64,000 nucleotides of DNA, taken from the NCBI RefSeq assembly GCF_000688395.1, contig NZ_JIAG01000007.1:1-64000 (forward strand). Reading direction: 5' to 3'. Position numbers and translations under genes: made by a program. Each line of letters starts with the position of its first letter. The stretch's first letter is position 1. The notes beneath the pieces are model-generated. The model searched no databases, was not told the origin of the DNA, and was given only the letters and a program-made list of their open reading frames with translations. This DNA is from Haematomicrobium sanguinis DSM 21259 (GTDB taxonomy: Bacteria > Actinomycetota > Actinomycetes > Actinomycetales > Micrococcaceae). This document shows positions 1 to 64,000 of this stretch, one piece after another.

Positions 1-277
1 TTTGAAGAATGACTCGCTGCTCAAAACTCAACCGCGAATACGCCCTCCCCCGCGCCCTCACGCCCCCGCCGCTCTCCATCAACGCCGTGTCCGGTACACG
101 AGGACCCGTCATGCCCCCGCGGGAGCCATACACCAGTTCCATACCAGCCAGTCTGGCAAACCTGTTCACACTCGTGCGCGCCACCCCGACACGCTCAGCC
201 ACCCGCACCGCGATAACACCCCGAGCAAGCAAATCAAGGCACAACGAAACCTTCCACCACGGAATCACAGCAGGCAC
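1..277 (-). CDS. IS30-type transposase, N-terminal part (cut by window edge)
   Basis: A minus-strand frame runs open from a GTG at 277 to the window edge, about 92 codons. A GGAG lies 8 nt upstream of that GTG. The product has a helix-turn-helix-like stretch (VAERVGVARTSVNRFARLAG) followed about 40 residues later by YSRLSFEQRVIL. That arrangement is like the N-terminus of IS30-family transposases, where a first HTH is followed by a 'RLS..ER..I' second DNA-binding motif. The DDE catalytic core would lie outside the window. The region between 278 and about 345 should hold one insertion-sequence end, but I could not identify a terminal inverted repeat. The family assignment rests on pattern memory only; another HTH recombinase is possible. 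Confidence 0.55.
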   Translation of the reverse strand, partial: MPAVIPWWKVSLCLDLLARGVIAVRVAERVGVARTSVNRFARLAGMELVYGSRGGMTGPRVPDTALMESGGGVRARGRAYSRLSFEQRVILQ

Positions 278-380
278 GACACACACTCCAAAAAACTCAG
301 GTGTTGCACTAGCCCCTTGAAACCACCCGCCGGATAAGCGTCACAAGTGGCAACTCGCGAAAGGGGGGCGGCGCAGAATG

Positions 381-386
381 TAGGCT
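381..386 (+). promoter_or_regulatory. -10 box of murT (leaderless)
   Basis: TAGGCT ends 7 nt before the murT ATG at 394. No Shine-Dalgarno sequence lies between, and no convincing -35 is visible. The geometry fits transcription starting at or next to the A of the ATG. The same TAGGCT and spacing recur before the gene at 26000. Confidence 0.5.
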
Positions 387-393
387 TTTATCT

Positions 394-1701
394 ATGCGAC
401 ACCTTTTGGCGACTGTGATTGGAAAGGCCGTCCGGGGTGTAGCCGGACTACGCGGAGGCGGTAGCGCCGCCCCCGGTCTTGTGGCAGAAAAGATCGACCC
501 CCAGTTCCTGCCGCGAGCCCTCGCGAACCTGCCCTACGGTGTGGTTGTCGTCTCCGGCACGAACGGCAAAACGACCACCACCAAAATGCTCGTCGAACTC
601 CTGGCGGCACAAGGCCTCACGGTTTTCACCAACCGTTCCGGTTCCAACTTCACCCGCGGCGTCGTCGCGTCGGTGCTAGCCGAAAAGGGAATTGCCGGGA
701 AGGTCAACGCGGATGTCGCCGTCCTGGAACTCGATGAGGCCCACGCCGTACACTTCGTGAAACTCGTTTCCCCCCGCACGAGCCTGCTTCTGAACGTCAT
801 GCGGGATCAGCTCGACCGTTTCGGCGAAATCGAGTACACGGCCAATCTGCTCGCAGCGATTGCCGCCGCGACCACGGACACCCTGGTCTTGAACCGCGAA
901 GATCCCCGTATCCGCGCCCTCGCCGCCAAAACCCAGGCAAAAAACGTCGTCTACTACGGGCTCTCAGCCGACCTGCGCCGCCTCTTCCCCACCGACGATG
1001 AAATGCGCGAGGCCGAGGTCACCGCCCAAGGCGACGGCGAGCATCACCAGGAACACACTTCCGGCGACCGGCCCCCGAACGCCGCGGTAACCCTCACCCA
1101 ACAGTCCGGCACCAGCGCAGCCTTCGAGATCGCCGGCAAAGAATTCAGCACCGAGCTCAAGGTCAACGGCCTTTACAACACCTTCAACGCCGCCGCCGCG
1201 CTAGCCACGGCCCAAGCAATCCTCGGCGACAACGCACAGCCGCAACCGCTCATTGACGCGCTCGGGACCGTTGAACCCGCGTTTGGCCGCGGCGAAGCGC
1301 TTACCGTGAACGGCCAGCCGCTCGAGTTAGTGCTGGTCAAGAACCCCGCCGGTTTCCGCCTCGCGCTCAAGTCCTTCCCGGCCGCTGACTATGCCACCAT
1401 GATTGCGATCAATGACAATTACGCCGATGGCCGCGACATGTCCTGGCTCTGGGACGTCGACTTCGATTCGCTCGGTGAGCGCGGCGTCCAGATGGTCTCG
1501 GGCGTGCGGGCGGCGGACATGGCCTTGAGATTGAAGTACGACGGCGTGGCAGTCACTTCCCTGGACGAAGCGCTACCGAGCGCGTTGGCTACTTTCATTA
1601 ACGGGAATCCGGGGCAGCCGAAACGGATTTATACGACGTACACCGCAATGCTTGCGCTTCGGCGTGAACTCGCGAAATTCACCGACGTGAAGGCGATCTA
1701 A
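394..1701 (+). CDS. murT: Lipid II isoglutaminyl synthase, Mur-ligase subunit MurT
   Basis: MurT partners with GatD to amidate the alpha-carboxyl of D-Glu in lipid II, using ATP and glutamine-derived ammonia. The 435-aa product has the Mur-ligase P-loop GTNGKTTTTK near residues 54-64, LELDEAHA, and LLNVMRDQLDRFGE in the central domain. The C-terminal DUF1727 region carries INDNYADGRDMSWLWD, the family's conserved Asp-rich segment. The stop codon abuts the ATG of gatD (TAAATG), so the two are co-transcribed and probably translationally coupled. The protein contains no cysteine at all, so the CxxC zinc ribbon described for staphylococcal and streptococcal MurT is absent; an acidic/His-rich linker (about residues 205-230) stands in its place. 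Confidence 0.93.
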   Translation: MRHLLATVIGKAVRGVAGLRGGGSAAPGLVAEKIDPQFLPRALANLPYGVVVVSGTNGKTTTTKMLVELLAAQGLTVFTNRSGSNFTRGVVASVLAEKGIAGKVNADVAVLELDEAHAVHFVKLVSPRTSLLLNVMRDQLDRFGEIEYTANLLAAIAAATTDTLVLNREDPRIRALAAKTQAKNVVYYGLSADLRRLFPTDDEMREAEVTAQGDGEHHQEHTSGDRPPNAAVTLTQQSGTSAAFEIAGKEFSTELKVNGLYNTFNAAAALATAQAILGDNAQPQPLIDALGTVEPAFGRGEALTVNGQPLELVLVKNPAGFRLALKSFPAADYATMIAINDNYADGRDMSWLWDVDFDSLGERGVQMVSGVRAADMALRLKYDGVAVTSLDEALPSALATFINGNPGQPKRIYTTYTAMLALRRELAKFTDVKAI

Positions 1702-2418
1702 ATGGCCGAACTCACCATCATGCAGCTCTACCCCCGCGACATGAATATTTACGGCGACTGGGGCAATGTGCAAACGGTCGCGAAACGTGCCGAGTGGCGC
1801 GGGATCGATGTGAAACTCGTTGAGCACAATCCCGGTGACACTTTCGTCACCGATATTGACCTCATCGTCGGCGGCGGCGGCCAGGACTCCGGTCAAGACG
1901 TGGTTGCCGAAGATTTGCAGCGCATTGGCTCAGAACTGCGCGCCATGGCACGCGACGGTATGCCGATGCTCATGATCTGCGGGATGTACCAACTCTTTGG
2001 CAACCGCTTCATTACGCGCGAGGGCCACACGATCGAGGGTATAGGGGTCATCGATATGGAAACCCGCGGCGGCCCCGAGCGTCTCATCGGAAACACCGTC
2101 ATTAGCTCCCCTGAGTTCGGCGACGTGATCGGCTACGAAAACCATTCTGGCCTGACCTATTTGGCCGACGGCGTCGCGCAACTCGGCACCGTCACATTGG
2201 GCGCGGGAAACAACGGTGAGGACAAGGGCGAGGGGGCCCGTGTGCACGAGGTGATTGGCAGTTATCTGCACGGTTCGCTGTTGCCCAAGAACCCCCGCAT
2301 TGCCGACCATCTGCTGGGAGTGGCGCTCCGCCGTCGTAATTCTGATGCCGTTCTGGAGCCCCTGGACGTTCCGTTTGAAACCCGCGCCCGCGAAACTGCC
2401 CAAACCCGCCCCCGCTAA
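1702..2418 (+). CDS. gatD: Lipid II isoglutaminyl synthase, glutaminase subunit GatD
   Basis: GatD is a class-I glutamine amidotransferase that hydrolyses glutamine and channels ammonia to MurT in the cytoplasm. The product is 238 aa, the usual family length. The nucleophile is Cys93 in MLMICGMYQLFG and the catalytic His is His190 in VIGSYLHGSLLPKNP. The GGGGQDSGQ loop lies near residues 57-65. It starts directly after the murT stop with no spacer. It ends in a convergent junction with the VOC gene, where a large nested hairpin (2419-2494) follows the stop codon. Confidence 0.93.
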   Translation: MAELTIMQLYPRDMNIYGDWGNVQTVAKRAEWRGIDVKLVEHNPGDTFVTDIDLIVGGGGQDSGQDVVAEDLQRIGSELRAMARDGMPMLMICGMYQLFGNRFITREGHTIEGIGVIDMETRGGPERLIGNTVISSPEFGDVIGYENHSGLTYLADGVAQLGTVTLGAGNNGEDKGEGARVHEVIGSYLHGSLLPKNPRIADHLLGVALRRRNSDAVLEPLDVPFETRARETAQTRPR

Positions 2419-2494
2419 CGCAAATTTCATGGCCAAACTCACGTTTCATGTCCTCCTAACGCCATGAAACGTACGTAAGACCATGAAATTTGCG
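2419..2494. terminator. Nested hairpin between convergent gatD and VOC genes
   Basis: Outer arms 2419-2432 and 2481-2494 are perfect 14-bp complements; inner arms 2441-2450 and 2463-2472 are perfect 10-bp complements around a 12-nt loop. TTTCATG (2425, 2444) and its complement CATGAAA (2463, 2482) occur in four copies at exact 19-bp steps. It sits between two convergent stops and could terminate both transcripts. There is no T-tract, so intrinsic termination of the classical kind is not assured. Confidence 0.6.
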
Positions 2495-2509
2495 CGCGGC
2501 GGGAGTCCT

Positions 2510-2908
2510 CTAGGCGCGCTGGTTAATGCGCAGCACGTTGCCGCTCGGGTCGCGGAAGGCGCAGTCGCGCGGGCCCCAGGGCTGATCGGTCGGCTCTTGG
2601 AGAACATCCGCGCCGATCGCGACACCACGGTCGAAAGCGGCTTGCAGGTCATCGACCTCGAAGACGAGCATGGGCATGGTGCCCTTGGCGACGAGTTCGC
2701 CGATGAGCTTGGAGTCCTCCTCATTCCGGCCGGCGTGTGGGGCGGACAGCACGATTTCAGCGCCCTCACCGGAACCGAGGGTTAACCAGCGCATCCCCTC
2801 ATACTCGACGTTTTGCGTGGTCTCGAGTTCGAGGACAGTGCGGTAAAACTCTCCGGCGGCTTCGACATCGAGAACGGAAATGTTGGCGTATTTCAATGTT
2901 GTTTTCAT
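2510..2908 (-). CDS. VOC-superfamily (glyoxalase/bleomycin-resistance-like) protein
   Basis: A 132-aa single-domain VOC protein. It begins TTLKYANISVLDVEAAGEFY, the first beta-alpha-beta unit, and ends with the second half FEVDDLQAAFDRG...DPSGNVLRI, typical of the fold. VOC proteins usually act as homodimers that bind a divalent metal and carry out isomerisation, dioxygenation or ligand sequestration. The substrate cannot be read from the sequence. It follows an AraC-type regulator gene by 48 bp on the same strand, and small AraC-plus-VOC pairs are common, so the regulator probably controls it. Start is an ATG at 2908. Confidence 0.8.
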   Translation of the reverse strand: MKTTLKYANISVLDVEAAGEFYRTVLELETTQNVEYEGMRWLTLGSGEGAEIVLSAPHAGRNEEDSKLIGELVAKGTMPMLVFEVDDLQAAFDRGVAIGADVLQEPTDQPWGPRDCAFRDPSGNVLRINQRA

Positions 2909-2956
2909 GACTTCAGCCTAAAAGTCAACCACCGGGCGGCGCTTCTCGAAAACTGC

Positions 2957-3385
2957 TCAGCTTTTGCGCTCAGGCGTCCGGGGCACACCTGGCCGGGAAA
3001 ACTCCCGCGCCACACAGCTTGGCAGTGCATTGATCGCGGAATGGTCTGCTTCACGGTACGCACTCGGGCTCAGCCCGGTAATCGCGAGAAAGCTAGACGA
3101 GAACGAGCCCAGCGAGGACGCGCCCACCGCGAAACACGCATCGGTCACCGAAGCGCCTTGGCGCAGCAACACCATCGCTCGCTCAACCCGGCGCGACATC
3201 ACATACTGATAGGGCGATTGGCCAAAAGCGATCTTGAACCGCCGCGAAAAGTGCGCCGCGGACATGTACGCCTTTGCCGCAAGATGCTCCACATTCAACG
3301 GCTCCGCGTAGTGCCGGTCCACGTAATCGCGAACCCGACGCAGGAGCGCCAACTCGTCAACGTCTAACGCGATGCGCTCAGCCAC
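2957..3385 (-). CDS. AraC-family transcriptional regulator (DNA-binding domain only)
   Basis: A 142-aa protein made almost entirely of the AraC/XylS double helix-turn-helix domain. The first HTH contains VEHLAAKAYMSAAHFSRRFK, followed by FGQSPYQYVMSRRVERAMVLL and the second HTH ending GLSPSAYRE. There is no N-terminal sensor domain, as in other stand-alone AraC-type regulators. It starts at a GTG (3385) inside the last codons of the upstream capA-like gene (8-bp overlap) and precedes the VOC gene, so the three minus-strand genes look like one transcript. The C-terminal tail after the second HTH is Arg/Pro-rich and unassigned. Confidence 0.85.
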   Translation of the reverse strand: MAERIALDVDELALLRRVRDYVDRHYAEPLNVEHLAAKAYMSAAHFSRRFKIAFGQSPYQYVMSRRVERAMVLLRQGASVTDACFAVGASSLGSFSSSFLAITGLSPSAYREADHSAINALPSCVAREFSRPGVPRTPERKS

Positions 3386-4682
3386 CGGCGCCGCTTTCGA
3401 CGCTCGCCGGGTCCTGCGTCGGGATGGCAGACGGATCGCCGGGCATCGGGTCCTCGGTCACCTTCCATTCACGTGCACCATCCTCGGCCGCACCCATGGA
3501 GTTTACGGTCGCCTTGGTCCGCTCATAACTCGCAGCATCCATGGCCGGGTCGCCGCACTGTCCGTTAGGCATATCCTGCGCCACCGAGCACCAGCGATAC
3601 GGGTTGTCCCGAATCACCGAGGGCGCCCACGCCAAGTCGCTGGTTTGCCAGGTGCCGTCGGGCTGTTGCGCGAACTGGAAGCGCGCGATCATGCCCTCAT
3701 TATTGACCACATAGGTTGGTGAGAGCTCGGTCAGCATATTGCCCATCCCGTACACAATCCATTTGCCGTTGTACTTTTCGATCGGCAACACCGAATGCGT
3801 GTGCTCGCCGTATACCGCGTCAAACTGTCCGCTATCGATGAGAGCGCGGGCGGTCGTGGTTTGCTGTTCGTTCGGGTAGTCCACGTATTCTTCACCCGCA
3901 TGCATGTTCGCGAGCACCAGGTCGGCGCCCATTTCGCGGGCCCGTTGAGCCTTGGCAATCATGGTGGGCGCGTCCAGCATGTCCACCTGCCACGGAGCCT
4001 CGGGAACAAGCCCATTTAACCCATACGTCCCGGTGATGATCGCAATTTTGGCGCTCGGGGTGTCCATGATCAGCACACCGCGCGACTCGGCCTCACTGCG
4101 ATACGCACCGGTGTGCGGTAACCCGGCGGCATCCAATGCGTCCACCGTCCGCATCAGACCCTCGGTCCCCTGGTCGATGGTGTGGTTGCTCGCGTTGTCG
4201 CATGCGTCAAAACCCACGCCCTTGGCCGCCGTCAAAATTTGCGGCGGTACGTTGAAGGACGGGTACGCGCTAAACGGCCCCTCAGGCGTGCTCACCGGAG
4301 TTTCCATATGACAGACCGCGAGATCCGCGTTGGTCACATACGGCCTGGCCCCCTCCATGAGCGGCCCAAAATCCATCCCCGCCTCGCCCGCGCCGGTCAC
4401 CGCGGCGTCGGCGCGCGCTTGCGCCCACAGCTGCGTGTGAATCAGCAGATCCCCGGCGACCGTCACCGACGCGCACCGCTCCGTCGGACACGTTGGCCCC
4501 ACCCCGGGGCTCGGCGTCGGCGTGGGCTCTTCGCTCTGTCCGGAAGGTTGGGAAGGCGCGGAAGGCGCAGGCGGTGAGCCGCCCGCGGTGGAGGCATCGC
4601 CGTCGTTATTCACAGCCGTGCACCCGGCAAGCGCAATCAACGTTGCCGCCGCGGCCGCGAACCGCCACCATCGCGCACGCAT
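3378..4682 (-). CDS. CapA-family lipoprotein (metallophosphatase fold)
   Basis: A 434-aa secreted protein. The N-terminus has Arg residues, a hydrophobic stretch and the lipobox LAGC with Cys21, then a Ser/Pro/Thr-rich linker to about residue 60. The CapA domain shows AGDLLIH, CHMETPVS, NASNHTIDQGTEG, NMHAGEEY and GEHTHSVLPIEKY...VYGMGN, matching the metal-binding motifs of the PGA_cap family. CapA proteins were named for poly-gamma-glutamate capsule synthesis, but no capB/capC is present here, so a role in envelope metabolism is inferred. The SD GGAGGGG precedes the ATG. It is divergent from the M3 peptidase gene, sharing a 94-bp promoter region. Confidence 0.85.
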   Translation of the reverse strand: MRARWWRFAAAAATLIALAGCTAVNNDGDASTAGGSPPAPSAPSQPSGQSEEPTPTPSPGVGPTCPTERCASVTVAGDLLIHTQLWAQARADAAVTGAGEAGMDFGPLMEGARPYVTNADLAVCHMETPVSTPEGPFSAYPSFNVPPQILTAAKGVGFDACDNASNHTIDQGTEGLMRTVDALDAAGLPHTGAYRSEAESRGVLIMDTPSAKIAIITGTYGLNGLVPEAPWQVDMLDAPTMIAKAQRAREMGADLVLANMHAGEEYVDYPNEQQTTTARALIDSGQFDAVYGEHTHSVLPIEKYNGKWIVYGMGNMLTELSPTYVVNNEGMIARFQFAQQPDGTWQTSDLAWAPSVIRDNPYRWCSVAQDMPNGQCGDPAMDAASYERTKATVNSMGAAEDGAREWKVTEDPMPGDPSAIPTQDPASVESGAGG

Positions 4683-4745
4683 AAATACCCCTCCACCCTG
4701 TTACCTCAAACCCAGTGACATCAAACCCTGTGAGCACTCTCACAA

Positions 4746-4772
4746 CCACCCTATCGCTGTGACATAGGGTGG
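4746..4772. promoter_or_regulatory. Inverted repeat over the divergent capA-like / peptidase promoter
   Basis: CCACCCTAT (4746-4754) and ATAGGGTGG (4764-4772) form a perfect 9-bp inverted repeat with a 9-bp spacer. Each arm holds TAGGGT, a plausible -10 box, one pointing each way. The plus-strand box (4765-4770) ends 6 nt before the peptidase ATG at 4777, with no SD sequence, suggesting a leaderless transcript. The repeat may be an operator, or only two mirrored -10 elements. Confidence 0.45.
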
Positions 4773-4776
4773 ACGT

Positions 4777-6804
4777 ATGACCAACTCACCCGTTGCCGAA
4801 AATCCCCTGCTCACCCCCAGCACGCTCCCCTACCAGCTTCCCGATTTCGCGAACCTGCGCGCCGAGCACGGCGCCCCGGCCTTCCGCGCCGGGATGGATG
4901 AGGTTCGCGCCGAGATCGATGCGATCGTGAACAACCCGGAGCCGCCCACCTTCGAAAACACCGTCGAGGCGATGGAGCGCGGCGGGCAGACTCTGGCGCG
5001 CGCGGCCACCTACGTCTTTGCGCTCTCCAGCGCGCTCGGCACCCCGGAGTTTGACGCGGCCGAGAATGAGGTCGCCCCGCTGTACGCGCAGTTCCGCAGC
5101 GAGCTGTACATGAACCGCGGGCTGTATGAGCGGATCAAGGCGGTATCCGAATCGGGTGCGGCTTTCACCGCCGAGCAGCGGCACTTGCTGGACGAGTTGC
5201 TCCGCGACTTCGAGCTAAGCGGCGTGAATCTCGGGGCGGCCGAGGGCGCGCGGCTGGTGGAGATCAACTCGCGCATTGCCGAATTGGAGAGCCAGTTTGG
5301 GCAGACCGCGACCCGCAATCGGCAGGCCGCGGCGCTCATTGTCGACTCCGCGGACGAGCTTGCCGGGCTGACCGACGGCGAGATTGCCACCGCGGCGGCG
5401 CTGGCGGCGGACAACGGACACGAGGGCAAATACCAGATCTCCTTGCTCTCCCCGTCCTCCCAGCCTGCCTTGGCTCGCCTACAGGACCGTGATGTTCGAC
5501 GGCGATTGCTCGCCTCTTCGCTCGCGCGCGGGCTTGGCGACGGGGGAACCACCGCGATCCTGCGGGAATTGGTTGCGTTGCGTAGCGAGCAGGCCGCGAT
5601 CCTCGGTTTCGATTCGCACGCCGAATACAAGATTGCCGATCAGACGGCGCCGGGCCTGGACGCGGTCATGGAGATGCTGACCCGGATGGCCCCGGCGGCT
5701 CTGGCAAATGCCGAGCGCGAAGCGGAAATCATGGCAGAAGTTGCCGGGCATGACATCGAGGCGTCCGACTGGGCGTTCTATTCCGATCAGGTCCAGCGGG
5801 AAAAGTATGCGGTCGACTCCGAGGCGCTCAAACCCTATTTTGAGTTGAACCGGGTGCTCAATGACGGTGTGTTTTTCGCCGCGAACCAGGTGTATGGGGT
5901 CACGTTTACCGAGCGCGAGGATCTGGTGGGCTACCACCCCGATGTGCGGGTGTGGGAAGTGTTCAACGAGGACGGATCTCCGCTCGGGCTCTTCTTGGGC
6001 GACTACTTTGCGCGCGAGACGAAAAAGGGCGGCGCCTGGATGAATAACCTGGTGGACCAGTCGGGTCTGTTGGGGAACAAGCCGGTCGTCATGAACAACT
6101 TAAATATTCCGAAGCCGCCCGAGGGGTCCCCGGCGCTGCTCACCATGGACGAGGTACGCACCGCTTTTCACGAGTTCGGCCACGCGCTCCACGGGCTGTT
6201 TTCCGACGTGTACTACCCGCGGTTACAGGGCACGAACGTTCCTCGGGACTTTGTCGAGTACCCCTCACAGGTCAATGAGATGTGGATTCTGTGGCCGGAG
6301 GTCATTGCGAATTACGCGAAGCACTACGAGACGGGAGAACCGCTACCCGCTGAAACGGTGGTGAAGTTGCAGGAGGCGGCGCTCTGGGGCGAAGGGTTTG
6401 GCACCACCGAATATCTCAAGGCCGCGCTCCTCGACCTTGCCTGGTATGGGAGCCGCGATGCCCAGGTTCCCGAAGATGTGGAGGCTTTCGAGACCGAGGC
6501 GATGAACGCCGTCGGACTTCAGTATGATTTGGTGCCGCCACGCTACCGGAGCGCATACTTTGCGCACATTTTCGCGGGCGGCTACTCGGCCGGGTATTAC
6601 TCCTATATTTGGTCCGAGGTGCTGGACGCGGAAACCGTCGAGTGGTTCAAGGAGAACGGCGGAATGACCCGTGAGAACGGCGACAAAATGCGCTACGAGC
6701 TGCTCGCCCGCGGGAACTCGCGCGACCCGCTCGAATCCTTCCGGGCGTTGCGCGGCCGAGACGCAAGCGTAGAGCCGCTCCTGAAGAAGCGAGGGCTCGC
6801 CTAA
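4777..6804 (+). CDS. dcp: M3-family peptidyl-dipeptidase / oligopeptidase
   Basis: A 675-aa cytoplasmic metallopeptidase of the thimet oligopeptidase/Dcp family, which trims short peptides. The zinc site is clear: H465-E-F-G-H469 in AFHEFGHALHG, with the third ligand Glu494 in DFVEYPSQ. The C-terminal AGGYSAGYYSYIWSEV holds the substrate-binding Gly/Tyr motif. There is no signal peptide and length is normal for Dcp. It is convergent with pdxS; the two are separated by a long hairpin at 6814-6871. Dcp versus OpdA specificity cannot be decided from sequence alone. Confidence 0.92.
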   Translation: MTNSPVAENPLLTPSTLPYQLPDFANLRAEHGAPAFRAGMDEVRAEIDAIVNNPEPPTFENTVEAMERGGQTLARAATYVFALSSALGTPEFDAAENEVAPLYAQFRSELYMNRGLYERIKAVSESGAAFTAEQRHLLDELLRDFELSGVNLGAAEGARLVEINSRIAELESQFGQTATRNRQAAALIVDSADELAGLTDGEIATAAALAADNGHEGKYQISLLSPSSQPALARLQDRDVRRRLLASSLARGLGDGGTTAILRELVALRSEQAAILGFDSHAEYKIADQTAPGLDAVMEMLTRMAPAALANAEREAEIMAEVAGHDIEASDWAFYSDQVQREKYAVDSEALKPYFELNRVLNDGVFFAANQVYGVTFTEREDLVGYHPDVRVWEVFNEDGSPLGLFLGDYFARETKKGGAWMNNLVDQSGLLGNKPVVMNNLNIPKPPEGSPALLTMDEVRTAFHEFGHALHGLFSDVYYPRLQGTNVPRDFVEYPSQVNEMWILWPEVIANYAKHYETGEPLPAETVVKLQEAALWGEGFGTTEYLKAALLDLAWYGSRDAQVPEDVEAFETEAMNAVGLQYDLVPPRYRSAYFAHIFAGGYSAGYYSYIWSEVLDAETVEWFKENGGMTRENGDKMRYELLARGNSRDPLESFRALRGRDASVEPLLKKRGLA

Positions 6805-6813
6805 ACCGCGGCA

Positions 6814-6871
6814 CATCCCGTAATTGCGTTTTCATCCTGTAATTGCAGGATGAAAACGCAATTGGCGGATG
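6814..6871. terminator. Long hairpin between convergent peptidase and pdxS genes
   Basis: Perfect 18-bp arms 6822-6839 and 6846-6863 enclose a 6-nt loop, with a further outer 5-bp pair (6814-6818 / 6867-6871). The 14-bp word CATCC(C/T)GTAATTGC is present at 6814 and 6833 (19-bp step); GGATG is present at 6848 and 6867 (19-bp step). No T-tract follows on either strand. A bidirectional terminator is the simplest role. Confidence 0.6.
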
Positions 6872-6901
6872 AACGGCCAAGATGGGACCTCTTGGAGGGA
6901 C

Positions 6902-7837
6902 TTACCAGCCGCGCTCGGCGAGCCGGTGCGGTTCCGGAATCTCCTCCACATTGATACCCACCATCGCTTCGCCCAGCCCGCGGGAGACATTGGCGATCAC
7001 GTCGGGGTCGTCGAAGAAGGTGGTGGCCTTGACGATGGCCTGGGCGCGTTGGGCGGGGTTGCCGGATTTGAAGATGCCCGAGCCGACAAAAACGCCGTCG
7101 GCGCCCAGCTGCATCATCATGGCGGCGTCGGCCGGGGTGGCAATGCCGCCTGCGGTGAAAAGCACCACCGGCAGGCTACCGCGTTCGGCAACTTCCTTGA
7201 CCAGCTCGTATGGCGCCTGGAGTTCCTTGGCGGCGACGTACAGTTCATCCGGGGCCATCGAGGTGAGCTTGGCGATCTCGGCGCGGATGGTGCGCATGTG
7301 CGTGGTGGCGTTGGAAACGTCGCCGGTGCCGGCCTCTCCCTTGGAGCGGATCATGGCGGCGCCTTCGGTGATGCGGCGGAGCGCTTCGCCAAGACTCGTG
7401 GCACCGCAGACGAAGGGCACCGTGAAGTTCCATTTGTCGATGTGGTTGGTGTAATCGGCCGGGGTGAGGACCTCGGACTCGTCGATGTAGTCGACACCCA
7501 GGGATTGAAGCACCTGAGCCTCAACAAAGTGCCCGATCCGGGCCTTGGCCATGACCGGGATCGAGACGGCTTCGATGATGCCGTCAATCATGTCCGGATC
7601 GCTCATGCGCGAGACGCCCCCCTGAGCGCGGATGTCCGCGGGAACGCGCTCCAGGGCCATCACCGCCACGGCGCCGGCGTCTTCGGCGATCTTCGCTTGC
7701 TCAGGAGTGACGACGTCCATGATGACGCCGCCCTTGAGCATTTCGGCCATGCCGCGTTTGACCCGGGTGCCGCCGGTTGCGGGCTGTGCCGTGTCGGTTG
7801 CGGGAGTGTTGTCTGGGTTGCTCACGGTTGTGGTCAC
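6902..7837 (-). CDS. pdxS: Pyridoxal 5'-phosphate synthase, synthase subunit PdxS
   Basis: PdxS builds PLP from ribose 5-phosphate, glyceraldehyde 3-phosphate and ammonia. The 311-aa product matches the family after a 17-residue Thr/Ala/Pro-rich N-terminal extension. The two Schiff-base lysines are visible: Lys98 in [11 protein letters not shown] and Lys166 in [13 protein letters not shown], each shifted by 17 from the Bacillus numbering (81, 149). The phosphate-binding [10 protein letters not shown] is present. The start is a GTG at 7837 with AGGAAAGGG upstream. The glutaminase partner pdxT, normally next door, is not in this window. Confidence 0.95.
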
Positions 7838-7903
7838 CGGGGCCCTTTCCTGGTTGGTGCTGTGAATAGTTGGTTCAGTGTCCTGGCACGAGGCAAGGCC
7901 GCG

Positions 7904-8506
7904 TCAATGGGTTTGTTGATACACCGCTCGGACGCGCTGATAAATGGTGAAGAGGCTGGCCAGCGCAAGCAGAATCAAGCCCACCGTCAGGAATGCGGGG
8001 TGCAAACCGAGACCGGTGAGCCCGGTTAAGAGCAAGACCACCAAGATCCGTTCGGCACGTTCGGCGATTCCGACGTTCGCGTTCAACCCTAGGGATTCCG
8101 CCTTGGCTCGCGCGTACGACACGACCTGGCCACAGACCAGACTAGCTAAAGCCGCATAGCCGATCACCGGATTGTTGCCTCCGGTGAAGAACCAGATCGC
8201 TACCCCGGCAAAGATGACGCCGTCCTGAATGCGGTCCATTGTCGAATCGAGGAAGTTTCCCCACTGGCTGGATTGCCCTTGCAGGCGCGCCATAATCCCA
8301 TCGACGATATCGGAAAAGATGAACAGGGTGATGAAAAGCGTTCCCCAGAAGAGTTGCCCGAGCGGGTAGAGCACCAGTGCACCGGCCGCGATTGCGACGG
8401 TACCGCCAATGGTGACGGCATCCGCACTCACGCCGAGACGCAAAAGTGCCCTAGCCACCGGGGTAAAGATCCGCGTAAACAGCTCGCGGGCATATTTGTT
8501 CAACAT
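7904..8506 (-). CDS. Phosphatidylinositol-phosphate synthase (CDP-alcohol phosphotransferase)
   Basis: A 200-aa integral membrane enzyme with the complete CDP-alcohol phosphotransferase signature D66-xx-D69-G-xx-A-R74-x8-G83-xxx-D87-xxx-D91 between the first hydrophobic segments. In actinobacteria the enzyme in this position makes phosphatidylinositol phosphate from CDP-diacylglycerol and inositol phosphate. It lies between HIT/thrS and pdxS on one strand, 6 bp after the HIT gene. The acyltransferase and mannosyltransferase genes (PIM synthesis) that usually follow it are missing here, so the specific product is inferred from family and position. Other CDP-alcohol transferases are possible. 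Confidence 0.82.
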   Translation of the reverse strand: MLNKYARELFTRIFTPVARALLRLGVSADAVTIGGTVAIAAGALVLYPLGQLFWGTLFITLFIFSDIVDGIMARLQGQSSQWGNFLDSTMDRIQDGVIFAGVAIWFFTGGNNPVIGYAALASLVCGQVVSYARAKAESLGLNANVGIAERAERILVVLLLTGLTGLGLHPAFLTVGLILLALASLFTIYQRVRAVYQQTH

Positions 8507-8512
8507 GGGCCG

Positions 8513-9088
8513 CTAGTTTCCCTTGCCTTCGGCGGGCTCCGGCGCGCTGCTGACCCAGTTCTCTGCGAGCTGTGTTCGCATGTCGCCCAGGGTCTGTGTG
8601 ATCGCTTTGGTCTGCGCGATGATCGGCAGGAAGTTGGAATCACCGCCCCAGCGGGGCACCACATGTTGATGCAAATGCTGGGCGATCCCGGCACCGCCAA
8701 CGGCGCCTTGGTTCATGCCGATATTAAATCCGCCGGGATTGGCGACCTTGGTGAGCGTCCACATGCACTGCTTGGTCAGTTCACCCATTTCCAGCATTTG
8801 CGCCTCGCTGGTTTCGGTGTACAGCGAAATGTGTTCGTACGGACACACCAGCAAGTGCCCCGCGTTATAGGGGAACAGGTTCATGATGACGTAGCAGGTC
8901 TCCCCGCGGCGGACGATCAGCGATTCCTCGTCGCTGCGATCCGGTGCGGCACAGAAGGGGTCACGGTTGTCCCCCGCATACTGCTCCTGGCCGCCCTTGA
9001 CGTAGGCGAGCCGGTGCGGAGTCCACAGACGCTGAAAGCTGTCCGGAACCCCGGGCAATTCGAAGTCATCCTGAGGGATATCTGCCAC
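8513..9088 (-). CDS. HIT-family nucleotide hydrolase/phosphorylase
   Basis: A 191-aa histidine-triad protein. The catalytic triad motif HLHQHV places His138, His140 and His142 after NQGAVGGAGIAQ, followed by PRWGGDSNF, as in actinobacterial Ap4A phosphorylase-type HIT proteins that cleave dinucleoside polyphosphates. The start is a GTG at 9088, 9 bp after the thrS stop. The thrS-HIT-CDP-alcohol transferase order is conserved in actinobacteria, which supports the call. Substrate choice is not readable from the sequence. Confidence 0.88.
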   Translation of the reverse strand: MADIPQDDFELPGVPDSFQRLWTPHRLAYVKGGQEQYAGDNRDPFCAAPDRSDEESLIVRRGETCYVIMNLFPYNAGHLLVCPYEHISLYTETSEAQMLEMGELTKQCMWTLTKVANPGGFNIGMNQGAVGGAGIAQHLHQHVVPRWGGDSNFLPIIAQTKAITQTLGDMRTQLAENWVSSAPEPAEGKGN

Positions 9089-9097
9089 GGTGCGCCC

Positions 9098-11116
9098 CTA
9101 GCTGTTGTCTCGGGATGCGATCGCGCCCACAATTTTGGCGATCGCATCTTCGATGGGTACGCCGTTCTCCTGCGAGCCGTCGCGGAATCGGAAGGACACT
9201 GCGCCTGCTTCGGCATCCTCGCCGCCGGCAATGAGCACAAACGGCACCTTGTCCTTGGACGCGTTGCGGATCTTTTTGGGGAAACGGTCGTTGCCATCGT
9301 CCAGCTCCGCCCGAACGCCGCGAGCCTTGAGGGCGCGCACCACGTCTGCCAGGTAGTCGTTGAACGCTTCTGCCACCGGTATTGCACGCACTTGCACCGG
9401 CGAAAGCCATGCCGGGAATGCCCCCGCGTAGTGCTCGGTCAGCACTCCCAAGAACCGTTCGATCGAACCGAACTTCGCGGAGTGGATCATGACCGGCTCT
9501 TGCCGGGTGCCGTCGGCAGCTTGGTACTCCAGGCCAAACCGTGCGGGTTGGTTGAAGTCATACTGGATCGTGGACATTTGCCAGGTCCGGCCAATGGCGT
9601 CACGAGCTTGCACGGATATTTTGGGACCGTAGTATGCCGCTCCCCCGGGATCGGGGACTAACTCCAAACCGGTATCCCGAGCGGCCTGCTCCAGCACCGC
9701 GGTGGCTTCCGCCCACTGCTCATCGGACCCAATAAATTTGTCTGAATCCTCATCCCGCGTGGAGAGTTCCAGATAAAAATCGTCCAGGCCAAAGTCCCGC
9801 AAGAGCGAGAGCACGAAGTTCAGCAGGTGCTTCACTTCCTCAGGGGCCTGCTCCTTCGTGACATAGGAGTGGGAATCGTCCTGAGTCATTCCTCGCACAC
9901 GGGTCAGCCCGTGAACCACGCCGGATTTTTCCATCCGGTACACGTTGCCGAACTCGAAGAGTCGCAGCGGCAACTCACGGTAGGAACGCCCGCGCGCACG
10001 GTAAATGAGATTGTGCATCGGGCAGTTCATGGCTTTCAGCCGATACTCTTGGCCCGCTTTGGTGAGGTTACCGTCGTCGTCTCTTTCTTCATCCACCACC
10101 ATGGGCGGGAACATGCCATCCGCGTAATACGGCAGGTGGCCGGAGGTGTGAAAGAGTCCGTCCTTGGAAATATGCGGGGTGCCCACGTATTCGAAGCCCT
10201 CTTCGATGTGGCGGCGGCGCACGTAGTCTTCCATTTCGCGCTTGATGACCCCGCCCTTGGGGTGGAAGACCGGCAGCCCCGAGCCCAGCTCGTCCGGGAA
10301 GGAGAACAGGTCCAGTTCCGAGCCGAGCTTGCGGTGATCGCGGCGTTCGGCCTCGGCCAGACGCTCCTGGTAGGCGCGCAGTTCTTCCTTGCTGGGCCAG
10401 GCAGTCCCATAAATGCGCTGAAGCTGCTTGTTCTTTTCGCTGCCGCGCCAGTACGCGGCCGCCGATCGGGTCAAAGCGTAAGCGTTGCCAATTAGCTTGG
10501 TATTGGGCAGGTGCGGGCCGCGGCACAGGTCTTTCCAGACCACGTCCCCGCTTTTGCGATCCACGTTGTTGTAGATCGTCAGTTCGCCGCCGCCGACTTC
10601 GACGCTCGCGCCCTCGGCGGCGTCCGCACCGGCGCCCTTCAGCCCGATCAGCTCCAATTTGTAGGGTTCGTCGGCCATGGCCGCGAGGGCTTCGGTCTCT
10701 GAAACCACCACGCGTTCAAAGAGTTGATTCTGATTGACGATGCGCAGCATCATCTTTTCCAGTTGCTTCAGATCGTCCGGCGTGAACGGCTCCTCAACGT
10801 CGAAATCGAAGTAAAAGCCGTCGGTGATATAGGGGCCGATGCCCAGCTTCGCGTCCGGGCGCAGTTGTTGGACGGCTTGTGCCATGACGTGCGCGGCGGA
10901 GTGGCGCAAAACATTGAGGCCGTCCGGCTCTTCAATGCTGACCGGTTCAATAACGGCGCCCGCTGGTACCTCGCGGGAGAGATCCCACAGTTCGCCGTCG
11001 ACCCTCATCACGACGATCTTTTTGTCATCGCCGAACAGGTCAAACCCGGTAGTCCCGCCGGTCACCGTGGTCGCTTCGTCAACGATATTGACGGTGATCT
11101 GCTGGGGCTCTGACAC
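9098..11116 (-). CDS. thrS: Threonine--tRNA ligase
   Basis: A 672-aa class II aminoacyl-tRNA synthetase. It has an N-terminal TGS-like region (about 1-65), then the editing domain opening with [14 protein letters not shown] (HxxxH). The catalytic core carries [13 protein letters not shown] with the zinc-binding Cys, motif 2 [30 protein letters not shown], and motif 3 near the end of the core. The C-terminal anticodon-binding domain holds [13 protein letters not shown]. The start is a GTG with SD AGGAG 7 nt upstream. It heads a thrS-HIT-PIP-synthase operon. Confidence 0.97.
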
Positions 11117-11184
11117 GGGTGTCTCCTTTGTTGTTGTCCGGCATCATGACTGCTCACCTACGGACGTGAACGTCTGCCGCATCC

Positions 11185-11212
11185 AGTTTAGCCCGAGTCG
11201 ACACTGCGCAAA
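11185..11212 (-). promoter_or_regulatory. Promoter of thrS
   Basis: On the minus strand TTTGCG (11212-11207) and TAAACT (11190-11185) are separated by 16 bp, a plausible -35/-10 pair. It predicts a leader of about 60 nt before the GTG at 11116. I see no T-box-like specifier or terminator in that leader. Confidence 0.45.
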
Positions 11213-11213
11213 G

Positions 11214-12383
11214 TTACTCCGGCACCCCCATGGAGTAGATTCCGCTAGCCTCGGCGCTATCGGTCGCGAAGTACAGCAACCCGTCGGCAATGGCCACATC
11301 CCGCACCCGCTCACCGCGATCGGCCACAAAGTCCCCGGTGAGCGAGGCCGAGGAACCATCCAACGTCACCTCAAAAACACGCCGCCCCATCAGCGCGGCG
11401 ACAAAGACGCGACCGTCCTGCTCCACGATCCCGCTCGGCGACGCGTCCGCAGTCACCGGCCACACCACCTTGGCATCCTGAAACCGCGGGTCCCCCGGTG
11501 CCCCGGTCACGGTCGGCCAGCCATAGTTTGCGCCTGGGGTGATGAGATTGAGCTCATCATCGACGGTGGGCCCGAATTCGCTAGACCACAGGTTGCCTTC
11601 CGCGTCCCAGGCAAAACCCTGCACGTTCCGATGCCCGATCGTATACACCGGCGAGTCGCCAAAGGGGTTGCCAGGCGCGGGGCGACCCTCAGGGGTCACG
11701 CGCAATATTTTTCCGGACAGCGCGGCCCGGTCCTGCGCACTGGAGGCGACCTCCGCATCGCCGGTCCCGATGTACAACATCCCGTCCGGCCCAAACTTGA
11801 TGCGCCCGCCGTTGTGCCGATACGCCCGCGGAATGCCGGTCAACACCTCGGTGGGTTCGCTGAGACTGGGAGCGTCGAGATTCACCGTCATGGAGACGAC
11901 GCGATTGTCATTCGCGGTGGTCAGGTACACAAAAATCTTCTGGTCGGAGGCGAAATTCGGGCTCAGCGCGAGCCCTAGCAGACCGCCTTCGAGCGTGTTG
12001 CGGTCCACTCCGGGGACGGTTCCCATATCCACCGCCCTGTCGCCATCGAGCAGGCGAATCTTGCCGGTGTTGCGCTCGGTGAACAGTATCCGGCCGTCTT
12101 CCAGCGGTGCGAGTGCCCACGGCGTGGTCGCGACGGTTCGTTGCCGCAACGCGGTATCGACGCTCTTCGTAGCTTGCGGGGCGGTTGCGTTAGAGGTCGG
12201 GGTTGCGGTTCCGGTCGCGCTGATGTCCGACGGCGTTGCCTCCGCAGCGGTCGGCTCACCTTCGCTTCCTCCCGGAGTGCAAGCAGAGGTGAGAAGCGCG
12301 AGCGTGGCGAGCAACGCCGTCGTGCTTAAGACTCTGCGCGAGGTTCGGCGGCTTTTGCTGTTGGGGCTGACATGAGCTTCCAC
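11214..12383 (-). CDS. Secreted PQQ-type sugar dehydrogenase (lipoprotein)
   Basis: A 389-aa beta-propeller of the glucose/sorbosone dehydrogenase family. The N-terminus has KSRRTSRR, a hydrophobic core and the lipobox LTSAC, so it should be anchored outside the membrane. Family motifs include EGGLLGLALSPNF, HNGGRIKFGPDGMLYIGTGD and GHRNVQGFAWD. These enzymes oxidise sugars or polyols with PQQ. No PQQ synthesis genes are nearby, so cofactor use is inferred. Start choice is uncertain: the GTG at 12383 overlaps the upstream GNAT gene by 58 bp and has GGAGAG almost touching it, but no better in-frame start precedes the signal peptide. Confidence 0.85.
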   Translation of the reverse strand: MEAHVSPNSKSRRTSRRVLSTTALLATLALLTSACTPGGSEGEPTAAEATPSDISATGTATPTSNATAPQATKSVDTALRQRTVATTPWALAPLEDGRILFTERNTGKIRLLDGDRAVDMGTVPGVDRNTLEGGLLGLALSPNFASDQKIFVYLTTANDNRVVSMTVNLDAPSLSEPTEVLTGIPRAYRHNGGRIKFGPDGMLYIGTGDAEVASSAQDRAALSGKILRVTPEGRPAPGNPFGDSPVYTIGHRNVQGFAWDAEGNLWSSEFGPTVDDELNLITPGANYGWPTVTGAPGDPRFQDAKVVWPVTADASPSGIVEQDGRVFVAALMGRRVFEVTLDGSSASLTGDFVADRGERVRDVAIADGLLYFATDSAEASGIYSMGVPE

Positions 12384-12910
12384 CTCTCCAGTATCCCACC
12401 CAGCTCGGCGCTGAACAGGATGCCGTTTCCGGCACCGGACACTCCGGAAAACGTGACGCCATGAAAGTCCCTGCCTCGAGCAGCTTCGCGGAAGCCGAAA
12501 GGCTCGTGGAGGTGAATTGAGGGATGATTCATCGCATTGACGACGAAATGCACCTGATCATGGTGGTTGCCGGCACGAGGGTTGGTGTCCAGCCAGGCCG
12601 CTCTGGCCGCGATGAGTCGCTGCGCGATCCCGGTGCGTCGCCAACCGGGTGCCACCACGATGCCGCCGAGATAGTTTCCGGCGGGAGCTTCGCCAGACGG
12701 CTGCTCATAAAAGTGGGTCTTCGCCCAAGCGACTATTTCGCCATCGACTTTGGCCACGAACAAGGCTCGCCTTGGATCCTCGATCACTTCACGGACTTGG
12801 TCGCCGGTGGTCTTAATATCGTTTGCGTTGAGGAAGTTAGAGATTCTGCGGGACTCGGATGCGTTCGGCAGGACGATTCGGGCCGTCACGGCCGTGCGTC
12901 CAGTTTTCAT
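12326..12910 (-). CDS. GNAT-family N-acetyltransferase
   Basis: A 194-aa protein with a GNAT core: GNYLGGIVVAPGWRRTGIAQRLIAA is the acetyl-CoA-binding motif A (V-x-P-x-x-R-x-x-G-I/A), followed by VNAMNHPSIHLHEPFGF, the motif B region. The substrate is unknown. GGTGG precedes the ATG at 12910. Its 3' end overlaps the start of the sugar dehydrogenase gene by 58 bp, so the two are probably co-transcribed. A plus-strand hairpin with a T-tract lies just upstream (12952-13001). Confidence 0.8.
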   Translation of the reverse strand: MKTGRTAVTARIVLPNASESRRISNFLNANDIKTTGDQVREVIEDPRRALFVAKVDGEIVAWAKTHFYEQPSGEAPAGNYLGGIVVAPGWRRTGIAQRLIAARAAWLDTNPRAGNHHDQVHFVVNAMNHPSIHLHEPFGFREAARGRDFHGVTFSGVSGAGNGILFSAELGGILERWKLMSAPTAKAAEPRAES

Positions 12911-12951
12911 TTTGATCCACCTCCCACTCCGCTAAACTAAATGTGAAGTCT

Positions 12952-13001
12952 CCGGCACAATGCCTCTGTCGAACTTGAGTCGGCATGCAGCCGGGTTTTT
13001 T
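12952..13001 (+). terminator. Intrinsic-terminator-like hairpin with T-tract, no known gene upstream on this strand
   Basis: CCGGC (12952-12956) pairs with GCCGG (12990-12994) and ATGCC (12960-12964) pairs with GGCAT (12982-12986), giving a two-part stem around a 17-nt loop. Six T's follow at 12996-13001. It points along the plus strand, but both neighbouring genes are on the minus strand. A TAAACT box at 12933-12938 could start a short transcript of about 55-60 nt ending here, so a small RNA is possible. Confidence 0.5.
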
Positions 13002-13030
13002 CATTGCCCACCATCATCTCACTCAAAGTG

Positions 13031-13123
13031 CCTCTCCCTCGTTTCGCATCCCCGTACCGCGTTTCGAGAGACGTATGCGGGGCTGAAAGTGCGGTAGGGG
13101 GATGTCAAACGAGGGAGGAGAGG
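13031..13123. terminator. Long imperfect hairpin at the 3' end of the RNA methylase gene
   Basis: CCTCTCCCTCGTTT at 13031-13044 pairs with 13107-13123 apart from a 3-nt bulge, and CATCCCCGTACCGC (13047-13060) pairs with 13091-13104 with one mismatch. CGTTTCG occurs at 13040 and 13060 and looser complements at about 13083 and 13105. The structure includes the last codons and stop of the minus-strand methylase gene. No T-tract is present. Confidence 0.5.
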
Positions 13124-13989
13124 GTGTAGAACGCGATGGCGCTGGCCGAGGCGACGTTCAGCGAATCGACGCCATTGCTCATCGGAATCACGACTCGCCG
13201 GTCGGCGTGGGTCACGGCGGCCTCGCTCAACCCCGCGCCTTCGGTGCCTAGCATGAGCGCCACCTTCTGCACCGCGCCCGCCGGGATGTTCCCGAGCGGA
13301 ACCGAACCCGCTCCAAGAGCGAGCGCCCAGACCTCGAACCCCTGCTCGCACAGCTCGCCGAGGGCATCCGGCCAGGACTCGGCCCGCGCCCACGGTACCT
13401 GAAACACGGCACCCATGCTGACCCGGATCGCTCTGCGGTACAGCGGATCGGCACATTGCGGCGACAGGATCACCCCCTCAATACCGAGAGCGGCCGCGTT
13501 GCGGAAGATCGCACCCAAATTGGTGTGGTCCACCACGTCCTCGACAACGGCCACCCGGCTCGCCCTAGCCACGACATCCGCCACCGAATGCGGGTCGGGT
13601 CGCCGCATCGCCGCCAACGCGCCGCGATGCAAATGGAATCCGGTAATGCCTTCCAGGACCGCATCGGAGCCGACAAACACGGGTGCCGACGGGTACGCCG
13701 CAAACACGTCCGCAAGCGAGTCCACCCACTTTTCCGCCAGAAAAAAACTGAGCGGCTCATGCCCGGCATCGAGCGCGCGCCGCAACACCTTGGAGCTTTC
13801 GGCAATATAGATCCCCGACTCCGGCTCCACCCGACGCCGCAGCGCCGAGTCGCTCAGTTGGGAGTAGTGGGCCACCCGCGGGTCGTCAACGCTCTCCAAC
13901 CACGTGAGCCTGCTCTCAGGTACACCTCTTATGGCAACACGTTTCTCGGTGTCGCTGCCCTCGGGGACACTCTCGGGGACACCGCTCAC
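13105..13989 (-). CDS. TrmH/SpoU-family RNA 2'-O-methyltransferase
   Basis: A SPOUT-class RNA methyltransferase. After an N-terminal substrate-binding region (ESGIYIAESSKVLRRALDAG; typical SpoU_sub_bind), the catalytic domain shows VVEDVVDHTNLGAIFRNAAALG (motif 1, N-x-G-x-x-x-R), MLGTEGAGLS (motif 2) and IPMSNGVDSLNVASASAIAFY (motif 3, which binds SAM in the trefoil knot). I chose the GTG at 13989: it overlaps the upstream TauE stop as GTGA and gives 294 aa. A longer frame to 14148 would run across the TauE gene. The target (rRNA or tRNA) is unknown. Confidence 0.88.
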   Translation of the reverse strand: MSGVPESVPEGSDTEKRVAIRGVPESRLTWLESVDDPRVAHYSQLSDSALRRRVEPESGIYIAESSKVLRRALDAGHEPLSFFLAEKWVDSLADVFAAYPSAPVFVGSDAVLEGITGFHLHRGALAAMRRPDPHSVADVVARASRVAVVEDVVDHTNLGAIFRNAAALGIEGVILSPQCADPLYRRAIRVSMGAVFQVPWARAESWPDALGELCEQGFEVWALALGAGSVPLGNIPAGAVQKVALMLGTEGAGLSEAAVTHADRRVVIPMSNGVDSLNVASASAIAFYTLSSLV

Positions 13990-14768
13990 AGCACGCCCGC
14001 CAGTTGTAACAACATGTTCGTCAGCGCGGCAAGCCCGAGGATCACAATGACCGTGCGCAACACTACCGGCGAGAGCCTGCGCCCAATCTTCGCCCCAAAA
14101 TACCCGCCGATCAGCGAGGACACCGCGATCACCGCCACCACCGGCCACGCGATCCGATCAAACGCGAATATCAAATAAGACACCGCGGCGACCACGTTCA
14201 CCAGCGTGGTCAGCAACGTTTTGAGCGCGTTGGCTTGCTGCATGGTCCCGGCGAGAAAAATACCCAAAATGCCGATCAGCAAAATGCCCTGCGCAGCCAC
14301 AAAGTAGCCGCCATATACTCCGGCCAGAAACACCAACACCAGCAACTGCCACGGGTGCTCCTTGGGCGCCTCCACCTTCTCTCGCCGAGCCGCCAAAACC
14401 CGCTGCAACCGCGGTTGAAAGATCACCATGAGCAGTGCAACCACAATGAGAATGGGCGCCACGATGGCGAAAACCGATTCGGGCAAATGCAATAGGAGCG
14501 AGGATCCGATGATCGCACCGAGCACCGACGCCGGCGCCAGCTTGGCGAGCGTGCGCCCCTGACCGCGCAGCTCCTTGCGGTAGCCCCACGTCCCCGAAAA
14601 CCCGCCGGCAACCAGGCCCATCGCATTGGAAATCGACGCGGTGACCGGGGCATACCCGAGCGCGAGCAAGACTGGGAACGTGACGAGCGTCCCGCTGCCG
14701 ACAATGGTGTTGATCGTTCCGGCCCACAACCCGGCCAGCGCAATCAGGACCCCTGAAAGCACATCCAT
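13986..14768 (-). CDS. TauE/SafE-family permease (sulfite exporter-like)
   Basis: A 260-aa hydrophobic protein with about eight membrane segments arranged as two similar halves. It opens with LSGVLIALAGLWAGTINTIVGSGTLVTFPVLLALG, the characteristic TauE start with the G-x-x-x-G-x-x-x-x-P pattern, and repeats a related GGYFVAAQGILLIGILG segment in the second half. Such proteins move sulfite or other organosulfur/anionic substrates, but the substrate here is unknown. The stop codon overlaps the following methylase start (GTGA), so the two are coupled. Confidence 0.82.
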   Translation of the reverse strand: MDVLSGVLIALAGLWAGTINTIVGSGTLVTFPVLLALGYAPVTASISNAMGLVAGGFSGTWGYRKELRGQGRTLAKLAPASVLGAIIGSSLLLHLPESVFAIVAPILIVVALLMVIFQPRLQRVLAARREKVEAPKEHPWQLLVLVFLAGVYGGYFVAAQGILLIGILGIFLAGTMQQANALKTLLTTLVNVVAAVSYLIFAFDRIAWPVVAVIAVSSLIGGYFGAKIGRRLSPVVLRTVIVILGLAALTNMLLQLAGVL

Positions 14769-14782
14769 GAATTCGCTCGACC

Positions 14783-15577
14783 CTAGCGGCGCGAAGGTGA
14801 CTTAGCAAAGGCGCTGTACCGCGCGCCGTCGTGCTTCACGTCCAATGGCACGTCAAACGCCTCACTCAGCGGCCCCTCGGTGAGCACCTCATCAATGGGA
14901 CCCGCGGCAACCACGCCGCCCTCGCGCAAAAGCAGCGCGTGGGTGAAGCCCGGGGGCACCTCCTCAAGGTGATGGGTCACAAGGACGATCGTCGGGGCTT
15001 CCTCATCCTGCGCGAGTTCGCCCAGGCGGCGCACCAAATCCTCGCGTCCGGCGAGGTCGAGTCCGGCTCCGGGCTCGTCCAAAAGCAGGAGTTCAGGGTC
15101 GGTCATGAGCGCGCGGGCGATCTGCGTCCGCTTGCGCTCGCCCTCGGAGAGCGTGCCAAACTTGCGGGCCATGAGCGGCGCCATCCCCCAGGCTTCGAGC
15201 AGATCGAAGGCTCGTTGGGCGTCCATGCGCTCGTATTCTTCGCGCCACCGCCCGGTGACCCCGTAAGACGCTGTCATCACAGCGTTCAGCACCGTCTCTT
15301 CCTCGGGGATGTGGGTTGCCAACGCGCTGGAGGCGAGGCCAATCCGCGGCCGCAATTCGAACACGTCGACGGCACCCAGCACCTCATCCAAAATGCCCAC
15401 GACGCCGCTCGTGGGGTGCATGCGCGCGCCCATAATCTGCACCAGCGTGGTTTTCCCCGCCCCGTTGGGCCCAAGGATCACCCAGCGCTCCCCCTCCTGG
15501 ACCTGCAGCGAAATCGAGTCGAGTAGCTTCTTTTGACCTCGGATGACGGTGACGCCGGCAAGTTCAAGAACGTTCAT
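14783..15577 (-). CDS. ABC transporter-type ATPase (no permease adjacent)
   Basis: A 264-aa single nucleotide-binding domain: Walker A GPNGAGKTTLVQ near residues 37-45, signature LSEGERKRTQIARALM, Walker B ELLLLDEPGAGLDL, and the H-loop VTHHLEEVPPGF. No membrane partner lies beside it. Its only close neighbours are the TauE permease downstream and serB upstream in the opposite direction. Orphan ATPases of this type resemble ModF/iron-type ATPases, so the transported substrate, if any, is unknown. The start is an ATG at 15577, 78 bp from serB. Confidence 0.82.
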   Translation of the reverse strand: MNVLELAGVTVIRGQKKLLDSISLQVQEGERWVILGPNGAGKTTLVQIMGARMHPTSGVVGILDEVLGAVDVFELRPRIGLASSALATHIPEEETVLNAVMTASYGVTGRWREEYERMDAQRAFDLLEAWGMAPLMARKFGTLSEGERKRTQIARALMTDPELLLLDEPGAGLDLAGREDLVRRLGELAQDEEAPTIVLVTHHLEEVPPGFTHALLLREGGVVAAGPIDEVLTEGPLSEAFDVPLDVKHDGARYSAFAKSPSRR

Positions 15578-15655
15578 GACTTTGAGACTAGGCTAAAGGG
15601 CGGCGCTGTGAGAAACCGCTACGCCGAGCGGACCCAAAATCGCCGAGGAGTTAAC

Positions 15656-16639
15656 GTGCCCATTGACGTTGCCGCCGTGCTTCGCGACGCTTTGCCGGCC
15701 GGTGCCGCGCCGCATCGGCTGACCGTTTTTGGCGCCTCGGTTCCCGACGCCGCGCTGGGTTTGGTACAAAGCGCGGCGCTGGCTGCGGGCTGGCAGATTC
15801 GCAGCTCGCAGTTCGATTCCGGCGCCGGGTATGAGGCGAACGTGTGGGAATTGAGGTACGACGGCGGCGCCTCACCTTTATCGCCGGGCGGCACGGTGGA
15901 AGCGGGTGCTTTGCGGGACGCCTTGCGGGATGCATTGCGAGGGGAAAGCGAGTCCGTCGGCGCACTGGAATTCGCACTAGTGGGCGGGGCTTTGGCCACT
16001 CCTGGGCCCAAGATGCTGATCATGGACGTGGATTCCACGCTGATCCGGCAGGAAGTGATTGAGTTGCTGGCCGCGCGAGCGGGCGTGGAAGACCGGGTTC
16101 GCGCGGTGACCGAAGCGGCGATGCGCGGTGAACTTGATTTTGCGCAGAGCCTTCACGAGCGGGTGGCAACCCTCGCGGGCTTGCCTGCGTCGGTGATCGA
16201 CGACGTGGTGGCTGAAGTGCAATTTACCCCGGGTGCGCTGGAGTTGGTGCAGGCGTTTCGTTCTGCTGGGCATCCGGTGACCGTCGTCTCCGGAGGCTTC
16301 CGGCAGATCCTGGAACCGCTTGCAGCTCGGGCCCACATCGACGAGCACCTGGCGAACGACCTGGAAATTGTCGACGGTCACCTCACAGGGCGAGTCCTGG
16401 GCGCCGTAGTTGATTCGGACACCAAGGCTCGCATGCTCCGGGAATGGGCGGCCAAGTATGGTGTCGGCACGGAATCAGTCGTGGCGGTGGGCGACGGCGC
16501 AAATGACATTCCCATGGTGCAAGCTGCTGGCCTTGGGGTGGCGTTCAATGCCAAGCCCGCGTTACGCGAGGTCGCCCATGTGGAACTGGACCTGCCGAGC
16601 CTCGCGCCGGTGCGGCTTTTCGCCGAACTCGAGTCTTGA
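15656..16639 (+). CDS. serB: Phosphoserine phosphatase
   Basis: SerB catalyses the last step of serine synthesis, dephosphorylating L-phosphoserine. The product is 327 aa with an N-terminal ACT-like region (about 1-110) and a HAD catalytic domain. HAD motif I is MDVDSTLIRQE, motif II VVSGGF, and motif III/IV VVAVGDGANDIPMVQAAGLGVAFNAK. I chose the GTG at 15656 because GAGGAG ends 5 nt upstream; the frame remains open upstream but would overlap the divergent ABC gene. It is convergent with an SDR gene. Confidence 0.93.
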   Translation: MPIDVAAVLRDALPAGAAPHRLTVFGASVPDAALGLVQSAALAAGWQIRSSQFDSGAGYEANVWELRYDGGASPLSPGGTVEAGALRDALRDALRGESESVGALEFALVGGALATPGPKMLIMDVDSTLIRQEVIELLAARAGVEDRVRAVTEAAMRGELDFAQSLHERVATLAGLPASVIDDVVAEVQFTPGALELVQAFRSAGHPVTVVSGGFRQILEPLAARAHIDEHLANDLEIVDGHLTGRVLGAVVDSDTKARMLREWAAKYGVGTESVVAVGDGANDIPMVQAAGLGVAFNAKPALREVAHVELDLPSLAPVRLFAELES

Positions 16640-16700
16640 GCTCGCGGTTTCGCGCTCCAGCCGTTCTGGCAGGCACGACATTACCGTCGCGCTGTGATGA

Positions 16701-17450
16701 CTACTGGCGATCCAGGAAGTCCTGTGCGCCGCCGACCAACTCGGTGTGGCCGCTTGGGACGTCGGCCTCAACCATTTTTGCGACCTCAGCACCGAATTCT
16801 TCAACGGAGTAAAGCTTGCCCGCAGCTTCCCGCCGGGCTTCGATGGCGCCAGGGCGAGCGCGGTCCAACAGCAAGGCCGTGACGGTGCCCTCGATCATGT
16901 CGCCGGAGACGACAACGAGCGAAATGCCCTTCGACTCGAGTTCTGGAATCAGGTCGCGCAGGGCGTCCTCGCCGGCACGCTTGGTCTTCGCGACCGCATC
17001 ATATTCCGACATGGTTTCGACATCGTTGATGAAGTGCGCCTGGTGGCTGGTCACAAACACGATGCGCCCGCCGTTCTCCATCTTTTCCGCGGCGGCCTTT
17101 GCCATGTTGACCTGTGCGTCACGGTTCAGGCGAAGCGCATAGTCCTCTCCCATGTCCGATTCCATACCGCCGGACGCGTTGAGGACCAGTACATCGAGTC
17201 CGCCGAAGTTCTCCACAGCCGCGTCGACAAGGGCCCTCGCGCCGGACTCCTCGGTGAGGTCGGCTCCCACCGCTACCGCTTTGCCGCCCTTGTCCTCAAT
17301 TGAGGCAACAACCTTGTTGGCCCGGGGCGCTTTTTGGCGGTAATTCACGACGACGTTGTAGCCATCTTCGCCGAGCAGGTTGGCGACTACCGCCCCAATT
17401 CCTCGAGACGATCCGGTGACGATGGCGGTCTTTGCCTGGTTTTCGGTCAT
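16701..17450 (-). CDS. Short-chain dehydrogenase/reductase with an atypical active site
   Basis: A 249-aa Rossmann-fold SDR. The nucleotide motif TGSSRGIG lies at about residues 12-19, then ADLTEESGARALV and VLNASGG. The active-site serine may be in VFVTSHQAH, but the expected Tyr-x3-Lys is not there: the candidate Tyr lies in SEYDAVAKTKRAGEDAL, with lysines 5 and 7 positions after it. The end, LVGGAQDFLDRQ, is otherwise SDR-like. The reaction is unknown and may be non-classical. It is separated from the divergent HNH gene by a 120-bp A+T-rich promoter region. Confidence 0.8.
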   Translation of the reverse strand: MTENQAKTAIVTGSSRGIGAVVANLLGEDGYNVVVNYRQKAPRANKVVASIEDKGGKAVAVGADLTEESGARALVDAAVENFGGLDVLVLNASGGMESDMGEDYALRLNRDAQVNMAKAAAEKMENGGRIVFVTSHQAHFINDVETMSEYDAVAKTKRAGEDALRDLIPELESKGISLVVVSGDMIEGTVTALLLDRARPGAIEARREAAGKLYSVEEFGAEVAKMVEADVPSGHTELVGGAQDFLDRQ

Positions 17451-17535
17451 GTTTCCTCAATGTGTGCGAGTCGAAGTCGTTTCCCCCCATCCTAATATGG
17501 TCGTCGGATCGATCGAAGTGTACTAATTAGCACAG

Positions 17536-17564
17536 TTGGCATAGTACTGATATTCTGATAAGCT
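17536..17564 (+). promoter_or_regulatory. Promoter of the DUF222/HNH gene (leaderless)
   Basis: TTGGCA (17536-17541) and TAAGCT (17559-17564) are spaced 17 bp apart, a good sigma-70 pair for this genome. The -10 ends 6 nt before the ATG at 17571 and there is no SD sequence, so transcription probably starts at the start codon. Confidence 0.6.
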
Positions 17565-17570
17565 TGGTTC

Positions 17571-19532
17571 ATGGAAGCACAAGATCCAGTGGCGGATCTG
17601 ACCGCCCTCTACGAGCAACACGGCGCCGTGCCGGGCTTTGCGGTAGCGCTTGAGCATCTCGTTGCCTCCATCTCATCGGCCGTGAATGAGTTCCTTGCCT
17701 CCACTGAATCACCCGGCTCTGACATTGAGAATCAGGGAATTTCCGCACCGGACCAGCCCCCGGCCAGCATCGCCTCGCTCGATCAGACCACCGAGTGTTT
17801 AGGGCATTCGCTGGAGGGCCTGAGCGTTATCAAGGCCCAACTGGAGAACTGCATTCTGACAGCGAGCCATTCTTTGCACGTCGAGAACACGGTGCGCCAA
17901 ATTGCGATAGAAATGGATACCCCGTCGCGCGGACGCAAACGCCGCCAACCGCTTCGTGACGGCGAGGCTGCGCTCACAAATGCCTTCATTGATGCGCGTG
18001 TGTTGACTAGCTCCGAGATCTCTACTGCATTTCGATGCAGCGATAAGCTCGCGCTTGGGCTGATGTTTGAGGGCGAGCAGCTCGCCCGGATGCCTCGACT
18101 CAACGATCTCTCGCGCCACGGCAGCATTCCCACGTGGCAAGTTTCTGCTATTACTCGGTACGCGCCGGACCTCGTGGGCGCCACGTTGCACGAGTATGAC
18201 GCGAAGCTCACCGATTTTGTCACCAGCGGAAGGCGCGCATTACGGACGCTGAACAATCGAGCACAAAAGGTGTTTAACACGCTTCACCCCGAGGCATCTA
18301 GCGTCCGTCGCAAGCGCGCCCACGAGAAGCGCACGGTCTACCTGGAACCCGAATTCGATGGTCTCGTCACCCTCATCGCAAAATTGCCCGCGGAAGCCGG
18401 CGTAGCCATCGACAACACACTCAACGACCTCGCCGCCGCCGTCAAAACGGAACGGACTGCCGATACCCGTACCGCCGCACAGATCAGGGCCGACGCGCTT
18501 GTCGCACTGGTTCTCGCGCCGCCACGCGCCTCGGACAACCCGGTCGCACGGACGGCGACGAAGTTTGCCTTGACCATGGATGTGGGCAGCGAGTTCCCGA
18601 AAGCCGTGCCCTTTCTCGGCAAACGCATTCCTTGGCACCACTGTGGCGAAACCGCTTCCCTGGGCGCGCTGGCGGACCGCGGGCACCTCGACCCGGAAGC
18701 CACGGCACGGATCCTGCAGGGGCGTTCGTTCGCGCGCGGTCACGGTGGCGTGCTCCGCGCCGCCGGCTATACCGGGGCGCATCGCGACGCCGATTTAGAT
18801 CGAGTCGACAATGTGGCCGACGCAGGTCTATACAGCGCGGATCCAGTCGGCACAGATCAACACGTCGCGGATCGATACAGCGCGGGCCCAGTCAGCGCAG
18901 ATCCAGATAGTACAGATCAGGACAATGCGGAGGCAGGGAATCCCCTTCGCACTCTCGCTCAGTCCGAACCGGTCGACCCGGCCGGCTCCTCCGCCCCTCC
19001 CGCCGCGCCCGCCGCTCTTGACAACATCCTGGATGGCCGAGTCCGCGCCAACGTCATCGTGACGATCCCCTACTCGGTTCTCACCGGAGAATCAGACGTG
19101 GGAGCCCACGTGGACGGCATTGGTGAAATCAGCGCAGAATCGGCGCTCCGGATAGCAGCCCTCGCACCGACGTTGACCCGAATGTTGACCGACCCGGCGA
19201 CGGGAGTTGCCCTCGGACTGGAGCAAAACCGGTACCGCGTTGATGCCAAATTGCGCGAGTACCTCATGGCTCGCACCCAATCCTGCGAATTCCCCGGATG
19301 TGGTGCATCGGTTCATCGCACCGACGCCGACCACATCCAGGATTGGCGCAGCGGCGGAAAGACGAACCCGGAAAATCTCCAGCTGCTGTGCCGAAAGCAC
19401 CACAACCTCAAGACCCATTTGGGTTGGCGATGTCGAAGACTCGACGACGGCAGAACCGAATGGACCTCACCACTTGGCTCGATCTTTTACGCGGCTCCGG
19501 TACCGTTACACGAACCAGATCCCCCGTTCTAG
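17571..19532 (+). CDS. DUF222 / HNH endonuclease-domain protein
   Basis: A 653-aa protein of the multi-copy actinobacterial DUF222-HNH family. The DUF222 part covers roughly residues 140-400 (LGLMFEGEQLARMPRL, ALVALVLAPP). A C-terminal HNH nuclease follows: SCEFPGCGASVHRTDADHIQDWRSGGKT, then NLQLLCRKHHNLKTH, with the two Cys and the H/N/H residues in order. Between them, residues about 420-455 are a low-complexity insert made by seven 15-bp repeats (18828-18932). Function is unproven; the family is usually regarded as mobile-element-associated or self-propagating. It has its own leaderless-type promoter and is convergent with fabG. Confidence 0.88.
   Translation: MEAQDPVADLTALYEQHGAVPGFAVALEHLVASISSAVNEFLASTESPGSDIENQGISAPDQPPASIASLDQTTECLGHSLEGLSVIKAQLENCILTASHSLHVENTVRQIAIEMDTPSRGRKRRQPLRDGEAALTNAFIDARVLTSSEISTAFRCSDKLALGLMFEGEQLARMPRLNDLSRHGSIPTWQVSAITRYAPDLVGATLHEYDAKLTDFVTSGRRALRTLNNRAQKVFNTLHPEASSVRRKRAHEKRTVYLEPEFDGLVTLIAKLPAEAGVAIDNTLNDLAAAVKTERTADTRTAAQIRADALVALVLAPPRASDNPVARTATKFALTMDVGSEFPKAVPFLGKRIPWHHCGETASLGALADRGHLDPEATARILQGRSFARGHGGVLRAAGYTGAHRDADLDRVDNVADAGLYSADPVGTDQHVADRYSAGPVSADPDSTDQDNAEAGNPLRTLAQSEPVDPAGSSAPPAAPAALDNILDGRVRANVIVTIPYSVLTGESDVGAHVDGIGEISAESALRIAALAPTLTRMLTDPATGVALGLEQNRYRVDAKLREYLMARTQSCEFPGCGASVHRTDADHIQDWRSGGKTNPENLQLLCRKHHNLKTHLGWRCRRLDDGRTEWTSPLGSIFYAAPVPLHEPDPPF
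18828..18932 (+). repeat. Seven degenerate 15-bp tandem repeats inside the HNH gene
   Basis: Seven consecutive units begin at 18828, 18843, 18858, 18873, 18888, 18903 and 18918, each close to TC(N)ATACAGCGCGGA. They preserve the reading frame and encode a five-residue period (SADPV, GTDQH, VADRY, SAGPV, SADPD, STDQD). The array lies between DUF222 and the HNH domain, so it probably acts as a flexible acidic linker that can change length. Confidence 0.8.
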
Positions 19533-19555
19533 GTTCTGGATTCGGTCCCTGGCGC

Positions 19556-20293
19556 TTAGTGCCCCATCATGAGGCCGCCATCGACCGGGATCAGCGCGCC
19601 GGAGATGTAGCCTGCTTCCTCGCCTGCAAGCCACCGCACCACGTTTGCGATTTCGCTCGGCTCGCCAAAGCGGTCCGCGGGAACACGCGAACGGTAATCG
19701 TCTTGCAGTTCCTTGGACAGTTCGCGAGTCATGTCGGTGTTGATGAATCCGGGTGCCACCACGTTGGCGGTAATGTTTCGCGACCCGAGTTCGCGAGTGA
19801 TCGAGCGCGCCATCCCCAAAAGCCCCGACTTCGATGCCGCATAGTTGACCTGGCCCGGCGCACCGGCGAAACCGCTCACCGATGAAATCAGCACAATACG
19901 GCCGCGGCGCTTACGCAACATTCCTTTTATGGCGCGCTGCACCACACGGAAAGAGCCGGTGAGGTTGGTGTCGATGACGGAGGTGAAGTCATCCTCGCTC
20001 ATGCGCAACAAAAGTGTGTCTTTTGTCATACCCGCATTTGCCACCAGTATTTCTACCGGTCCCTGTGCCGCCTCGACCTCGGAAAATGCGGCGTCGATAG
20101 AAGCGGCGTCACGCATGTCTGCTTTCACGCCGAGGACGCCTTCTGGCACCTCACCGGAACGGTAAGTCACGGCAACCCGATCGCCATTTGCCACAAATGC
20201 ATCGGCAATCGCCCGGCCAATCCCCCGATTTCCGCCGGTAATGAGCACCGATCGCCCTGTTGCTGGTGCCGTCTCCTGTGCAGCGTCTGCCAC
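19556..20293 (-). CDS. fabG: 3-oxoacyl-[acyl-carrier-protein] reductase (FabG-like SDR)
   Basis: A 245-aa classical SDR that should reduce 3-oxoacyl-ACP with NADPH in fatty acid elongation. It shows TGGNRGIG at residues 19-26, NAGMTKDTLLLRM, the catalytic SSVSGFAGAPGQVNYAASK (Ser and Tyr-x3-Lys in place) and FINTDMTRELS. I chose the GTG at 20293 because GGAGAGG lies 9 nt upstream; an ATG at 20311 is possible and a longer frame to 20428 is unlikely. FabG is hard to tell from other SDRs, but the FabG-type NAGMTKD and position beside DUF3099 support it. Confidence 0.87.
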   Translation of the reverse strand: MADAAQETAPATGRSVLITGGNRGIGRAIADAFVANGDRVAVTYRSGEVPEGVLGVKADMRDAASIDAAFSEVEAAQGPVEILVANAGMTKDTLLLRMSEDDFTSVIDTNLTGSFRVVQRAIKGMLRKRRGRIVLISSVSGFAGAPGQVNYAASKSGLLGMARSITRELGSRNITANVVAPGFINTDMTRELSKELQDDYRSRVPADRFGEPSEIANVVRWLAGEEAGYISGALIPVDGGLMMGH

Positions 20294-20478
20294 GATACAA
20301 AACCTCTCCATGGTGGGGGGAAATCCGGACACAATTAGTCGCCGGAACTGCTGTTCAACGAACCATCCTAGCGTTCGCACCCATTTATCGCGGCGACGCC
20401 GGACGCCGAGTCCGTGATTTCCCGCCACCGGGCACGCGGGTGGAATAATGGAATGCAGTCCACCGAAAGCAGTGCATC

Positions 20479-20856
20479 ATGAAACCCCCACGTGAGGCGG
20501 CGCCCGTTCACGCCATCACCGATGCCACGCGCAACCACACCGTCGACATGAGAAAGCGCATGATTGAGTACGGTGTCGCCATGGGTATTCGAGCGATTTG
20601 CCTCGTTCTGGTGTTCGTCGTGGACGGCTGGTGGAAACTTATCCCGATCCTTGGCGCCGTGTTCCTCCCCTTCTTTGCGGTCATGTTCGCCAATGCCGGC
20701 GCCGATACCTCCACTGGCAAGGGACCCAACGCGCTGATCGATCAACTCCCGCAAGGAGAAATCGAGGCTCCCCAAGGCACCCAAGGCGAGGCATCGCCGT
20801 CGAACATCACCATTGAAGGCGAAGTCATCGAAAACACTGCAGGTAAGGACGCATGA
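20479..20856 (+). CDS. DUF3099 membrane protein
   Basis: A 125-aa protein with two adjacent hydrophobic segments (about residues 35-50 and 55-72: MGIRAICLVLVFVV and IPILGAVFLPFFAVMFANAG). It opens with an ITDA motif typical of DUF3099 proteins and ends in an acidic, disordered tail. No biochemical function is known for the family. Its stop overlaps the next ATG (ATGA), starting a three-gene unit that ends with the SURF1 gene, so a link to respiration or membrane assembly is possible but inferred. Confidence 0.75.
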   Translation: MKPPREAAPVHAITDATRNHTVDMRKRMIEYGVAMGIRAICLVLVFVVDGWWKLIPILGAVFLPFFAVMFANAGADTSTGKGPNALIDQLPQGEIEAPQGTQGEASPSNITIEGEVIENTAGKDA

Positions 20857-21083
20857 ATCTGCTAGGTGGGGGCGAGGCCATCGCCCCAGAAGCCATCTGC
20901 TCGCGCAAGGGTTGCCGTCAACGCGCCGAGTGGGACATTGTGTGGCGCAATCCGCGAATCCACACCGCCGATCGGCGCAAGATTTGGCTCGCCTGCGCGG
21001 AGCACAAAAATTGGCTTGAAAACTATCTAAAGGACCGCGACATGTACCTCGAAACCCTCCCGCACCGCGAGGGCGCCGCGTGA
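20853..21083 (+). CDS. Small conserved Cys/His protein of unknown function
   Basis: A 76-aa protein with CSRKGCRQRAEWDIVWRNP, then WLACAEHKNWLENYLKDRD. The CxxxxC...CxxH spacing suggests a small zinc-binding fold. Small proteins of this kind sit between DUF3099 and SURF1 in related actinobacteria; some are annotated as acetone-carboxylase-like, without evidence I can see. It overlaps both neighbours by 4 bp (ATGA upstream, GTGA downstream), so it is translated as part of the same unit. Confidence 0.72.
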   Translation: MNLLGGGEAIAPEAICSRKGCRQRAEWDIVWRNPRIHTADRRKIWLACAEHKNWLENYLKDRDMYLETLPHREGAA

Positions 21084-21976
21084 AGATCAAGCAATACCGG
21101 TTTCTGCTGAGCAGCCAGTGGTTAGGATATCTTGCGCTGGCCGCCGCGCTGGCGACCGTGTGTGTGTTCCTCGGCAATTGGCAGCTGGATCGGCGCGCCA
21201 CCGTGGTCGCAAACATTCAGCGCATTGAGGCCAACTATGATGCCGCGCCGCGCCAACTCGCCCCGGATTTCCAGCCGTTCAGTGATTTCCAGAAGAACCA
21301 GGAATGGACGCCGGTGCAATTGACGGGCACGTACGACGGCGATGCCGCGGTTTTGGTGCGAAACCGGCCTTTGAATGGGAAGCCAGGGTTCCTTTCCTTG
21401 GTGCCCTTCCGCCTTTCCGACGGAAGCGCGGTCATCATTAGCCGCGGGTGGTCGGCCCCCAGCGATAGCGACAATGCGCGCCCGGCGAACGTTCTAGTGC
21501 CGCCGACCGGCGAGGTGACGATTACCGCGCGTGTGCGTCCCGGGGAGCCCGAAGTAGCGTGGGGAGCGCCCGAGGGGCAGTTGGCGTCAATCAATTTGAA
21601 GGACTATCAGAAGCGAGTGGACTACCCGCTCGCCACCGGCGCCTATGGTGCGCTGGCCTCGGAAAGTCCGGCACCGCCCGAGGGCATGCCGCCGCAGCAA
21701 ACCAAACCCGCCCTCGATGAAGGACCGCACCTCTCCTATGCCATGCAGTGGTTTGCGTTCGCGGTCATGATGTTCATCGGGTACGGGTATGCGGCGTGGG
21801 CGCACGCCCGAAACGAACGGTTGGCGGCAGAAGAGGCCGCCGAACGCGAAGCGCTCGGAGAGGCCGGGATCCAGCATCAAGCCGTCACGATCAAAGCGCC
21901 GCGCAAGAAGCCTTCGCGCAAGCCCACCGCCGAGGATGAGGAAGATGCGCTGTTGGACGCGCAGGGGTACCGGTAG
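21080..21976 (+). CDS. SURF1-family protein (cytochrome oxidase assembly)
   Basis: A 298-aa membrane protein with the SURF1 layout: an N-terminal membrane segment (WLGYLALAAALATVCVFLGNWQLDRR, with the family's G-x-W-Q-x-x-R), a large extracytoplasmic domain (VQLTGTYDGDAAVLVRNRPLNGKPG, VIISRGW) and a C-terminal membrane segment (MQWFAFAVMMFIGYGYAAWA). SURF1 helps insert heme a into aa3-type oxidase, which fits ctaA and ctaB in the same window. A charged C-terminal tail of about 50 residues is extra. The start is a GTG overlapping the previous stop. Confidence 0.9.
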   Translation: MKIKQYRFLLSSQWLGYLALAAALATVCVFLGNWQLDRRATVVANIQRIEANYDAAPRQLAPDFQPFSDFQKNQEWTPVQLTGTYDGDAAVLVRNRPLNGKPGFLSLVPFRLSDGSAVIISRGWSAPSDSDNARPANVLVPPTGEVTITARVRPGEPEVAWGAPEGQLASINLKDYQKRVDYPLATGAYGALASESPAPPEGMPPQQTKPALDEGPHLSYAMQWFAFAVMMFIGYGYAAWAHARNERLAAEEAAEREALGEAGIQHQAVTIKAPRKKPSRKPTAEDEEDALLDAQGYR

Positions 21977-22054
21977 GCTAGGGCACCCCTGGCGTGGGGA
22001 AATGTGCTTTAGGGAGTTGTACCCGCGGCCACTGAGGCCTCGACTCTCCGCTCG

Positions 22055-23653
22055 TTAGGCGAGGGTAACCAGGTCGAGGTAGTCGTCGCCCCAGAGGTCT
22101 TCGACGCCATCCGGGAGAAGCACAATGCGTTCCGGGTTGAGCGCCTTGACGGCTCCTTCATCGTGGCTGACCATGACTACCGCGCCCTCATAATGCTCCA
22201 GCGCCGACAGGATCTCGGCGCGGCTGGCCGGATCGAGGTTGTTGGTCGGCTCGTCCAAGAGCAGCACGTTCGCCGAGGACGCCACAATCGTCGCCAGCGC
22301 GAGACGTGTTTTTTCGCCGCCGGAAAGAACTCCCGCCTTTTTGTGCACGTCTTCGCCGGTAAACAGGAACGACCCCAAAATCGAGCGCATCTCGGCGTCC
22401 GGCATGGACGGCGCCTGGGAGAGCATGTTTTCCAGGACGGTTTTGGAGGTGTCCAAGGTTTCGTGTTCCTGCGCGTAGTAGCCGATCTTGAGACCGTGCC
22501 CCGGTTCGATGGCCCCGGTGTCCGGCTTGTCCACGCCGGCCAGCATGCGCAGCAGGGTCGTCTTGCCGGCGCCGTTGAGGCCCAAGATCACCACACGCGA
22601 GCCGCGGTCGATCGCCAAATCGACGTCGGTGAAGATCTCCAGCGAACCGTATGACTTCGAGAGTCCCTTGGCCATGAGCGGCGTTTTCCCGCTCGGCGCC
22701 GGTTTCGGAAAACGCAGCGCCGCCACCCGATCCTGGACGCGCTCGGCCTCGAGGCCGCCAAGCATCCGTTCGGCACGCTTGATCATGTTTTGCGCGGCGA
22801 CGGCCTTGGTGGCCTTCGCACGCATTTTTTCGGCCTGATCCAGTAGGACTTGGGCGCGTTTTTCCACGTTGGCGCGCTCGCGTTTGCGCCGGTGTTCGTC
22901 GAGTTCGCGCTGTTCCAGGTACTTTTTCCAGCCCAGGTTGTACATGTCGATCGTTGCGCGGTTCGCATCCAGATGGAAGACCTTGTTGACGGTCGCCTCG
23001 AGCAGCTCGACATCGTGGCTGATCACGATCAGCCCGCCCTGATGGTTTTTCAAAAAGTCCCGGAGCCAGGTAATGGAGTCGGCGTCGAGGTGGTTGGTCG
23101 GCTCGTCCAACAGCATCGTTTCGGCGTCCGAGTAGAGAATGCGGGCAAGTTCCACGCGGCGGCGCTGACCGCCGGAGAGGGTGCGCAGCGGCTGGGCCAA
23201 GATGCGTTCCGGGAGCGCCAAGTTGGAGGAAATCGTTGCGGCTTCGGCTTCGGCGGCGTATCCCCCGCCGGCCAAGAATTGCGCCTCGAGGCGGTCATAA
23301 CGGGCCAGCGCCTTGTCTCGAACCGCCGTGTCATCGCTTGCCATATCGGCTTGCGCATCCTTGAGTTTGCGCGTCACCACATCGAGCCCTCGCGCCGAAA
23401 GGATGCGGTCCCGCGCGAGCTGATCCAGGTTTCCGGTGCGCGGGTCCTGCGGTAAGTACCCGATCTCGCCGCTACGCGAAATGGTGCCGTCGGCAGGCAG
23501 GTTCTCTCCTGCAAGGGTCTTGGTGAGCGTCGTCTTACCGGCTCCATTGCGGCCCACCAGCCCGATCTTGTCACCCTTATCGACCCGGAAGTTCACCTCA
23601 TCCATGAGCAGGCGCGCGCCAACGCGCAACTCGAGATTGGACACGGTGATCAT
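22055..23653 (-). CDS. ABC-F family ATP-binding protein
   Basis: A 532-aa protein with two nucleotide-binding domains and no membrane segments: Walker A GRNGAGKTTLTK and GLNGAGKTTLLR, signatures LSGGQRRRVELARI and LSGGEKTRLALATI, and Walker B LLDEPTNHLDAD and LLDEPTNNLDPA. Between them lies the charged linker (LEQRELDEHRRKRERANVEK) diagnostic of ABC-F. Such proteins act on the ribosome as translation factors or antibiotic-protection factors. I chose the ATG at 23653 with AGGAG 7 nt upstream; the frame stays open far upstream but runs across bioY. Sub-class is not decided. Confidence 0.92.
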   Translation of the reverse strand: MITVSNLELRVGARLLMDEVNFRVDKGDKIGLVGRNGAGKTTLTKTLAGENLPADGTISRSGEIGYLPQDPRTGNLDQLARDRILSARGLDVVTRKLKDAQADMASDDTAVRDKALARYDRLEAQFLAGGGYAAEAEAATISSNLALPERILAQPLRTLSGGQRRRVELARILYSDAETMLLDEPTNHLDADSITWLRDFLKNHQGGLIVISHDVELLEATVNKVFHLDANRATIDMYNLGWKKYLEQRELDEHRRKRERANVEKRAQVLLDQAEKMRAKATKAVAAQNMIKRAERMLGGLEAERVQDRVAALRFPKPAPSGKTPLMAKGLSKSYGSLEIFTDVDLAIDRGSRVVILGLNGAGKTTLLRMLAGVDKPDTGAIEPGHGLKIGYYAQEHETLDTSKTVLENMLSQAPSMPDAEMRSILGSFLFTGEDVHKKAGVLSGGEKTRLALATIVASSANVLLLDEPTNNLDPASRAEILSALEHYEGAVVMVSHDEGAVKALNPERIVLLPDGVEDLWGDDYLDLVTLA

Positions 23654-23750
23654 GGGAAACTCCTTGGGAAATGCGCGGCAGAAAAGAGCGCCAGTCCATC
23701 TTAGCGAGCGCGATACGCAAAGCCGAATCAGTTGCCGCAGGTCACAGGAA

Positions 23751-23786
23751 TTGCGCCAACGCGAGGCAATTGAATAGTGTTCAATT
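23751..23786 (+). promoter_or_regulatory. bioY promoter with BioQ-like operator
   Basis: TTGCGC (23751-23756) and TAGTGT (23775-23780) are 18 bp apart. The -10 lies inside a perfect inverted repeat AATTGAA-TAGTG-TTCAATT (23768-23786). Its core TGAAT-AGT-GTTCA matches the TGAAC-N3-GTTCA shape I recall for BioQ, the TetR-family biotin repressor of actinobacteria. No bioQ gene is in the window. Repression of biotin uptake when biotin is plentiful would fit. Confidence 0.6.
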
Positions 23787-23821
23787 CTGACGATTTCCCA
23801 TCCCTGACCTCGAGGTTCGCT

Positions 23822-24424
23822 ATGACTGCCACCGCAACTACCGGTACCCACCAACGACGCCGTTGGAGCGCCACCGACCTTGCCCTCATCGCCGTTTTCA
23901 CCGCCTTTGTCATTGTGTGTTCCATCCTGCCCGGCATCCCGGTGGGGCCGCTCGGGGTGCCGATCACGCTTCAAACCTTCGCGGTGATGACCACCGCGTT
24001 GGTGCTGGGAGGCACCCGCGGAGGCATCGCCGTCGTGCTTTATGTGGTGCTCGGGCTCATCGGGTTGCCGGTATTTTCCGGTTTTCGCGGCGGTATTGGC
24101 GTGCTTGCCGGGCCGAGCGCGGGTTACATTATCGCGTTCCCGATTGCGGCCTTCGTGATCGGTTGGGCCGGTTACCGGATTCTGCGCGCGCGCCCGAAGT
24201 TCACGCTTTTGTGGTTGGTGGTCGCAAGCCTGGCGAGCAGCCTGGTGATTGTGCACGGGCTCGGTATTCTGGGCATGATGATCAATGCGCAGCTGGCCTT
24301 TGGCGCGGCCGTCGCGGCCGACGCGATGTACCTTCCCGGCGATGTGATCAAGACCGTCGTCGCGTGTGCGATTGCGTTTGCGGTGCACAAGGCGTACGGG
24401 CGGTTTTTGACGTCGCATGCTTGA
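23822..24424 (+). CDS. bioY: Biotin ECF transporter substrate-binding (S) subunit BioY
   Basis: A 200-aa membrane protein with about six hydrophobic segments. Family landmarks include PVGPLGVPITLQTFAVMTTALVLGGTRGGIAVVLYVVLGLIGLPVF and the glycine-rich GFRGGIGVLAGPSAGYIIAFP. It captures biotin for import with BioM (ATPase) and BioN (transmembrane coupler), which follow at once. I chose the ATG at 23822 with GAGG upstream, not the ATG at 23777, which lies inside the operator region. It overlaps bioM by 8 bp. Confidence 0.93.
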   Translation: MTATATTGTHQRRRWSATDLALIAVFTAFVIVCSILPGIPVGPLGVPITLQTFAVMTTALVLGGTRGGIAVVLYVVLGLIGLPVFSGFRGGIGVLAGPSAGYIIAFPIAAFVIGWAGYRILRARPKFTLLWLVVASLASSLVIVHGLGILGMMINAQLAFGAAVAADAMYLPGDVIKTVVACAIAFAVHKAYGRFLTSHA

Positions 24425-25121
24425 GTTTTCCGAGGTCAGCTACACCGTCCCGCCCGCGTACGACGGCGATGCCCCCTTGCAGGTGTTGCGTTCGGTATCG
24501 CTCGTGGTGCCGGAGAGACGGGTGTCGGTGCTGGGCCTGAACGGGTCCGGGAAGTCGACGCTGCTGCGGCTCGTGAATGGGCTGGTGGCCCCGACCTCGG
24601 GGTTGGTTCGGGTAGATGGGATGTCGGTAGCGCGCGACGGCGCGGCGGTGCGGCGTGCGGTCGGGTTTGTTTTTACCGACCCGAATGCGCAATTGGTGAT
24701 GCCGACTGTGCTGGAGGATGTGGAACTCTCGCTGCGGCGTACCGTGCGTGAGGGATCGGATCGGCGGGATCGGGCTCTGGCCGTGTTGGCGCGGCTCGGG
24801 GTGGCCGATCTGGCCGAGCGTAGCGTGCACGAGCTCTCCGGCGGGCAGCGCCAGTTGGTGGCGCTCGCAAGTGTGTTGGCGACCTCGCCGAGCGTCTTGG
24901 TCGCGGACGAGCCGACCACGCTTTTGGATATGGCGAACCGCGAGCGGGTGCGGCGGGTGTTTGCCGGTCTCGAGCAGCAAATTGTGTTCGCCACGCATGA
25001 CTTGGAATTTGCATTGGACGCCGAGCGGACCGTCGTGATTCACGAGGGTTCGGTGTATTTCGACGGGGCTCCGTCTGCCGCGGTCGCGGCGTATACATCG
25101 CTGGTGGCGAGCCTCGCGTGA
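24417..25121 (+). CDS. bioM: Biotin ECF transporter ATPase BioM
   Basis: A 234-aa EcfA-type ATPase: Walker A GLNGSGKSTLLRL near residues 40-48, Q-loop region GFVFTDPNAQLVMPTVLEDV, signature ELSGGQRQLVALASVL, Walker B VLVADEPTTLLD, H-loop FATHDLEFAL. The Q-loop form is typical of ECF ATPases. It powers biotin uptake with BioY and BioN and overlaps both genes (8 bp upstream, 4 bp GTGA downstream), so the three are coupled. Confidence 0.92.
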   Translation: MLEFSEVSYTVPPAYDGDAPLQVLRSVSLVVPERRVSVLGLNGSGKSTLLRLVNGLVAPTSGLVRVDGMSVARDGAAVRRAVGFVFTDPNAQLVMPTVLEDVELSLRRTVREGSDRRDRALAVLARLGVADLAERSVHELSGGQRQLVALASVLATSPSVLVADEPTTLLDMANRERVRRVFAGLEQQIVFATHDLEFALDAERTVVIHEGSVYFDGAPSAAVAAYTSLVASLA

Positions 25122-25735
25122 ACACCTTTGCGCAGCTCTTGGGTGTGTATGTGCCGGGGCGGTCCTGGGTGCATCGGGCGCCGCTGTGGGCAAAATTCCT
25201 GGTGTTGCTGGGCGTGACGGTGCTGATTCTGGTGGTGCGGTCGCTGTGGCTGAATGCGGTGCTGGTGCTCGTGGCGTTGCTGGCGTCGCGACTGGTCGGG
25301 GTGCGCTGGCGGGTTGTGCTGGGCCCGCTGGTTCCGGTTGTAGTGATGATGGTCTTCATCGGTGGGTTGCAGTGGGTGACGCAGGGGTGGCTTGCGGCGG
25401 TGACGACGGTCTCGGGCATTCTTGCCGCGCTGCTCTTGACGCGATTGATCCCGTGGACGACGCCAATGAATGAGATCCTCGATGGGATTGTCGCGGCGGT
25501 GCGGCCGTTTCGACGCTTTGGGGCGCGGCCCGAGCTGGTCGCGTTGACGCTTTCGCTGGTGTTCCGGAGCATTCCGCGGCTGCTGGAGATTAATGATTCC
25601 GTGCGTGACGCCGCGCGCGCACGGGGTTTGGAGCGGAACCTGCGCGCCCGGTCGACTCCGCTCGTGTTGGAGACGGTGCGCTACGCGAAGCAAACCGGTG
25701 AGGCGCTGGCGGCCCGCGGCCTCGACGACGACTAG
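25118..25735 (+). CDS. bioN: Biotin ECF transporter transmembrane subunit BioN
   Basis: A 205-aa EcfT protein with four to five hydrophobic segments. The cytoplasmic coupling helices carry the conserved Ala-Arg-Gly motifs: RDAARARGLER and EALAARGLDDD, the latter at the C-terminus. They dock into the ATPase BioM. The start is the GTG of a GTGA overlap with bioM. The gene ends the bioYMN operon; a C-rich spacer and a 60-bp inverted-repeat element follow. Confidence 0.9.
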   Translation: MNTFAQLLGVYVPGRSWVHRAPLWAKFLVLLGVTVLILVVRSLWLNAVLVLVALLASRLVGVRWRVVLGPLVPVVVMMVFIGGLQWVTQGWLAAVTTVSGILAALLLTRLIPWTTPMNEILDGIVAAVRPFRRFGARPELVALTLSLVFRSIPRLLEINDSVRDAARARGLERNLRARSTPLVLETVRYAKQTGEALAARGLDDD

Positions 25736-25806
25736 CCGCCTCCTCTCTATCCCACCGCATTACTCCCCCACCCCTACACTCCGCACACCTACACTCCCCA
25801 CCCCCT

Positions 25807-25876
25807 CAATATCGACTGTGCAGGACTCGCACGCGACACGCCGTTAAAACGTGCATTATCTGCACAGTGGATATTG
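25807..25876 (-). repeat. Interspersed inverted-repeat element, copy 1
   Basis: Arms 25807-25823 and 25860-25876 are 17-bp complements with one mismatch (core GACTGTGCAG / CTGCACAGT). The 36-bp interior holds GCGACACGCCGTTAAAACG. Read on the minus strand, the interior is nearly identical to copies 2 and 3 (26942-27001, 52335-52394). A further GACTGTGCAC follows at 25876, like part of another arm. The size and inverted ends fit a REP- or MITE-like element. Confidence 0.8.
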
Positions 25877-25986
25877 ACTGTGCACCCGCTTTCGTTACGG
25901 TGCCGTGGTTTTGTTATCGCGTAAACCCGCGGGAAAGCACCGAAATCGGGGACACGAATGCCACTGTCAACCCTCGGAATGTGAAT

Positions 25987-25992
25987 TAGGCT
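25987..25992 (+). promoter_or_regulatory. -10 box of the YpfJ-type peptidase gene (leaderless)
   Basis: TAGGCT ends 7 nt before the ATG at 26000, with no SD sequence between. Sequence and spacing are the same as before murT. Confidence 0.5.
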
Positions 25993-25999
25993 CTATCTC

Positions 26000-26908
26000 A
26001 TGAGTTTCAACGAGGGGTCCCGCCTTGACCCCAGCCAAGTGGAAGATCGGCGTGGCATGTCCACGGGTGCGAAAGCAGGAATCGGCGGCGGTGTCGCGCT
26101 CATTGCGCTTGTCGCGTCGCTTTTCGGGATTAATCCCAACCTCGTGACCGACCTTTTGGGGCCCGCTGCCGACTCGTCTCAGCAACAACAGCAGCTTCCG
26201 CAAGGCAGCAGTGGCGTGGATGACTGTGTTACCGGAGCCGATGCCAACGCCGAACTCGACTGCCGCATTACCGGCACCGCGAATTCTCTCAACGCATTTT
26301 GGAAGGACTATCTGGCGCAGTACTCCGAACAATATACGGCGCCAAAGACCGTGCTCTTCACCGGCCAGACCCAAACGGCATGCGGCCCCGCGTCCTCAGA
26401 CGTCGGTCCGTTCTATTGTCCTGCCGACCAGAAAGCCTATTTCGATCTCTCCTTCTTCGACGAACTCACAAACCGGTTTGGCGCCGCGAACGGTCCACTT
26501 GCCCAGGAGTATGTTGTCGCGCACGAGTTCGGGCACCACATCCAGAATTCGCTGGGGTATTTGGGCTATGCGCAACAGGATCCTCGTGGAGCAGACTCCG
26601 GTGCGGTCAGGACCGAGTTGCAAGCAGATTGCTATGCGGGACTCTGGGCTCGCTACGCGTCCGAGGACACCGGAAACGGTCAACCGTTTCTCAAACAATT
26701 GACCCAGCAAGACATCAACGATGCTCTGTCCGCGGCGTCAGCTGTGGGCGATGACCGCATCCAGCAGCAAAGCATGGGCGGTGTCAATTCCGAGTCGTGG
26801 ACTCACGGTTCCTCTGCGCAACGCCAAAAGTGGTTTGCTCAGGGGTACCAGACCGGTGACATCAACAAGTGCAACACCTTCGACGCCCCGGATTTGGATA
26901 ACCCGTAA
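26000..26908 (+). CDS. YpfJ-type neutral zinc metallopeptidase, membrane-anchored
   Basis: A 302-aa protein with one N-terminal membrane segment (about residues 24-44, GAKAGIGGGVALIALVASLFG) and an outside domain. The zincin motif is HEFGHHIQN, His175-Glu176...His179, followed by RTELQADCYAGLWA with the third ligand region. This is the layout of the YpfJ/KPN_00944 family, annotated as neutral zinc metallopeptidases; no substrate is established. Four cysteines could form disulfides. Copies of the 60-bp inverted-repeat element lie on both sides in opposite orientation. It is convergent with the UvrA paralogue. Confidence 0.88.
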   Translation: MSFNEGSRLDPSQVEDRRGMSTGAKAGIGGGVALIALVASLFGINPNLVTDLLGPAADSSQQQQQLPQGSSGVDDCVTGADANAELDCRITGTANSLNAFWKDYLAQYSEQYTAPKTVLFTGQTQTACGPASSDVGPFYCPADQKAYFDLSFFDELTNRFGAANGPLAQEYVVAHEFGHHIQNSLGYLGYAQQDPRGADSGAVRTELQADCYAGLWARYASEDTGNGQPFLKQLTQQDINDALSAASAVGDDRIQQQSMGGVNSESWTHGSSAQRQKWFAQGYQTGDINKCNTFDAPDLDNP

Positions 26909-26941
26909 CAACCAGCCTCCCAGAACCCTGCACACTCGAAA

Positions 26942-27001
26942 TCGACTGTGCAGATAATGCACGTTTTAACGGCGTGTCGCGTGCGTGTTCTGCACAGTCG
27001 A
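26942..27001 (+). repeat. Interspersed inverted-repeat element, copy 2
   Basis: Perfect 13-bp arms TCGACTGTGCAGA (26942-26954) and TCTGCACAGTCGA (26989-27001) enclose 34 bp with CGTTTTAACGGCGTGTCGCG. The interior matches copy 1 read in reverse and copy 3 read forward. It sits between the convergent metallopeptidase and UvrA-paralogue genes, where it could also act as a terminator. Confidence 0.82.
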
Positions 27002-27043
27002 AGAGGGCGGGAGGGGTGAAGACAGGTGGTAGCTAAGTGAGGG

Positions 27044-29758
27044 CTAGGTGAGGGCGGAAGCGAGGAATGGGGCCGTCGCGCTCTCTTGAACGCGCGCTAC
27101 AACTTCAGGAGTTCCTTGAGCCACTATCCGGCCGCCGCGATCGCCAGCCCCGGGCCCGAGGTCAATGACAAAGTCGCTTTGCGCCACAATGCGCATATCG
27201 AGTTCTGCCATGATGACGGTGTTTCCTGCGTCCACCAGATTTTGCAAATGCCCCAGAAGTTTGTCGGCGTCGGCGGGATGGAGACCGGCGGTTGGCTCAT
27301 CCAAGACATAAAGCGTGTCGCCGCGCTCTGCTCGTTGCAGTTCCGTTGCCAGCTTGACGCGTTGCGCTTCGCCGCCGGACAGTTCCGTTGCAGGTTGACC
27401 GAGACGTAAATACCCGAGTCCGACCAGTTGCAGCGCGGAGAGCGAGCGCATGACGTCCGCGTGCCCGGCAAAGAACTCATGGGCTTCGTCCACATTCAGA
27501 GCCAGAACTTCGGCAATGTTTTTGCCATGCCACACCACTTGAAGAGTCTCCTCCTTGTACCGGGTGCCATGACATTGTGGGCAGGTGGAGTACACCGAGG
27601 GCAAGAACAAGAGTTCCACCATCACAAAACCCTCGCCCTCACAGACCGGGCAGCGACCCCCGGCCACGTTAAAAGAAAACCGCCCAGGCTTGTACCGCCG
27701 ACGTTTCGCCAACGGCGTCTGGGCAAATCGGTTGCGCACATGATCAAACAACCCGGTGTAGGTGGCGACGTTGGAGCGCGGCGTGCGGCCAATCGGTTTT
27801 TGATTGATGGAGACGACCCGCTTAATTCCCGGCATCTCGCCCGACACCTCGCCAAGAACGTGTTGCGGTTCCTCGGCCAGAAACATGTCCGTGCCGACCT
27901 GGCCCTCATCGACAAGTTGCACCGGACGCCCCAGTTTCTCACCCACCAGCACGGGGAGCGCTTGGGATACCAGGCTCGACTTGCCGGACCCGGAAATTCC
28001 GGTCACCGCGGTGAGCGCCCGGAGCGGGAAAGCCACGGTGAGATCCCGAATATTGTTACGTGTCACGCCCTTCAGCTCCAGCCAGTCCGTGCAACGCCGC
28101 CGATCGCGTCGCGGCGGCGACCAGGTACCGAAAAGGTAGGTAGCCGTGAGGGAATTGGGAACGGTCTTGAGCCCTGAGGGCGGGCCGCTGTACAGCACAT
28201 GTCCCCCGCGCTCGCCGGCGTGCGGCCCGAGGTCCACCATCCAATCGGCCGCCCGCATTGCCGCCACCGAGTGCTCCACGACAAAAAGCGAGTTGCCGCG
28301 GTCTTTCAAGCCACGCAGGAGCTTCAATAGGGCATCGATATCTTGGGGGTGAAGCCCCGCCGAGGGCTCATCTAAGACGTAGACCACACCAAACAACTCG
28401 GAACTGAGTTGCGTCGCCAACCTCAGGCGCTGCAATTCGCCACCCGAGAGCGTGGGAGTGGAGCGGCGAAGTGAAAGGTAGCCCAATCCCAGATCAATCA
28501 TGGGCTCAAGCCGATTCAAAATCTGGGTGGCCAATAGGCTCGCTGTTTTCCGCTTCTCAACCGAATAATTCGGAGTGCGTCTCACGTCGGGTGCTGACGC
28601 ATGTGCGGATCCCCCGGCATCGACCCGGGACTTTACCGCGGCGGCTCGCGCCTTCGCTCCCAATACCGCACCGTCCGCGCCACCCCCCTCAGACCTATTC
28701 GGGTCTGTACCCTCGCCCCACGCCTCGTTTTCCGCAACCACTTCACGCAACAGCGCGTCCACGTCGCTGAGCGGCAGGTCGGCGAACTCCGCGATGCTCA
28801 GTCCCGCAAAAGTCACCGACAGCGCTTCGGGTTTCAGCCGCGCTCCGTGGCAGAGAGGGCACACGGCGGTGCTGAGGAATTGCGCCACCTTCTTCTTTGT
28901 CAGTGCGCTTTTGGTCTTCGCAAAGGTGTCAAGTACGTAGCGGCGCGCCCCGGTATACGTTCCTTGGTAGGTGCGCTCCGCGTCGTCAACTTCGCCGCGG
29001 GCGGCCTGCTCTGGCGTCACTCCAGTGTGGACAGTCACGGTCGGATGATCGTCGGTGTAGAGAATCCAGTCTCGGTCCTTTTGGGGTAAATCTTTCCAGG
29101 GTGTGTCTACGTCATAGCCGAGCGTGATGAGCACGTCGCGCAGGTTTTGACCGCCCCAAGCGGTTGGCCAGGACGCGATGGCGCGTTCGCGAATAGTTTT
29201 TGATGGGTCGGGGACCATGAGGTTCTCCGGCACGTCATATACGCGGCCGATCCCATGGCATTCGGGGCAGGCGCCCTGAGGAGTGTTGGGCGAAAAGTCT
29301 TCGGCGTAGAGCATGGGTTGTTTCGTCGGATACACGCCGGCGCGCGAATAGAGCATCCGCACCACGTTAGACAGCGTCGAAACACTGCCCACGGTCGATC
29401 GAGTATTGCGAGCCCCACGCTGTTGTTGCAACGCGACGGCGGGAGGCAACCCGGTAATCGAATCCACTTGCGGTATTCCGCTCTGGTCGATGAGCCGCCT
29501 GGCGTAGGGCGACACCGATTCCAAATATCGGCGTTGCGATTCGGCAAACAGCGTGCCAAAAGCAAGGGATGACTTACCCGAACCAGACACCCCGGTGAAG
29601 ACCACAAAGACGTCACGTGGAATCTCTAGGTCAATATTCTTGAGGTTGTGCTCGCGGGCCCCGCGAACCCGGACGTTTTCCAGAAGAGATCGGCGCGCTG
29701 AAGCAAAGTCCCGCGCCTCGGTTTCTCTCATCTCACGCGCGATATCGTTGCCCTCCAT
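27044..29758 (-). CDS. UvrA-like ABC ATPase (second UvrA paralogue)
   Basis: A 904-aa UvrA-family protein with two ABC domains: Walker [15 protein letters not shown] (about 54-64) and [14 protein letters not shown], signatures [15 protein letters not shown] and [15 protein letters not shown], and zinc motifs [18 protein letters not shown] and CPVCEGEG...CPQCHGTRY. It differs from canonical uvrA, whose 3' end is at the right edge of this window. UvrA2-type paralogues are linked to drug or DNA-adduct tolerance, so that role is likely but inferred. Between about residues 350 and 405 there is an unusual Gly/Ala/Ser-rich insert ([26 protein letters not shown]). Confidence 0.88.
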
Positions 29759-29780
29759 TTAGCCGATGCTACCAGCGCAA

Positions 29781-29820
29781 GGGCCCCGTGCCACCGATCG
29801 AAATCGGCGGCACGGGGCCC
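29781..29820 (-). terminator. Hairpin after the suf operon
   Basis: GGGCCCCGTGCC (29781-29792) pairs with 29809-29820 and CCGAT pairs with ATCGG inside, separated by one A:C mismatch and closed by a CGAA tetraloop. It follows the sufT stop on the minus strand. No T-tract is present, but the stem is very G+C-rich. Confidence 0.65.
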
Positions 29821-29842
29821 CACAGTTACCGCTCTTGAGAGT

Positions 29843-30175
29843 TTAGATATTGAACCCGAGGGCGCGCATTTGGTCGCGACCATCGGCAGTAATGCGGTCC
29901 GGACCCCACGGCGGCATCCACACCCAATTCAGGCGCCAGTCATCAACCAAGGTGCCAATGGCCTTCTCGACCTGCTCCTCGATCATGTCGGTCAAGGGGC
30001 ACGCCGCGGTGGTCAGCGTCATGTCGATCAAGAGTGCGCCATCGTCCTTGGAGTAGCTCAGCCCATAGAGCAGGCCGAGGTCCACCACGTTGACGCCCAG
30101 TTCAGGGTCAATCACGTCCTTGAGCGCCTCCTCGACATCCTCGAGGCTCGTCGGCTCGGTTTGGGTTTCGCTCAT
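29843..30175 (-). CDS. sufT: SufT/MIP18-type iron-sulfur assembly factor (DUF59)
   Basis: A 110-aa DUF59 protein. It has DPELGVNVVDLGLLYG, the family's hallmark loop, and LTTAACPLTDMIEEQV with the conserved cysteine. Members help mature Fe-S proteins. It is the last gene of the suf operon, 6 bp after sufC, which supports the call over the related PaaD. It is followed by a strong hairpin. Confidence 0.88.
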   Translation of the reverse strand: MSETQTEPTSLEDVEEALKDVIDPELGVNVVDLGLLYGLSYSKDDGALLIDMTLTTAACPLTDMIEEQVEKAIGTLVDDWRLNWVWMPPWGPDRITADGRDQMRALGFNI

Positions 30176-30181
30176 GGTGTG

Positions 30182-30943
30182 TTACGCCTTTGCAGGGTTG
30201 AGGAAACGGTCGTAACCCTCTTCTTCAAGTTGCTCGGCAAGCTCCGGGCCGCCCTCTTCGGCCACGCGTCCATCCACAAACACGTGTACAAAATCGGGCT
30301 TGATGTAGCGAAGAATACGGGTGTAGTGGGTGATGAGCATGGTGCCCATCTCCCCGGTGTCCTGGGCGCGGTTGACACCCTCGGACACGATCTTGAGCGC
30401 GTCCACGTCCAGGCCGGAGTCGGTCTCGTCCAACACCGCGAACTTCGGCTTGAACAGCTCCAGCTGCAGGATCTCCACGCGCTTCTTCTCGCCGCCGGAG
30501 AAGCCCTCATTGACGTTGCGCTGGGCGAAGTCCGCGTCGATCCGCAGCTCGCTCATGGCGTCCTTGACGTCCTTGGTCCAGGTGCGCAGGCTCGGCGCTT
30601 GGCCATCCAACGCAGTCTTGGCGGTGCGCAGGAAGTTGGTCATGGTCACGCCGGGAACTTCCACCGGGTACTGCATGGCCAGGAACAGTCCGGCGCGGGC
30701 GCGCTCGTCCACACTCATTTCCAGGACATCCTGACCATCGAGCAGGATTTGTCCGGAATCCACCTGGTAGCGCGGGTGACCGGCAATCGTGGAGGCCAGG
30801 GTGGACTTCCCGGAACCGTTTGGTCCCATGATCGCGTGCACTTCGCCGGTGTTGATGGTGAGGCTGACGCCCTTCAGGATTTCCTTGCGCCCCTGCTCGG
30901 TCTCGATCGACACGTGCAGGTCCTTAATTTCCAGCTTTGACAT
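30182..30943 (-). CDS. sufC: Fe-S cluster assembly ATPase SufC
   Basis: A 253-aa ABC-type ATPase: Walker A GPNGSGKSTLASTIAGHPRY, QYPVEVPGVTMTNFLR (the SufC-specific Q-loop region), signature NEGFSGGEKKRVEILQL, Walker B FAVLDETDSGLDVDALK. These are diagnostic for SufC, which drives the SufBCD scaffold on which Fe-S clusters are built. It lies between the Rieske-type ferredoxin gene and sufT on the same strand. Confidence 0.95.
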   Translation of the reverse strand: MSKLEIKDLHVSIETEQGRKEILKGVSLTINTGEVHAIMGPNGSGKSTLASTIAGHPRYQVDSGQILLDGQDVLEMSVDERARAGLFLAMQYPVEVPGVTMTNFLRTAKTALDGQAPSLRTWTKDVKDAMSELRIDADFAQRNVNEGFSGGEKKRVEILQLELFKPKFAVLDETDSGLDVDALKIVSEGVNRAQDTGEMGTMLITHYTRILRYIKPDFVHVFVDGRVAEEGGPELAEQLEEEGYDRFLNPAKA

Positions 30944-30963
30944 ATTTCTCCTTGGGAAAGCTT

Positions 30964-31338
30964 TTAGTAGTAGGTCTTGGGTGCGCCGTTGGTGATGGTG
31001 TCGACGTCGACGTAGACATCGGTCCCATCAACGGTCAGCGCAAAGGTGGGCACGGGCTCGAAGGCGGGCAAACTCAGCGGTTCGCCGGTGCGCAAATCGA
31101 ACTGGGAACCGTGCCCCCAACATTCAATGGTGCATCCGGCCACGTCACCCTCGGCCAGCGAGACATCCTCGTGCGAGCATGTATCACCGATCGCGTATAT
31201 GTTGCCCATCGAATCTTTGACGACGGCTACGGGGTAATCGTCGACGAGAATACGCAGCGCCTGCTTCGGTGAAAGGTCATTGACCTGACACACCAACGTC
31301 CCGCGCGCACTCGCGTCGGCTGCCGACTCAGCACTCAT
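30964..31338 (-). CDS. Rieske-type ferredoxin in the suf operon
   Basis: A 124-aa Rieske [2Fe-2S] protein: DTCSHEDVSLAEGD supplies Cys-x-His and CTIECWGHGSQFDLRTGEP supplies Cys-x-x-His, with the usual spacing. It resembles the non-heme dioxygenase ferredoxin subunits found in actinobacterial suf operons, where it may donate electrons to cluster assembly (inferred). Its ATG or near start touches the end of sufD (1-bp overlap at 31338), so translation is coupled. No sufS or sufU is present in the operon. Confidence 0.9.
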   Translation of the reverse strand: MSAESAADASARGTLVCQVNDLSPKQALRILVDDYPVAVVKDSMGNIYAIGDTCSHEDVSLAEGDVAGCTIECWGHGSQFDLRTGEPLSLPAFEPVPTFALTVDGTDVYVDVDTITNGAPKTYY

Positions 31339-32594
31339 TAGTTGTTGCCCGCCCGCAGCTCGCGCTCCACCTCGGCAACCAGTCGCTCCTCGATTTCCGG
31401 CACCCGAATTTTCTGAATGATCTCATTCAGGAAACCGCGCACCACCAGGCGGCGGGCCACATCCTCGGGAATGCCGCGCGCCATGAGGTAGAACAGGTGC
31501 TCGTCATCAAAACGCCCGGTCGAGGAGGCGTGGCCGGCGCCTTCAATCAGACCGGTTTCGATTTCCAGGTTCGGCACGGAATCGGCACGCGCGCCCTTGG
31601 TCAACACGAGGTTTTGATTCTTTTCATAGGAATCCGTGCCCTCCGCGTTCTTCTGAATCAGCACATCGCCGATCCACACGGTGTGCGCGCCCTGACCTTG
31701 CAACGCGCCCTTGTACAGCACGTTCGAGACGCAGTTAGGCTCATTGTGATCGACAAAAGTGCGGTGCTCCAGGTGCTGCCCGGCGTCGGCAAAGTACAGC
31801 CCGAACAGTTCGGCCTGGCCGCCCTCGCCCCGATAGCGCGCGTTCGCGTTCAGGCGCACGGTGCCGCCGCCCAAAGTCACCACCACATGCTTGTATTCGG
31901 CGTCCTTACCGACTTGCGCGTCGGTCTGGCCGGTGTGATTCGCGCTGTCATCCCACAATTGCAGGCTGACAAGAGTCAGTTTCGCCCCGTCCCCGACGAT
32001 CACTTCCACGTTGCCGTTGAAATCGGCGGCACCGAGGTGTTCAAGTACGACGACGGCACTCGAGTTTTCGCCGATTTCCAGCACATAGTGGGAATTGGCT
32101 CGAGCGCCCGCTTGGGTGCCGGTCGCCTTGACGCGCAGGGGCTCGGCCACTTCGGTGTCCGCGGGGATTTTCAGGTGCAGAGCTTCCTCCGCGTTTGCGG
32201 AGGCGACCACCGCGGCGCGGTCCGCGGGAACCAAAACTGTTCCGCGCGGCGCGGTACCGGCAGCCAAAGGTGAGAGCAGGTATTCAGCCGGGGACTCGAC
32301 GTCGTACTCCACTGCCTCAACCCCGTCGATAGCCGCGGTCGGGGCATCGGCAAGCAGGTTTTCCAGCTTCCGCAACGGCGTGAAACGCCACTCTTCCTCG
32401 CGGCCGCGCGGCAGCGGGAAGTCGTCGACGTTAAAGCTCGTCAGGCGCTCGGCGCGCGAGGCCATGACTTGCGTACCGTCATTGTGCGCGCGATCGACCT
32501 TGTCCTCGACGAGCTTTTCGCCCTCTTCGGTGAAGCCTGCGATGGACGGCTTACCGGCCTGGGTGTCGGGGCGGGTTTGGGTCGTTTCGGTCAT
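31338..32594 (-). CDS. sufD: Fe-S cluster assembly scaffold SufD
   Basis: A 418-aa SufB/D-family protein. The N-terminal half carries FPLPRGREEEWRFTPLRKLENLL, typical of SufD, and the C-terminal beta-helix ends GHASSTGRFDDEHLFYLMARGIPEDVARRLVVRGFL, the shared SufB/D terminus. It forms the SufBC2D complex with SufB and SufC. I chose the ATG at 32594, 2 bp after the sufB stop; a longer frame to 32873 would overlap sufB. Confidence 0.94.
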   Translation of the reverse strand: MTETTQTRPDTQAGKPSIAGFTEEGEKLVEDKVDRAHNDGTQVMASRAERLTSFNVDDFPLPRGREEEWRFTPLRKLENLLADAPTAAIDGVEAVEYDVESPAEYLLSPLAAGTAPRGTVLVPADRAAVVASANAEEALHLKIPADTEVAEPLRVKATGTQAGARANSHYVLEIGENSSAVVVLEHLGAADFNGNVEVIVGDGAKLTLVSLQLWDDSANHTGQTDAQVGKDAEYKHVVVTLGGGTVRLNANARYRGEGGQAELFGLYFADAGQHLEHRTFVDHNEPNCVSNVLYKGALQGQGAHTVWIGDVLIQKNAEGTDSYEKNQNLVLTKGARADSVPNLEIETGLIEGAGHASSTGRFDDEHLFYLMARGIPEDVARRLVVRGFLNEIIQKIRVPEIEERLVAEVERELRAGNN

Positions 32595-32596
32595 TA

Positions 32597-34093
32597 CTAG
32601 CCCACGGATCCTTCCATTTGCAGTTCGATAAGGCGGTTCAATTCGAGCGCGTATTCCATTGGGAGTTCGCGCGCGATCGGTTCGATGAAGCCGCGGACTA
32701 TCATCGCCATGGCCTCGTCCTCGGGCAGGCCGCGGGACATCAGGTAGAAGAGTTGCTCTTCGGAGACGCGCGAGACTGTGGCCTCGTGGCCGAGGGTTAC
32801 TTCGTCTTCGCGGATGTCGATGTACGGGTAGGTGTCTGAGCGGGAGATCGTGTCCACCAGCAGGGCGTCGCAACGCACCGTGTTGGCGGAGTTAATTGCG
32901 CCCTCGCGAACCTGTACCAGACCCCGGTAGGCCGCGCGGCCGCCGCCGCGCGCAACCGACTTGGAGATGATGGAGCTTTGCGTGTTCGGCGCAATGTGCA
33001 CCATCTTGGAGCCGGTGTCCTGGTGCTGGCCCTCGCCGGCAAAGGCGATCGAAAGGGTCTCGCCCTTGGCGTGCTCGCCGGTCAGGTAGACGGCCGGGTA
33101 CTTCATGGTGACCTTGGAGCCGATGTTGCCATCGATCCATTCCATCGTGGCGCCCTCTTCGGCGATGGCGCGCTTCGTCACGAGGTTGTACACATTGTTG
33201 GACCAGTTTTGAATGGTCGTGTAGCGGACGCGGGCATTCTTCTTGACGATGATTTCCACGACCGCGGAGTGCAAGGAATCCGAGGTGTAAATCGGCGCGG
33301 TGCAACCCTCGATGTAGTGGACGTAGGAGTCCTCGTCGGCGATGATGAGCGTGCGCTCGAATTGGCCCATGTTTTCCGTGTTAATGCGGAAGTAGGCCTG
33401 TAGCGGGATCTCCACGTGCACGCCCTTGGGCACGTACACGAAGGAACCGCCGGACCACACGGCCGTGTTCAGGGACGCGAATTTGTTGTCGCCCACCGGG
33501 ATGACGGTGCCAAAGTACTCCTGGAAAATTTCCGGGTGCTCTTTCAGCGCGGTGTCGGTGTCCAGGAAGATGACGCCTTGGGCTTCCAGGTCTTCGCGAA
33601 TCTGGTGGTACACCACCTCGGACTCGTATTGCGCGGCGACACCGGCAACCAGACGGTTACGCTCTGCCTCCGGGATTCCGAGCTTCTCATAGGTGTTGCG
33701 GATGTCCTCGGGAAGATCTTCCCAGGAACCGGCCTGCTTCTCGGTGGAGCGCACAAAGTATTTGATGTTGTCGAAGTCGATGCCGGAGAGGTCGGCGCCC
33801 CAGGTTGGCATGGGCTTGCGATCAAAGTACTTCAGACCCTTCAGACGCAAGTCCAGCATCCATTCGGGCTCGCCCTTTTTCGCGGAAATATCGCGGACGA
33901 CTTCCTCATTCAGGCCGCGGCGCGCCGAGGCTCCGGCGTCATCCTTATCGGCCCAACCGTATTCATAGTTGCCGATCCCGTGCAGTTCCGGGTTTTTCTC
34001 CAGAATTTCGGAGATCACGTGTTCCGGAAGCTCACTCAGGTCCTCGGCGCGGCTGAGTTGCTCAGCGGCCTCGGGGCTCAGTTGGTCGGTCAT
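32597..34093 (-). CDS. sufB: Fe-S cluster assembly scaffold SufB
   Basis: A 498-aa protein with clear SufB features: [25 protein letters not shown] near the N-terminus, [35 protein letters not shown] with the conserved Cys, and the C-terminal [29 protein letters not shown]. SufB receives sulfur and holds the nascent cluster. It follows sufR with no gap (TAAATG) and precedes sufD by 2 bp. Confidence 0.96.
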
Positions 34094-34795
34094 TTACCGC
34101 GCTCCTTCTCTGTGGGGTTTCTGTGCGTCGCGGGCGAGCGGAATGTGCGTGGTGCACACGTGCGAACCCGTGGCAAGAGTGGAAAGTCTTCTAATATCAA
34201 CGCCGAGCAAGCGGGCGAACATTTCCGATTCGGCCTCGCAAAACTCGGGGAATTCTTCGGCCAGTCCCTGCACCGGGCAATGACCCTGGCATAGTTGTGC
34301 GGCGCCTAACAGGTTAGTGGCACCGGCCGCCGGAGAAGTGATGCTGGAAACCGAGGACACGAAGCCTTCTTCGCGAAGCGCCGCGGAGAGCGCTGCCGCT
34401 TTTGCTTCCACACTGTCTTCGGCCTGGATGCGATCGCGAACCTTCTCCTCAAACGCGGTGGCGCGCGCCCGGGCGAAATCCTTGATCGCGTCCGGGTTGG
34501 ATTGCGTCAAGGCGCGGAGCGCGGATTTGGCGATTCCGAGGTAGTCATCTCCCAGCGCGGTTTGCCCCTGGGCGGACAGCACGTAGCGGCGGGCGGGCCG
34601 TCCGGCTTTCGAGTGTTCCGAGGTGACCAGTTTCACCTCGATGACTCCGGCCTGTTCGAGGTTGTCCAGATGCCGGCGCACCGCGGCGGGTGTCAGTCCG
34701 AGGTTTTTCGCCACATGGGCAGCACTGATCGGGCCGCTCTCAGCGACCATCGTGCGCACTCGATCTTGAGTGCGCAACTCGGAATCAGTGGGCAA
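34094..34795 (-). CDS. sufR: SufR-type Fe-S-sensing transcriptional repressor
   Basis: A 233-aa winged-helix regulator at the head of the suf operon. The HTH is HVAKNLGLTPAAVRRHLDNLEQAGVIE, followed by the wing HSKAGRPARRYVLS. The C-terminal CQGHCPVQGLAEEFPEFCEAE holds three cysteines spaced like the Fe-S ligands of SufR, so it should repress the operon when clusters are plentiful. The start is uncertain: the TTG at 34795 gives a whole domain but lacks a good SD. In-frame GTG (34759) and ATG (34750) starts exist, but would cut the first helix. It abuts sufB. Confidence 0.88.
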   Translation of the reverse strand: MPTDSELRTQDRVRTMVAESGPISAAHVAKNLGLTPAAVRRHLDNLEQAGVIEVKLVTSEHSKAGRPARRYVLSAQGQTALGDDYLGIAKSALRALTQSNPDAIKDFARARATAFEEKVRDRIQAEDSVEAKAAALSAALREEGFVSSVSSITSPAAGATNLLGAAQLCQGHCPVQGLAEEFPEFCEAESEMFARLLGVDIRRLSTLATGSHVCTTHIPLARDAQKPHREGAR

Positions 34796-34862
34796 TTGCG
34801 TGGCCAGGACCGAAGCACTCCTTGAATTGGCGGCGCCTTTTGCGGTGGGCGCGCGTCGAGAA

Positions 34863-34896
34863 TCTAATTAGATAACACAACTATGACCTAATTAAG
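34863..34896. promoter_or_regulatory. Possible SufR operator pair upstream of the suf operon
   Basis: TCTAATTAGA (34863-34872) is a perfect 10-bp palindrome and CTAATTAAG (34888-34896) repeats most of it 24 bp away. Both lie in the A+T-rich stretch upstream of sufR where the promoter is expected; TAGATT and TTATCT boxes on the minus strand are candidate -10s. Sequence similarity to published SufR sites is not obvious, so this is positional inference. Confidence 0.4.
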
Positions 34897-35476
34897 CTGG
34901 CGATTTCTAGTAAGGGAGTCCTAAATCACCCTCCGCACCTGATCGCGGTGGCGACCCGAGCTCCTGTTGACCGTCCGGGGTCAAGTGGTGTTGGCAAGCT
35001 TGACTCATGTGGCCTGCTACTCCGCCTTGACTCAGACGGCCGTGGCCGAGTCAATCGATCCGCTTTGAAGCTGATCCGAGAACCGATCAGGAATATTTGA
35101 GTTCAGCGCGGAAGAACCCAGGGGCTATCGTAACTTCAGCGTTCAGCGTTCAGCGTTCAGCGACTGAGTATCGACCATCGGCTGGCGGGACCACTGAGTG
35201 GACAAGCCAAGCTACCGCAAGCACGACAATCGCGCATGGATCCATAAGAAGAACCTTCATCAACCTGAGTCGTAACTAAAAAATGTCGAACTGCGGCCAG
35301 CAAACAAGGAATCCCAGCCGCCCAGACTACGGGCACGTGCCCAATTACGCTAGGACCGATGCCCACCAAAAGCTACTCCAACATCCATGTTATGAAAACG
35401 TTATCACCACGCCTGATTCTGGGATATAGACTGGCTTAAATTTGGCGTTCATTTGCTCATACAGGACGGAAATCTA
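34897..35476. other. Non-coding left part of accessory island
   Basis: No convincing gene is seen in this 580-bp stretch; the small open frames lack SD sequences and coding character. It holds a cluster of related motifs: TTGACC-N6-GGTCAA (34967-34984), TTGACTCA at 35000 and 35027, and GAGTCAA at 35048, plus four tandem TTCAGCG units (35135-35162). Base composition drifts to A+T-rich from about 35380. It separates the suf operon from an unrecognised small-gene pair. Confidence 0.6.
35135..35162 (+). repeat. Four tandem 7-bp TTCAGCG repeats
   Basis: Four exact copies of TTCAGCG start at 35135, 35142, 35149 and 35156. They lie in the gene-free part of the island. A further isolated TTCAGCG occurs at 35102. 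Such exact short tandem repeats are prone to copy-number change. Confidence 0.9.
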
Positions 35477-35611
35477 GTGAAAATCCAATTAAGCGTGATC
35501 TCTGCAGTTTCAATTGCCCTGATGAGCTCCATGTATCAAGGGCCATCACCGTTGAGATTAGCGAGTTACCCCGCGCCACAGAGAGCACGATACGGGTGCG
35601 CGGATCTTTAG
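35477..35611 (+). CDS. Short ORF resembling a signal peptide (fragment or frameshifted 5' end)
   Basis: A GTG-initiated 44-codon frame encodes a Lys-containing start and a hydrophobic stretch (VKIQLSVISAVSIALMSS) followed by YQGPSPLRLAS, which looks like a signal peptide with a cleavage region. It ends with TAG at 35609, 16 bp into the next frame, which starts at the GTG 35596. The next frame is itself open upstream to 35440, without a good start codon. The two may therefore be one secreted-protein gene broken by a -1/+2 frameshift, or this may be a short leader. SD is weak (GGAAA). Confidence 0.35.
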   Translation: MKIQLSVISAVSIALMSSMYQGPSPLRLASYPAPQRARYGCADL

Positions 35612-35838
35612 TATTCTCATCAAATTCCACGACCAACTTTCAATTCCGTGCCGGCAGTGATTACAACCAGGTTGTTGTTGTCAATGGTGGTTCAGTGACT
35701 TATTATACACCTCTGGAAAAAGGAAAAAATGGGGGCCGTGGTAACGGTTATTGGAGTCCGAGTTCCACCTGGCAAATCATTTCTCCGGGAAAAGGAACTA
35801 TAGGAAGTTTTGCGAAAATAGTCAAAAAGTCGATCTAA
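35596..35838 (+). CDS. Unrecognised small protein, possibly the mature part of a secreted protein
   Basis: At least 80 aa from a GTG at 35596; the same frame is open back to 35440 but without ATG/GTG/TTG placed well. The product is rich in Ser, Asn, Gly, Thr and beta-type segments (SNSTTNFQFRAGSDYNQVVVV, GNGYWSPSSTWQIISPGKG) and ends basic (KIVKKSI). I do not recognise a family. Codon use (AAA, TTA, ATA, GGA) is unlike the flanking G+C-rich genes, indicating horizontal origin. Its stop overlaps the next gene's start (TAATG), so the two are translationally coupled. A small secreted effector or toxin is one reading, not shown. Confidence 0.5.
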   Translation: MRGSLVFSSNSTTNFQFRAGSDYNQVVVVNGGSVTYYTPLEKGKNGGRGNGYWSPSSTWQIISPGKGTIGSFAKIVKKSI

Positions 35839-36179
35839 TGAATGTCGAACTGATAGATGGCCGTGAGATTTCGCGCCTAGATGAGATACCCACTTTTTTG
35901 GTGCGCGCATGGACGGAAGTCGCACACGACAGTTGGCGTGAAGAACTGTGGGAAGTTACTCAAGCTTCGGTTCTTGAGGCAATTGAGTTCGCTGGAAGCT
36001 CCCGTTTCAATTCGGCGTCTCGAGTTGAAGTCTCCGTCCGCTTTACTGATGGCTTTGCGGAACCAGCAAGCACCCTCCTATGCATCTTCCAGAGCGATAG
36101 TGACTTACCCCACCGCAGACTCCCTGGTGACAGCTTCGGAGTGGACGAAGACTTACCACCTTATCTCTTCGCGACCTGA
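35838..36179 (+). CDS. Unrecognised acidic 113-aa protein, coupled to the gene before it
   Basis: The ATG at 35838 overlaps the preceding stop codon (TAATG). The product is acidic, has no signal peptide or membrane segment, and begins VELIDGREISRLDEIPTFLV, continuing ARTEV-like helices and a VEVSVRFTDGFAEP strand region. I do not recognise a domain. A small acidic cytosolic protein coupled directly behind a small basic, possibly exported one resembles effector-immunity arrangements, but this is architectural inference only. Composition is less G+C-rich than its neighbours. A longer frame to 35751 would overlap the upstream gene and is less likely. Confidence 0.55.
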   Translation: MNVELIDGREISRLDEIPTFLVRAWTEVAHDSWREELWEVTQASVLEAIEFAGSSRFNSASRVEVSVRFTDGFAEPASTLLCIFQSDSDLPHRRLPGDSFGVDEDLPPYLFAT

Positions 36180-36217
36180 TTCGGCGCCAAGACACCAGTC
36201 GGACTAGCACCGCAGGG

Positions 36218-36235
36218 TTCTACAAGCGGTAGAAT
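36218..36235 (+). promoter_or_regulatory. ABC-exporter promoter with inverted repeat
   Basis: TAGAAT (36230-36235) is a good -10 ending 6 nt before the GTG at 36242, with no SD sequence, suggesting a leaderless mRNA. It overlaps a perfect inverted repeat TTCTAC-N5-GTAGAA (36218-36234), which could be an operator. No clear -35 is visible. Confidence 0.5.
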
Positions 36236-36241
36236 TATCGG

Positions 36242-37234
36242 GTGCCTTCCTCCACCTTGAACCGCGGCGAACTATGCCTGGACCTGCGCGGGCTCGTCAA
36301 AGACATGGGTCCGGTCGCCTCCCTCGACGGGAAAATGGTGCGCATCTTGGATGGCGTCGATTTTACGGCGCGTTTCGGAACTATTACGGTCTTGATGGGC
36401 GCGAATGGCGCCGGCAAATCCACCACCCTGGCCTGCGCCCAAGGCATGATGCCGGTCAACGGCGGTTCCATCCGGCTTCTTGGCGAAGACCCCTTTCATG
36501 CCGGGGCGGCATTGCGGGCCCGAGTCGGCGTCATGCTGCAAGACGGAGGGCTGCCTCCGGCGCTACGCCCGATCGAACTTCTCAAGCATCTCGCAACGAT
36601 GTACCAAAAACCGAGAAACCTGGACGAACTGATCACAGCGCTGGATCTGAACCCGCTGCGTAACACCCCAATCCGCAAGCTCTCCGGCGGCGAAAAGCAA
36701 CGCGTTGCCTTCGCGGCAGCCCTCATTGGCGACCCCGAGGTGGTCTTTCTCGATGAACCGAGCGCAGGACTCGATCCGGAATCGCGGCTGCGCATCTTCA
36801 CCCTCATCGAGCAATTGCGCTCCGAAGGGCTCGGGATAGTCCTGACGACCCACCTCCTCGACGACGCGCAAAAACTCGCCGACTACGTGTACATCATTAA
36901 CCACGGGGTTACGGTGGCGCACGGCACCGTCGCCGAGTTGACGAGCAGCCAGAGCGGCAACCAGCAAAAACTCTTGCGCTTTAGTTGCGATATCCCACTG
37001 GATCTGCGCGAGCTTGCCGCCAGCCACAACACGCCTGCAGAGTTGCATCTCACCGAGGTCACCCCGGGAACCTATGAGGTGCAGGGCAACCTCGATGCCG
37101 CGGGCCTGAACACCCTGGCGTCTTGGTGGCAGTCCATGAACATCAACCCCACCGAGATCGCTATGAAACCACGCTCGCTCGAGGACGTCTACTTCGAGTT
37201 CGCCGCCAAAAACGCACCCGGAGAGTCCGCATGA
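36242..37234 (+). CDS. ABC exporter ATPase (drug/heme-type)
   Basis: A 330-aa ATPase with Walker A GANGAGKSTTLACAQG (about 60-67), signature KLSGGEKQRVAFAAAL, Walker [18 protein letters not shown] and H-loop TTHLLDDAQKLAD. After the ATPase core, about 90 residues form the C-terminal extension common in DrrA/CcmA-like exporters. With the next gene it forms a two-component ABC exporter. The pair precedes ctaA in Micrococcales, so a link to heme or oxidase assembly is possible but unproven. Leaderless-type promoter at 36230. Confidence 0.88.
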   Translation: MPSSTLNRGELCLDLRGLVKDMGPVASLDGKMVRILDGVDFTARFGTITVLMGANGAGKSTTLACAQGMMPVNGGSIRLLGEDPFHAGAALRARVGVMLQDGGLPPALRPIELLKHLATMYQKPRNLDELITALDLNPLRNTPIRKLSGGEKQRVAFAAALIGDPEVVFLDEPSAGLDPESRLRIFTLIEQLRSEGLGIVLTTHLLDDAQKLADYVYIINHGVTVAHGTVAELTSSQSGNQQKLLRFSCDIPLDLRELAASHNTPAELHLTEVTPGTYEVQGNLDAAGLNTLASWWQSMNINPTEIAMKPRSLEDVYFEFAAKNAPGESA

Positions 37235-37992
37235 GCGCGCCGGCACCGCTTGCGACCCGCATCCTCAACCAGGGCAGCTTCGAGACCAAAGCCGTGCTGC
37301 GCAACGGTGAGCAACTGGTCTTAGCAATTGTCTTGCCCATTTTGGTGTTCGCCGCGCTCACCATCACACCCATCTTGGATAGCCTGGGCGTCACCGACCT
37401 GGTTGGAACCACACGGGTCAACATTGTGACGCCGGGAATCCTCGCCCTGTGCGCGCTCTCCACGGCTTTCACCGGCCAGGGCATCGCGACGGGGTTCGAC
37501 CGCCGTTACGGGGTGTTGAAGTTCATGGCCACCACCCCGCTCGGGAAGTTCGGGTTGATTGCCGGTAAGACCATCGCCGTCCTCGCCGTCCTGGCTCTGC
37601 AAACGGCGCTCATCACCGTGATCGCGCTGTTTTCCGGCTGGCAACCGAACCTCATCGGCATACCGTTGGCGATCATCCAACTCATCCTCGGCGCCCTCGC
37701 GTTCACCGCGCTCGGATTGCTCATCGCCGGAACGTGCCGCCCGGAAGCGACCCTCGCGCTCACCAACTTGCTGTGGGTACTGTTGACAGCGCTCGGCGGG
37801 ATCGTCGTGCCGATTGCGCACCTGCCAGAATTCTTCCAGCCCTTTGCCCAGGTGCTTCCCTCCGCCGCTCTCGGCGACGCACTGCGCGCGGCGCTCATTG
37901 AGGGAACCTTCAACCCGGTAGCCAGCCTGGTTTTGGTAGCCTGGGCCGCCGCCGCCAGTCTTCTCGCCATCCGATACTTCAAGTGGAGCTAA
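37231..37992 (+). CDS. ABC exporter permease (ABC-2 type)
   Basis: A 253-aa membrane protein with about six hydrophobic segments: VLAIVLPILVFAALTITPI, ILALCALSTAFTGQGIA, TIAVLAVLALQTALITVIALF, LILGALAFTALGLLIAGT, LLWVLLTALGGIVVPIAHLP and a terminal one. The P-x-x-x-L-P segment before the last helix fits ABC-2 permeases. I chose the ATG at 37231, which overlaps the ATPase stop (ATGA). It is 1 bp from ctaA, suggesting one transcript. Substrate unknown. Confidence 0.88.
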   Translation: MSAPAPLATRILNQGSFETKAVLRNGEQLVLAIVLPILVFAALTITPILDSLGVTDLVGTTRVNIVTPGILALCALSTAFTGQGIATGFDRRYGVLKFMATTPLGKFGLIAGKTIAVLAVLALQTALITVIALFSGWQPNLIGIPLAIIQLILGALAFTALGLLIAGTCRPEATLALTNLLWVLLTALGGIVVPIAHLPEFFQPFAQVLPSAALGDALRAALIEGTFNPVASLVLVAWAAAASLLAIRYFKWS

Positions 37993-37993
37993 C

Positions 37994-38926
37994 GTGAGCC
38001 TCGATACCATCAAAAGCCGCACCCGCAACTTCCTCCATCAGGACGGGATCACCCCCACGGTGCGCCGCCTTGCCTGGGCGAGCCTCATCTCCCAGATCGG
38101 CATTGTCGTCACCGGCGGCGCGGTCCGCTTAACCGGAAGCGGGCTGGGGTGTTCGCAGTGGCCCAAATGCACCCCGGAATCCATGGTGCCTACGCCGGAA
38201 ATGGGTATTCACGGTCTCATCGAGTTCGGCAACCGCACCCTGACCTTTGTGCTCGTGATCATTGCGGTGCTCACGTTCTTCGCGGTGCTGAATCTGCGCA
38301 AAGAGCATCCCGCGATCTTCGGGCTCTCCATCGGCCTGCTCGCCGGGATTCCGGCTCAGGCGCTCATCGGCGGGATCACCGTGTGGACAAGCCTGAACCC
38401 CTGGGTTGTCGGGTTGCATTTTGTCGTCTCGATGCTGCTGGTCATGCAGGCAACGCTCCTGGTCAACCTGACCTCCCCGATCAACTTTGGTTTCGTCGCC
38501 GGTGGCACCCGCTCCACCACCCAACTCTCCTGGGTCATCTTCGCGCTGTCCTGGATCGCCGTGTTGCTCGGCATTATGACTACCGGAGCCGGGCCGCACG
38601 CCGGTGACCCGGAATCGCCGCGCAACCAGCTCAACCTGGAAGTGATTGCCCGTTTCCACGCGCTCCCGGTTTACCTGCTCATCGCGGCGATCGGACTGCT
38701 CGGGCTGTTGGTTTTCCGCTCGAGCGGACCACAGTATTTGCGTAAGCCGCTCGCTTTGGTGAGTGCCGTCGTCGTGCTTCAGGCGATTATCGGATTCACG
38801 CAATTTGCGCTGGAACTACCGGTCTTGCTGGTGGGGCTGCACATGCTCGGTGCCTCGCTGACCATTGCGGCCAGCACCAATTTGGTGGCGGTGGCCGTGC
38901 GCCACTCGCGGGTGCCTAAGGGCTAG
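37994..38926 (+). CDS. ctaA: Heme A synthase (COX15/CtaA)
   Basis: Oxidises the C8 methyl of heme O to make heme A for aa3-type oxidase. The 310-aa product has eight predicted membrane segments and the conserved histidine regions: [34 protein letters not shown] and GLHMLGASL. Early [19 protein letters not shown], including the CxxxxxC loop, is typical of Gram-positive CtaA. It ends tail-to-tail with ctaB, the two stop codons sharing the tetranucleotide CTAG. Confidence 0.94.
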
Positions 38927-39933
38927 AACGCGAGCAGGCTTGTTATCGTCGGTCCGACAAACGGGTCGATGGCCAAGGCGAGGAACAAGAACGAGAGATA
39001 GCTGATCGAGCCGTGGAAGACTTTCATGGCCTTCTTGTCCGTCACCTCGCCGGTTTGCGCGCTGCGATAGAGCCGGTGCGACTCGTAGACAAACCACCCG
39101 CCGACCGCTAGTGCGGTGAGCGCGTACACGAAGCCGGTCGGTCCCACGATCACCAACAGCAGCGAGCAGGCGAGGGTTGCCCACGCATAGAGCACCACCT
39201 GGATCGAGACGACCTTCGCGCCGGCGACCGCGCCGAGCATCGGCACGTGAGCGTTGGTGTAATCCTCGCGGTACTTCATCGAAAGCGGCCAGTAGTGCGG
39301 CGGCGTCCACAGGAAGATGATGAGGAACAAAATGAGCGCCGGCCAGTCCAGCGAATCGCGGACCGCGGCCCAGGCAATCAACACCGGCATACATCCGGCC
39401 GCGCCGCCCCAGACAATGTTTTGCCGGGTGCGGCGCTTCAGGATGAGCGTGTAAATCACAACATAAAAGAAGATGGCAACGGCACCGAGGAAACCGGCGA
39501 GGGCGTTGGCGCCCACGGTGAGGATCACCACCGCGGCAATGCCGAGTGCCCAAGAGAAGATCAGGGCCTCGCGCGGGGTGACCTCGCCGGTCACCAGCGG
39601 TCGCTTCTCGGTGCGGTGCATGACCTTGTCGATGTCGCGGTCTAAATAGCAGTTGAACGCCCCGGCGCTCCCGGCGGCAAACGCCCCGCCGATCATGGTG
39701 GCCAAGATCAGCCCGATGCTCGGGAACGTGCCGCGCTCGGGTTGCGCGAAAATCATGGTGGGAAGCGTGGTGACGAGCAGCAGCTCAATGACACGGGGTT
39801 TCGTGAGTTGGAAGTATGCCGCGAGTTTGCGTTTGAAACCGATTTTCGCCCGGGTGCTGCCGTCCTTTGAAACTACCGGGGATGCGGCGCCGGCCGCGGT
39901 GTGCGCGTCGCGATCTACGTGCTGAACCTTCAC
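38923..39933 (-). CDS. ctaB: Protoheme IX farnesyltransferase (heme O synthase)
   Basis: Adds a farnesyl group to protoheme to make heme O, the substrate of CtaA. The 336-aa product is a UbiA-type membrane enzyme with [19 protein letters not shown] (the first Asp-rich N-x-x-x-D-x-x-x-D motif) and [17 protein letters not shown] (second conserved loop). About nine hydrophobic segments follow an N-terminal tail. It starts at a GTG at 39933 and is divergent from tkt, an arrangement common in actinobacteria. Stop overlaps that of ctaA. Confidence 0.95.
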
Positions 39934-40243
39934 AGAAAATTACTCACAATGCTGGTGGTGATGACCCTTCAGGGGCGAATGTCCCATCATCAATACTACC
40001 GTGTTTGCGCAAACGGATTGGGGCGTGGAATATCGGTTGCGAAGCCGTGGTTTTAGGTGAATATCCGCCCGATCATACGAGGACACAAGTAGTGCTCGGG
40101 TGCCCGCAATCGGGATAAGGTGGAGGTACCAACGCGTGCATCGTAGCCAGCGCTGAGAAGCCTGGGCGATGTGACCTGAAATCGCACATTGAGGGTGCGA
40201 TCGGATGGCTGACACGCACAGACAACATGAGAGGGGCTCACCA
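39934..40243. promoter_or_regulatory. ctaB/tkt divergent control region
   Basis: 310 bp without a gene. The perfect palindrome GTTTGCGCAAAC (40003-40014) lies just upstream of TAGTAT, a minus-strand -10 candidate for ctaB. On the tkt side a TAAGGT box (near 40114) is a possible -10, and a hairpin ATCGCAC / GTGCGAT (40181-40201) falls in the predicted tkt leader. The palindrome is a candidate operator for ctaB. Confidence 0.45.
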
Positions 40244-42364
40244 GTGCCAACAACAGACGCCAACAACCTTGAGTGGAACGATCTGGACAAGAAGGCAGTA
40301 GACACCATCCGTGTCCTCGCCGCAGATGCGGTCGAGAAGGTCGGCAACGGTCACCCCGGTACTGCAATGAGCCTGGCACCGGCGGCCTACCTGCTCTTTA
40401 ACAAGATCATGCGCCACGACCCCAGCGACGAGCTCTGGCTCGGCCGCGACCGCTTCATCCTCTCCCCCGGCCACACTTCGCTCACTCTCTACATTCAGCT
40501 GTTCCTCTCCGGCTACGGAGTGGAGATGGAAGATCTCGAATCCCTGCGCACGTGGGGTTCTAGGACTCCGGGACACCCCGAATACAAGCACACCCCCGGT
40601 GTAGAAATCACGACCGGGCCGCTGGGCCAGGGCTTGGCATCATCGGTCGGTTTCGGGTACGCGCAACGCCGTGTGCGCGGACTGATGGACCCGGACGCGC
40701 CACTGGGTGAGAGCCCGTTCGATCACACCATTTGGGTGTTCGCCTCCGATGGAGACCTGCAAGAAGGCGTCACCTCTGAAGCGTCCTCGCTTGCCGGGCA
40801 CCAAGAGCTTGGCAACCTGGTAGTTCTGTATGACCAAAACCACATTTCGATTGAGGACGACACCGATGTCGCCTTCAGCGAAGACGTGGCCATGCGCTAT
40901 GAGTCCTACGGCTGGCACGTCCAGCGCGTGGACTGGACCAAGACCGGCGAATACGTTGAGGACATCCAAGAGCTCTACAAGGCGCTCAAGAATGCGCAGA
41001 ATGAAACCTCTCGGCCCTCCATCGTCATCCTGCGCACCATTATTGGCTGGCCCGCGCCGAACAAGCAGAACACCGGAAAGATTCACGGTTCCGCCCTGGG
41101 TGCCGACGAGGTCAAAGCCACCAAGGAAATTCTCGGATTCGATCCGGAGAAGTCCTTCTACATCGACCCCGAGGTCTTGGCGCATGCGCGCAAGGTCAAG
41201 GAGCGTGGCCAAGAGTTGCGCAAGGACTGGGATGTGAAGTTCAACGAATGGCGTGAGGCCAACCCGGACCGCGCTGCACTGTTGGATCGGATCGGAAAGT
41301 TTGAGCTGCCAGCCGGTTGGGATAAGGCGCTTCCCGAGTTTGAAGCGGGCAAGGACGTGTCCACTCGTGCGGCCAGCGGCAAGGTTATCAACGCGATTGC
41401 ACCAGAGCTGCCCGAACTCTGGGGCGGCTCAGCCGACCTGGCCGAATCCAACAACACCACCATCGAGGGTGCCGAGTCCTTTATCCCCGTGGACCGGCAG
41501 ACCAAGGCGTGGAAGGGCGGGCCGTACGGCCGAGTCCTGCACTTCGGTATCCGCGAGCACGCCGCCGCTGCCATCATTAACGGCATTGTGCTGAGCTCGC
41601 ATACCCGCGCCTTTGTTGGGACGTTCCTGATCTTTAGCGATTACATGCGTCCATCGGTGCGGCTGGCTGCTCTCATGGGCGTTCCGTCCACGTTTATCTG
41701 GACGCACGATTCCATTGGCCTCGGCGAAGACGGCCCCACCCACCAACCGGTGGAGCAGCTTGCCTCCCTGCGCGCCATCCCCAACCTGGATGTGGTGCGC
41801 CCGGCAGACGCCAATGAGACGTCCTACGCCTGGAAGGGCATCCTGGATAACCACGAGAACCCGGCGGGCCTTGTGCTCACCCGGCAGAACGTGCCAACCT
41901 TTGACCGCAATAACGGCGATTTTGCCAGCGCCGAGGGCGTGGTCCGGGGCGGCTACGTACTCCAGGAGGCAAAGCGGGACGGCGAGGTTGTCACCCCGGA
42001 TGTGATTCTGATCGGTACCGGTTCCGAGGTGCAATTGGCGGTTGCCGCTCGCGAAAGCCTGGCCGCTGAGGGAATCGCGGCCCGTGTGGTTTCCATGCCG
42101 AGTGTGGAGTGGTTCAAGCGCCAGGACGAGTCCTACCGCAACGAGGTTCTCCCGGAGGATGTGCACGCCCGCGTCTCGGTGGAAGCCGGAGTCGCGCAGA
42201 GCTGGCAAGAATTCGTCGGTAGCGAGGGCCGCACCGTGTCCCTGGAACACTTCGGTGCGTCCGCGGACTACAAGACCCTGTTCAAGGAATTCGGAATTAC
42301 TCCCGAGGCCGTGGTGAGCGCGGCCAAGGAATCCATTGACGCCGTCAAGAAGCACCAACACTAG
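40244..42364 (+). CDS. tkt: Transketolase
   Basis: Thiamine-diphosphate enzyme of the non-oxidative pentose phosphate pathway. The 706-aa product has GNGHPGTAMSLAPAAYLLF near the start, the TPP-binding DGDLQEGVTSEASSLAGH, and the pyrimidine domain with IREHAAAAIINGI. The C-terminal domain carries SLEHFGASADYKTLF. I chose the GTG at 40244 after GAGGGG; a longer ATG start at 40205 gives 13 more residues with less family likeness. It begins the tkt-tal-pgi-zwf-opcA-pgl cluster. Confidence 0.95.
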   Translation: MPTTDANNLEWNDLDKKAVDTIRVLAADAVEKVGNGHPGTAMSLAPAAYLLFNKIMRHDPSDELWLGRDRFILSPGHTSLTLYIQLFLSGYGVEMEDLESLRTWGSRTPGHPEYKHTPGVEITTGPLGQGLASSVGFGYAQRRVRGLMDPDAPLGESPFDHTIWVFASDGDLQEGVTSEASSLAGHQELGNLVVLYDQNHISIEDDTDVAFSEDVAMRYESYGWHVQRVDWTKTGEYVEDIQELYKALKNAQNETSRPSIVILRTIIGWPAPNKQNTGKIHGSALGADEVKATKEILGFDPEKSFYIDPEVLAHARKVKERGQELRKDWDVKFNEWREANPDRAALLDRIGKFELPAGWDKALPEFEAGKDVSTRAASGKVINAIAPELPELWGGSADLAESNNTTIEGAESFIPVDRQTKAWKGGPYGRVLHFGIREHAAAAIINGIVLSSHTRAFVGTFLIFSDYMRPSVRLAALMGVPSTFIWTHDSIGLGEDGPTHQPVEQLASLRAIPNLDVVRPADANETSYAWKGILDNHENPAGLVLTRQNVPTFDRNNGDFASAEGVVRGGYVLQEAKRDGEVVTPDVILIGTGSEVQLAVAARESLAAEGIAARVVSMPSVEWFKRQDESYRNEVLPEDVHARVSVEAGVAQSWQEFVGSEGRTVSLEHFGASADYKTLFKEFGITPEAVVSAAKESIDAVKKHQH

Positions 42365-42407
42365 TCACCAGCACTAGTCATCACAGAAGTTATTAGAGGA
42401 GAAGAGA

Positions 42408-43544
42408 ATGAACGCCAATACCCAAGCACTCTCCGACGCGGGAGTATCCATCTGGTTGGATGACCTCTCCCGGGAGCGGATCGTGTCTGGTTCGCTCAAA
42501 GAACTCATCGACACCATGAACGTGGTCGGTGTGACCACCAACCCGAGCATTTTCGCGGCCGCGCTCAAGAACGGCGAGGCCTATGAGTCGCAGGTTCAAG
42601 ACCTAGCCGCCCAGGGCGCCGACGTCGATCAGGCGGTCTTTGAAATCACCACCGATGATGTTGCCCAGGCATCAGACCTGTTCGCCGACGTCTTCAAGGC
42701 AACCGATGGGCTCAACGGCCGTGTCTCGATCGAGGTGTCCCCGAATCTTGCCCGCGACACTCAGGGCACCATCGCTGAGGCAAAACGCCTCGCGGACAAG
42801 GTGAATCGACCCAACGCACTCATCAAGATTCCGGCCACCCAGGAGGGACTGGAGGCAATCACCGAAACGATCGCCGCCGGAATCAGCGTGAACGTCACCC
42901 TCATCTTCTCGCTCGAGCGTTACCGCGAAGTCATCAATGCGTACATGCTCGGCCTCGAGAAGGCGCGCGAAGCCGGCGAGGACATCTCCAAGCTGGAGTC
43001 CGTAGCATCCTTCTTCGTCTCCCGGGTGGACACCGAAGTCGACGCGCAGCTCGATGCAATCAACACCGACCAGGCGATTGCGCTCAAGGGCAAGGCCGGC
43101 CTCGCGAATGCGCGCTTGGCCTACCAGGTGTTTGAGCAGGAATTCTCTTCTGAGCGCTGGAAGGACCTGGAAGCGTCCGGCGCTAAGGTGCAACGCCCGC
43201 TGTGGGCATCCACCGGGGTCAAGGATCCGAGCCTCCCGGATACGCTCTACGTCACTGAACTGGTCGCTCCGAACACCGTGAACACCATGCCGGAAAAGAC
43301 GCTGATGGCCGTGGCCGATCACGGTGAGATCAAGGGCAACACCATTGCCGGAACCTATGAAGAGTCTCAGGTCCTCATCAATGAGCTGACCGAACTCGGC
43401 ATTTCCTACAATGACGTGGTCGCCAAGCTCGAGGATGAGGGCATCAAGAAGTTTGACGTCTCCTGGACCGAGCTGCTGGAGACCGTGCAAACCGCACTGG
43501 ATCAGGCCGCCCAGAAGTCCGCGTCCGCAAGCAAGGAGGCTTAA
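42408..43544 (+). CDS. tal: Transaldolase
   Basis: Transfers dihydroxyacetone units in the pentose phosphate pathway. The 378-aa product matches the long actinobacterial type: [12 protein letters not shown] at the N-terminus, [24 protein letters not shown], and the Schiff-base lysine in [25 protein letters not shown] and [13 protein letters not shown] complete the barrel signature. It is preceded by AGGAGAAG at a normal distance and lies 43 bp after tkt. Confidence 0.95.
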
Positions 43545-43550
43545 ATCCTC

Positions 43551-45182
43551 ATGAGCACAATTGCTTACGAAGCCCAGGGCGCACCACGCGCCGCCGCCGA
43601 GGCGCACGTCCCACAGTTGGTCAGCGACAAATTCGCCAGCCGCCTGTTCGACAAGGATGCCACCTTGTGGGGTACGGATGCCGAACCGGAGGCGTCCATC
43701 CGCCTCGGCTGGGTAGATCTGGCCGAAACCTCCCGTCCGCTTGTCCCCGAAATCTTGAAGCTGCGCGATGAGTTCGCCGCCGAAGGCGTGAACCGTTTTG
43801 TGCTGGCGGGAATGGGCGGTTCCTCGCTCGCCCCCGAGGTCATCACCAAAACCGCCGGCGTCGAGTTGCATGTATTGGACTCCACCGACCCGGATCAGGT
43901 CCGCGAGGTACTGGACACCAAGTTGGAGGCCACCGCGATCGTGGTGTCCTCCAAGTCCGGGTCCACCGTGGAAACAGATTCGCAGCGCCGGGCTTTTGAG
44001 CAGGCGTTTACCGACGCCGGCATCGACGCTAAGTCCCGCATAGTGGTGGTCACCGATCCCGGTTCCCCGCTGGATAAGTCCGCCCGCGAGGCCGGTTACC
44101 GCGCCGTCTTCAATGCGGACCCCAACGTGGGCGGCCGCTACTCCGCGCTGACAGCGTTCGGCCTGGTTCCCTCCGGGCTGGCAGGGGTTGACATCGCCAC
44201 CTTGCTCGACGAGGCCGAGGAAGCTCAAGAGAGCCTGCGCGAGGATGACGCGAACAATCCCGGCCTGGCGCTCGGTTCCGCTCTTGGCGGCACCAATCCG
44301 CTGCGCAACAAAATTGTCTTCGTCGATGAAAACTCCGGGCTCGTGGATTTCGCGGATTGGGCCGAGCAGCTCATCGCCGAATCCACCGGCAAGCAGGGCA
44401 CCGGTGTGCTCCCGGTGGTCGCCTCCGCGGGTGCACCCGAGACTCGCCGCCAAGCCGATGACGTGCTCATTGTCCGCTTAGAAAACCCGGACTCGGAACT
44501 CACCGCGGGCGAGAATGAAGTCGCGGTCGCCGGCAGTCTCGGCGCCCAAATGCTGTTGTGGGAGGTTGCCACGGCCGTTGCCGGCGCCCTGCTGGGCATC
44601 AACCCCTTCGACCAGCCGGACGTCGAGGCGGCGAAGGTGGCCGCACGCGGTTTGCTGGAGAACAAGCCGGAAGCCACGCAGGCCAACTTTGTTGACGGCG
44701 CGGTTGAAGTGAGGGCCGACGGCGAGTGGCTGGGTAAGGCGAATACTCTCACCGAGGCCTTGGGTGCTTTGCTGAAGCAAGTGCCTTCCGACGGGTACGT
44801 GAGCGTTCAGGCGTATTTGAATCGCCTGACCGACGAGGCGCTGGTTGCCTTGCGCGATCAATTCGCCGAGTTGACCGGGCGTCCGGTCACCTTTGGCTGG
44901 GGCCCGCGTTTCCTGCACTCCACCGGCCAGTTCCACAAGGGCGGCCCGGCCATCGGCGTGTACCTTCAGATCACCGGCGTCCCCGAAAAAGACCTGGATA
45001 TTCCGGGTCTGCCCTTCACCTTTGGCGAGCTCATTCAGGCGCAGGCGCAAGGCGATGCGAATGTCCTGTCAGAGCACGGTCGTCCCGTGCTGCGGCTGAA
45101 CTTCACCAATCGCGGTCAGGGCATTGCCCAGTTGCTGGAGGCGGTGGCGTCCTTGGAGGCCGCCGGCGACGGGCGCGCATGA
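43551..45182 (+). CDS. pgi: Glucose-6-phosphate isomerase
   Basis: Interconverts glucose 6-phosphate and fructose 6-phosphate, linking glycolysis with the oxidative branch encoded next. The 543-aa protein has SIS-type segments (FVLAGMGGSSLAPEVI, VVVSSKSGSTVETDSQR, VVVTDPGSPLDKSA) and a C-terminal active-site region (FGWGPRFLHSTGQFHKGGPAIG). It is the divergent pgi form seen fused or adjacent to tal in actinobacteria, shorter in similarity to E. coli Pgi. It starts 6 bp after tal and overlaps zwf (ATGA). Confidence 0.92.
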   Translation: MSTIAYEAQGAPRAAAEAHVPQLVSDKFASRLFDKDATLWGTDAEPEASIRLGWVDLAETSRPLVPEILKLRDEFAAEGVNRFVLAGMGGSSLAPEVITKTAGVELHVLDSTDPDQVREVLDTKLEATAIVVSSKSGSTVETDSQRRAFEQAFTDAGIDAKSRIVVVTDPGSPLDKSAREAGYRAVFNADPNVGGRYSALTAFGLVPSGLAGVDIATLLDEAEEAQESLREDDANNPGLALGSALGGTNPLRNKIVFVDENSGLVDFADWAEQLIAESTGKQGTGVLPVVASAGAPETRRQADDVLIVRLENPDSELTAGENEVAVAGSLGAQMLLWEVATAVAGALLGINPFDQPDVEAAKVAARGLLENKPEATQANFVDGAVEVRADGEWLGKANTLTEALGALLKQVPSDGYVSVQAYLNRLTDEALVALRDQFAELTGRPVTFGWGPRFLHSTGQFHKGGPAIGVYLQITGVPEKDLDIPGLPFTFGELIQAQAQGDANVLSEHGRPVLRLNFTNRGQGIAQLLEAVASLEAAGDGRA

Positions 45183-46714
45183 GCCCGAGTAGTACCGCAA
45201 ACCCGCTGCGGGATGGCCGCGACCGTCGGCTGACCCGCATTGCGGGGCCGAGCGCCCTGGTGTTGTTTGGCGTTACCGGAGATCTAGCCCAAAAGAAGTT
45301 GCTCCCGGCCATTTATGATTTGGCAAATCGCGGACTCTTGCCACCCAGCTTCTCGCTGGTCGGTTTCGGGCGCCGCGACTGGACGCATGAGCAGTTCGCC
45401 GATGTGGTTGAAGAGTCGGTTCGCGACCACTCACGGACAAGCTTCAACCCGGACGTCTGGAATCAGCTCAAGGCGGGCATCCGCTTTGTGCAGGGCGGTT
45501 TTGACGACGGTGCTGCCTTTGACACGCTCCGCGACACGTTGGCCGAACTCGAAAAAACCCGAGGGACGCGCGGCAACCATGCGTTCTATCTCTCCATCCC
45601 GCCAAAGTCCTTTGAAGCCGTCTGCCAGCAACTCTCCGAGCATGGCCTGGCTCAGGGCGAGGACGGGAAGTGGCGCCGGGTGGTCATTGAGAAACCCTTT
45701 GGCCATGATTTGGAGTCGGCCCGGGAGCTCAACGCGATCGTCGAGTCGGTGTTCCCTCCAGACGCCGTGTTCCGCATTGACCACTACTTGGGCAAGGAAA
45801 CCGTGCAAAACATTTTGGCTCTGCGCTTTGCCAACCAAATGTTTGAGCCCTTGTGGAACGCCCGCTATGTTGACCACGTGCAAATCACCATGGCCGAGGA
45901 CATCGGCATTGGTTCGCGCGCCGGATATTACGACGGCGTGGGCGCTGCCCGCGACGTCATCCAAAACCACCTGCTGCAGCTCCTCGCCCTGACCGCGATG
46001 GAAGAGCCGATTTCTTTTGACGCGAAGGATTTGCGCGCGGAGAAGGAAAAGGTGCTCGCCGCTGTCACGCTGCCGGAGGACCTAGGGGCGCATTCCGCGC
46101 GCGGCCAATACGCGGCCGGGTGGCAAGGCGGCGAATACGTGAACGGCTTCTTGGACGAAGAGGGCATCCCCGAGGATTCCGCTACCGAAACCTTCGCCGC
46201 AATCCGGGTGGACATCAATACCCGCCGCTGGAGCGGCGTACCGTTTTATTTGCGGGCCGGAAAGCGCTTAGGCAGGCGCGTCACGGAAATTGCCGTGGTG
46301 TTTAAGCGCGCGCCCAACTTGCTCTTTACGGAAGGTGAGAGCGAAGAATTCGGTCAGAACGCCGTCGTAATTCGCGTCCAACCCGACGAGGGCGCCACGC
46401 TCCGCTTTGGTTCCAAGGTGCCCGGCACTCAGATGGAAGTGCGCGACGTATCAATGGACTTCGGCTACGGACACTCCTTCACCGAATCCAGCCCGGAGGC
46501 CTATGAACGGCTGATCCTGGACGTGCTGCTGGGCGAACCGCCGCTCTTCCCACGCCAAGCCGAGGTGGAACTGTCCTGGAAAATCCTGGACCCCTTTGAA
46601 AAATATTGGGCCGATTCCGGAACTCAACCCGAGTCCTATGCGCCAGGAAGCTGGGGGCCAGAACAAGCCGCCGAACTCCTGGAACGCGACCAGCGCACCT
46701 GGAGACGACCATGA
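45179..46714 (+). CDS. zwf: Glucose-6-phosphate 1-dehydrogenase
   Basis: First oxidative step of the pentose phosphate pathway, giving NADPH. The 511-aa product shows the coenzyme motif FGVTGDLAQKKLLPAIYDL near the start and the active-site RIDHYLGKETVQNILALRFAN. EKPFGHDLESARELN and the C-terminal RLILDVLLGEPPLFPRQAEVE are also typical. Its ATG overlaps the pgi stop and its own stop overlaps opcA (both ATGA), so the genes are coupled. OpcA in actinobacteria acts as its assembly partner. Confidence 0.96.
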   Translation: MSPSSTANPLRDGRDRRLTRIAGPSALVLFGVTGDLAQKKLLPAIYDLANRGLLPPSFSLVGFGRRDWTHEQFADVVEESVRDHSRTSFNPDVWNQLKAGIRFVQGGFDDGAAFDTLRDTLAELEKTRGTRGNHAFYLSIPPKSFEAVCQQLSEHGLAQGEDGKWRRVVIEKPFGHDLESARELNAIVESVFPPDAVFRIDHYLGKETVQNILALRFANQMFEPLWNARYVDHVQITMAEDIGIGSRAGYYDGVGAARDVIQNHLLQLLALTAMEEPISFDAKDLRAEKEKVLAAVTLPEDLGAHSARGQYAAGWQGGEYVNGFLDEEGIPEDSATETFAAIRVDINTRRWSGVPFYLRAGKRLGRRVTEIAVVFKRAPNLLFTEGESEEFGQNAVVIRVQPDEGATLRFGSKVPGTQMEVRDVSMDFGYGHSFTESSPEAYERLILDVLLGEPPLFPRQAEVELSWKILDPFEKYWADSGTQPESYAPGSWGPEQAAELLERDQRTWRRP

Positions 46715-47658
46715 TTGTTGACCTGCCGAACACCACCACCTCGAAGATCTCCAAGAAGCTCATGCAGTTGCGCGAGCAGGGCGGCGTGATAGCGCTCGGC
46801 CGAGTGCTCACGCTCGTGGTGATGACCTCGGAAGGCACCGAGGAAGAGGCCATCGAGGCGGCGAATAAGGCAAGCCGGGAGCACCCGTGCCGCATTATCG
46901 TGCTATCCAAGGCGGACCCGGGCGGCGAGGACCGTCTGGATGCGGAAATCCGGGTTGGCGGCGACGCCGGTGCCTCCGAGGTGATTGTGCTGCATGGGTC
47001 CGGGAAGCTTGCTGTGGACAATGAGTCCCTGGTGTCCGCGCTGCTTTTGCCGGACGCGCCCATTGTCGCGTGGTGGCCGCACTTGGCGCCGGAGGACCCG
47101 GCGGACTCGCCGATCGGCCGCATTGCGCACCGACGCATCACCGATTCGGCCAATGAGCCGGATCCGCAATCCGCACTGGAGCGCATGAGCAAGAATTATG
47201 CGGACGGCGACACCGACCTCGCGTGGACGCGATTGACAAATTGGCGCATCCAGTTGGCCGCCGTTTTTGATCAACTCGGAGCCGGGGAGGTCACCGCCAT
47301 CGAGGTGGAGGGCGCTTCCGATTCGCCGAGCACCGTGCTCTTGGCGGCGTGGCTGAGCCAACGTCTGGGCGCTCCAACCACCATGGTCAAGGACGCCGCC
47401 GGGACCGGGCTCCGACGTGTGAGCGTGCACCGCGCGGAGGGCGATGTGGAGTTGAACCGGCCGCAGGTTTCGGTGGCGAGCCTCACCCAGCCCGGACAGC
47501 CGCCGCAGCATATCGCGCTGCCGAGGCGGACCCTGGATGACTGTTTGGCCGAAGAATTACGTAGGCTAGATGCTGACGAGGTGTTCGGAGACGTCATCAC
47601 CACGGCGTTGCCCGAGCTCTTGTCGCGAGAAGGCGCCACCGCGCGCACCACCGATTAG
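46711..47658 (+). CDS. opcA: OpcA, glucose-6-phosphate dehydrogenase assembly protein
   Basis: A 315-aa protein, IVDLPNTTTSKISKKLMQLREQGG at the start and APIVAWWPHLAPEDPADSPIGRIAHRRITDS in the middle, matching OpcA. It is needed for full Zwf activity in corynebacteria and cyanobacteria. I chose the ATG at 46711 within the ATGA overlap with zwf; a longer frame to 46606 would lie within zwf. It sits 23 bp before pgl. Confidence 0.94.
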   Translation: MIVDLPNTTTSKISKKLMQLREQGGVIALGRVLTLVVMTSEGTEEEAIEAANKASREHPCRIIVLSKADPGGEDRLDAEIRVGGDAGASEVIVLHGSGKLAVDNESLVSALLLPDAPIVAWWPHLAPEDPADSPIGRIAHRRITDSANEPDPQSALERMSKNYADGDTDLAWTRLTNWRIQLAAVFDQLGAGEVTAIEVEGASDSPSTVLLAAWLSQRLGAPTTMVKDAAGTGLRRVSVHRAEGDVELNRPQVSVASLTQPGQPPQHIALPRRTLDDCLAEELRRLDADEVFGDVITTALPELLSREGATARTTD

Positions 47659-47681
47659 CGCCTCCTACAAGAAAGGCAGCA

Positions 47682-48536
47682 ATGAGTTCCAAGACCTACA
47701 TCAACCTGCACCCCGGTTTCGACGTGCTGGCGGCAACCACCGCGGCACGGCTGATCACCCGCCTGGTGGACGTGCAAAATGTCCGCGGCGAGGCGACCGT
47801 TGTTCTCACCGGTGGAACCTTGGGTCAGGCAGTCTTGGAAGCGGTCGCGGCATCGAAGGCGCGGGACGCGGTGAATTGGCGTCGAGTGAACTTCTGGTGG
47901 GGCGATGAGCGCTTTGTGCCCAAGGACTCCCCCGAACGCAATGCTCGGCAGGCGTGGGACGCGTTGCTCTCCCACATCGATGTGGATCCCTCTCGTGTTC
48001 ACGAGTTTGGCGCGAGTGACGAGTTCGACTCGCTGGAAGCGGCGGCACAGGCGTATGCCGACGAGCTGGCCCGTGCGGCGGCGAGCGAGCGGCGCTACAC
48101 CGAAGAAACGAATGTGGAACGCATGCCGGAAGTCGCCGCCGTGTCCAGCGCCGCGCAACCCAATATCGACGAACGCCTTCCCATTTTTGACGTCCTGCTG
48201 CTTGGCATGGGCCCTGACGCGCACGTAGCCTCCCTTTTTCCCGAGCTCGCCGGGATCCGCGAAAAGGACAAGACCGTCATCTATGAGTATGACGCGCCAA
48301 AGCCCCCGCCAGAGCGCCTGAGCCTGACACTCCCCGCAATCAACACCGCCCACCAGATTTGGATTTGTGTGGCCGGGACCGACAAGGCCGGTGCGGTGGG
48401 GCTCGCCCTCGCCGGGGCCGGGCCCGTCCAAGTGCCAGCCGCGGGCGTCAAGGCCGTGGACCGCACCTTCTGGCTGATCGATCAGGACGCGGCGGCTAAG
48501 GTGCCGCGGAACTTGATCTACACCCAGGACAATTAG
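47682..48536 (+). CDS. pgl: 6-phosphogluconolactonase
   Basis: Hydrolyses 6-phosphogluconolactone, the product of Zwf. The 284-aa DevB-type protein has VVLTGGTLGQAVLEAV, VNFWWGDERFVPKDSPERN (the family's active-site-like motif) and FDVLLLGMGPDAHVASLFP. It ends LTLPAINTAHQIW...VPAAGVKAVDRTFWLID. An insert around residues 125-155 (about ARAAASERRYTEETN) is longer than in most homologues. It closes the plus-strand pentose phosphate cluster and is convergent with rbpA, 9 bp away. Confidence 0.93.
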   Translation: MSSKTYINLHPGFDVLAATTAARLITRLVDVQNVRGEATVVLTGGTLGQAVLEAVAASKARDAVNWRRVNFWWGDERFVPKDSPERNARQAWDALLSHIDVDPSRVHEFGASDEFDSLEAAAQAYADELARAAASERRYTEETNVERMPEVAAVSSAAQPNIDERLPIFDVLLLGMGPDAHVASLFPELAGIREKDKTVIYEYDAPKPPPERLSLTLPAINTAHQIWICVAGTDKAGAVGLALAGAGPVQVPAAGVKAVDRTFWLIDQDAAAKVPRNLIYTQDN

Positions 48537-48545
48537 CGGCGCCCG

Positions 48546-48905
48546 TTAGTTCTCCCGGCGCGAGCGTTTCAGTGCGTCGGCGAGGATTTGCTCGGCATCC
48601 TCCGCGTTGCGGCGCTCTTTGGCGTACTCGAGCGGCGTTTTGTACGGCTCTTCGGCGTCGACGGTGACCAGCGCGCCCTCCCGCCCGGCCATCTGGTGGC
48701 ACGTGGAGCAATCCCAGCTTGGCGGAACCTCGGTGTCCTCCAGCGGGGCGAAACGCACGGTCGTGGAGTGCCCGCCGGGACAGACGTACGTGATCACGGT
48801 CCCGATGAGCGCGTCAGTATCGCGCCCATTATCGACTTGCCAGCTTTCGGCGGTCAGCGGGTCCGCGCCGACGCGGCTCCCCCGCACTGCCCCATTTGCG
48901 TTCAC
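48546..48905 (-). CDS. rbpA: RNA polymerase-binding protein RbpA
   Basis: A 119-aa transcription factor that binds the RNA polymerase and principal sigma factors in actinobacteria. It has RGSRVGADPL at the N-terminus, the zinc-like core YVCPGGHSTTVRF...PPSWDCSTCHQMAG, and the sigma-interacting C-terminal helix PLEYAKERRNAEDAEQILADAL. It starts at a GTG (48905) with AAGGAG 7 nt upstream. In related genomes it neighbours secG; here a sugar transporter operon lies between them. Confidence 0.92.
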   Translation of the reverse strand: MNANGAVRGSRVGADPLTAESWQVDNGRDTDALIGTVITYVCPGGHSTTVRFAPLEDTEVPPSWDCSTCHQMAGREGALVTVDAEEPYKTPLEYAKERRNAEDAEQILADALKRSRREN

Positions 48906-48988
48906 TTGGCACTCCTTGGGCTAGACGGTCTCCTTATCACCATCCTAATTCTGCGCCGCTCGCGCCGAAAGGGATCGCTGGGTGTTAA

Positions 48989-49900
48989 CTACCCTTTGAG
49001 CCCTCCGGCACCGACAAACCCGGCCCCGAGCCGCCTGCCCATGAGCAAGTACAAGACCACCACAGGCAGCGAATACAGGATCGAGAACGCGGCCAGTTGC
49101 CCGTAGGCGACCTGCCCGTACTGCGAGGAAAAGGTATATAGGCTCACCGCGGCCGGTAACTTGTCCGGGGACAGCAACAGCATGAAGGGGACAAAGAAGT
49201 TTCCCCACATCCCCACAAAAGTGAAAATCGTGACGACCGCGGTCCCCGGCCGCATGAGCGGTAGCACAATCGACCACAGTGTCTGCATGGTGGAGGCGCC
49301 TTCTGTCCAGGCGCTTTCCTCGATTTCTTTCGGCACCGAGTCCATAAATGTTTTCATCAGGAAGATCGCGTACGGCAGGCTCGATGCGGCCAAAAACAGG
49401 ATTGCCCCGACCATGGAATCGATCAGGTTGACCTGCACAAACATGGCGTACACCGGGATCATGATGGCGGTTATCGGCAACCCGGTCGCAAACACGATGG
49501 TGAGCAGGAAACCGCGCTTGGCCCTCGACTGGTAGCGCGAGAGCGGGTAGGCCGCCAGCGCGGCACACACGATGGTCACGAGTGTTGCCCCGCCGCAGAG
49601 GACAATCGAGTTCCAGATGGGCCGGAACGTCGTTTCGGTGTTCCAGATGGCCGCATAATTATCGAGGCTGGGCTTTTCCGGCCACTTCACCGCAAGGGTG
49701 GCGTTGACGTCCAGCGAGGCAAAAATGACCCACAAGAGCGGGATGCTGAAGGCCGCGGCAATGACCAGAAGTACGACGGCGCTTGCCACGTTCGCGGTTT
49801 TCGTCCGGCTCCGATTGGGGTGCTTGGGGGACGAGGCTCGCGCTGCGCGCGAGGAGGTGGAAACGGTGTGGCTGGGTGCGCTTTCGGCGGCGGCACTCAT
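48989..49900 (-). CDS. Carbohydrate ABC importer permease (MalG-type)
   Basis: A 303-aa membrane protein with about six hydrophobic segments after a Ser/Arg-rich N-terminal tail. The EAA loop is KEIEESAWTEGASTMQTLWSIVLPLMRPGT, which binds the ATPase. It pairs with the MalF-type permease upstream (4-bp overlap) and the binding protein before that. The ATPase subunit is not encoded here, as is common in actinobacteria that share one MsiK-like ATPase. Substrate unknown. Confidence 0.9.
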   Translation of the reverse strand: MSAAAESAPSHTVSTSSRAARASSPKHPNRSRTKTANVASAVVLLVIAAAFSIPLLWVIFASLDVNATLAVKWPEKPSLDNYAAIWNTETTFRPIWNSIVLCGGATLVTIVCAALAAYPLSRYQSRAKRGFLLTIVFATGLPITAIMIPVYAMFVQVNLIDSMVGAILFLAASSLPYAIFLMKTFMDSVPKEIEESAWTEGASTMQTLWSIVLPLMRPGTAVVTIFTFVGMWGNFFVPFMLLLSPDKLPAAVSLYTFSSQYGQVAYGQLAAFSILYSLPVVVLYLLMGRRLGAGFVGAGGLKG

Positions 49901-50883
49901 GACTTGTCCTCCTTGGGCAACAGGCGCATGTAGATGAGCGAGGCGATCGCCCCGATGGCGAGCAGCAGTAGCGCGACGGCGGTGCCGTAACCGAGTTGGC
50001 CGAAGCTAAACGCTTGCTCGTACATGAACAGCGGCAGGGTTTGGCTTGCGGTTCCCGGGCCGCCGGCGGTCATGATGTAGATCAGTCCGAACACCGAGAG
50101 GGTCTGCAAGGTGATGAGCATGAGGTTGGTCAAGATGGATCGCCGGATGAGCGGCACCGTGATGGAGAAGAACCGCCGGAACGCTCCGGCGCCGTCGATT
50201 TGCGCCGACTCCCACACATCCGGTGACACTTGGGTTAGCGCCGCACGGTAGACGAGCATGCTAAAGGCGGTGCCGCGCCAAATATTGGCGAAAGCCACCG
50301 CCAGGATCGGGAAACTGAAGAGAAGGTCTTGTGAGGGCAAACCCAGCGCATTGGCAATCACGTTGAGGGTGCCTTCCTGGCCCAAGAACGTGGACCAGAG
50401 GTAGGCGGCCACAACTTCGGGCAGAATCCAGGCGGCAATGATGATGGCGCTAGTCAGTGCCGTAACAAACTTGTTGGCGCTACGCATCAACAGCGCCAAG
50501 ATCATCCCGAGGATGTTCTGTCCGATCACCGCGGAAAGGAACGTGAACACGAGGGTGAGCCAGACGGCGTTCCACAACCCGGGTGAGGAAAAGGCTTCCG
50601 CGAAATTGGCAAAGCCGACGAATTCGGTGTTGCTAGAACCCTCGCCGCGTAGGGCCCGGTTGGTGAAGGCCAGGTAGACCGAATAGATAATCGGTCCGGC
50701 GAGGAATGCCAGAAGTATCAGGAGTGCGGGTACCAGCGGGAGGAAGCGAAGAACCGTTGTCTTCCTGTGTGGTCGCGGCTGCCGCATTGCTGGGGCGCCG
50801 CTCCCGCCTGGACGCTCAGCGGTTGTGACCTCGCGAATCCGGATCGATTCGGACGCCGCCTCGCGGGATTCTGAGCCGCTCAT
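49897..50883 (-). CDS. Carbohydrate ABC importer permease (MalF-type)
   Basis: A 328-aa membrane protein. After a long cytoplasmic N-terminal tail (about 60 aa) come six or so membrane segments; the EAA loop is DVWESAQIDGAGAFRRFFSITVPLIRRSI. The first external region ANFAEAFSSPGLWNAVW is typical of the UgpA/MalF class. I chose the ATG at 50883, 1 bp after the binding-protein stop; a longer frame would cross that gene. It overlaps the MalG-type gene by 4 bp. Confidence 0.9.
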   Translation of the reverse strand: MSGSESREAASESIRIREVTTAERPGGSGAPAMRQPRPHRKTTVLRFLPLVPALLILLAFLAGPIIYSVYLAFTNRALRGEGSSNTEFVGFANFAEAFSSPGLWNAVWLTLVFTFLSAVIGQNILGMILALLMRSANKFVTALTSAIIIAAWILPEVVAAYLWSTFLGQEGTLNVIANALGLPSQDLLFSFPILAVAFANIWRGTAFSMLVYRAALTQVSPDVWESAQIDGAGAFRRFFSITVPLIRRSILTNLMLITLQTLSVFGLIYIMTAGGPGTASQTLPLFMYEQAFSFGQLGYGTAVALLLLAIGAIASLIYMRLLPKEDKS

Positions 50884-50884
50884 C

Positions 50885-52267
50885 TTAGCCCTCCTTGACC
50901 GTGTTGTTCGCGCCGACGATGTCGGTGACCGTGGCGTCGTAGGCCGCGGCGGCCGCATCGACGGATCCGCCGATCATGACCTGCTCCATGGCCGATTGAA
51001 TGGCCGCGGAAATCTGCGGATACGGGGCGAGAGCCGGACGGTACGTGGCGAAGTCCATGAGGGAGGTGAAAAACCCGACCGTCGGCGAATAACTTTGGTA
51101 CTCCTGACTTTCGGCCACGTCCCGTCGGATGGTGATGTTGTTGTCCGTGGTCGCGAAGAACGTGGAGTTCTCGGTGTTGCACAGCAGTTGGAGGAACTCC
51201 CAGGCGAGGTCCGGGTTTCGCGAGAGGCGCGGCATGGCCCAGGACCACCCGCCGGCGAGAGTGACGGCACCGGGGTCTTGGCCCTGCTGGGTCGGCATCT
51301 TTGTCAGGCCCATCACCTCGGACCACTCGGGCCAGGCCCCCGCGGCGCCTTCCGCCCAGTTGCTGCTGATCCAGCTGCCGTCAAGGTTAATAGCGAGCGT
51401 GGATTGCGGGAGCCAGTTGGTATAGATGGTTTCGGTCAGGTTGGGGTCCATCGCGTTTTGCAGGGGCGGAGCGAGCTTTTCGTCAAACACGGTCTTAATA
51501 AAGCTGAGCGAATCGCGGAAGCCTTGGGAACCGACCACCCACTGCTGGCTGGTGTCGGTGAACAGGGTGGAACGTGTGCCATACAGCAGCATTTCAAAGC
51601 CCTGCATGCTGGCTTTTTCCCCTTGCGCTTTGCCGGAGAAGATGTTGAACGGGATGACGTCCGGAAGGGCGCTTTTGATGGTCCGCGCGGTTTGCAGGAT
51701 GTCATCCCAGGACGACGGGTTCCATTCGCGCGCCAGCCCGGCTTGCTCAAAGAGGTCTTGGTTGTGCCAGAGTGCACGGGTGTCGGTGCTGGTAGGGATG
51801 GCGTACGGAATGCCGTCGGCCGAGACCGCGTCCTTCGATGCCGGGTAAATGTCTTGCCACGGCTGCCACATGGCGAGGTAGTCCTGCAAGGGGCGCAAAT
51901 ACCCGGCGGCGACGTCCGACTTCAAAATGAACGTATCCTCATACACCAGGTCGGGCGCTGTGCGCTCCGAGGACATCATGAGTTCGTTTTTGGTGAAGTA
52001 GTCGTTTTCGGCGGCGACAAGCGGGATGACTTGGACCGTGATGTCAGGATTCGTTTGCCGAAATTGGTCGATCACGCGGGCGAGGTAGGTCTGCATGACG
52101 GTGCCGCTACCCCACTGCTGGTGGCTGACCTTCAGGAGCTTGGACTCGTCTTGCGGCGCGCACCCGCTGAGGGCCGGGATCGTGAATGCGGCACCGGCTG
52201 CCAGTGCGCCCAATATGGTCCGACGGCTTACGGGTCGCCGCATGTCCCCCGGTATGCCCATGCCCAT
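50885..52267 (-). CDS. Sugar ABC transporter binding lipoprotein
   Basis: A 460-aa extracytoplasmic solute-binding protein of the carbohydrate (family 1) type. The N-terminus has SRRTILGALAAGAAF, a twin-arginine-like signal, then the lipobox ALSGC, so it may be a Tat-exported lipoprotein. Later segments such as QFRQTNPDITVQVIPLVAAENDYFTKNEL and NLAWEFLQLL-like SBP features (ARNPDLAWEFLQLL) fit the family. It heads the three-gene importer operon. No LacI regulator or glycosidase is adjacent. The ligand cannot be predicted. Confidence 0.88.
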   Translation of the reverse strand: MGMGIPGDMRRPVSRRTILGALAAGAAFTIPALSGCAPQDESKLLKVSHQQWGSGTVMQTYLARVIDQFRQTNPDITVQVIPLVAAENDYFTKNELMMSSERTAPDLVYEDTFILKSDVAAGYLRPLQDYLAMWQPWQDIYPASKDAVSADGIPYAIPTSTDTRALWHNQDLFEQAGLAREWNPSSWDDILQTARTIKSALPDVIPFNIFSGKAQGEKASMQGFEMLLYGTRSTLFTDTSQQWVVGSQGFRDSLSFIKTVFDEKLAPPLQNAMDPNLTETIYTNWLPQSTLAINLDGSWISSNWAEGAAGAWPEWSEVMGLTKMPTQQGQDPGAVTLAGGWSWAMPRLSRNPDLAWEFLQLLCNTENSTFFATTDNNITIRRDVAESQEYQSYSPTVGFFTSLMDFATYRPALAPYPQISAAIQSAMEQVMIGGSVDAAAAAYDATVTDIVGANNTVKEG

Positions 52268-52334
52268 CGAAACTGTCCCTTCGGCGCGTGTTGTCCCTGA
52301 ATCGTCCCCTGTGATCCATACAACACTCTCGATA

Positions 52335-52394
52335 TCGATTGTGCAGAAAATGCACGCTTTAACGGCGTGTCGCGCGCGTGTTCTGCACAGTCGA
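52335..52394 (+). repeat. Interspersed inverted-repeat element, copy 3
   Basis: Arms TCGATTGTGCAGA (52335-52347) and TCTGCACAGTCGA (52382-52394) are 13-bp complements with one mismatch. The interior CGCTTTAACGGCGTGTCGCG differs from copy 2 at few positions and has the same orientation. It lies between secG and the sugar-binding-protein gene, both on the minus strand. Confidence 0.82.
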
Positions 52395-52451
52395 ATTCAG
52401 CACCGGCGAATTCAGCGCCAGCAAAATCAGCACTGTCGAAATCAAGTGCGC
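52392..52451 (+). repeat. Four degenerate 15-bp tandem repeats beside element copy 3
   Basis: Units start at 52392, 52407, 52422 and 52437; the first two, CGAATTCAGCACCGG and CGAATTCAGCGCCAG, differ at three positions, the later two more. The array starts inside the right arm of the inverted-repeat element. On the minus strand a short open frame would read DFAGA/EFAGA-like pentapeptides, but it overlaps the binding-protein gene and is probably not expressed. Confidence 0.65.
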
Positions 52452-52494
52452 GCGGGAAAGGGCCTCGGTTCGGGTGACCGTCGCGGCGCGCGCC

Positions 52495-52562
52495 CTCGTC
52501 TATGTAGCGCGACACGCCGAGGAAACGCGTGTTTCCTCGGCGTGTCGCGCTACATAGATGAG
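52495..52562 (-). terminator. 68-bp near-perfect palindrome after secG
   Basis: A 26-bp perfect stem (52501-52526 with 52531-52556) and a GCGT loop is extended to 32 bp (52495-52562) by six more pairs, one a G:T wobble. It starts 1 bp beyond the secG stop on the minus strand. The arm contains CGGCGTGTCGCGC, which also occurs in element copy 3. No T-tract follows. A terminator role is likely; it could also be a derivative of the element family. Confidence 0.75.
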
Positions 52563-52563
52563 G

Positions 52564-52830
52564 TTAGGAGTCGCCGAATTGGGCGAAGCGCTGGATCAGG
52601 CCAAGCGCAATGATCACAAGCCCCCAGGTCAAGCCGATGAAGACCGTGATGCGGTTGAGGTTTGTTTCTGCAACGCCGCTGGCTCCCAGGTTGGAGGTAA
52701 AGCCGCCGCCGAACATGTCGGAGACGCCGCCGCCACGGCCCTTGTGCAAAAGAATGAGTCCGGTCAACAAGAAGCTGGTGATTCCAAGAATGACCAAGAG
52801 GACAATCTTGACGACATTGAGAATTTCCAC
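52564..52830 (-). CDS. secG: Protein translocase subunit SecG
   Basis: An 88-aa protein with two membrane segments (VVKIVLLVILGITSFLLTGLILLH and ITVFIGLTWGLVIIALGLIQ) and the SecG loop HKGRGGGVSDMFGGGFTSNLGASGVAETNLNR between them. It is part of the SecYEG channel. It sits after tpiA in the glycolytic operon, as in many actinobacteria, and ends in a large palindrome. Confidence 0.95.
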   Translation of the reverse strand: MEILNVVKIVLLVILGITSFLLTGLILLHKGRGGGVSDMFGGGFTSNLGASGVAETNLNRITVFIGLTWGLVIIALGLIQRFAQFGDS

Positions 52831-52863
52831 GCAGAAGCCTTTCGCGGTTCCGGGCCAGAGTGG

Positions 52864-53679
52864 CTAACCGGTCACCAGGTGTTGTTCGAACCTGACAATA
52901 TTAGCAAATTCGGTGGCGTCCAGGCTCGCGCCACCCACCAACACGCCGTCCACGTCGCGCGAACGCATGATCGCGGCAACATTGGCCGCCTTGACGGAAC
53001 CGCCGTAGAGCAGTCGAACGTCTTTCGCGACCGATTCGTCATAGAGTTTCGCAAGTTCGTCGCGAATGGCCGCGCACATTTCTTGGGCGTCCTCGGGGCC
53101 GGCGACTTCACCGGTGCCAATGGCCCACACCGGCTCGTACGCGATCACAAGCGAGCGGGCCTGTTCGGCGGTAATCGGTTCCAGGTCGGCACGCACTTGG
53201 TCCAGTGTGTATTGGACATGCTCGCCCGCCTTGCGAACCTCGAGACCTTCGCCAACGCACAAGACCGGGGTGATGTTGTGGCGGTAGGCCGCCTGTAGCT
53301 TGCGGGCCAAAAGATCGTCGGTTTCCCCGTTAATGGTGCGGCGCTCCGAGTGGCCGACCAACACAAAGGAGCAGCCGAGCTTCTCAAGGAACTCCCCCGA
53401 AATCTCACCGGTGTATGCGCCCGAGTCAAATTCGGAGAGGTCTTGAGCGCCGTACTTGAGATCGAGGTCATCGCCATGCACCAAGGTCTGTACCGAACGC
53501 AGATCGGTGAATGGCGGGAAGACGGCTACTTCGACGCGGGAGTAGTCGTGCTTGGCATCGTCCAAGGTCCAGGCCAGTTTTTGTACCAGGGTGATGGCCT
53601 GCTGATGGTCCAGGTTCATCTTCCAGTTGCCGGCGATCAGCGGGGTGCGCTCGAATTTGCCGTCGGTCACAATCGTCAT
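52864..53679 (-). CDS. tpiA: Triosephosphate isomerase
   Basis: A 271-aa TIM barrel: [16 protein letters not shown] (catalytic Lys in the N-terminal loop), [18 protein letters not shown] (catalytic His), [22 protein letters not shown] (catalytic Glu and loop 6) and [14 protein letters not shown] (phosphate loop). It interconverts dihydroxyacetone phosphate and glyceraldehyde 3-phosphate. Third in the gap-pgk-tpiA-secG operon, 48 bp after pgk. Confidence 0.97.
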
Positions 53680-53727
53680 GGGTGCCTCACAGGTGTTGAA
53701 GTGGTGATGGGAAAGAGTGTCGCGTCG

Positions 53728-54978
53728 CTAGGAATTCAGGATCGTGACGCCAGGCAGTTCTTTGCCCTCAAGGAATTCCAGGCTTGCTCCGCCCCCGGTG
53801 GAGATGTGGGAGAAACCGGACTCCTCAAACCCGAGTGTACGCACCGCGGCAGCGGAGTCGCCACCTCCGACGACGGTGAATGCGCCGTCCTTGGTGGCAT
53901 CCACGAGTGCTTGCGCGACGGCTCGGGTCCCGGCCGAGAACTGCTCGAATTCGAACACACCCATCGGGCCGTTCCAAAAGACGGTCTTGGCGTCTGTGAT
54001 CACATTGGCAAACTGTTGAGCGGTTTCCGGTCCAATGTCGAGGCCGATGGCCGCCTCGCCAAAGGTCCCGGACGCGATTTCATCGGCCCCCAGTGTTTCG
54101 GCGTCCGCGTCGGCGGCGAATTTGTCGGCAACCACAATGTCGGTGGGTAGGACGATCTTTGCGCCCTCGCCGGATTCGCTGCGGCGCAGGTAATCCTTGA
54201 CGGTAGCGATCTGGTCTTCTTCCAGGAGGCTTGCGCCAACCCGCAACCCTTGAGCGGCCAGGAAGGTGAACAGCATCCCGCCGCCGATCAGCAGGTAATC
54301 GGCGCGATCCAGGAGCGAGTCGATCACGGCGAGTTTGTCGGAAACCTTGGAGCCGCCAAGCACGACCACGTAGGGGCGTTCCGGGTCCTGGGTGAGCTTG
54401 TTGAGAACCTGGATTTCGGTGTCGACCAAACCGCCAGCGTAGGCCGGGAGGACGGTTGCGATGTCGTAAACGCTCGCGTGTTTGCGGTGTACAGCGCCGA
54501 AGGCGTCATCGACGTATACGCCCTGGTTCCCCGTGAGCGAGGCGAGTTCCTTCGCCAAAGCCAGCCGATCGCCGTCGTTCTTTGAGGTTTCACGCGGATC
54601 GAAGCGCACGTTTTCCAGCAGCAGTACCGATCCGCCGGGGAGCGCTTCCGCCTTGGCGCGCGCGTCCTCGCCGGTCAGGTCGGTGGCGAATTCCACCGGG
54701 AAGTCGGCCAGTTCGCCAAGCCGTTTTGCGACCGGCGCGAGCGAATACTGGGGGTCGGGTTCGCCCTTGGGTCGGCCCAAGTGCGCCATGACAATGACCT
54801 TCGCCCCCGCGCCGACCAACTTTTCCAAGGTCGGCAGCGAGGCGCGAATACGGCCATCATCGGTAATGGTTGCGTCAGCGCCCTCCCCGTCCAGCGGTAC
54901 GTTCAGATCCGAGCGGACCAACACGTAGCGGTCCTTCATCTCCTCGTGAAGCAGGCTGTCCAGGGTTTTCGCGCTCAC
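53728..54978 (-). CDS. pgk: Phosphoglycerate kinase
   Basis: A 416-aa two-domain kinase: [14 protein letters not shown] at the N-terminus, [56 protein letters not shown] and the C-terminal [33 protein letters not shown]. It makes ATP from 1,3-bisphosphoglycerate. The start is a GTG at 54978, 18 bp after gap on the minus strand. Confidence 0.97.
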
Positions 54979-54996
54979 GCAACGGCTCCTTAGGTT

Positions 54997-56007
<1,011 letters not shown>

Positions 56008-56030
56008 TTACTCTCCTTCAATAGATGCAC

Positions 56031-56045
56031 CCCGCTGTGTGCGGG
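56031..56045 (-). promoter_or_regulatory. Small hairpin in the gap leader
   Basis: CCCGC (56031-56035) and GCGGG (56041-56045) form a 5-bp stem around a 5-nt loop, 27 bp upstream of the gap GTG and before its SD. Function is unknown; it could affect mRNA stability. Confidence 0.35.
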
Positions 56046-56067
56046 ATACCAGGTTCCTTAAAACACA

Positions 56068-56105
56068 AAGGCACACTGCCTGTGCATTGCACGGCAATGT
56101 GCCTT
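56068..56105 (-). terminator. Hairpin between sodA and gap
   Basis: AAGGCACA (56068-56075) pairs with TGTGCCTT (56098-56105), with inner GCC/GGC (56078-56080 / 56093-56095). A second small hairpin, CCTTCG / CGAAGG, follows at 56125-56141. Both lie downstream of the minus-strand sodA stop (56247) and upstream of gap, so they may end the sodA transcript. No clear T-tract. The remaining bases of this 240-bp gap show nothing else. Confidence 0.45.
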
Positions 56106-56246
56106 CGATGAAGTCCATGTTTCACCTTCGTTTCGCGAAGGGACGTGACTTACATTACATCACCCGTTCGCTACTTCTCACAATCACGGCATTGGCGTCG
56201 CCGCGAAAGCGAGAGGCAGGCTCGGGTAAGGGATGCGGGAGAGTTC

Positions 56247-56885
56247 TTAGCCCTCTACCGCGATCAGCTTGTGCGAACCGTTGCGGGCCGCTTCAAAACG
56301 CTTGGCGACATCCTCCCAGTTCACAATGTTCCAGAACGCCTTCACATAGTCGGCCTTGACGTTGACGTAGTCCAGGTAGAACGCGTGCTCCCACATGTCG
56401 AGCATGAGAAGCGGGGTCACGCCTGCGGCAACGTTGCCCTGTTGGTCATAAAGCTGCTCGATCAAGAGGTTCTCGCCGATGGGATCGAAGGACAGGAATG
56501 CCCAACCGGATCCCTGCAGACCGAGCGCCGCTGCGGTGAACTGTGCACGGAAGTTGTCGAAGGAGCCGAACGCGTCATCGATCGCGGCTGCGAGCTCGCC
56601 GGTGGGCTTGTCGCCGCCGTCCGGGGACAGGTTATTCCAGAAGATCGAGTGGTTGGTGTGACCGCCGGTGTGGAACGCGAGGTCCTTGGAGAGCTGGTTG
56701 ATATTTCCGTATTCGCCCTTCTCGCGAGCTTCCGCGAGCTGGGTCATGGCCTTGTTCGCACCGGCCACGTATGCCGCATGGTGCTTGTCGTGGTGAAGCT
56801 CCATGATGCGCGCGGAGATGTAAGGCTCCAAAGCCGCATAGTCATAGGGCAGATCGGGAAGGGTGTACTCGGTGAAATTGCTCAC
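56247..56885 (-). CDS. sodA: Superoxide dismutase, Fe/Mn family
   Basis: A 212-aa enzyme that disproportionates superoxide. [33 protein letters not shown] supplies the first metal histidines, [13 protein letters not shown] a further region, and [23 protein letters not shown] the Asp and His ligands. I chose the GTG at 56885 with GGAGG 5 nt upstream; the longer frame adds 28 residues unlike the family. Mn versus Fe use cannot be settled from the sequence. Confidence 0.94.
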
Positions 56886-56998
56886 GTATTCCTCCAATTT
56901 CGATGTGTGCGGCCAGTCTTGTCGTGGCCGCGCGGGCGAAACCTCGCCGGTTTCTCCTACTGGGTTCAACTCAGGGAATGAGTGACCTATTTCCCATC

Positions 56999-57979
56999 CT
57001 ATTCATCCAGCATCTCTTCCGTCACACTCTCTTCGGTGCCCGGTATGCCGAGCTCGGCGGCCCGCTTATCCGCCATGGCCAAAAGTCGGCGAATCCGACC
57101 GGCGATCGCGTCCTTCGTCATGGGCGGATCGGCGAGACGGCCAAGCTCATCCAGGCTCGCCTGCTTGTGCGCGGTGCGCAGTTCGCCCGCATATTTGAGG
57201 TGATCGGGGACATCGTCGTCGAGGATTTCCAGCGCCCGTTCCACGCGTGCACCGGCGGCAACGGCCGCTTGCGCGGAGCGGCGCAGATTCGCGTCGTCGA
57301 AGTTCGCGAGCCGATTGGCTGTGGCACGAACCTCCTTGCGCATTCGCCGCTCTTCCCACACCAGCAAGGTGTCATGCGCTCCCATCCGGGTCAGCAGTGC
57401 GGCGATCGTATCGCCATCGCGGATCACGACCCGGTCAATGCCGCGCACTTCGCGGGCTTTGGCGGCAATGCCGAGGCGTCGCGCGGCGCCCACCAAGGCG
57501 AGTGCCGATTCCGGGCCAGGGCAGGTAATCTCCAGCGCCGAGGAGCGTCCCGGTTCGGTGAGCGAACCGTGCGCCAAGAACGCACCGCGCCACACCGCCT
57601 CGGCTTCGGCCACCGAACCGTTGACGATCGCCGAAGGCAAACCGCGCACCGGGCGGCCGCGGGCATCCAGCAAACCGGTTTGGCGTGCCAGGGATTCGCC
57701 ATCTTTGACCACACGGACCACATACCGGCTGGTACGCCTCAATCCCCCGGCGGAGACCACGATGATTTCGCTCTGGTGCCCAAAAACTTCGGCGATGGTC
57801 GCCCGGAGCCGTCTCGCGGTGGAGGCCAAATCTACTTCGGCTTCAATGACGATGCGCCCGGAGATAATGTGCAGTCCTCCGGCAAAACGGAGGGTTGCCG
57901 AGGTTTCGGCACGCTTAATAACCGACTTCTTGACTTCGAGCCTGGAGAGTTCCTCTTTCAGTTCTGCTGTCAGCGCCAT
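56999..57979 (-). CDS. whiA: Sporulation/cell-division regulator WhiA
   Basis: A 326-aa protein with an N-terminal homing-endonuclease-like fold ([41 protein letters not shown]) and a C-terminal HTH ([29 protein letters not shown]). WhiA binds DNA and controls division genes, often with WhiB. It is the last of the rapZ-yvcK-whiA unit, 10 bp after yvcK, an order conserved across Gram-positives. Confidence 0.96.
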
Positions 57980-57988
57980 GTACTCCCC

Positions 57989-59005
57989 TTAGCCCTCAAA
58001 TATCTCGTTCATTGCGGCGGCGAGCTTGATCGGATCATGGATCGGCTCACCGCTCGACACGCCAAGCTTACTCACGCTCACCTGTGCACCCAACTCGCGT
58101 GCGGCCTCCTCAAACCCGTCCCCGGGGTGTAGCACCGTAGGATCCGCGACCACGACATCAAAGCGCAACTCGGGCGCATAGCGTTTGATGACACGCAGGA
58201 AATCGCTGGGACTCATGCCCACCGTCTCCTCGGTTTCTGTGCTCAAATTCATGACCAACGCTCGCTTGGCGGTGGAATTTTGCAGTCCGCGGCGCATCTC
58301 TGGAAGCAGCAAGTGCGGTAGGACCGAGGTGTACCAGGACCCGGGCCCCAGCACGACCCAATCGGCGAATTCAATGGCGTTGAGAGCTTCTTCACAGGCG
58401 GGCGCGTCCTCGGGAAAGAGCCGCACATTGGACACCACATTGTGTGCCCCGGCACGGGCAAGGTGAGACTGCCCGACAATTTTCGCGGTACTCAGCTGCC
58501 CGTTGACCTCTTGCAAGACATCGCCCTCAATGGTGAGCGGAAGCTTGGACATCGGTAACACAGTCCCCCGCGCACCCAACAGCGCGCCCGCCCACTGTAG
58601 ACCGGCCACCGGATCGCCTAGGAGTTCCCAGAGCGTGACAATGAGCAGATTGCCCAGGGTGTGCCCGTCGAGGCTGCCGTCAATGCCGTCCTGGGACACA
58701 AAGCGGTGTTGCATCACGTCTCGCCAGGTGCGTCCCCAGTCGTTCGTGTCGCAGAGCGCGGCGAGCGCCATCCGCAAATCGCCGGGCGGGAGCACGCCCA
58801 TCTCGGTGCGCAAGCGCCCGGAGGAGCCGCCGTCATCGGCGACGGTCACCACCGCGGTGAGTTCCCCGGTCACGTGCCGCAGCGCCGAAAGCGATGCGTA
58901 GAGCCCGTGCCCGCCCCCCAGTGCGACGACGTTGGGCCGGCTTTGATCGGTCGGTTCCGGTTTACCGGCGGCTGGCGGAAGTATCGGTAGAGAGCCGGTC
59001 CACAT
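57989..59005 (-). CDS. yvcK: YvcK/gluconeogenesis factor family protein
   Basis: A 338-aa protein of the YvcK/CofD-like family: NVVALGGGHGLYASLSALRHVT, VVTVADDGGSSGRLRTEMGVLPPGDLRM, DGHTLGNLLIV and VLGPGSWYTSVLPHLLLPEM. Such proteins bind UDP-sugars and support growth on gluconeogenic carbon and cell-wall synthesis. I chose the ATG at 59005, 1 bp after the rapZ stop; a longer frame would overlap rapZ by 35 bp. Confidence 0.94.
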   Translation of the reverse strand: MWTGSLPILPPAAGKPEPTDQSRPNVVALGGGHGLYASLSALRHVTGELTAVVTVADDGGSSGRLRTEMGVLPPGDLRMALAALCDTNDWGRTWRDVMQHRFVSQDGIDGSLDGHTLGNLLIVTLWELLGDPVAGLQWAGALLGARGTVLPMSKLPLTIEGDVLQEVNGQLSTAKIVGQSHLARAGAHNVVSNVRLFPEDAPACEEALNAIEFADWVVLGPGSWYTSVLPHLLLPEMRRGLQNSTAKRALVMNLSTETEETVGMSPSDFLRVIKRYAPELRFDVVVADPTVLHPGDGFEEAARELGAQVSVSKLGVSSGEPIHDPIKLAAAMNEIFEG

Positions 59006-59006
59006 A

Positions 59007-59906
59007 TTATTCTCGGCCCAAGTCTCGGTGGTGCACGGCAACCTTCACCCCGGGCAATTGCGCGAGCCGCTTGCCCAGTTCGATTGCCACGGCCACCGAG
59101 CGGTGCTTTCCGCCGGTACAACCGATCGCAATATTGGCGTAGTGCTTGTTTTCCTTGCGGTAGCCCTCAAAGACCGGTTCCAGGGCGCTCACGTACTTCT
59201 CGACAAACTCTTCGGCGCCGTTTTCGTGCAGCACAAACTCGGAGACGGCCTCGTCTTGCCCGGTGAGCGGGCGCAACTGGGGAACCCAGTGCGGGTTGGG
59301 CAAAAACCGCACATCGGCCACATAGTTGGCATCCACCGGCAGCCCGTATTTGAAGCCGAAACTCATCACGTTGATGCGCAGCACAATGGGCCCGTCCTCT
59401 TTAAAGAGGTCGGTGATGGTGGTGGCCAGCTGGTGGACGTTTTTGTCTGTGGTGTCGATTCGCAGGTCGGCGAAGTCGCGCACCTCGTTCATCACTTCGC
59501 GCTCTAAGGCGAGGCCGTCCAAAATGCGCCCATCGCCCTGCAAGGGGTGCGGGCGGCGGCCTTGTTCAAAGCGGCGAACCAACACGTCATCGGTGGCGTC
59601 CAGGAACAGCACCCGGTAGTCCACCCCCGCCGAGCGCAAACCGGCCAGCGCCTCACGCACTTCGCGGAAGAGTTCCCGGGTGCGCACATCGACAACCACG
59701 GCGAGTTTTGGCATGGTTTCCGGCGAGCGTGCCACCAGTTCGCTCAACGGGCCGAGCATTTGCGGCGGAAGGTTTTCCACGACGTACCAGCCGTGGTCTT
59801 CCAAGGCGTTGGCCGCGGTCGATCGACCCGCACCCGACATTCCGGTCACCACCAGAATCTCCGATTGGGCAGGTTTTTCGCTACGAAGACCGGCATCTTC
59901 GCTCAT
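59007..59906 (-). CDS. rapZ: RNase adapter/nucleotide-binding protein RapZ
   Basis: A 299-aa protein with Walker [23 protein letters not shown] (about residues 20-27) and the C-terminal [30 protein letters not shown]...[19 protein letters not shown]. In enterobacteria RapZ controls glucosamine-6-phosphate synthase through RNase E. In actinobacteria the role is unclear, though it is always with yvcK-whiA. SD AGGAG precedes the ATG. Confidence 0.95.
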
Positions 59907-59971
59907 GCATTAACTCCTTGACATCGTGAGGCGGGCTGTTGGGGCCGTCGTCTCCCGGCCTGTCTTCTCTA

Positions 59972-59988
59972 GCCTAATATGCTTAGGC
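59972..59988 (-). terminator. Small hairpin after uvrC
   Basis: GCCTAA (59972-59977) pairs with TTAGGC (59983-59988) around a 5-nt loop, 1 bp beyond the minus-strand uvrC stop. The arm also contains a TAGGCT box that could serve as a minus-strand -10 for rapZ, so a promoter-related role is equally possible. Confidence 0.4.
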
Positions 59989-59989
59989 C

Positions 59990-62014
59990 CTACTCTTCCT
60001 CACGCACCTCACCGGTGGTGAGGTTGATGATTTGGCGAGCATCGCCGTCGTTCTTTTCATGGAGGTGGGCATGAATTGTTTCGGCGAGCCGCGGACCAAT
60101 CCCGGAGGCTTGCTGCAATTCTGTGACACTCGCGGCGCGAATCTTTTTCAACGAACCAAAATGCTTGATGAGCGCTTTCCGTTTGCTTTCCCCGAGCCCG
60201 TTGATGCCATCCAGCGCGGACACAATCATGGAGTTGGAGCGCTTCTTGCGGTGGAAGGTGATCGCGAAGCGGTGTGCTTCGTCGCGTAGACGCTGGATGA
60301 GATACAGCGCTTCAGAGGAGCGCGGGAGAATGACCGGGTAGTCGTCCTCGGGAAGCCACACTTCTTCCAGGCGTTTGGCGAGCCCCACGACCGCGATATC
60401 GGTAATCCCAAGATCCGCCAGGGCCCGGGCCGCGGCGTTCACTTGCGGCTGGCCGCCGTCCACCACCACGAGGTTGGGCGGGTAGGCGAACTTGCGGGCG
60501 CTCGTTTGGGTGGTGGTGTCCTGGATGGCCTCTTGCGCCCTGGCCTCCTCGCGGGCCTGTAGGGCTTCTAGCTCGGAGGCGCCGCGGGCGGCCGCGATCT
60601 CGGCCTGTTCGGCAACGTAATTGCGGAACCTGCGGGTGATGACGTCATACATGCTGGCCGTGTCGTCGCGGGCGGCGTCCCCGGTGATATTGAACTTACG
60701 GTATTCGCTCTTCTTAGCGAGGCCGTCCTCCATCACCACCATCGAAGCGACAACGTTGGTCCCCTGCACGTGCGAAATGTCGAAGCACTCAATACGCAAG
60801 AGCGCCTGCGGCAGCCCCAGGGCCTGCTGCAAGTCTTCGAGCGCTTGGGACCGGATGGAGATATCGCTGGCTCGCTGCGACTTATGCAAGGCGAGGGCCT
60901 GTTTCGCATTTTCAGCGAGGATGCGCATGAGCGCGGCCTTTTCGCCGCGCTGGGGGACCTTGATGGTCACCAAGGTGCCGCGTTCGGCGCCCAGGAGCTC
61001 TTCGATTTGATCCTGGTCGGTGGGATTTTCCTCAACGTAGATTCTGCCGGGGAGCCCGTTGTCCGCCAATTGTCCGTCGCTATACACCTGCATGAGCAAC
61101 TGTTGGAGCATGTCCGCGGTGCTGGAATCGTCGCTGCGTTCGCTCACCCAGCCGCGGTGGCCGCGAATGCGGCCCTGCCGGACATAGAACACTTGAATGG
61201 CGGCCTCTAATTCGTCCGCATGGACGGCAAAGAAGTCGCCGTTCGTGTTCTCGTTGAGCATGGTGGCGATGTTCGGGCCGTCAAAGACCTTGCGGAGCGC
61301 GGCAATTTCGTCGCGCAACTGGGCGGCCCGCTCATACTCGAGTTTGGACACCGCATCAGCCATGAGCTCTTCGACGTGGTGAATGTGTTGCTTCGCGTTG
61401 GTGTCCATGAAGTTCACGAAAGACTCGGCGAGCTCGTAGTACGCTTCCTGGCTGATGTTGCCGACGCAGGGTGCCGAGCATTTGCCGATATAGCCGAGCA
61501 GGCAGGGTTTGCCCGAACGTTGGGCCCGGGCAAAGACCCCGGAGGAGCAGGAGCGGATCGGGAAGGCGCGCAAGAGCGAGTCCATGGTTTCGCGGAGCGC
61601 GCGCGGTTGCGAATAGGGGCCGAAATAGCGGGTGCCCCTGCGTTTCTTGCCGCGGGTCACCTGTACCCGAGGGAATTCCTCATTCATGCTGATCGCCAGG
61701 TACGGGTAGCTTTTGTCATCGCGGAAAACGATGTTGAAGCGCGGCATGAACTCCTTGATCCAGCTGTACTCCAGCTGGAGCGCCTCAAGTTCGGTGGCGA
61801 CAACGGTCCATTCCACGCGGACCGCCGTGAAGACCATATTGCGCGTCTTGCTGGTCAGCGTGTGCGGGTTCGCGAAATAACTGGTGAGCCGGTTGCGCAG
61901 ATTCTTGGCCTTGCCGACATAAATGATGCGGCCATTGCCGTCAATGAATCGATACACCCCGGGGTCGGTGGGGATGTCACCGGTTTTGGGTCGATAGCTC
62001 TGCGGATCTGCCAC
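59990..62014 (-). CDS. uvrC: UvrABC system protein C (excinuclease)
   Basis: Makes both cuts in nucleotide excision repair. The 674-aa product has an N-terminal GIY-YIG domain (GVYRFIDGNGRIIYVGKAKNLRNRLTSYF), a UVR motif (AVSKLEYERAAQLRDEIAALR), the endonuclease domain (IECFDISHVQGTNVVASMVVMEDGLAKKSEYRKF; VVDGGQPQVNAA), and C-terminal helix-hairpin-helix (LDGINGLGESKRKALIKHFG; ASGIGPRLAETI). It lies near the canonical uvrA at the right edge. The cysteines around SCSSGVF and CLLGYIGKCSAPC fit the UvrC Fe-S site. Confidence 0.97.
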   Translation of the reverse strand: MADPQSYRPKTGDIPTDPGVYRFIDGNGRIIYVGKAKNLRNRLTSYFANPHTLTSKTRNMVFTAVRVEWTVVATELEALQLEYSWIKEFMPRFNIVFRDDKSYPYLAISMNEEFPRVQVTRGKKRRGTRYFGPYSQPRALRETMDSLLRAFPIRSCSSGVFARAQRSGKPCLLGYIGKCSAPCVGNISQEAYYELAESFVNFMDTNAKQHIHHVEELMADAVSKLEYERAAQLRDEIAALRKVFDGPNIATMLNENTNGDFFAVHADELEAAIQVFYVRQGRIRGHRGWVSERSDDSSTADMLQQLLMQVYSDGQLADNGLPGRIYVEENPTDQDQIEELLGAERGTLVTIKVPQRGEKAALMRILAENAKQALALHKSQRASDISIRSQALEDLQQALGLPQALLRIECFDISHVQGTNVVASMVVMEDGLAKKSEYRKFNITGDAARDDTASMYDVITRRFRNYVAEQAEIAAARGASELEALQAREEARAQEAIQDTTTQTSARKFAYPPNLVVVDGGQPQVNAAARALADLGITDIAVVGLAKRLEEVWLPEDDYPVILPRSSEALYLIQRLRDEAHRFAITFHRKKRSNSMIVSALDGINGLGESKRKALIKHFGSLKKIRAASVTELQQASGIGPRLAETIHAHLHEKNDGDARQIINLTTGEVREEE

Positions 62015-62106
62015 TCGACAAGTCTAGTTTGCCCGCCCCGCCCAGGAGCGAGCCACGCGCCCGCTTTTGCCGAGGGCGTGATTCTGGAGCGTTTCCCCGG
62101 TGCGCG

Positions 62107-62775
62107 CTATTCGGTGCTCGGGCTCTGGTTGTAATGGTCGGCGCGCTCCTGGCCGCTCAAGGCTGCAATGGCGTCCATGATCGCATCGGTGGTTTCGCGC
62201 CGGGCTGGCAGGGCATGGTCCGGGCCGAGCCGGTCAAAGTGCAGCGGCTTGCCGATATTCATGGTGAAGTGGTGCGGACGGATGAGGTTGGAACCGGCGG
62301 GCTGGAGCTTATCGGTATCGACGAGGCCCACCGGGACGACGGGGGCGCCGGTGGTCAGCGCGAGCCAGGCAACGCCGGTGCGCCCCCGATAGAGCCGCCC
62401 GTCCCGAGAGCGCGTCCCTTCCGGGTAGATGCCGAACGCCTCATTCGATTCGAGCACTTCCAGCGCGCTCTGCAGCGCCGCGACGCTTGCCGCGTGTTCC
62501 CCGCGCTGTACCGGAATGGATCCGGTGGAGCCAAAGAACCAACGCCAAAATGCTCCCTTTACGCCCGGAGACGTGAAGTATTCGGCTTTCGCGAAGAAGG
62601 CGATGCGCCGCGGCATCAGCGTTTGCACAATGATGGAGTCAAAGAAAGAGAGATGATTCGGCGCCACAATCAGCGGGCCCGTGGTCGGGACGTTTTCGAG
62701 CCCGTTGACCGTGGGACGGCACAGTCCCTTGATCACTGAGCCGGTGGTGACTCGGCTTGCGTCCAGCATCTTCAT
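62107..62775 (-). CDS. 1-acyl-glycerol-3-phosphate acyltransferase-like (PlsC family)
   Basis: A 222-aa acyltransferase: APNHLSFFDSIIVQ (NHxxxxD catalytic motif), FFGSTGSIPVQRGE and FGIYPEGTRSRDGRLYRGRTGVAWLAL (EGTRS). It should acylate lysophosphatidic acid in membrane-lipid synthesis. I chose the ATG at 62775, which overlaps the preceding HAD-gene stop as ATGA; the longer frame would cross that gene. Confidence 0.9.
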   Translation of the reverse strand: MKMLDASRVTTGSVIKGLCRPTVNGLENVPTTGPLIVAPNHLSFFDSIIVQTLMPRRIAFFAKAEYFTSPGVKGAFWRWFFGSTGSIPVQRGEHAASVAALQSALEVLESNEAFGIYPEGTRSRDGRLYRGRTGVAWLALTTGAPVVPVGLVDTDKLQPAGSNLIRPHHFTMNIGKPLHFDRLGPDHALPARRETTDAIMDAIAALSGQERADHYNQSPSTE

Positions 62776-63431
62776 GCGCGGTTCACTTCCAGCAGTTTGT
62801 CGCCGAGTTCTTCGGGTGTAGCGGCGATCCATTGGGCGCCCGCTGCTTCGAGTTCGCCGGGGGCGGCATACCCCCACGCGACGCCCCAGCCCGGAATGCC
62901 GAGCGCTTGGGCGGCTTCGATATCGTAGCGACGGTCGCCAATCATGATGGCGCGGGAACCCGCGGGCAGGTCGGCAAGCGCGCGGCGAAGGATCGGCTCT
63001 TTACCTTCGGTTTCGGCGCCGAGGTCGCCGTACACGTTGGCGAAATAGTCGCTGAGCCCCATCGCGTCCAAGAGTGCGTGGGCCACCGGTTGCGGTTTCT
63101 GAGTTACGACGGCGAGGTGAACACCGGCATGCTCGAGGGTCGCCAAAACCTGGGGTACTTGAGCGTAGACCTCGCTCTTAAACATGCCTTCGGAGACATA
63201 TTTCTTACGGTAGCGGTCAACGATGTGCCGCGCTGTTTCGGCGTCGAGGCCATAGAGCTCCTCCAGGCGCACCGTCATGGGCGGTCCGACGAAGGTGCGC
63301 AGCGTCGCCTCGTCTGGGCGTTCTATGCCGTGCGCCGCAAGGGCGTCTGCTACACCGTCGGTGATGGCTCCTTGCGGGTCGACAAGGGTGCCGTCGAGGT
63401 CGAAGAGGGCGTAGAGCGGCGCTGGGGTCAC
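62772..63431 (-). CDS. HAD-superfamily phosphatase (phosphoglycolate phosphatase-like)
   Basis: A 219-aa HAD hydrolase: motif I ALFDLDGTLVDPQGAITDG, motif II VVTQKP, motif III Lys in GKEPILRRAL and motif IV MIGDRRYDIEAAQALGIPGWGVAWGYAAPGEL. The four-helix cap after motif I fits subfamily IA, as in Gph/PpaX. The start is a GTG at 63431. A TATAAT box on the minus strand (63475-63470) is a good promoter. Its stop overlaps the PlsC start. Confidence 0.88.
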   Translation of the reverse strand: MTPAPLYALFDLDGTLVDPQGAITDGVADALAAHGIERPDEATLRTFVGPPMTVRLEELYGLDAETARHIVDRYRKKYVSEGMFKSEVYAQVPQVLATLEHAGVHLAVVTQKPQPVAHALLDAMGLSDYFANVYGDLGAETEGKEPILRRALADLPAGSRAIMIGDRRYDIEAAQALGIPGWGVAWGYAAPGELEAAGAQWIAATPEELGDKLLEVNRA

Positions 63432-63469
63432 CGAGAAAGTTTCTCACACCGAGGACGCATTTACCGAAA

Positions 63470-63475
63470 ATTATA
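63470..63475 (-). promoter_or_regulatory. -10 box of the HAD/plsC operon
   Basis: A perfect TATAAT on the minus strand, giving a leader of about 30 nt before the GTG at 63431. It lies beside a TATTCC / GGAATA inverted repeat (63474-63491 region) that may help terminate uvrA transcription. Confidence 0.5.
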
Positions 63476-63514
63476 TTCCCGTAAAGGAATATGCCGCCGG
63501 GCGGCTGCGGTGCG

Positions 63515-64000
63515 TTATCGGTTCTCCGAAAAGATTTCCGCCAGGAACGTGCCGGTATAGCTGTCCTTGTTTTTCGCGACCTGCTCCGGAGTGCCGGTCG
63601 CGACCACGGTGCCGCCGCCGGAACCGCCGTCCGGACCGAGGTCGATGATCCAATCGGCGCTTTTGATGACATCCAGGTTGTGCTCGATGGTGATCACGGT
63701 GTTGCCCTTGTCCACGAGTCCTTGTAGCACGTGCAAGAGCTTACGGATGTCCTCAAAATGCAGTCCGGTGGTGGGCTCGTCGAGGACGTAGACACTACGC
63801 CCGTTCGAGCGCTTCTGGAGCTCGCTGGCAAGTTTCACGCGCTGCGCCTCACCACCGGAAAGCGTGGTGGCGGGCTGTCCGAGGCGCACATACCCAAGAC
63901 CCACGTCCACGAGTGTGTTGAGGTGACGGGCGATCGGGGTGAAGGCGGCAAAGAATTTTGCCGCCTCTTCGATGGACATGTCCAGCACGTCGGCGATCGT
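63515..64000 (-). CDS. uvrA: UvrABC system protein A, C-terminal part (cut by window edge)
   Basis: The last 161 codons of canonical Uvr[33 protein letters not shown] (signature), [17 protein letters not shown] (Walker B), and [25 protein letters not shown], with a short C-tail. The frame runs on to the window edge. It is distinct from the UvrA-like paralogue at 27044-29758 and lies near uvrC, as is typical for the repair genes. Confidence 0.95.

What the first reader, a model, noticed from the sequence alone, without database searches (positions are those of the whole stretch)
52335..52562. Element copy 3, 15-bp repeats and a related 68-bp palindrome clustered after secG
Within 230 bp there are element copy 3, four degenerate 15-bp repeats starting inside its right arm, and a palindrome with a 26-bp perfect stem. 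The palindrome arm and the element interior share the 13-mer CGGCGTGTCGCGC, so the palindrome may be a two-armed derivative of the element's interior. The cluster marks one edge of the sugar-transporter segment that separates rbpA from secG.
Basis: seen in the sequence. Interest (0 to 1): 0.6.

Follow-up and report, generated by a model that had tools for sequence, protein, structure and literature searches.

The report
Repeated palindromes that end bacterial genes
Just after a gene of this actinobacterium lie two related hairpin-forming repeats, each present in about 35 to 45 copies in the genome; they mostly sit right after gene ends, where they probably mark or terminate messages, and they resemble known repeated palindromes except that a short sequence core recurs in other genera and no known spreading enzyme was found.

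Summary
Element (52335-52394), degenerate 15-bp repeats and a 70-bp palindrome (52494-52563) lie between secG and a sugar-transporter gene. Both are interspersed repeat families: 41 element copies, at least 34 palindrome copies. All but one of the 67 genomic copies of CGGCGTGTCGCGC belong to them, so sharing it is not chance.

The palindrome sits 0-15 nt from a facing stop codon in 29 of 31 copies (random placement 14.9), is enriched between convergent genes, rare between divergent ones, folds at about -57 kcal/mol, and has no U-tract on any of 64 sides. After secG, four relatives carry an unrelated hairpin there, two with a U-run. Best reading: a REP-like, bidirectional 3'-end hairpin.

The relation to the element goes beyond the 13-mer: one element arm matches the outer arm and core of a sister palindrome (TCGACTGTGTAGCAGTTAATGCC), the other matches this palindrome's core. 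The sister core AGTTRATGCC recurs, mostly after stop codons, in 8 of 244 other genomes of the family (three other genera); the element was not found in 58 relatives. So the element more likely derives from palindromes than the reverse.

An IS110-family element has inserted into palindrome copies. No RAYT (REP-associated transposase) domain was found. Interest moderate.

The parts
52494..52563 (.). Palindrome P1: CCTCGTCTATGTAGCGCGACACGCCGAGGAAAC-GCGT-GTTTCCTCGGCGTGTCGCGCTACATAGATGAGG; stem 33, loop 4
   Evidence: at least 34 genome copies with a variable loop; folds at -57 to -60 kcal/mol
52335..52394 (-). Element: imperfect inverted repeat, 60 bp core; in most copies it is preceded by a C-rich tract and followed by TTTCGAGTGTGCA (gene-sense = minus strand here)
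   Evidence: 41 copies aligned with flanks
52381..52440 (-). Degenerate 15-bp tandem units that repeat the element's terminal motif TTCGACTGTGCAGAA; similar 15-bp arrays adjoin at least one other copy (C9:58650)
52363..52375 (+). 13-mer CGGCGTGTCGCGC shared by element and palindrome arms (12-mer CGGCGTGTCGCG in most element copies)
52564..52830 (-). secG, last gene of the gap-pgk-tpiA-secG run; its stop codon abuts the palindrome
50885..52267 (-). Solute-binding protein gene of the sugar transporter; starts 68 bp beyond the element

Best explanation
The palindrome is one copy of a repeated, REP-like family of long perfect palindromes that lie directly after stop codons. Transcribed from either side it forms a very stable hairpin that most likely ends or trims messages: here it would close the gap-pgk-tpiA-secG message and separate it from the transporter genes (inferred). 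Because it has no U-tract, termination probably needs a factor (Rho or NusG), or the hairpin is the point to which the 3' end is trimmed and protected (inferred). The element is a directional relative of the same superfamily, built from two unlike palindrome arms, and likewise found mainly downstream of genes. The families spread as repeats; an IS110-family element uses the palindrome as a landing site. Shown: copy number, position, folding, relatedness, insertion. Inferred: the effect on transcripts and the means of spread.
For: Position: 29 of 31 palindrome copies lie within 15 nt of a facing stop codon (random placement mean 14.9, maximum 22 in 1000 trials); 19 of 33 between convergent genes versus 12% background (p 6e-10); 2 of 33 between divergent genes versus 24%. 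After secG, four relatives have an unrelated hairpin at +14 to about +60, two of them followed by a U-run like a standard intrinsic terminator. Long palindromes at gene ends are usual in five relatives. Element direction: 15 of 18 same-strand contexts have the same orientation relative to the genes (p 0.008). The sister-core palindromes in other genera lie within about 22 nt of a facing stop in 11 of the 12 loci from the same family. IS110 ends inside palindrome copies at C14, C21 and C13.
Against: None of 64 palindrome sides is followed by TTTT, so it is not a canonical intrinsic terminator. The outer arm is almost invariant over 32 copies, which a hairpin alone would not require: recent copying, gene conversion or a sequence-specific binder could explain it. 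Element copies lie less tightly at stops (median 25 nt; 8 of 33 within 15 nt versus 5.4 by chance). No transcript data were available. Genes were called by a simple codon-usage script, not by a standard annotation pipeline.
Confidence: 0.68

Rival explanations
1. The palindrome is a DNA site: its nearly invariant arm core is bound by a protein (for example a nucleoid or chromosome-organising protein), and the 3' location only reflects where such sites are tolerated.
For: The 18-bp outer arm hardly varies in 32 copies while loop and inner stem vary freely; a 10-bp core AGTTRATGCC at fixed 38-39 nt overall spacing recurs in other genera with other outer arms and loops.
Against: Tight placement within 15 nt of stops and the excess at convergent ends fit an RNA role better; replacement by unrelated hairpins after secG in relatives.
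Confidence: 0.2
2. Purely selfish miniature mobile elements: they insert next to stop codons because that is harmless, without effect on transcripts.
For: Dispersed families of near-identical copies; the family distribution is patchy among relatives.
Against: No Y1/RAYT transposase domain in the genome; no longer element sharing the ends was found, since most element hits are full length; random insertion into the same intergenic gaps would not give distances of 0-15 nt.
Confidence: 0.25
3. The element and the palindrome are unrelated and share the 13-mer by chance or because of a common host factor site.
For: The ungapped alignment of element and P1 arm ends at the 12-mer (p 0.0045).
Against: A second, colinear match of the outer arm and the match of the other element arm to the sister palindrome.
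Confidence: 0.12
4. The palindrome is primarily the attachment target of an IS110-family element and has no other role.
For: The same insertion point in two palindromes and TGTAGCGCT of the target side in the IS noncoding end (8 of 5000 shuffles).
Against: Nearly all copies are uninterrupted, and the position at stops is not explained.
Confidence: 0.05

Closest known systems
REP / REPIN sequences (GTAG and CGTC super-families, PMC3733652)
   Same: Short palindromic, dispersed, mostly between convergent or same-strand genes and downstream of coding regions; thought to act as RNA elements; targets of IS elements. P1 even contains CGTC and GTAG.
   Different: Here GTAG is internal and paired, stems are about 30 bp and nearly perfect, and no RAYT domain was found; the conserved core lies inside the stem.
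Intrinsic (Rho-independent) transcription terminators, including bidirectional ones
   Same: GC-rich hairpin directly after stop codons, enriched between convergent genes.
   Different: No U-tract on any of 64 sides; repeated conserved sequence instead of individually different hairpins.
IS110 insertion into REP elements (IS621, ISPpu9/10; PMC1525189, PMC11208160)
   Same: DEDD_Tnp_IS110 + Transposase_20 protein; insertion in a repeated palindrome; a guide-like stretch in the noncoding end.
   Different: The guide RNA was not modelled or tested here; the two junctions carry CT and CG at the crossover.
Neisseria/Haemophilus uptake sequences paired as terminators
   Same: A repeated short motif placed as inverted pairs after genes (point noted in PMC2267715).
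   Different: The motif here is rare outside the hairpins.

Membership tests
REP / REPIN | Many dispersed intergenic palindromic copies | tested here: met
   At least 34 palindrome and 41 element copies
REP / REPIN | Association with a RAYT (Y1 transposase) | tested here: not met
   PF01797: 0 matches in the genome, 5 of 14 control genomes positive
REP / REPIN | Unpaired GTAG/CGTC tag at one end of the hairpin | tested here: not met
   GTAG is internal and paired with CTAC in all 32 copies examined
Intrinsic terminator | Stable hairpin just after the stop codon | tested here: met
   29 of 31 within 15 nt; -57 kcal/mol
Intrinsic terminator | U-tract after the stem | tested here: not met
   0 of 64 sides with TTTT within 12 nt
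Intrinsic terminator | Ends transcripts in vivo | not testable with these tools
   No transcript data
MITE of a resident IS | Ends shared with a full-length transposon in the genome | tested here: inconclusive
   Most element hits are full length (the rest start at base 6), none is a lone end; a diverged partner could be missed
Rfam RNA family | Match to a curated covariance model | tested here: not met
   No match in window 45000-60000; only chance miRNA hits below threshold on related palindromes

The most novel reading that the evidence does not exclude
A family-wide class of 3'-end palindromes carries a conserved 10-bp core (AGTTRATGCC and derivatives such as GCGACACGCC) at fixed spacing inside otherwise freely changing stems, read by an unknown protein or RNase that sets transcript ends without a U-tract; the element is a directional version made from two unlike arms.
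Probability: 0.2. Interest if true: 0.7.

Novelty: new variant of a known kind. Interest (0 to 1): 0.42.

Why it matters
How actinobacteria end transcripts when hairpins lack U-tracts is disputed. A repeated hairpin of nearly fixed sequence at dozens of gene ends in one genome, with relatives in other genera that keep a core but change everything else, gives a natural series for testing whether sequence or only structure matters. It also adds a palindrome family outside the known RAYT-linked REPs that serves as an IS110 landing site.

Tried and rejected
Rfam search: nothing convincing. RAYT origin: no Y1 domain in the genome. Natural-uptake-type motif: TCGACTGTGCA is rare in 264 kb of sampled sequence. 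Group II intron at the palindrome: the inserted DNA is IS110, no intron RNA found. Collection scan for the outer arms: one hit in an unrelated metagenome genome, about what chance allows. Integron attC sites: considered because imperfect hairpins follow stop codons, rejected because P1 is nearly perfect and copies are dispersed between convergent genes, not in cassette arrays. Element as a canonical terminator with U-run: only 3 of 41 have TTTT. Literature searches for such repeats in actinobacteria found no description; the library lacks most subscription papers.

Full report
Check of the observation. All of it lies on the downstream side of secG (minus strand, 52564-52830) and ahead of a solute-binding protein gene (50885-52267).

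Both are repeat families. In the 2.9-Mb genome the element has 41 mapped copies, and 34 palindrome copies were mapped with their gene context. The 13-mer occurs 67 times against 3 for its reversed control, and all but one of these sites lie in the two families. Neither full repeat has a match in 58 relatives from the same family and order; the genus itself has no second genome in the sample.

What the palindrome looks like. Over 32 copies the outer stem TATGTAGCGCGACACGCC is almost unchanged on both sides, while the four loop bases and the inner four pairs vary freely. Sister forms keep the outer arm CTRTGTAGC but have other cores: GCGAAATGCCCATGTT and AGTTAATGCCCATGTT. The last core, searched as AGTTRATGCC...GGCATYAACT, has 17 places in this genome and occurs in 8 of the 244 other genomes of the family that were searched, in three other genera, at a fixed overall length of 38-39 nt although the pattern allowed 28-58, with no hit of the reversed control. 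In a wider sample of the order only one more genome outside the family had it.

Where it sits. 29 of 31 palindromes with a facing stop codon lie within 15 nt of it; random placement in the same gaps gives 14.9 on average and never more than 22. Convergent gaps are over-represented (19 of 33 against 12%), divergent ones under-represented (2 of 33 against 24%). The sister palindromes in other genera lie close to stops as well. Five relatives also carry long hairpins at gene ends, of unrelated sequence. After secG itself, four relatives carry a hairpin in the place of the palindrome, two with a U-run. This supports a role at transcript ends. Against a plain intrinsic terminator stands the lack of any U-tract (0 of 64 sides).

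The element. In the direction of the upstream gene it reads C-rich tract - TCGACTGTGCAGAACACGCACGCGACACGCCGTTAAAGCGTGCATTATCTGCACAGTCGA - TTTCGAGTGTGCA. The 20 nt before it are 52% C and 5.5% G. Where both neighbours are on one strand, 15 of 18 copies have the same orientation relative to the genes. One arm aligns with the sister palindrome arm TCGACTGTGTAGCAGTTAATGC, the other with the outer arm and core of the palindrome of the finding, separated by 8 nt. I therefore read it as a palindrome with two unlike arms. That the core-bearing palindromes occur in other genera while the element was not found there makes the palindrome the likelier ancestor; this is an inference from distribution. The 15-bp units repeat the element's terminal motif; a similar 15-bp array adjoins the copy at C9:58650.

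Mobile element at the palindrome. Two contigs show the same IS110-family end inside a palindrome, after GGCGTGTCG, and a third shows the other end before GCGCTACATAG. The noncoding end of the IS carries ATGTAGCGCT, which equals the target's left side plus CT; 8 of 5000 shuffles contain its 9-mer. In IS621 the left target guide has this form (PMC11208160), and IS110 elements are the family most often found in REPs (PMC1525189). No guide RNA was modelled, so this is a lead. No Y1 transposase domain was found in the genome.

The transporter. Three relatives have rbpA soon after secG with no transporter between them, so the transporter may be a later arrival here, but nothing connects the repeats to that event.

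Limits. The p-value for convergent placement treats copies as independent.

Noticed in passing
L129:1-1268 (G000:C13), L104:1551-2150 (C14), L114:1551-1911 (C21): IS110-family element (DEDD_Tnp_IS110 + Transposase_20) inserted in palindrome copies, with a possible target guide ATGTAGCGCT in its noncoding end.
   Followed up: partly
L119-L128 and 3-kb loci, e.g. C1:215149, C6:56410, C16:34245, C4:189749; also G023 (L165-L168): A further family of long palindromes with outer arms ACGACGGCG...CGCCGTCGT and variable interiors at gene ends; a similar hairpin occurs in another genus.
   Followed up: no
G000:C1:136990, C7:6822, C11:18471: Palindromes built from AATTGCGTTTTCATCC-like arms in different arrangements, possibly a third family.
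   Followed up: no
element copies genome-wide; e.g. L053, L043: Extra TCGAGTGTGCGC or CGACTGTGCTCCCGC direct repeats flank several element copies.
   Followed up: partly
52267-48905 against relatives L194, L195, L199: Transporter genes lie between secG and rbpA here, while three relatives have rbpA close after secG.
   Followed up: partly
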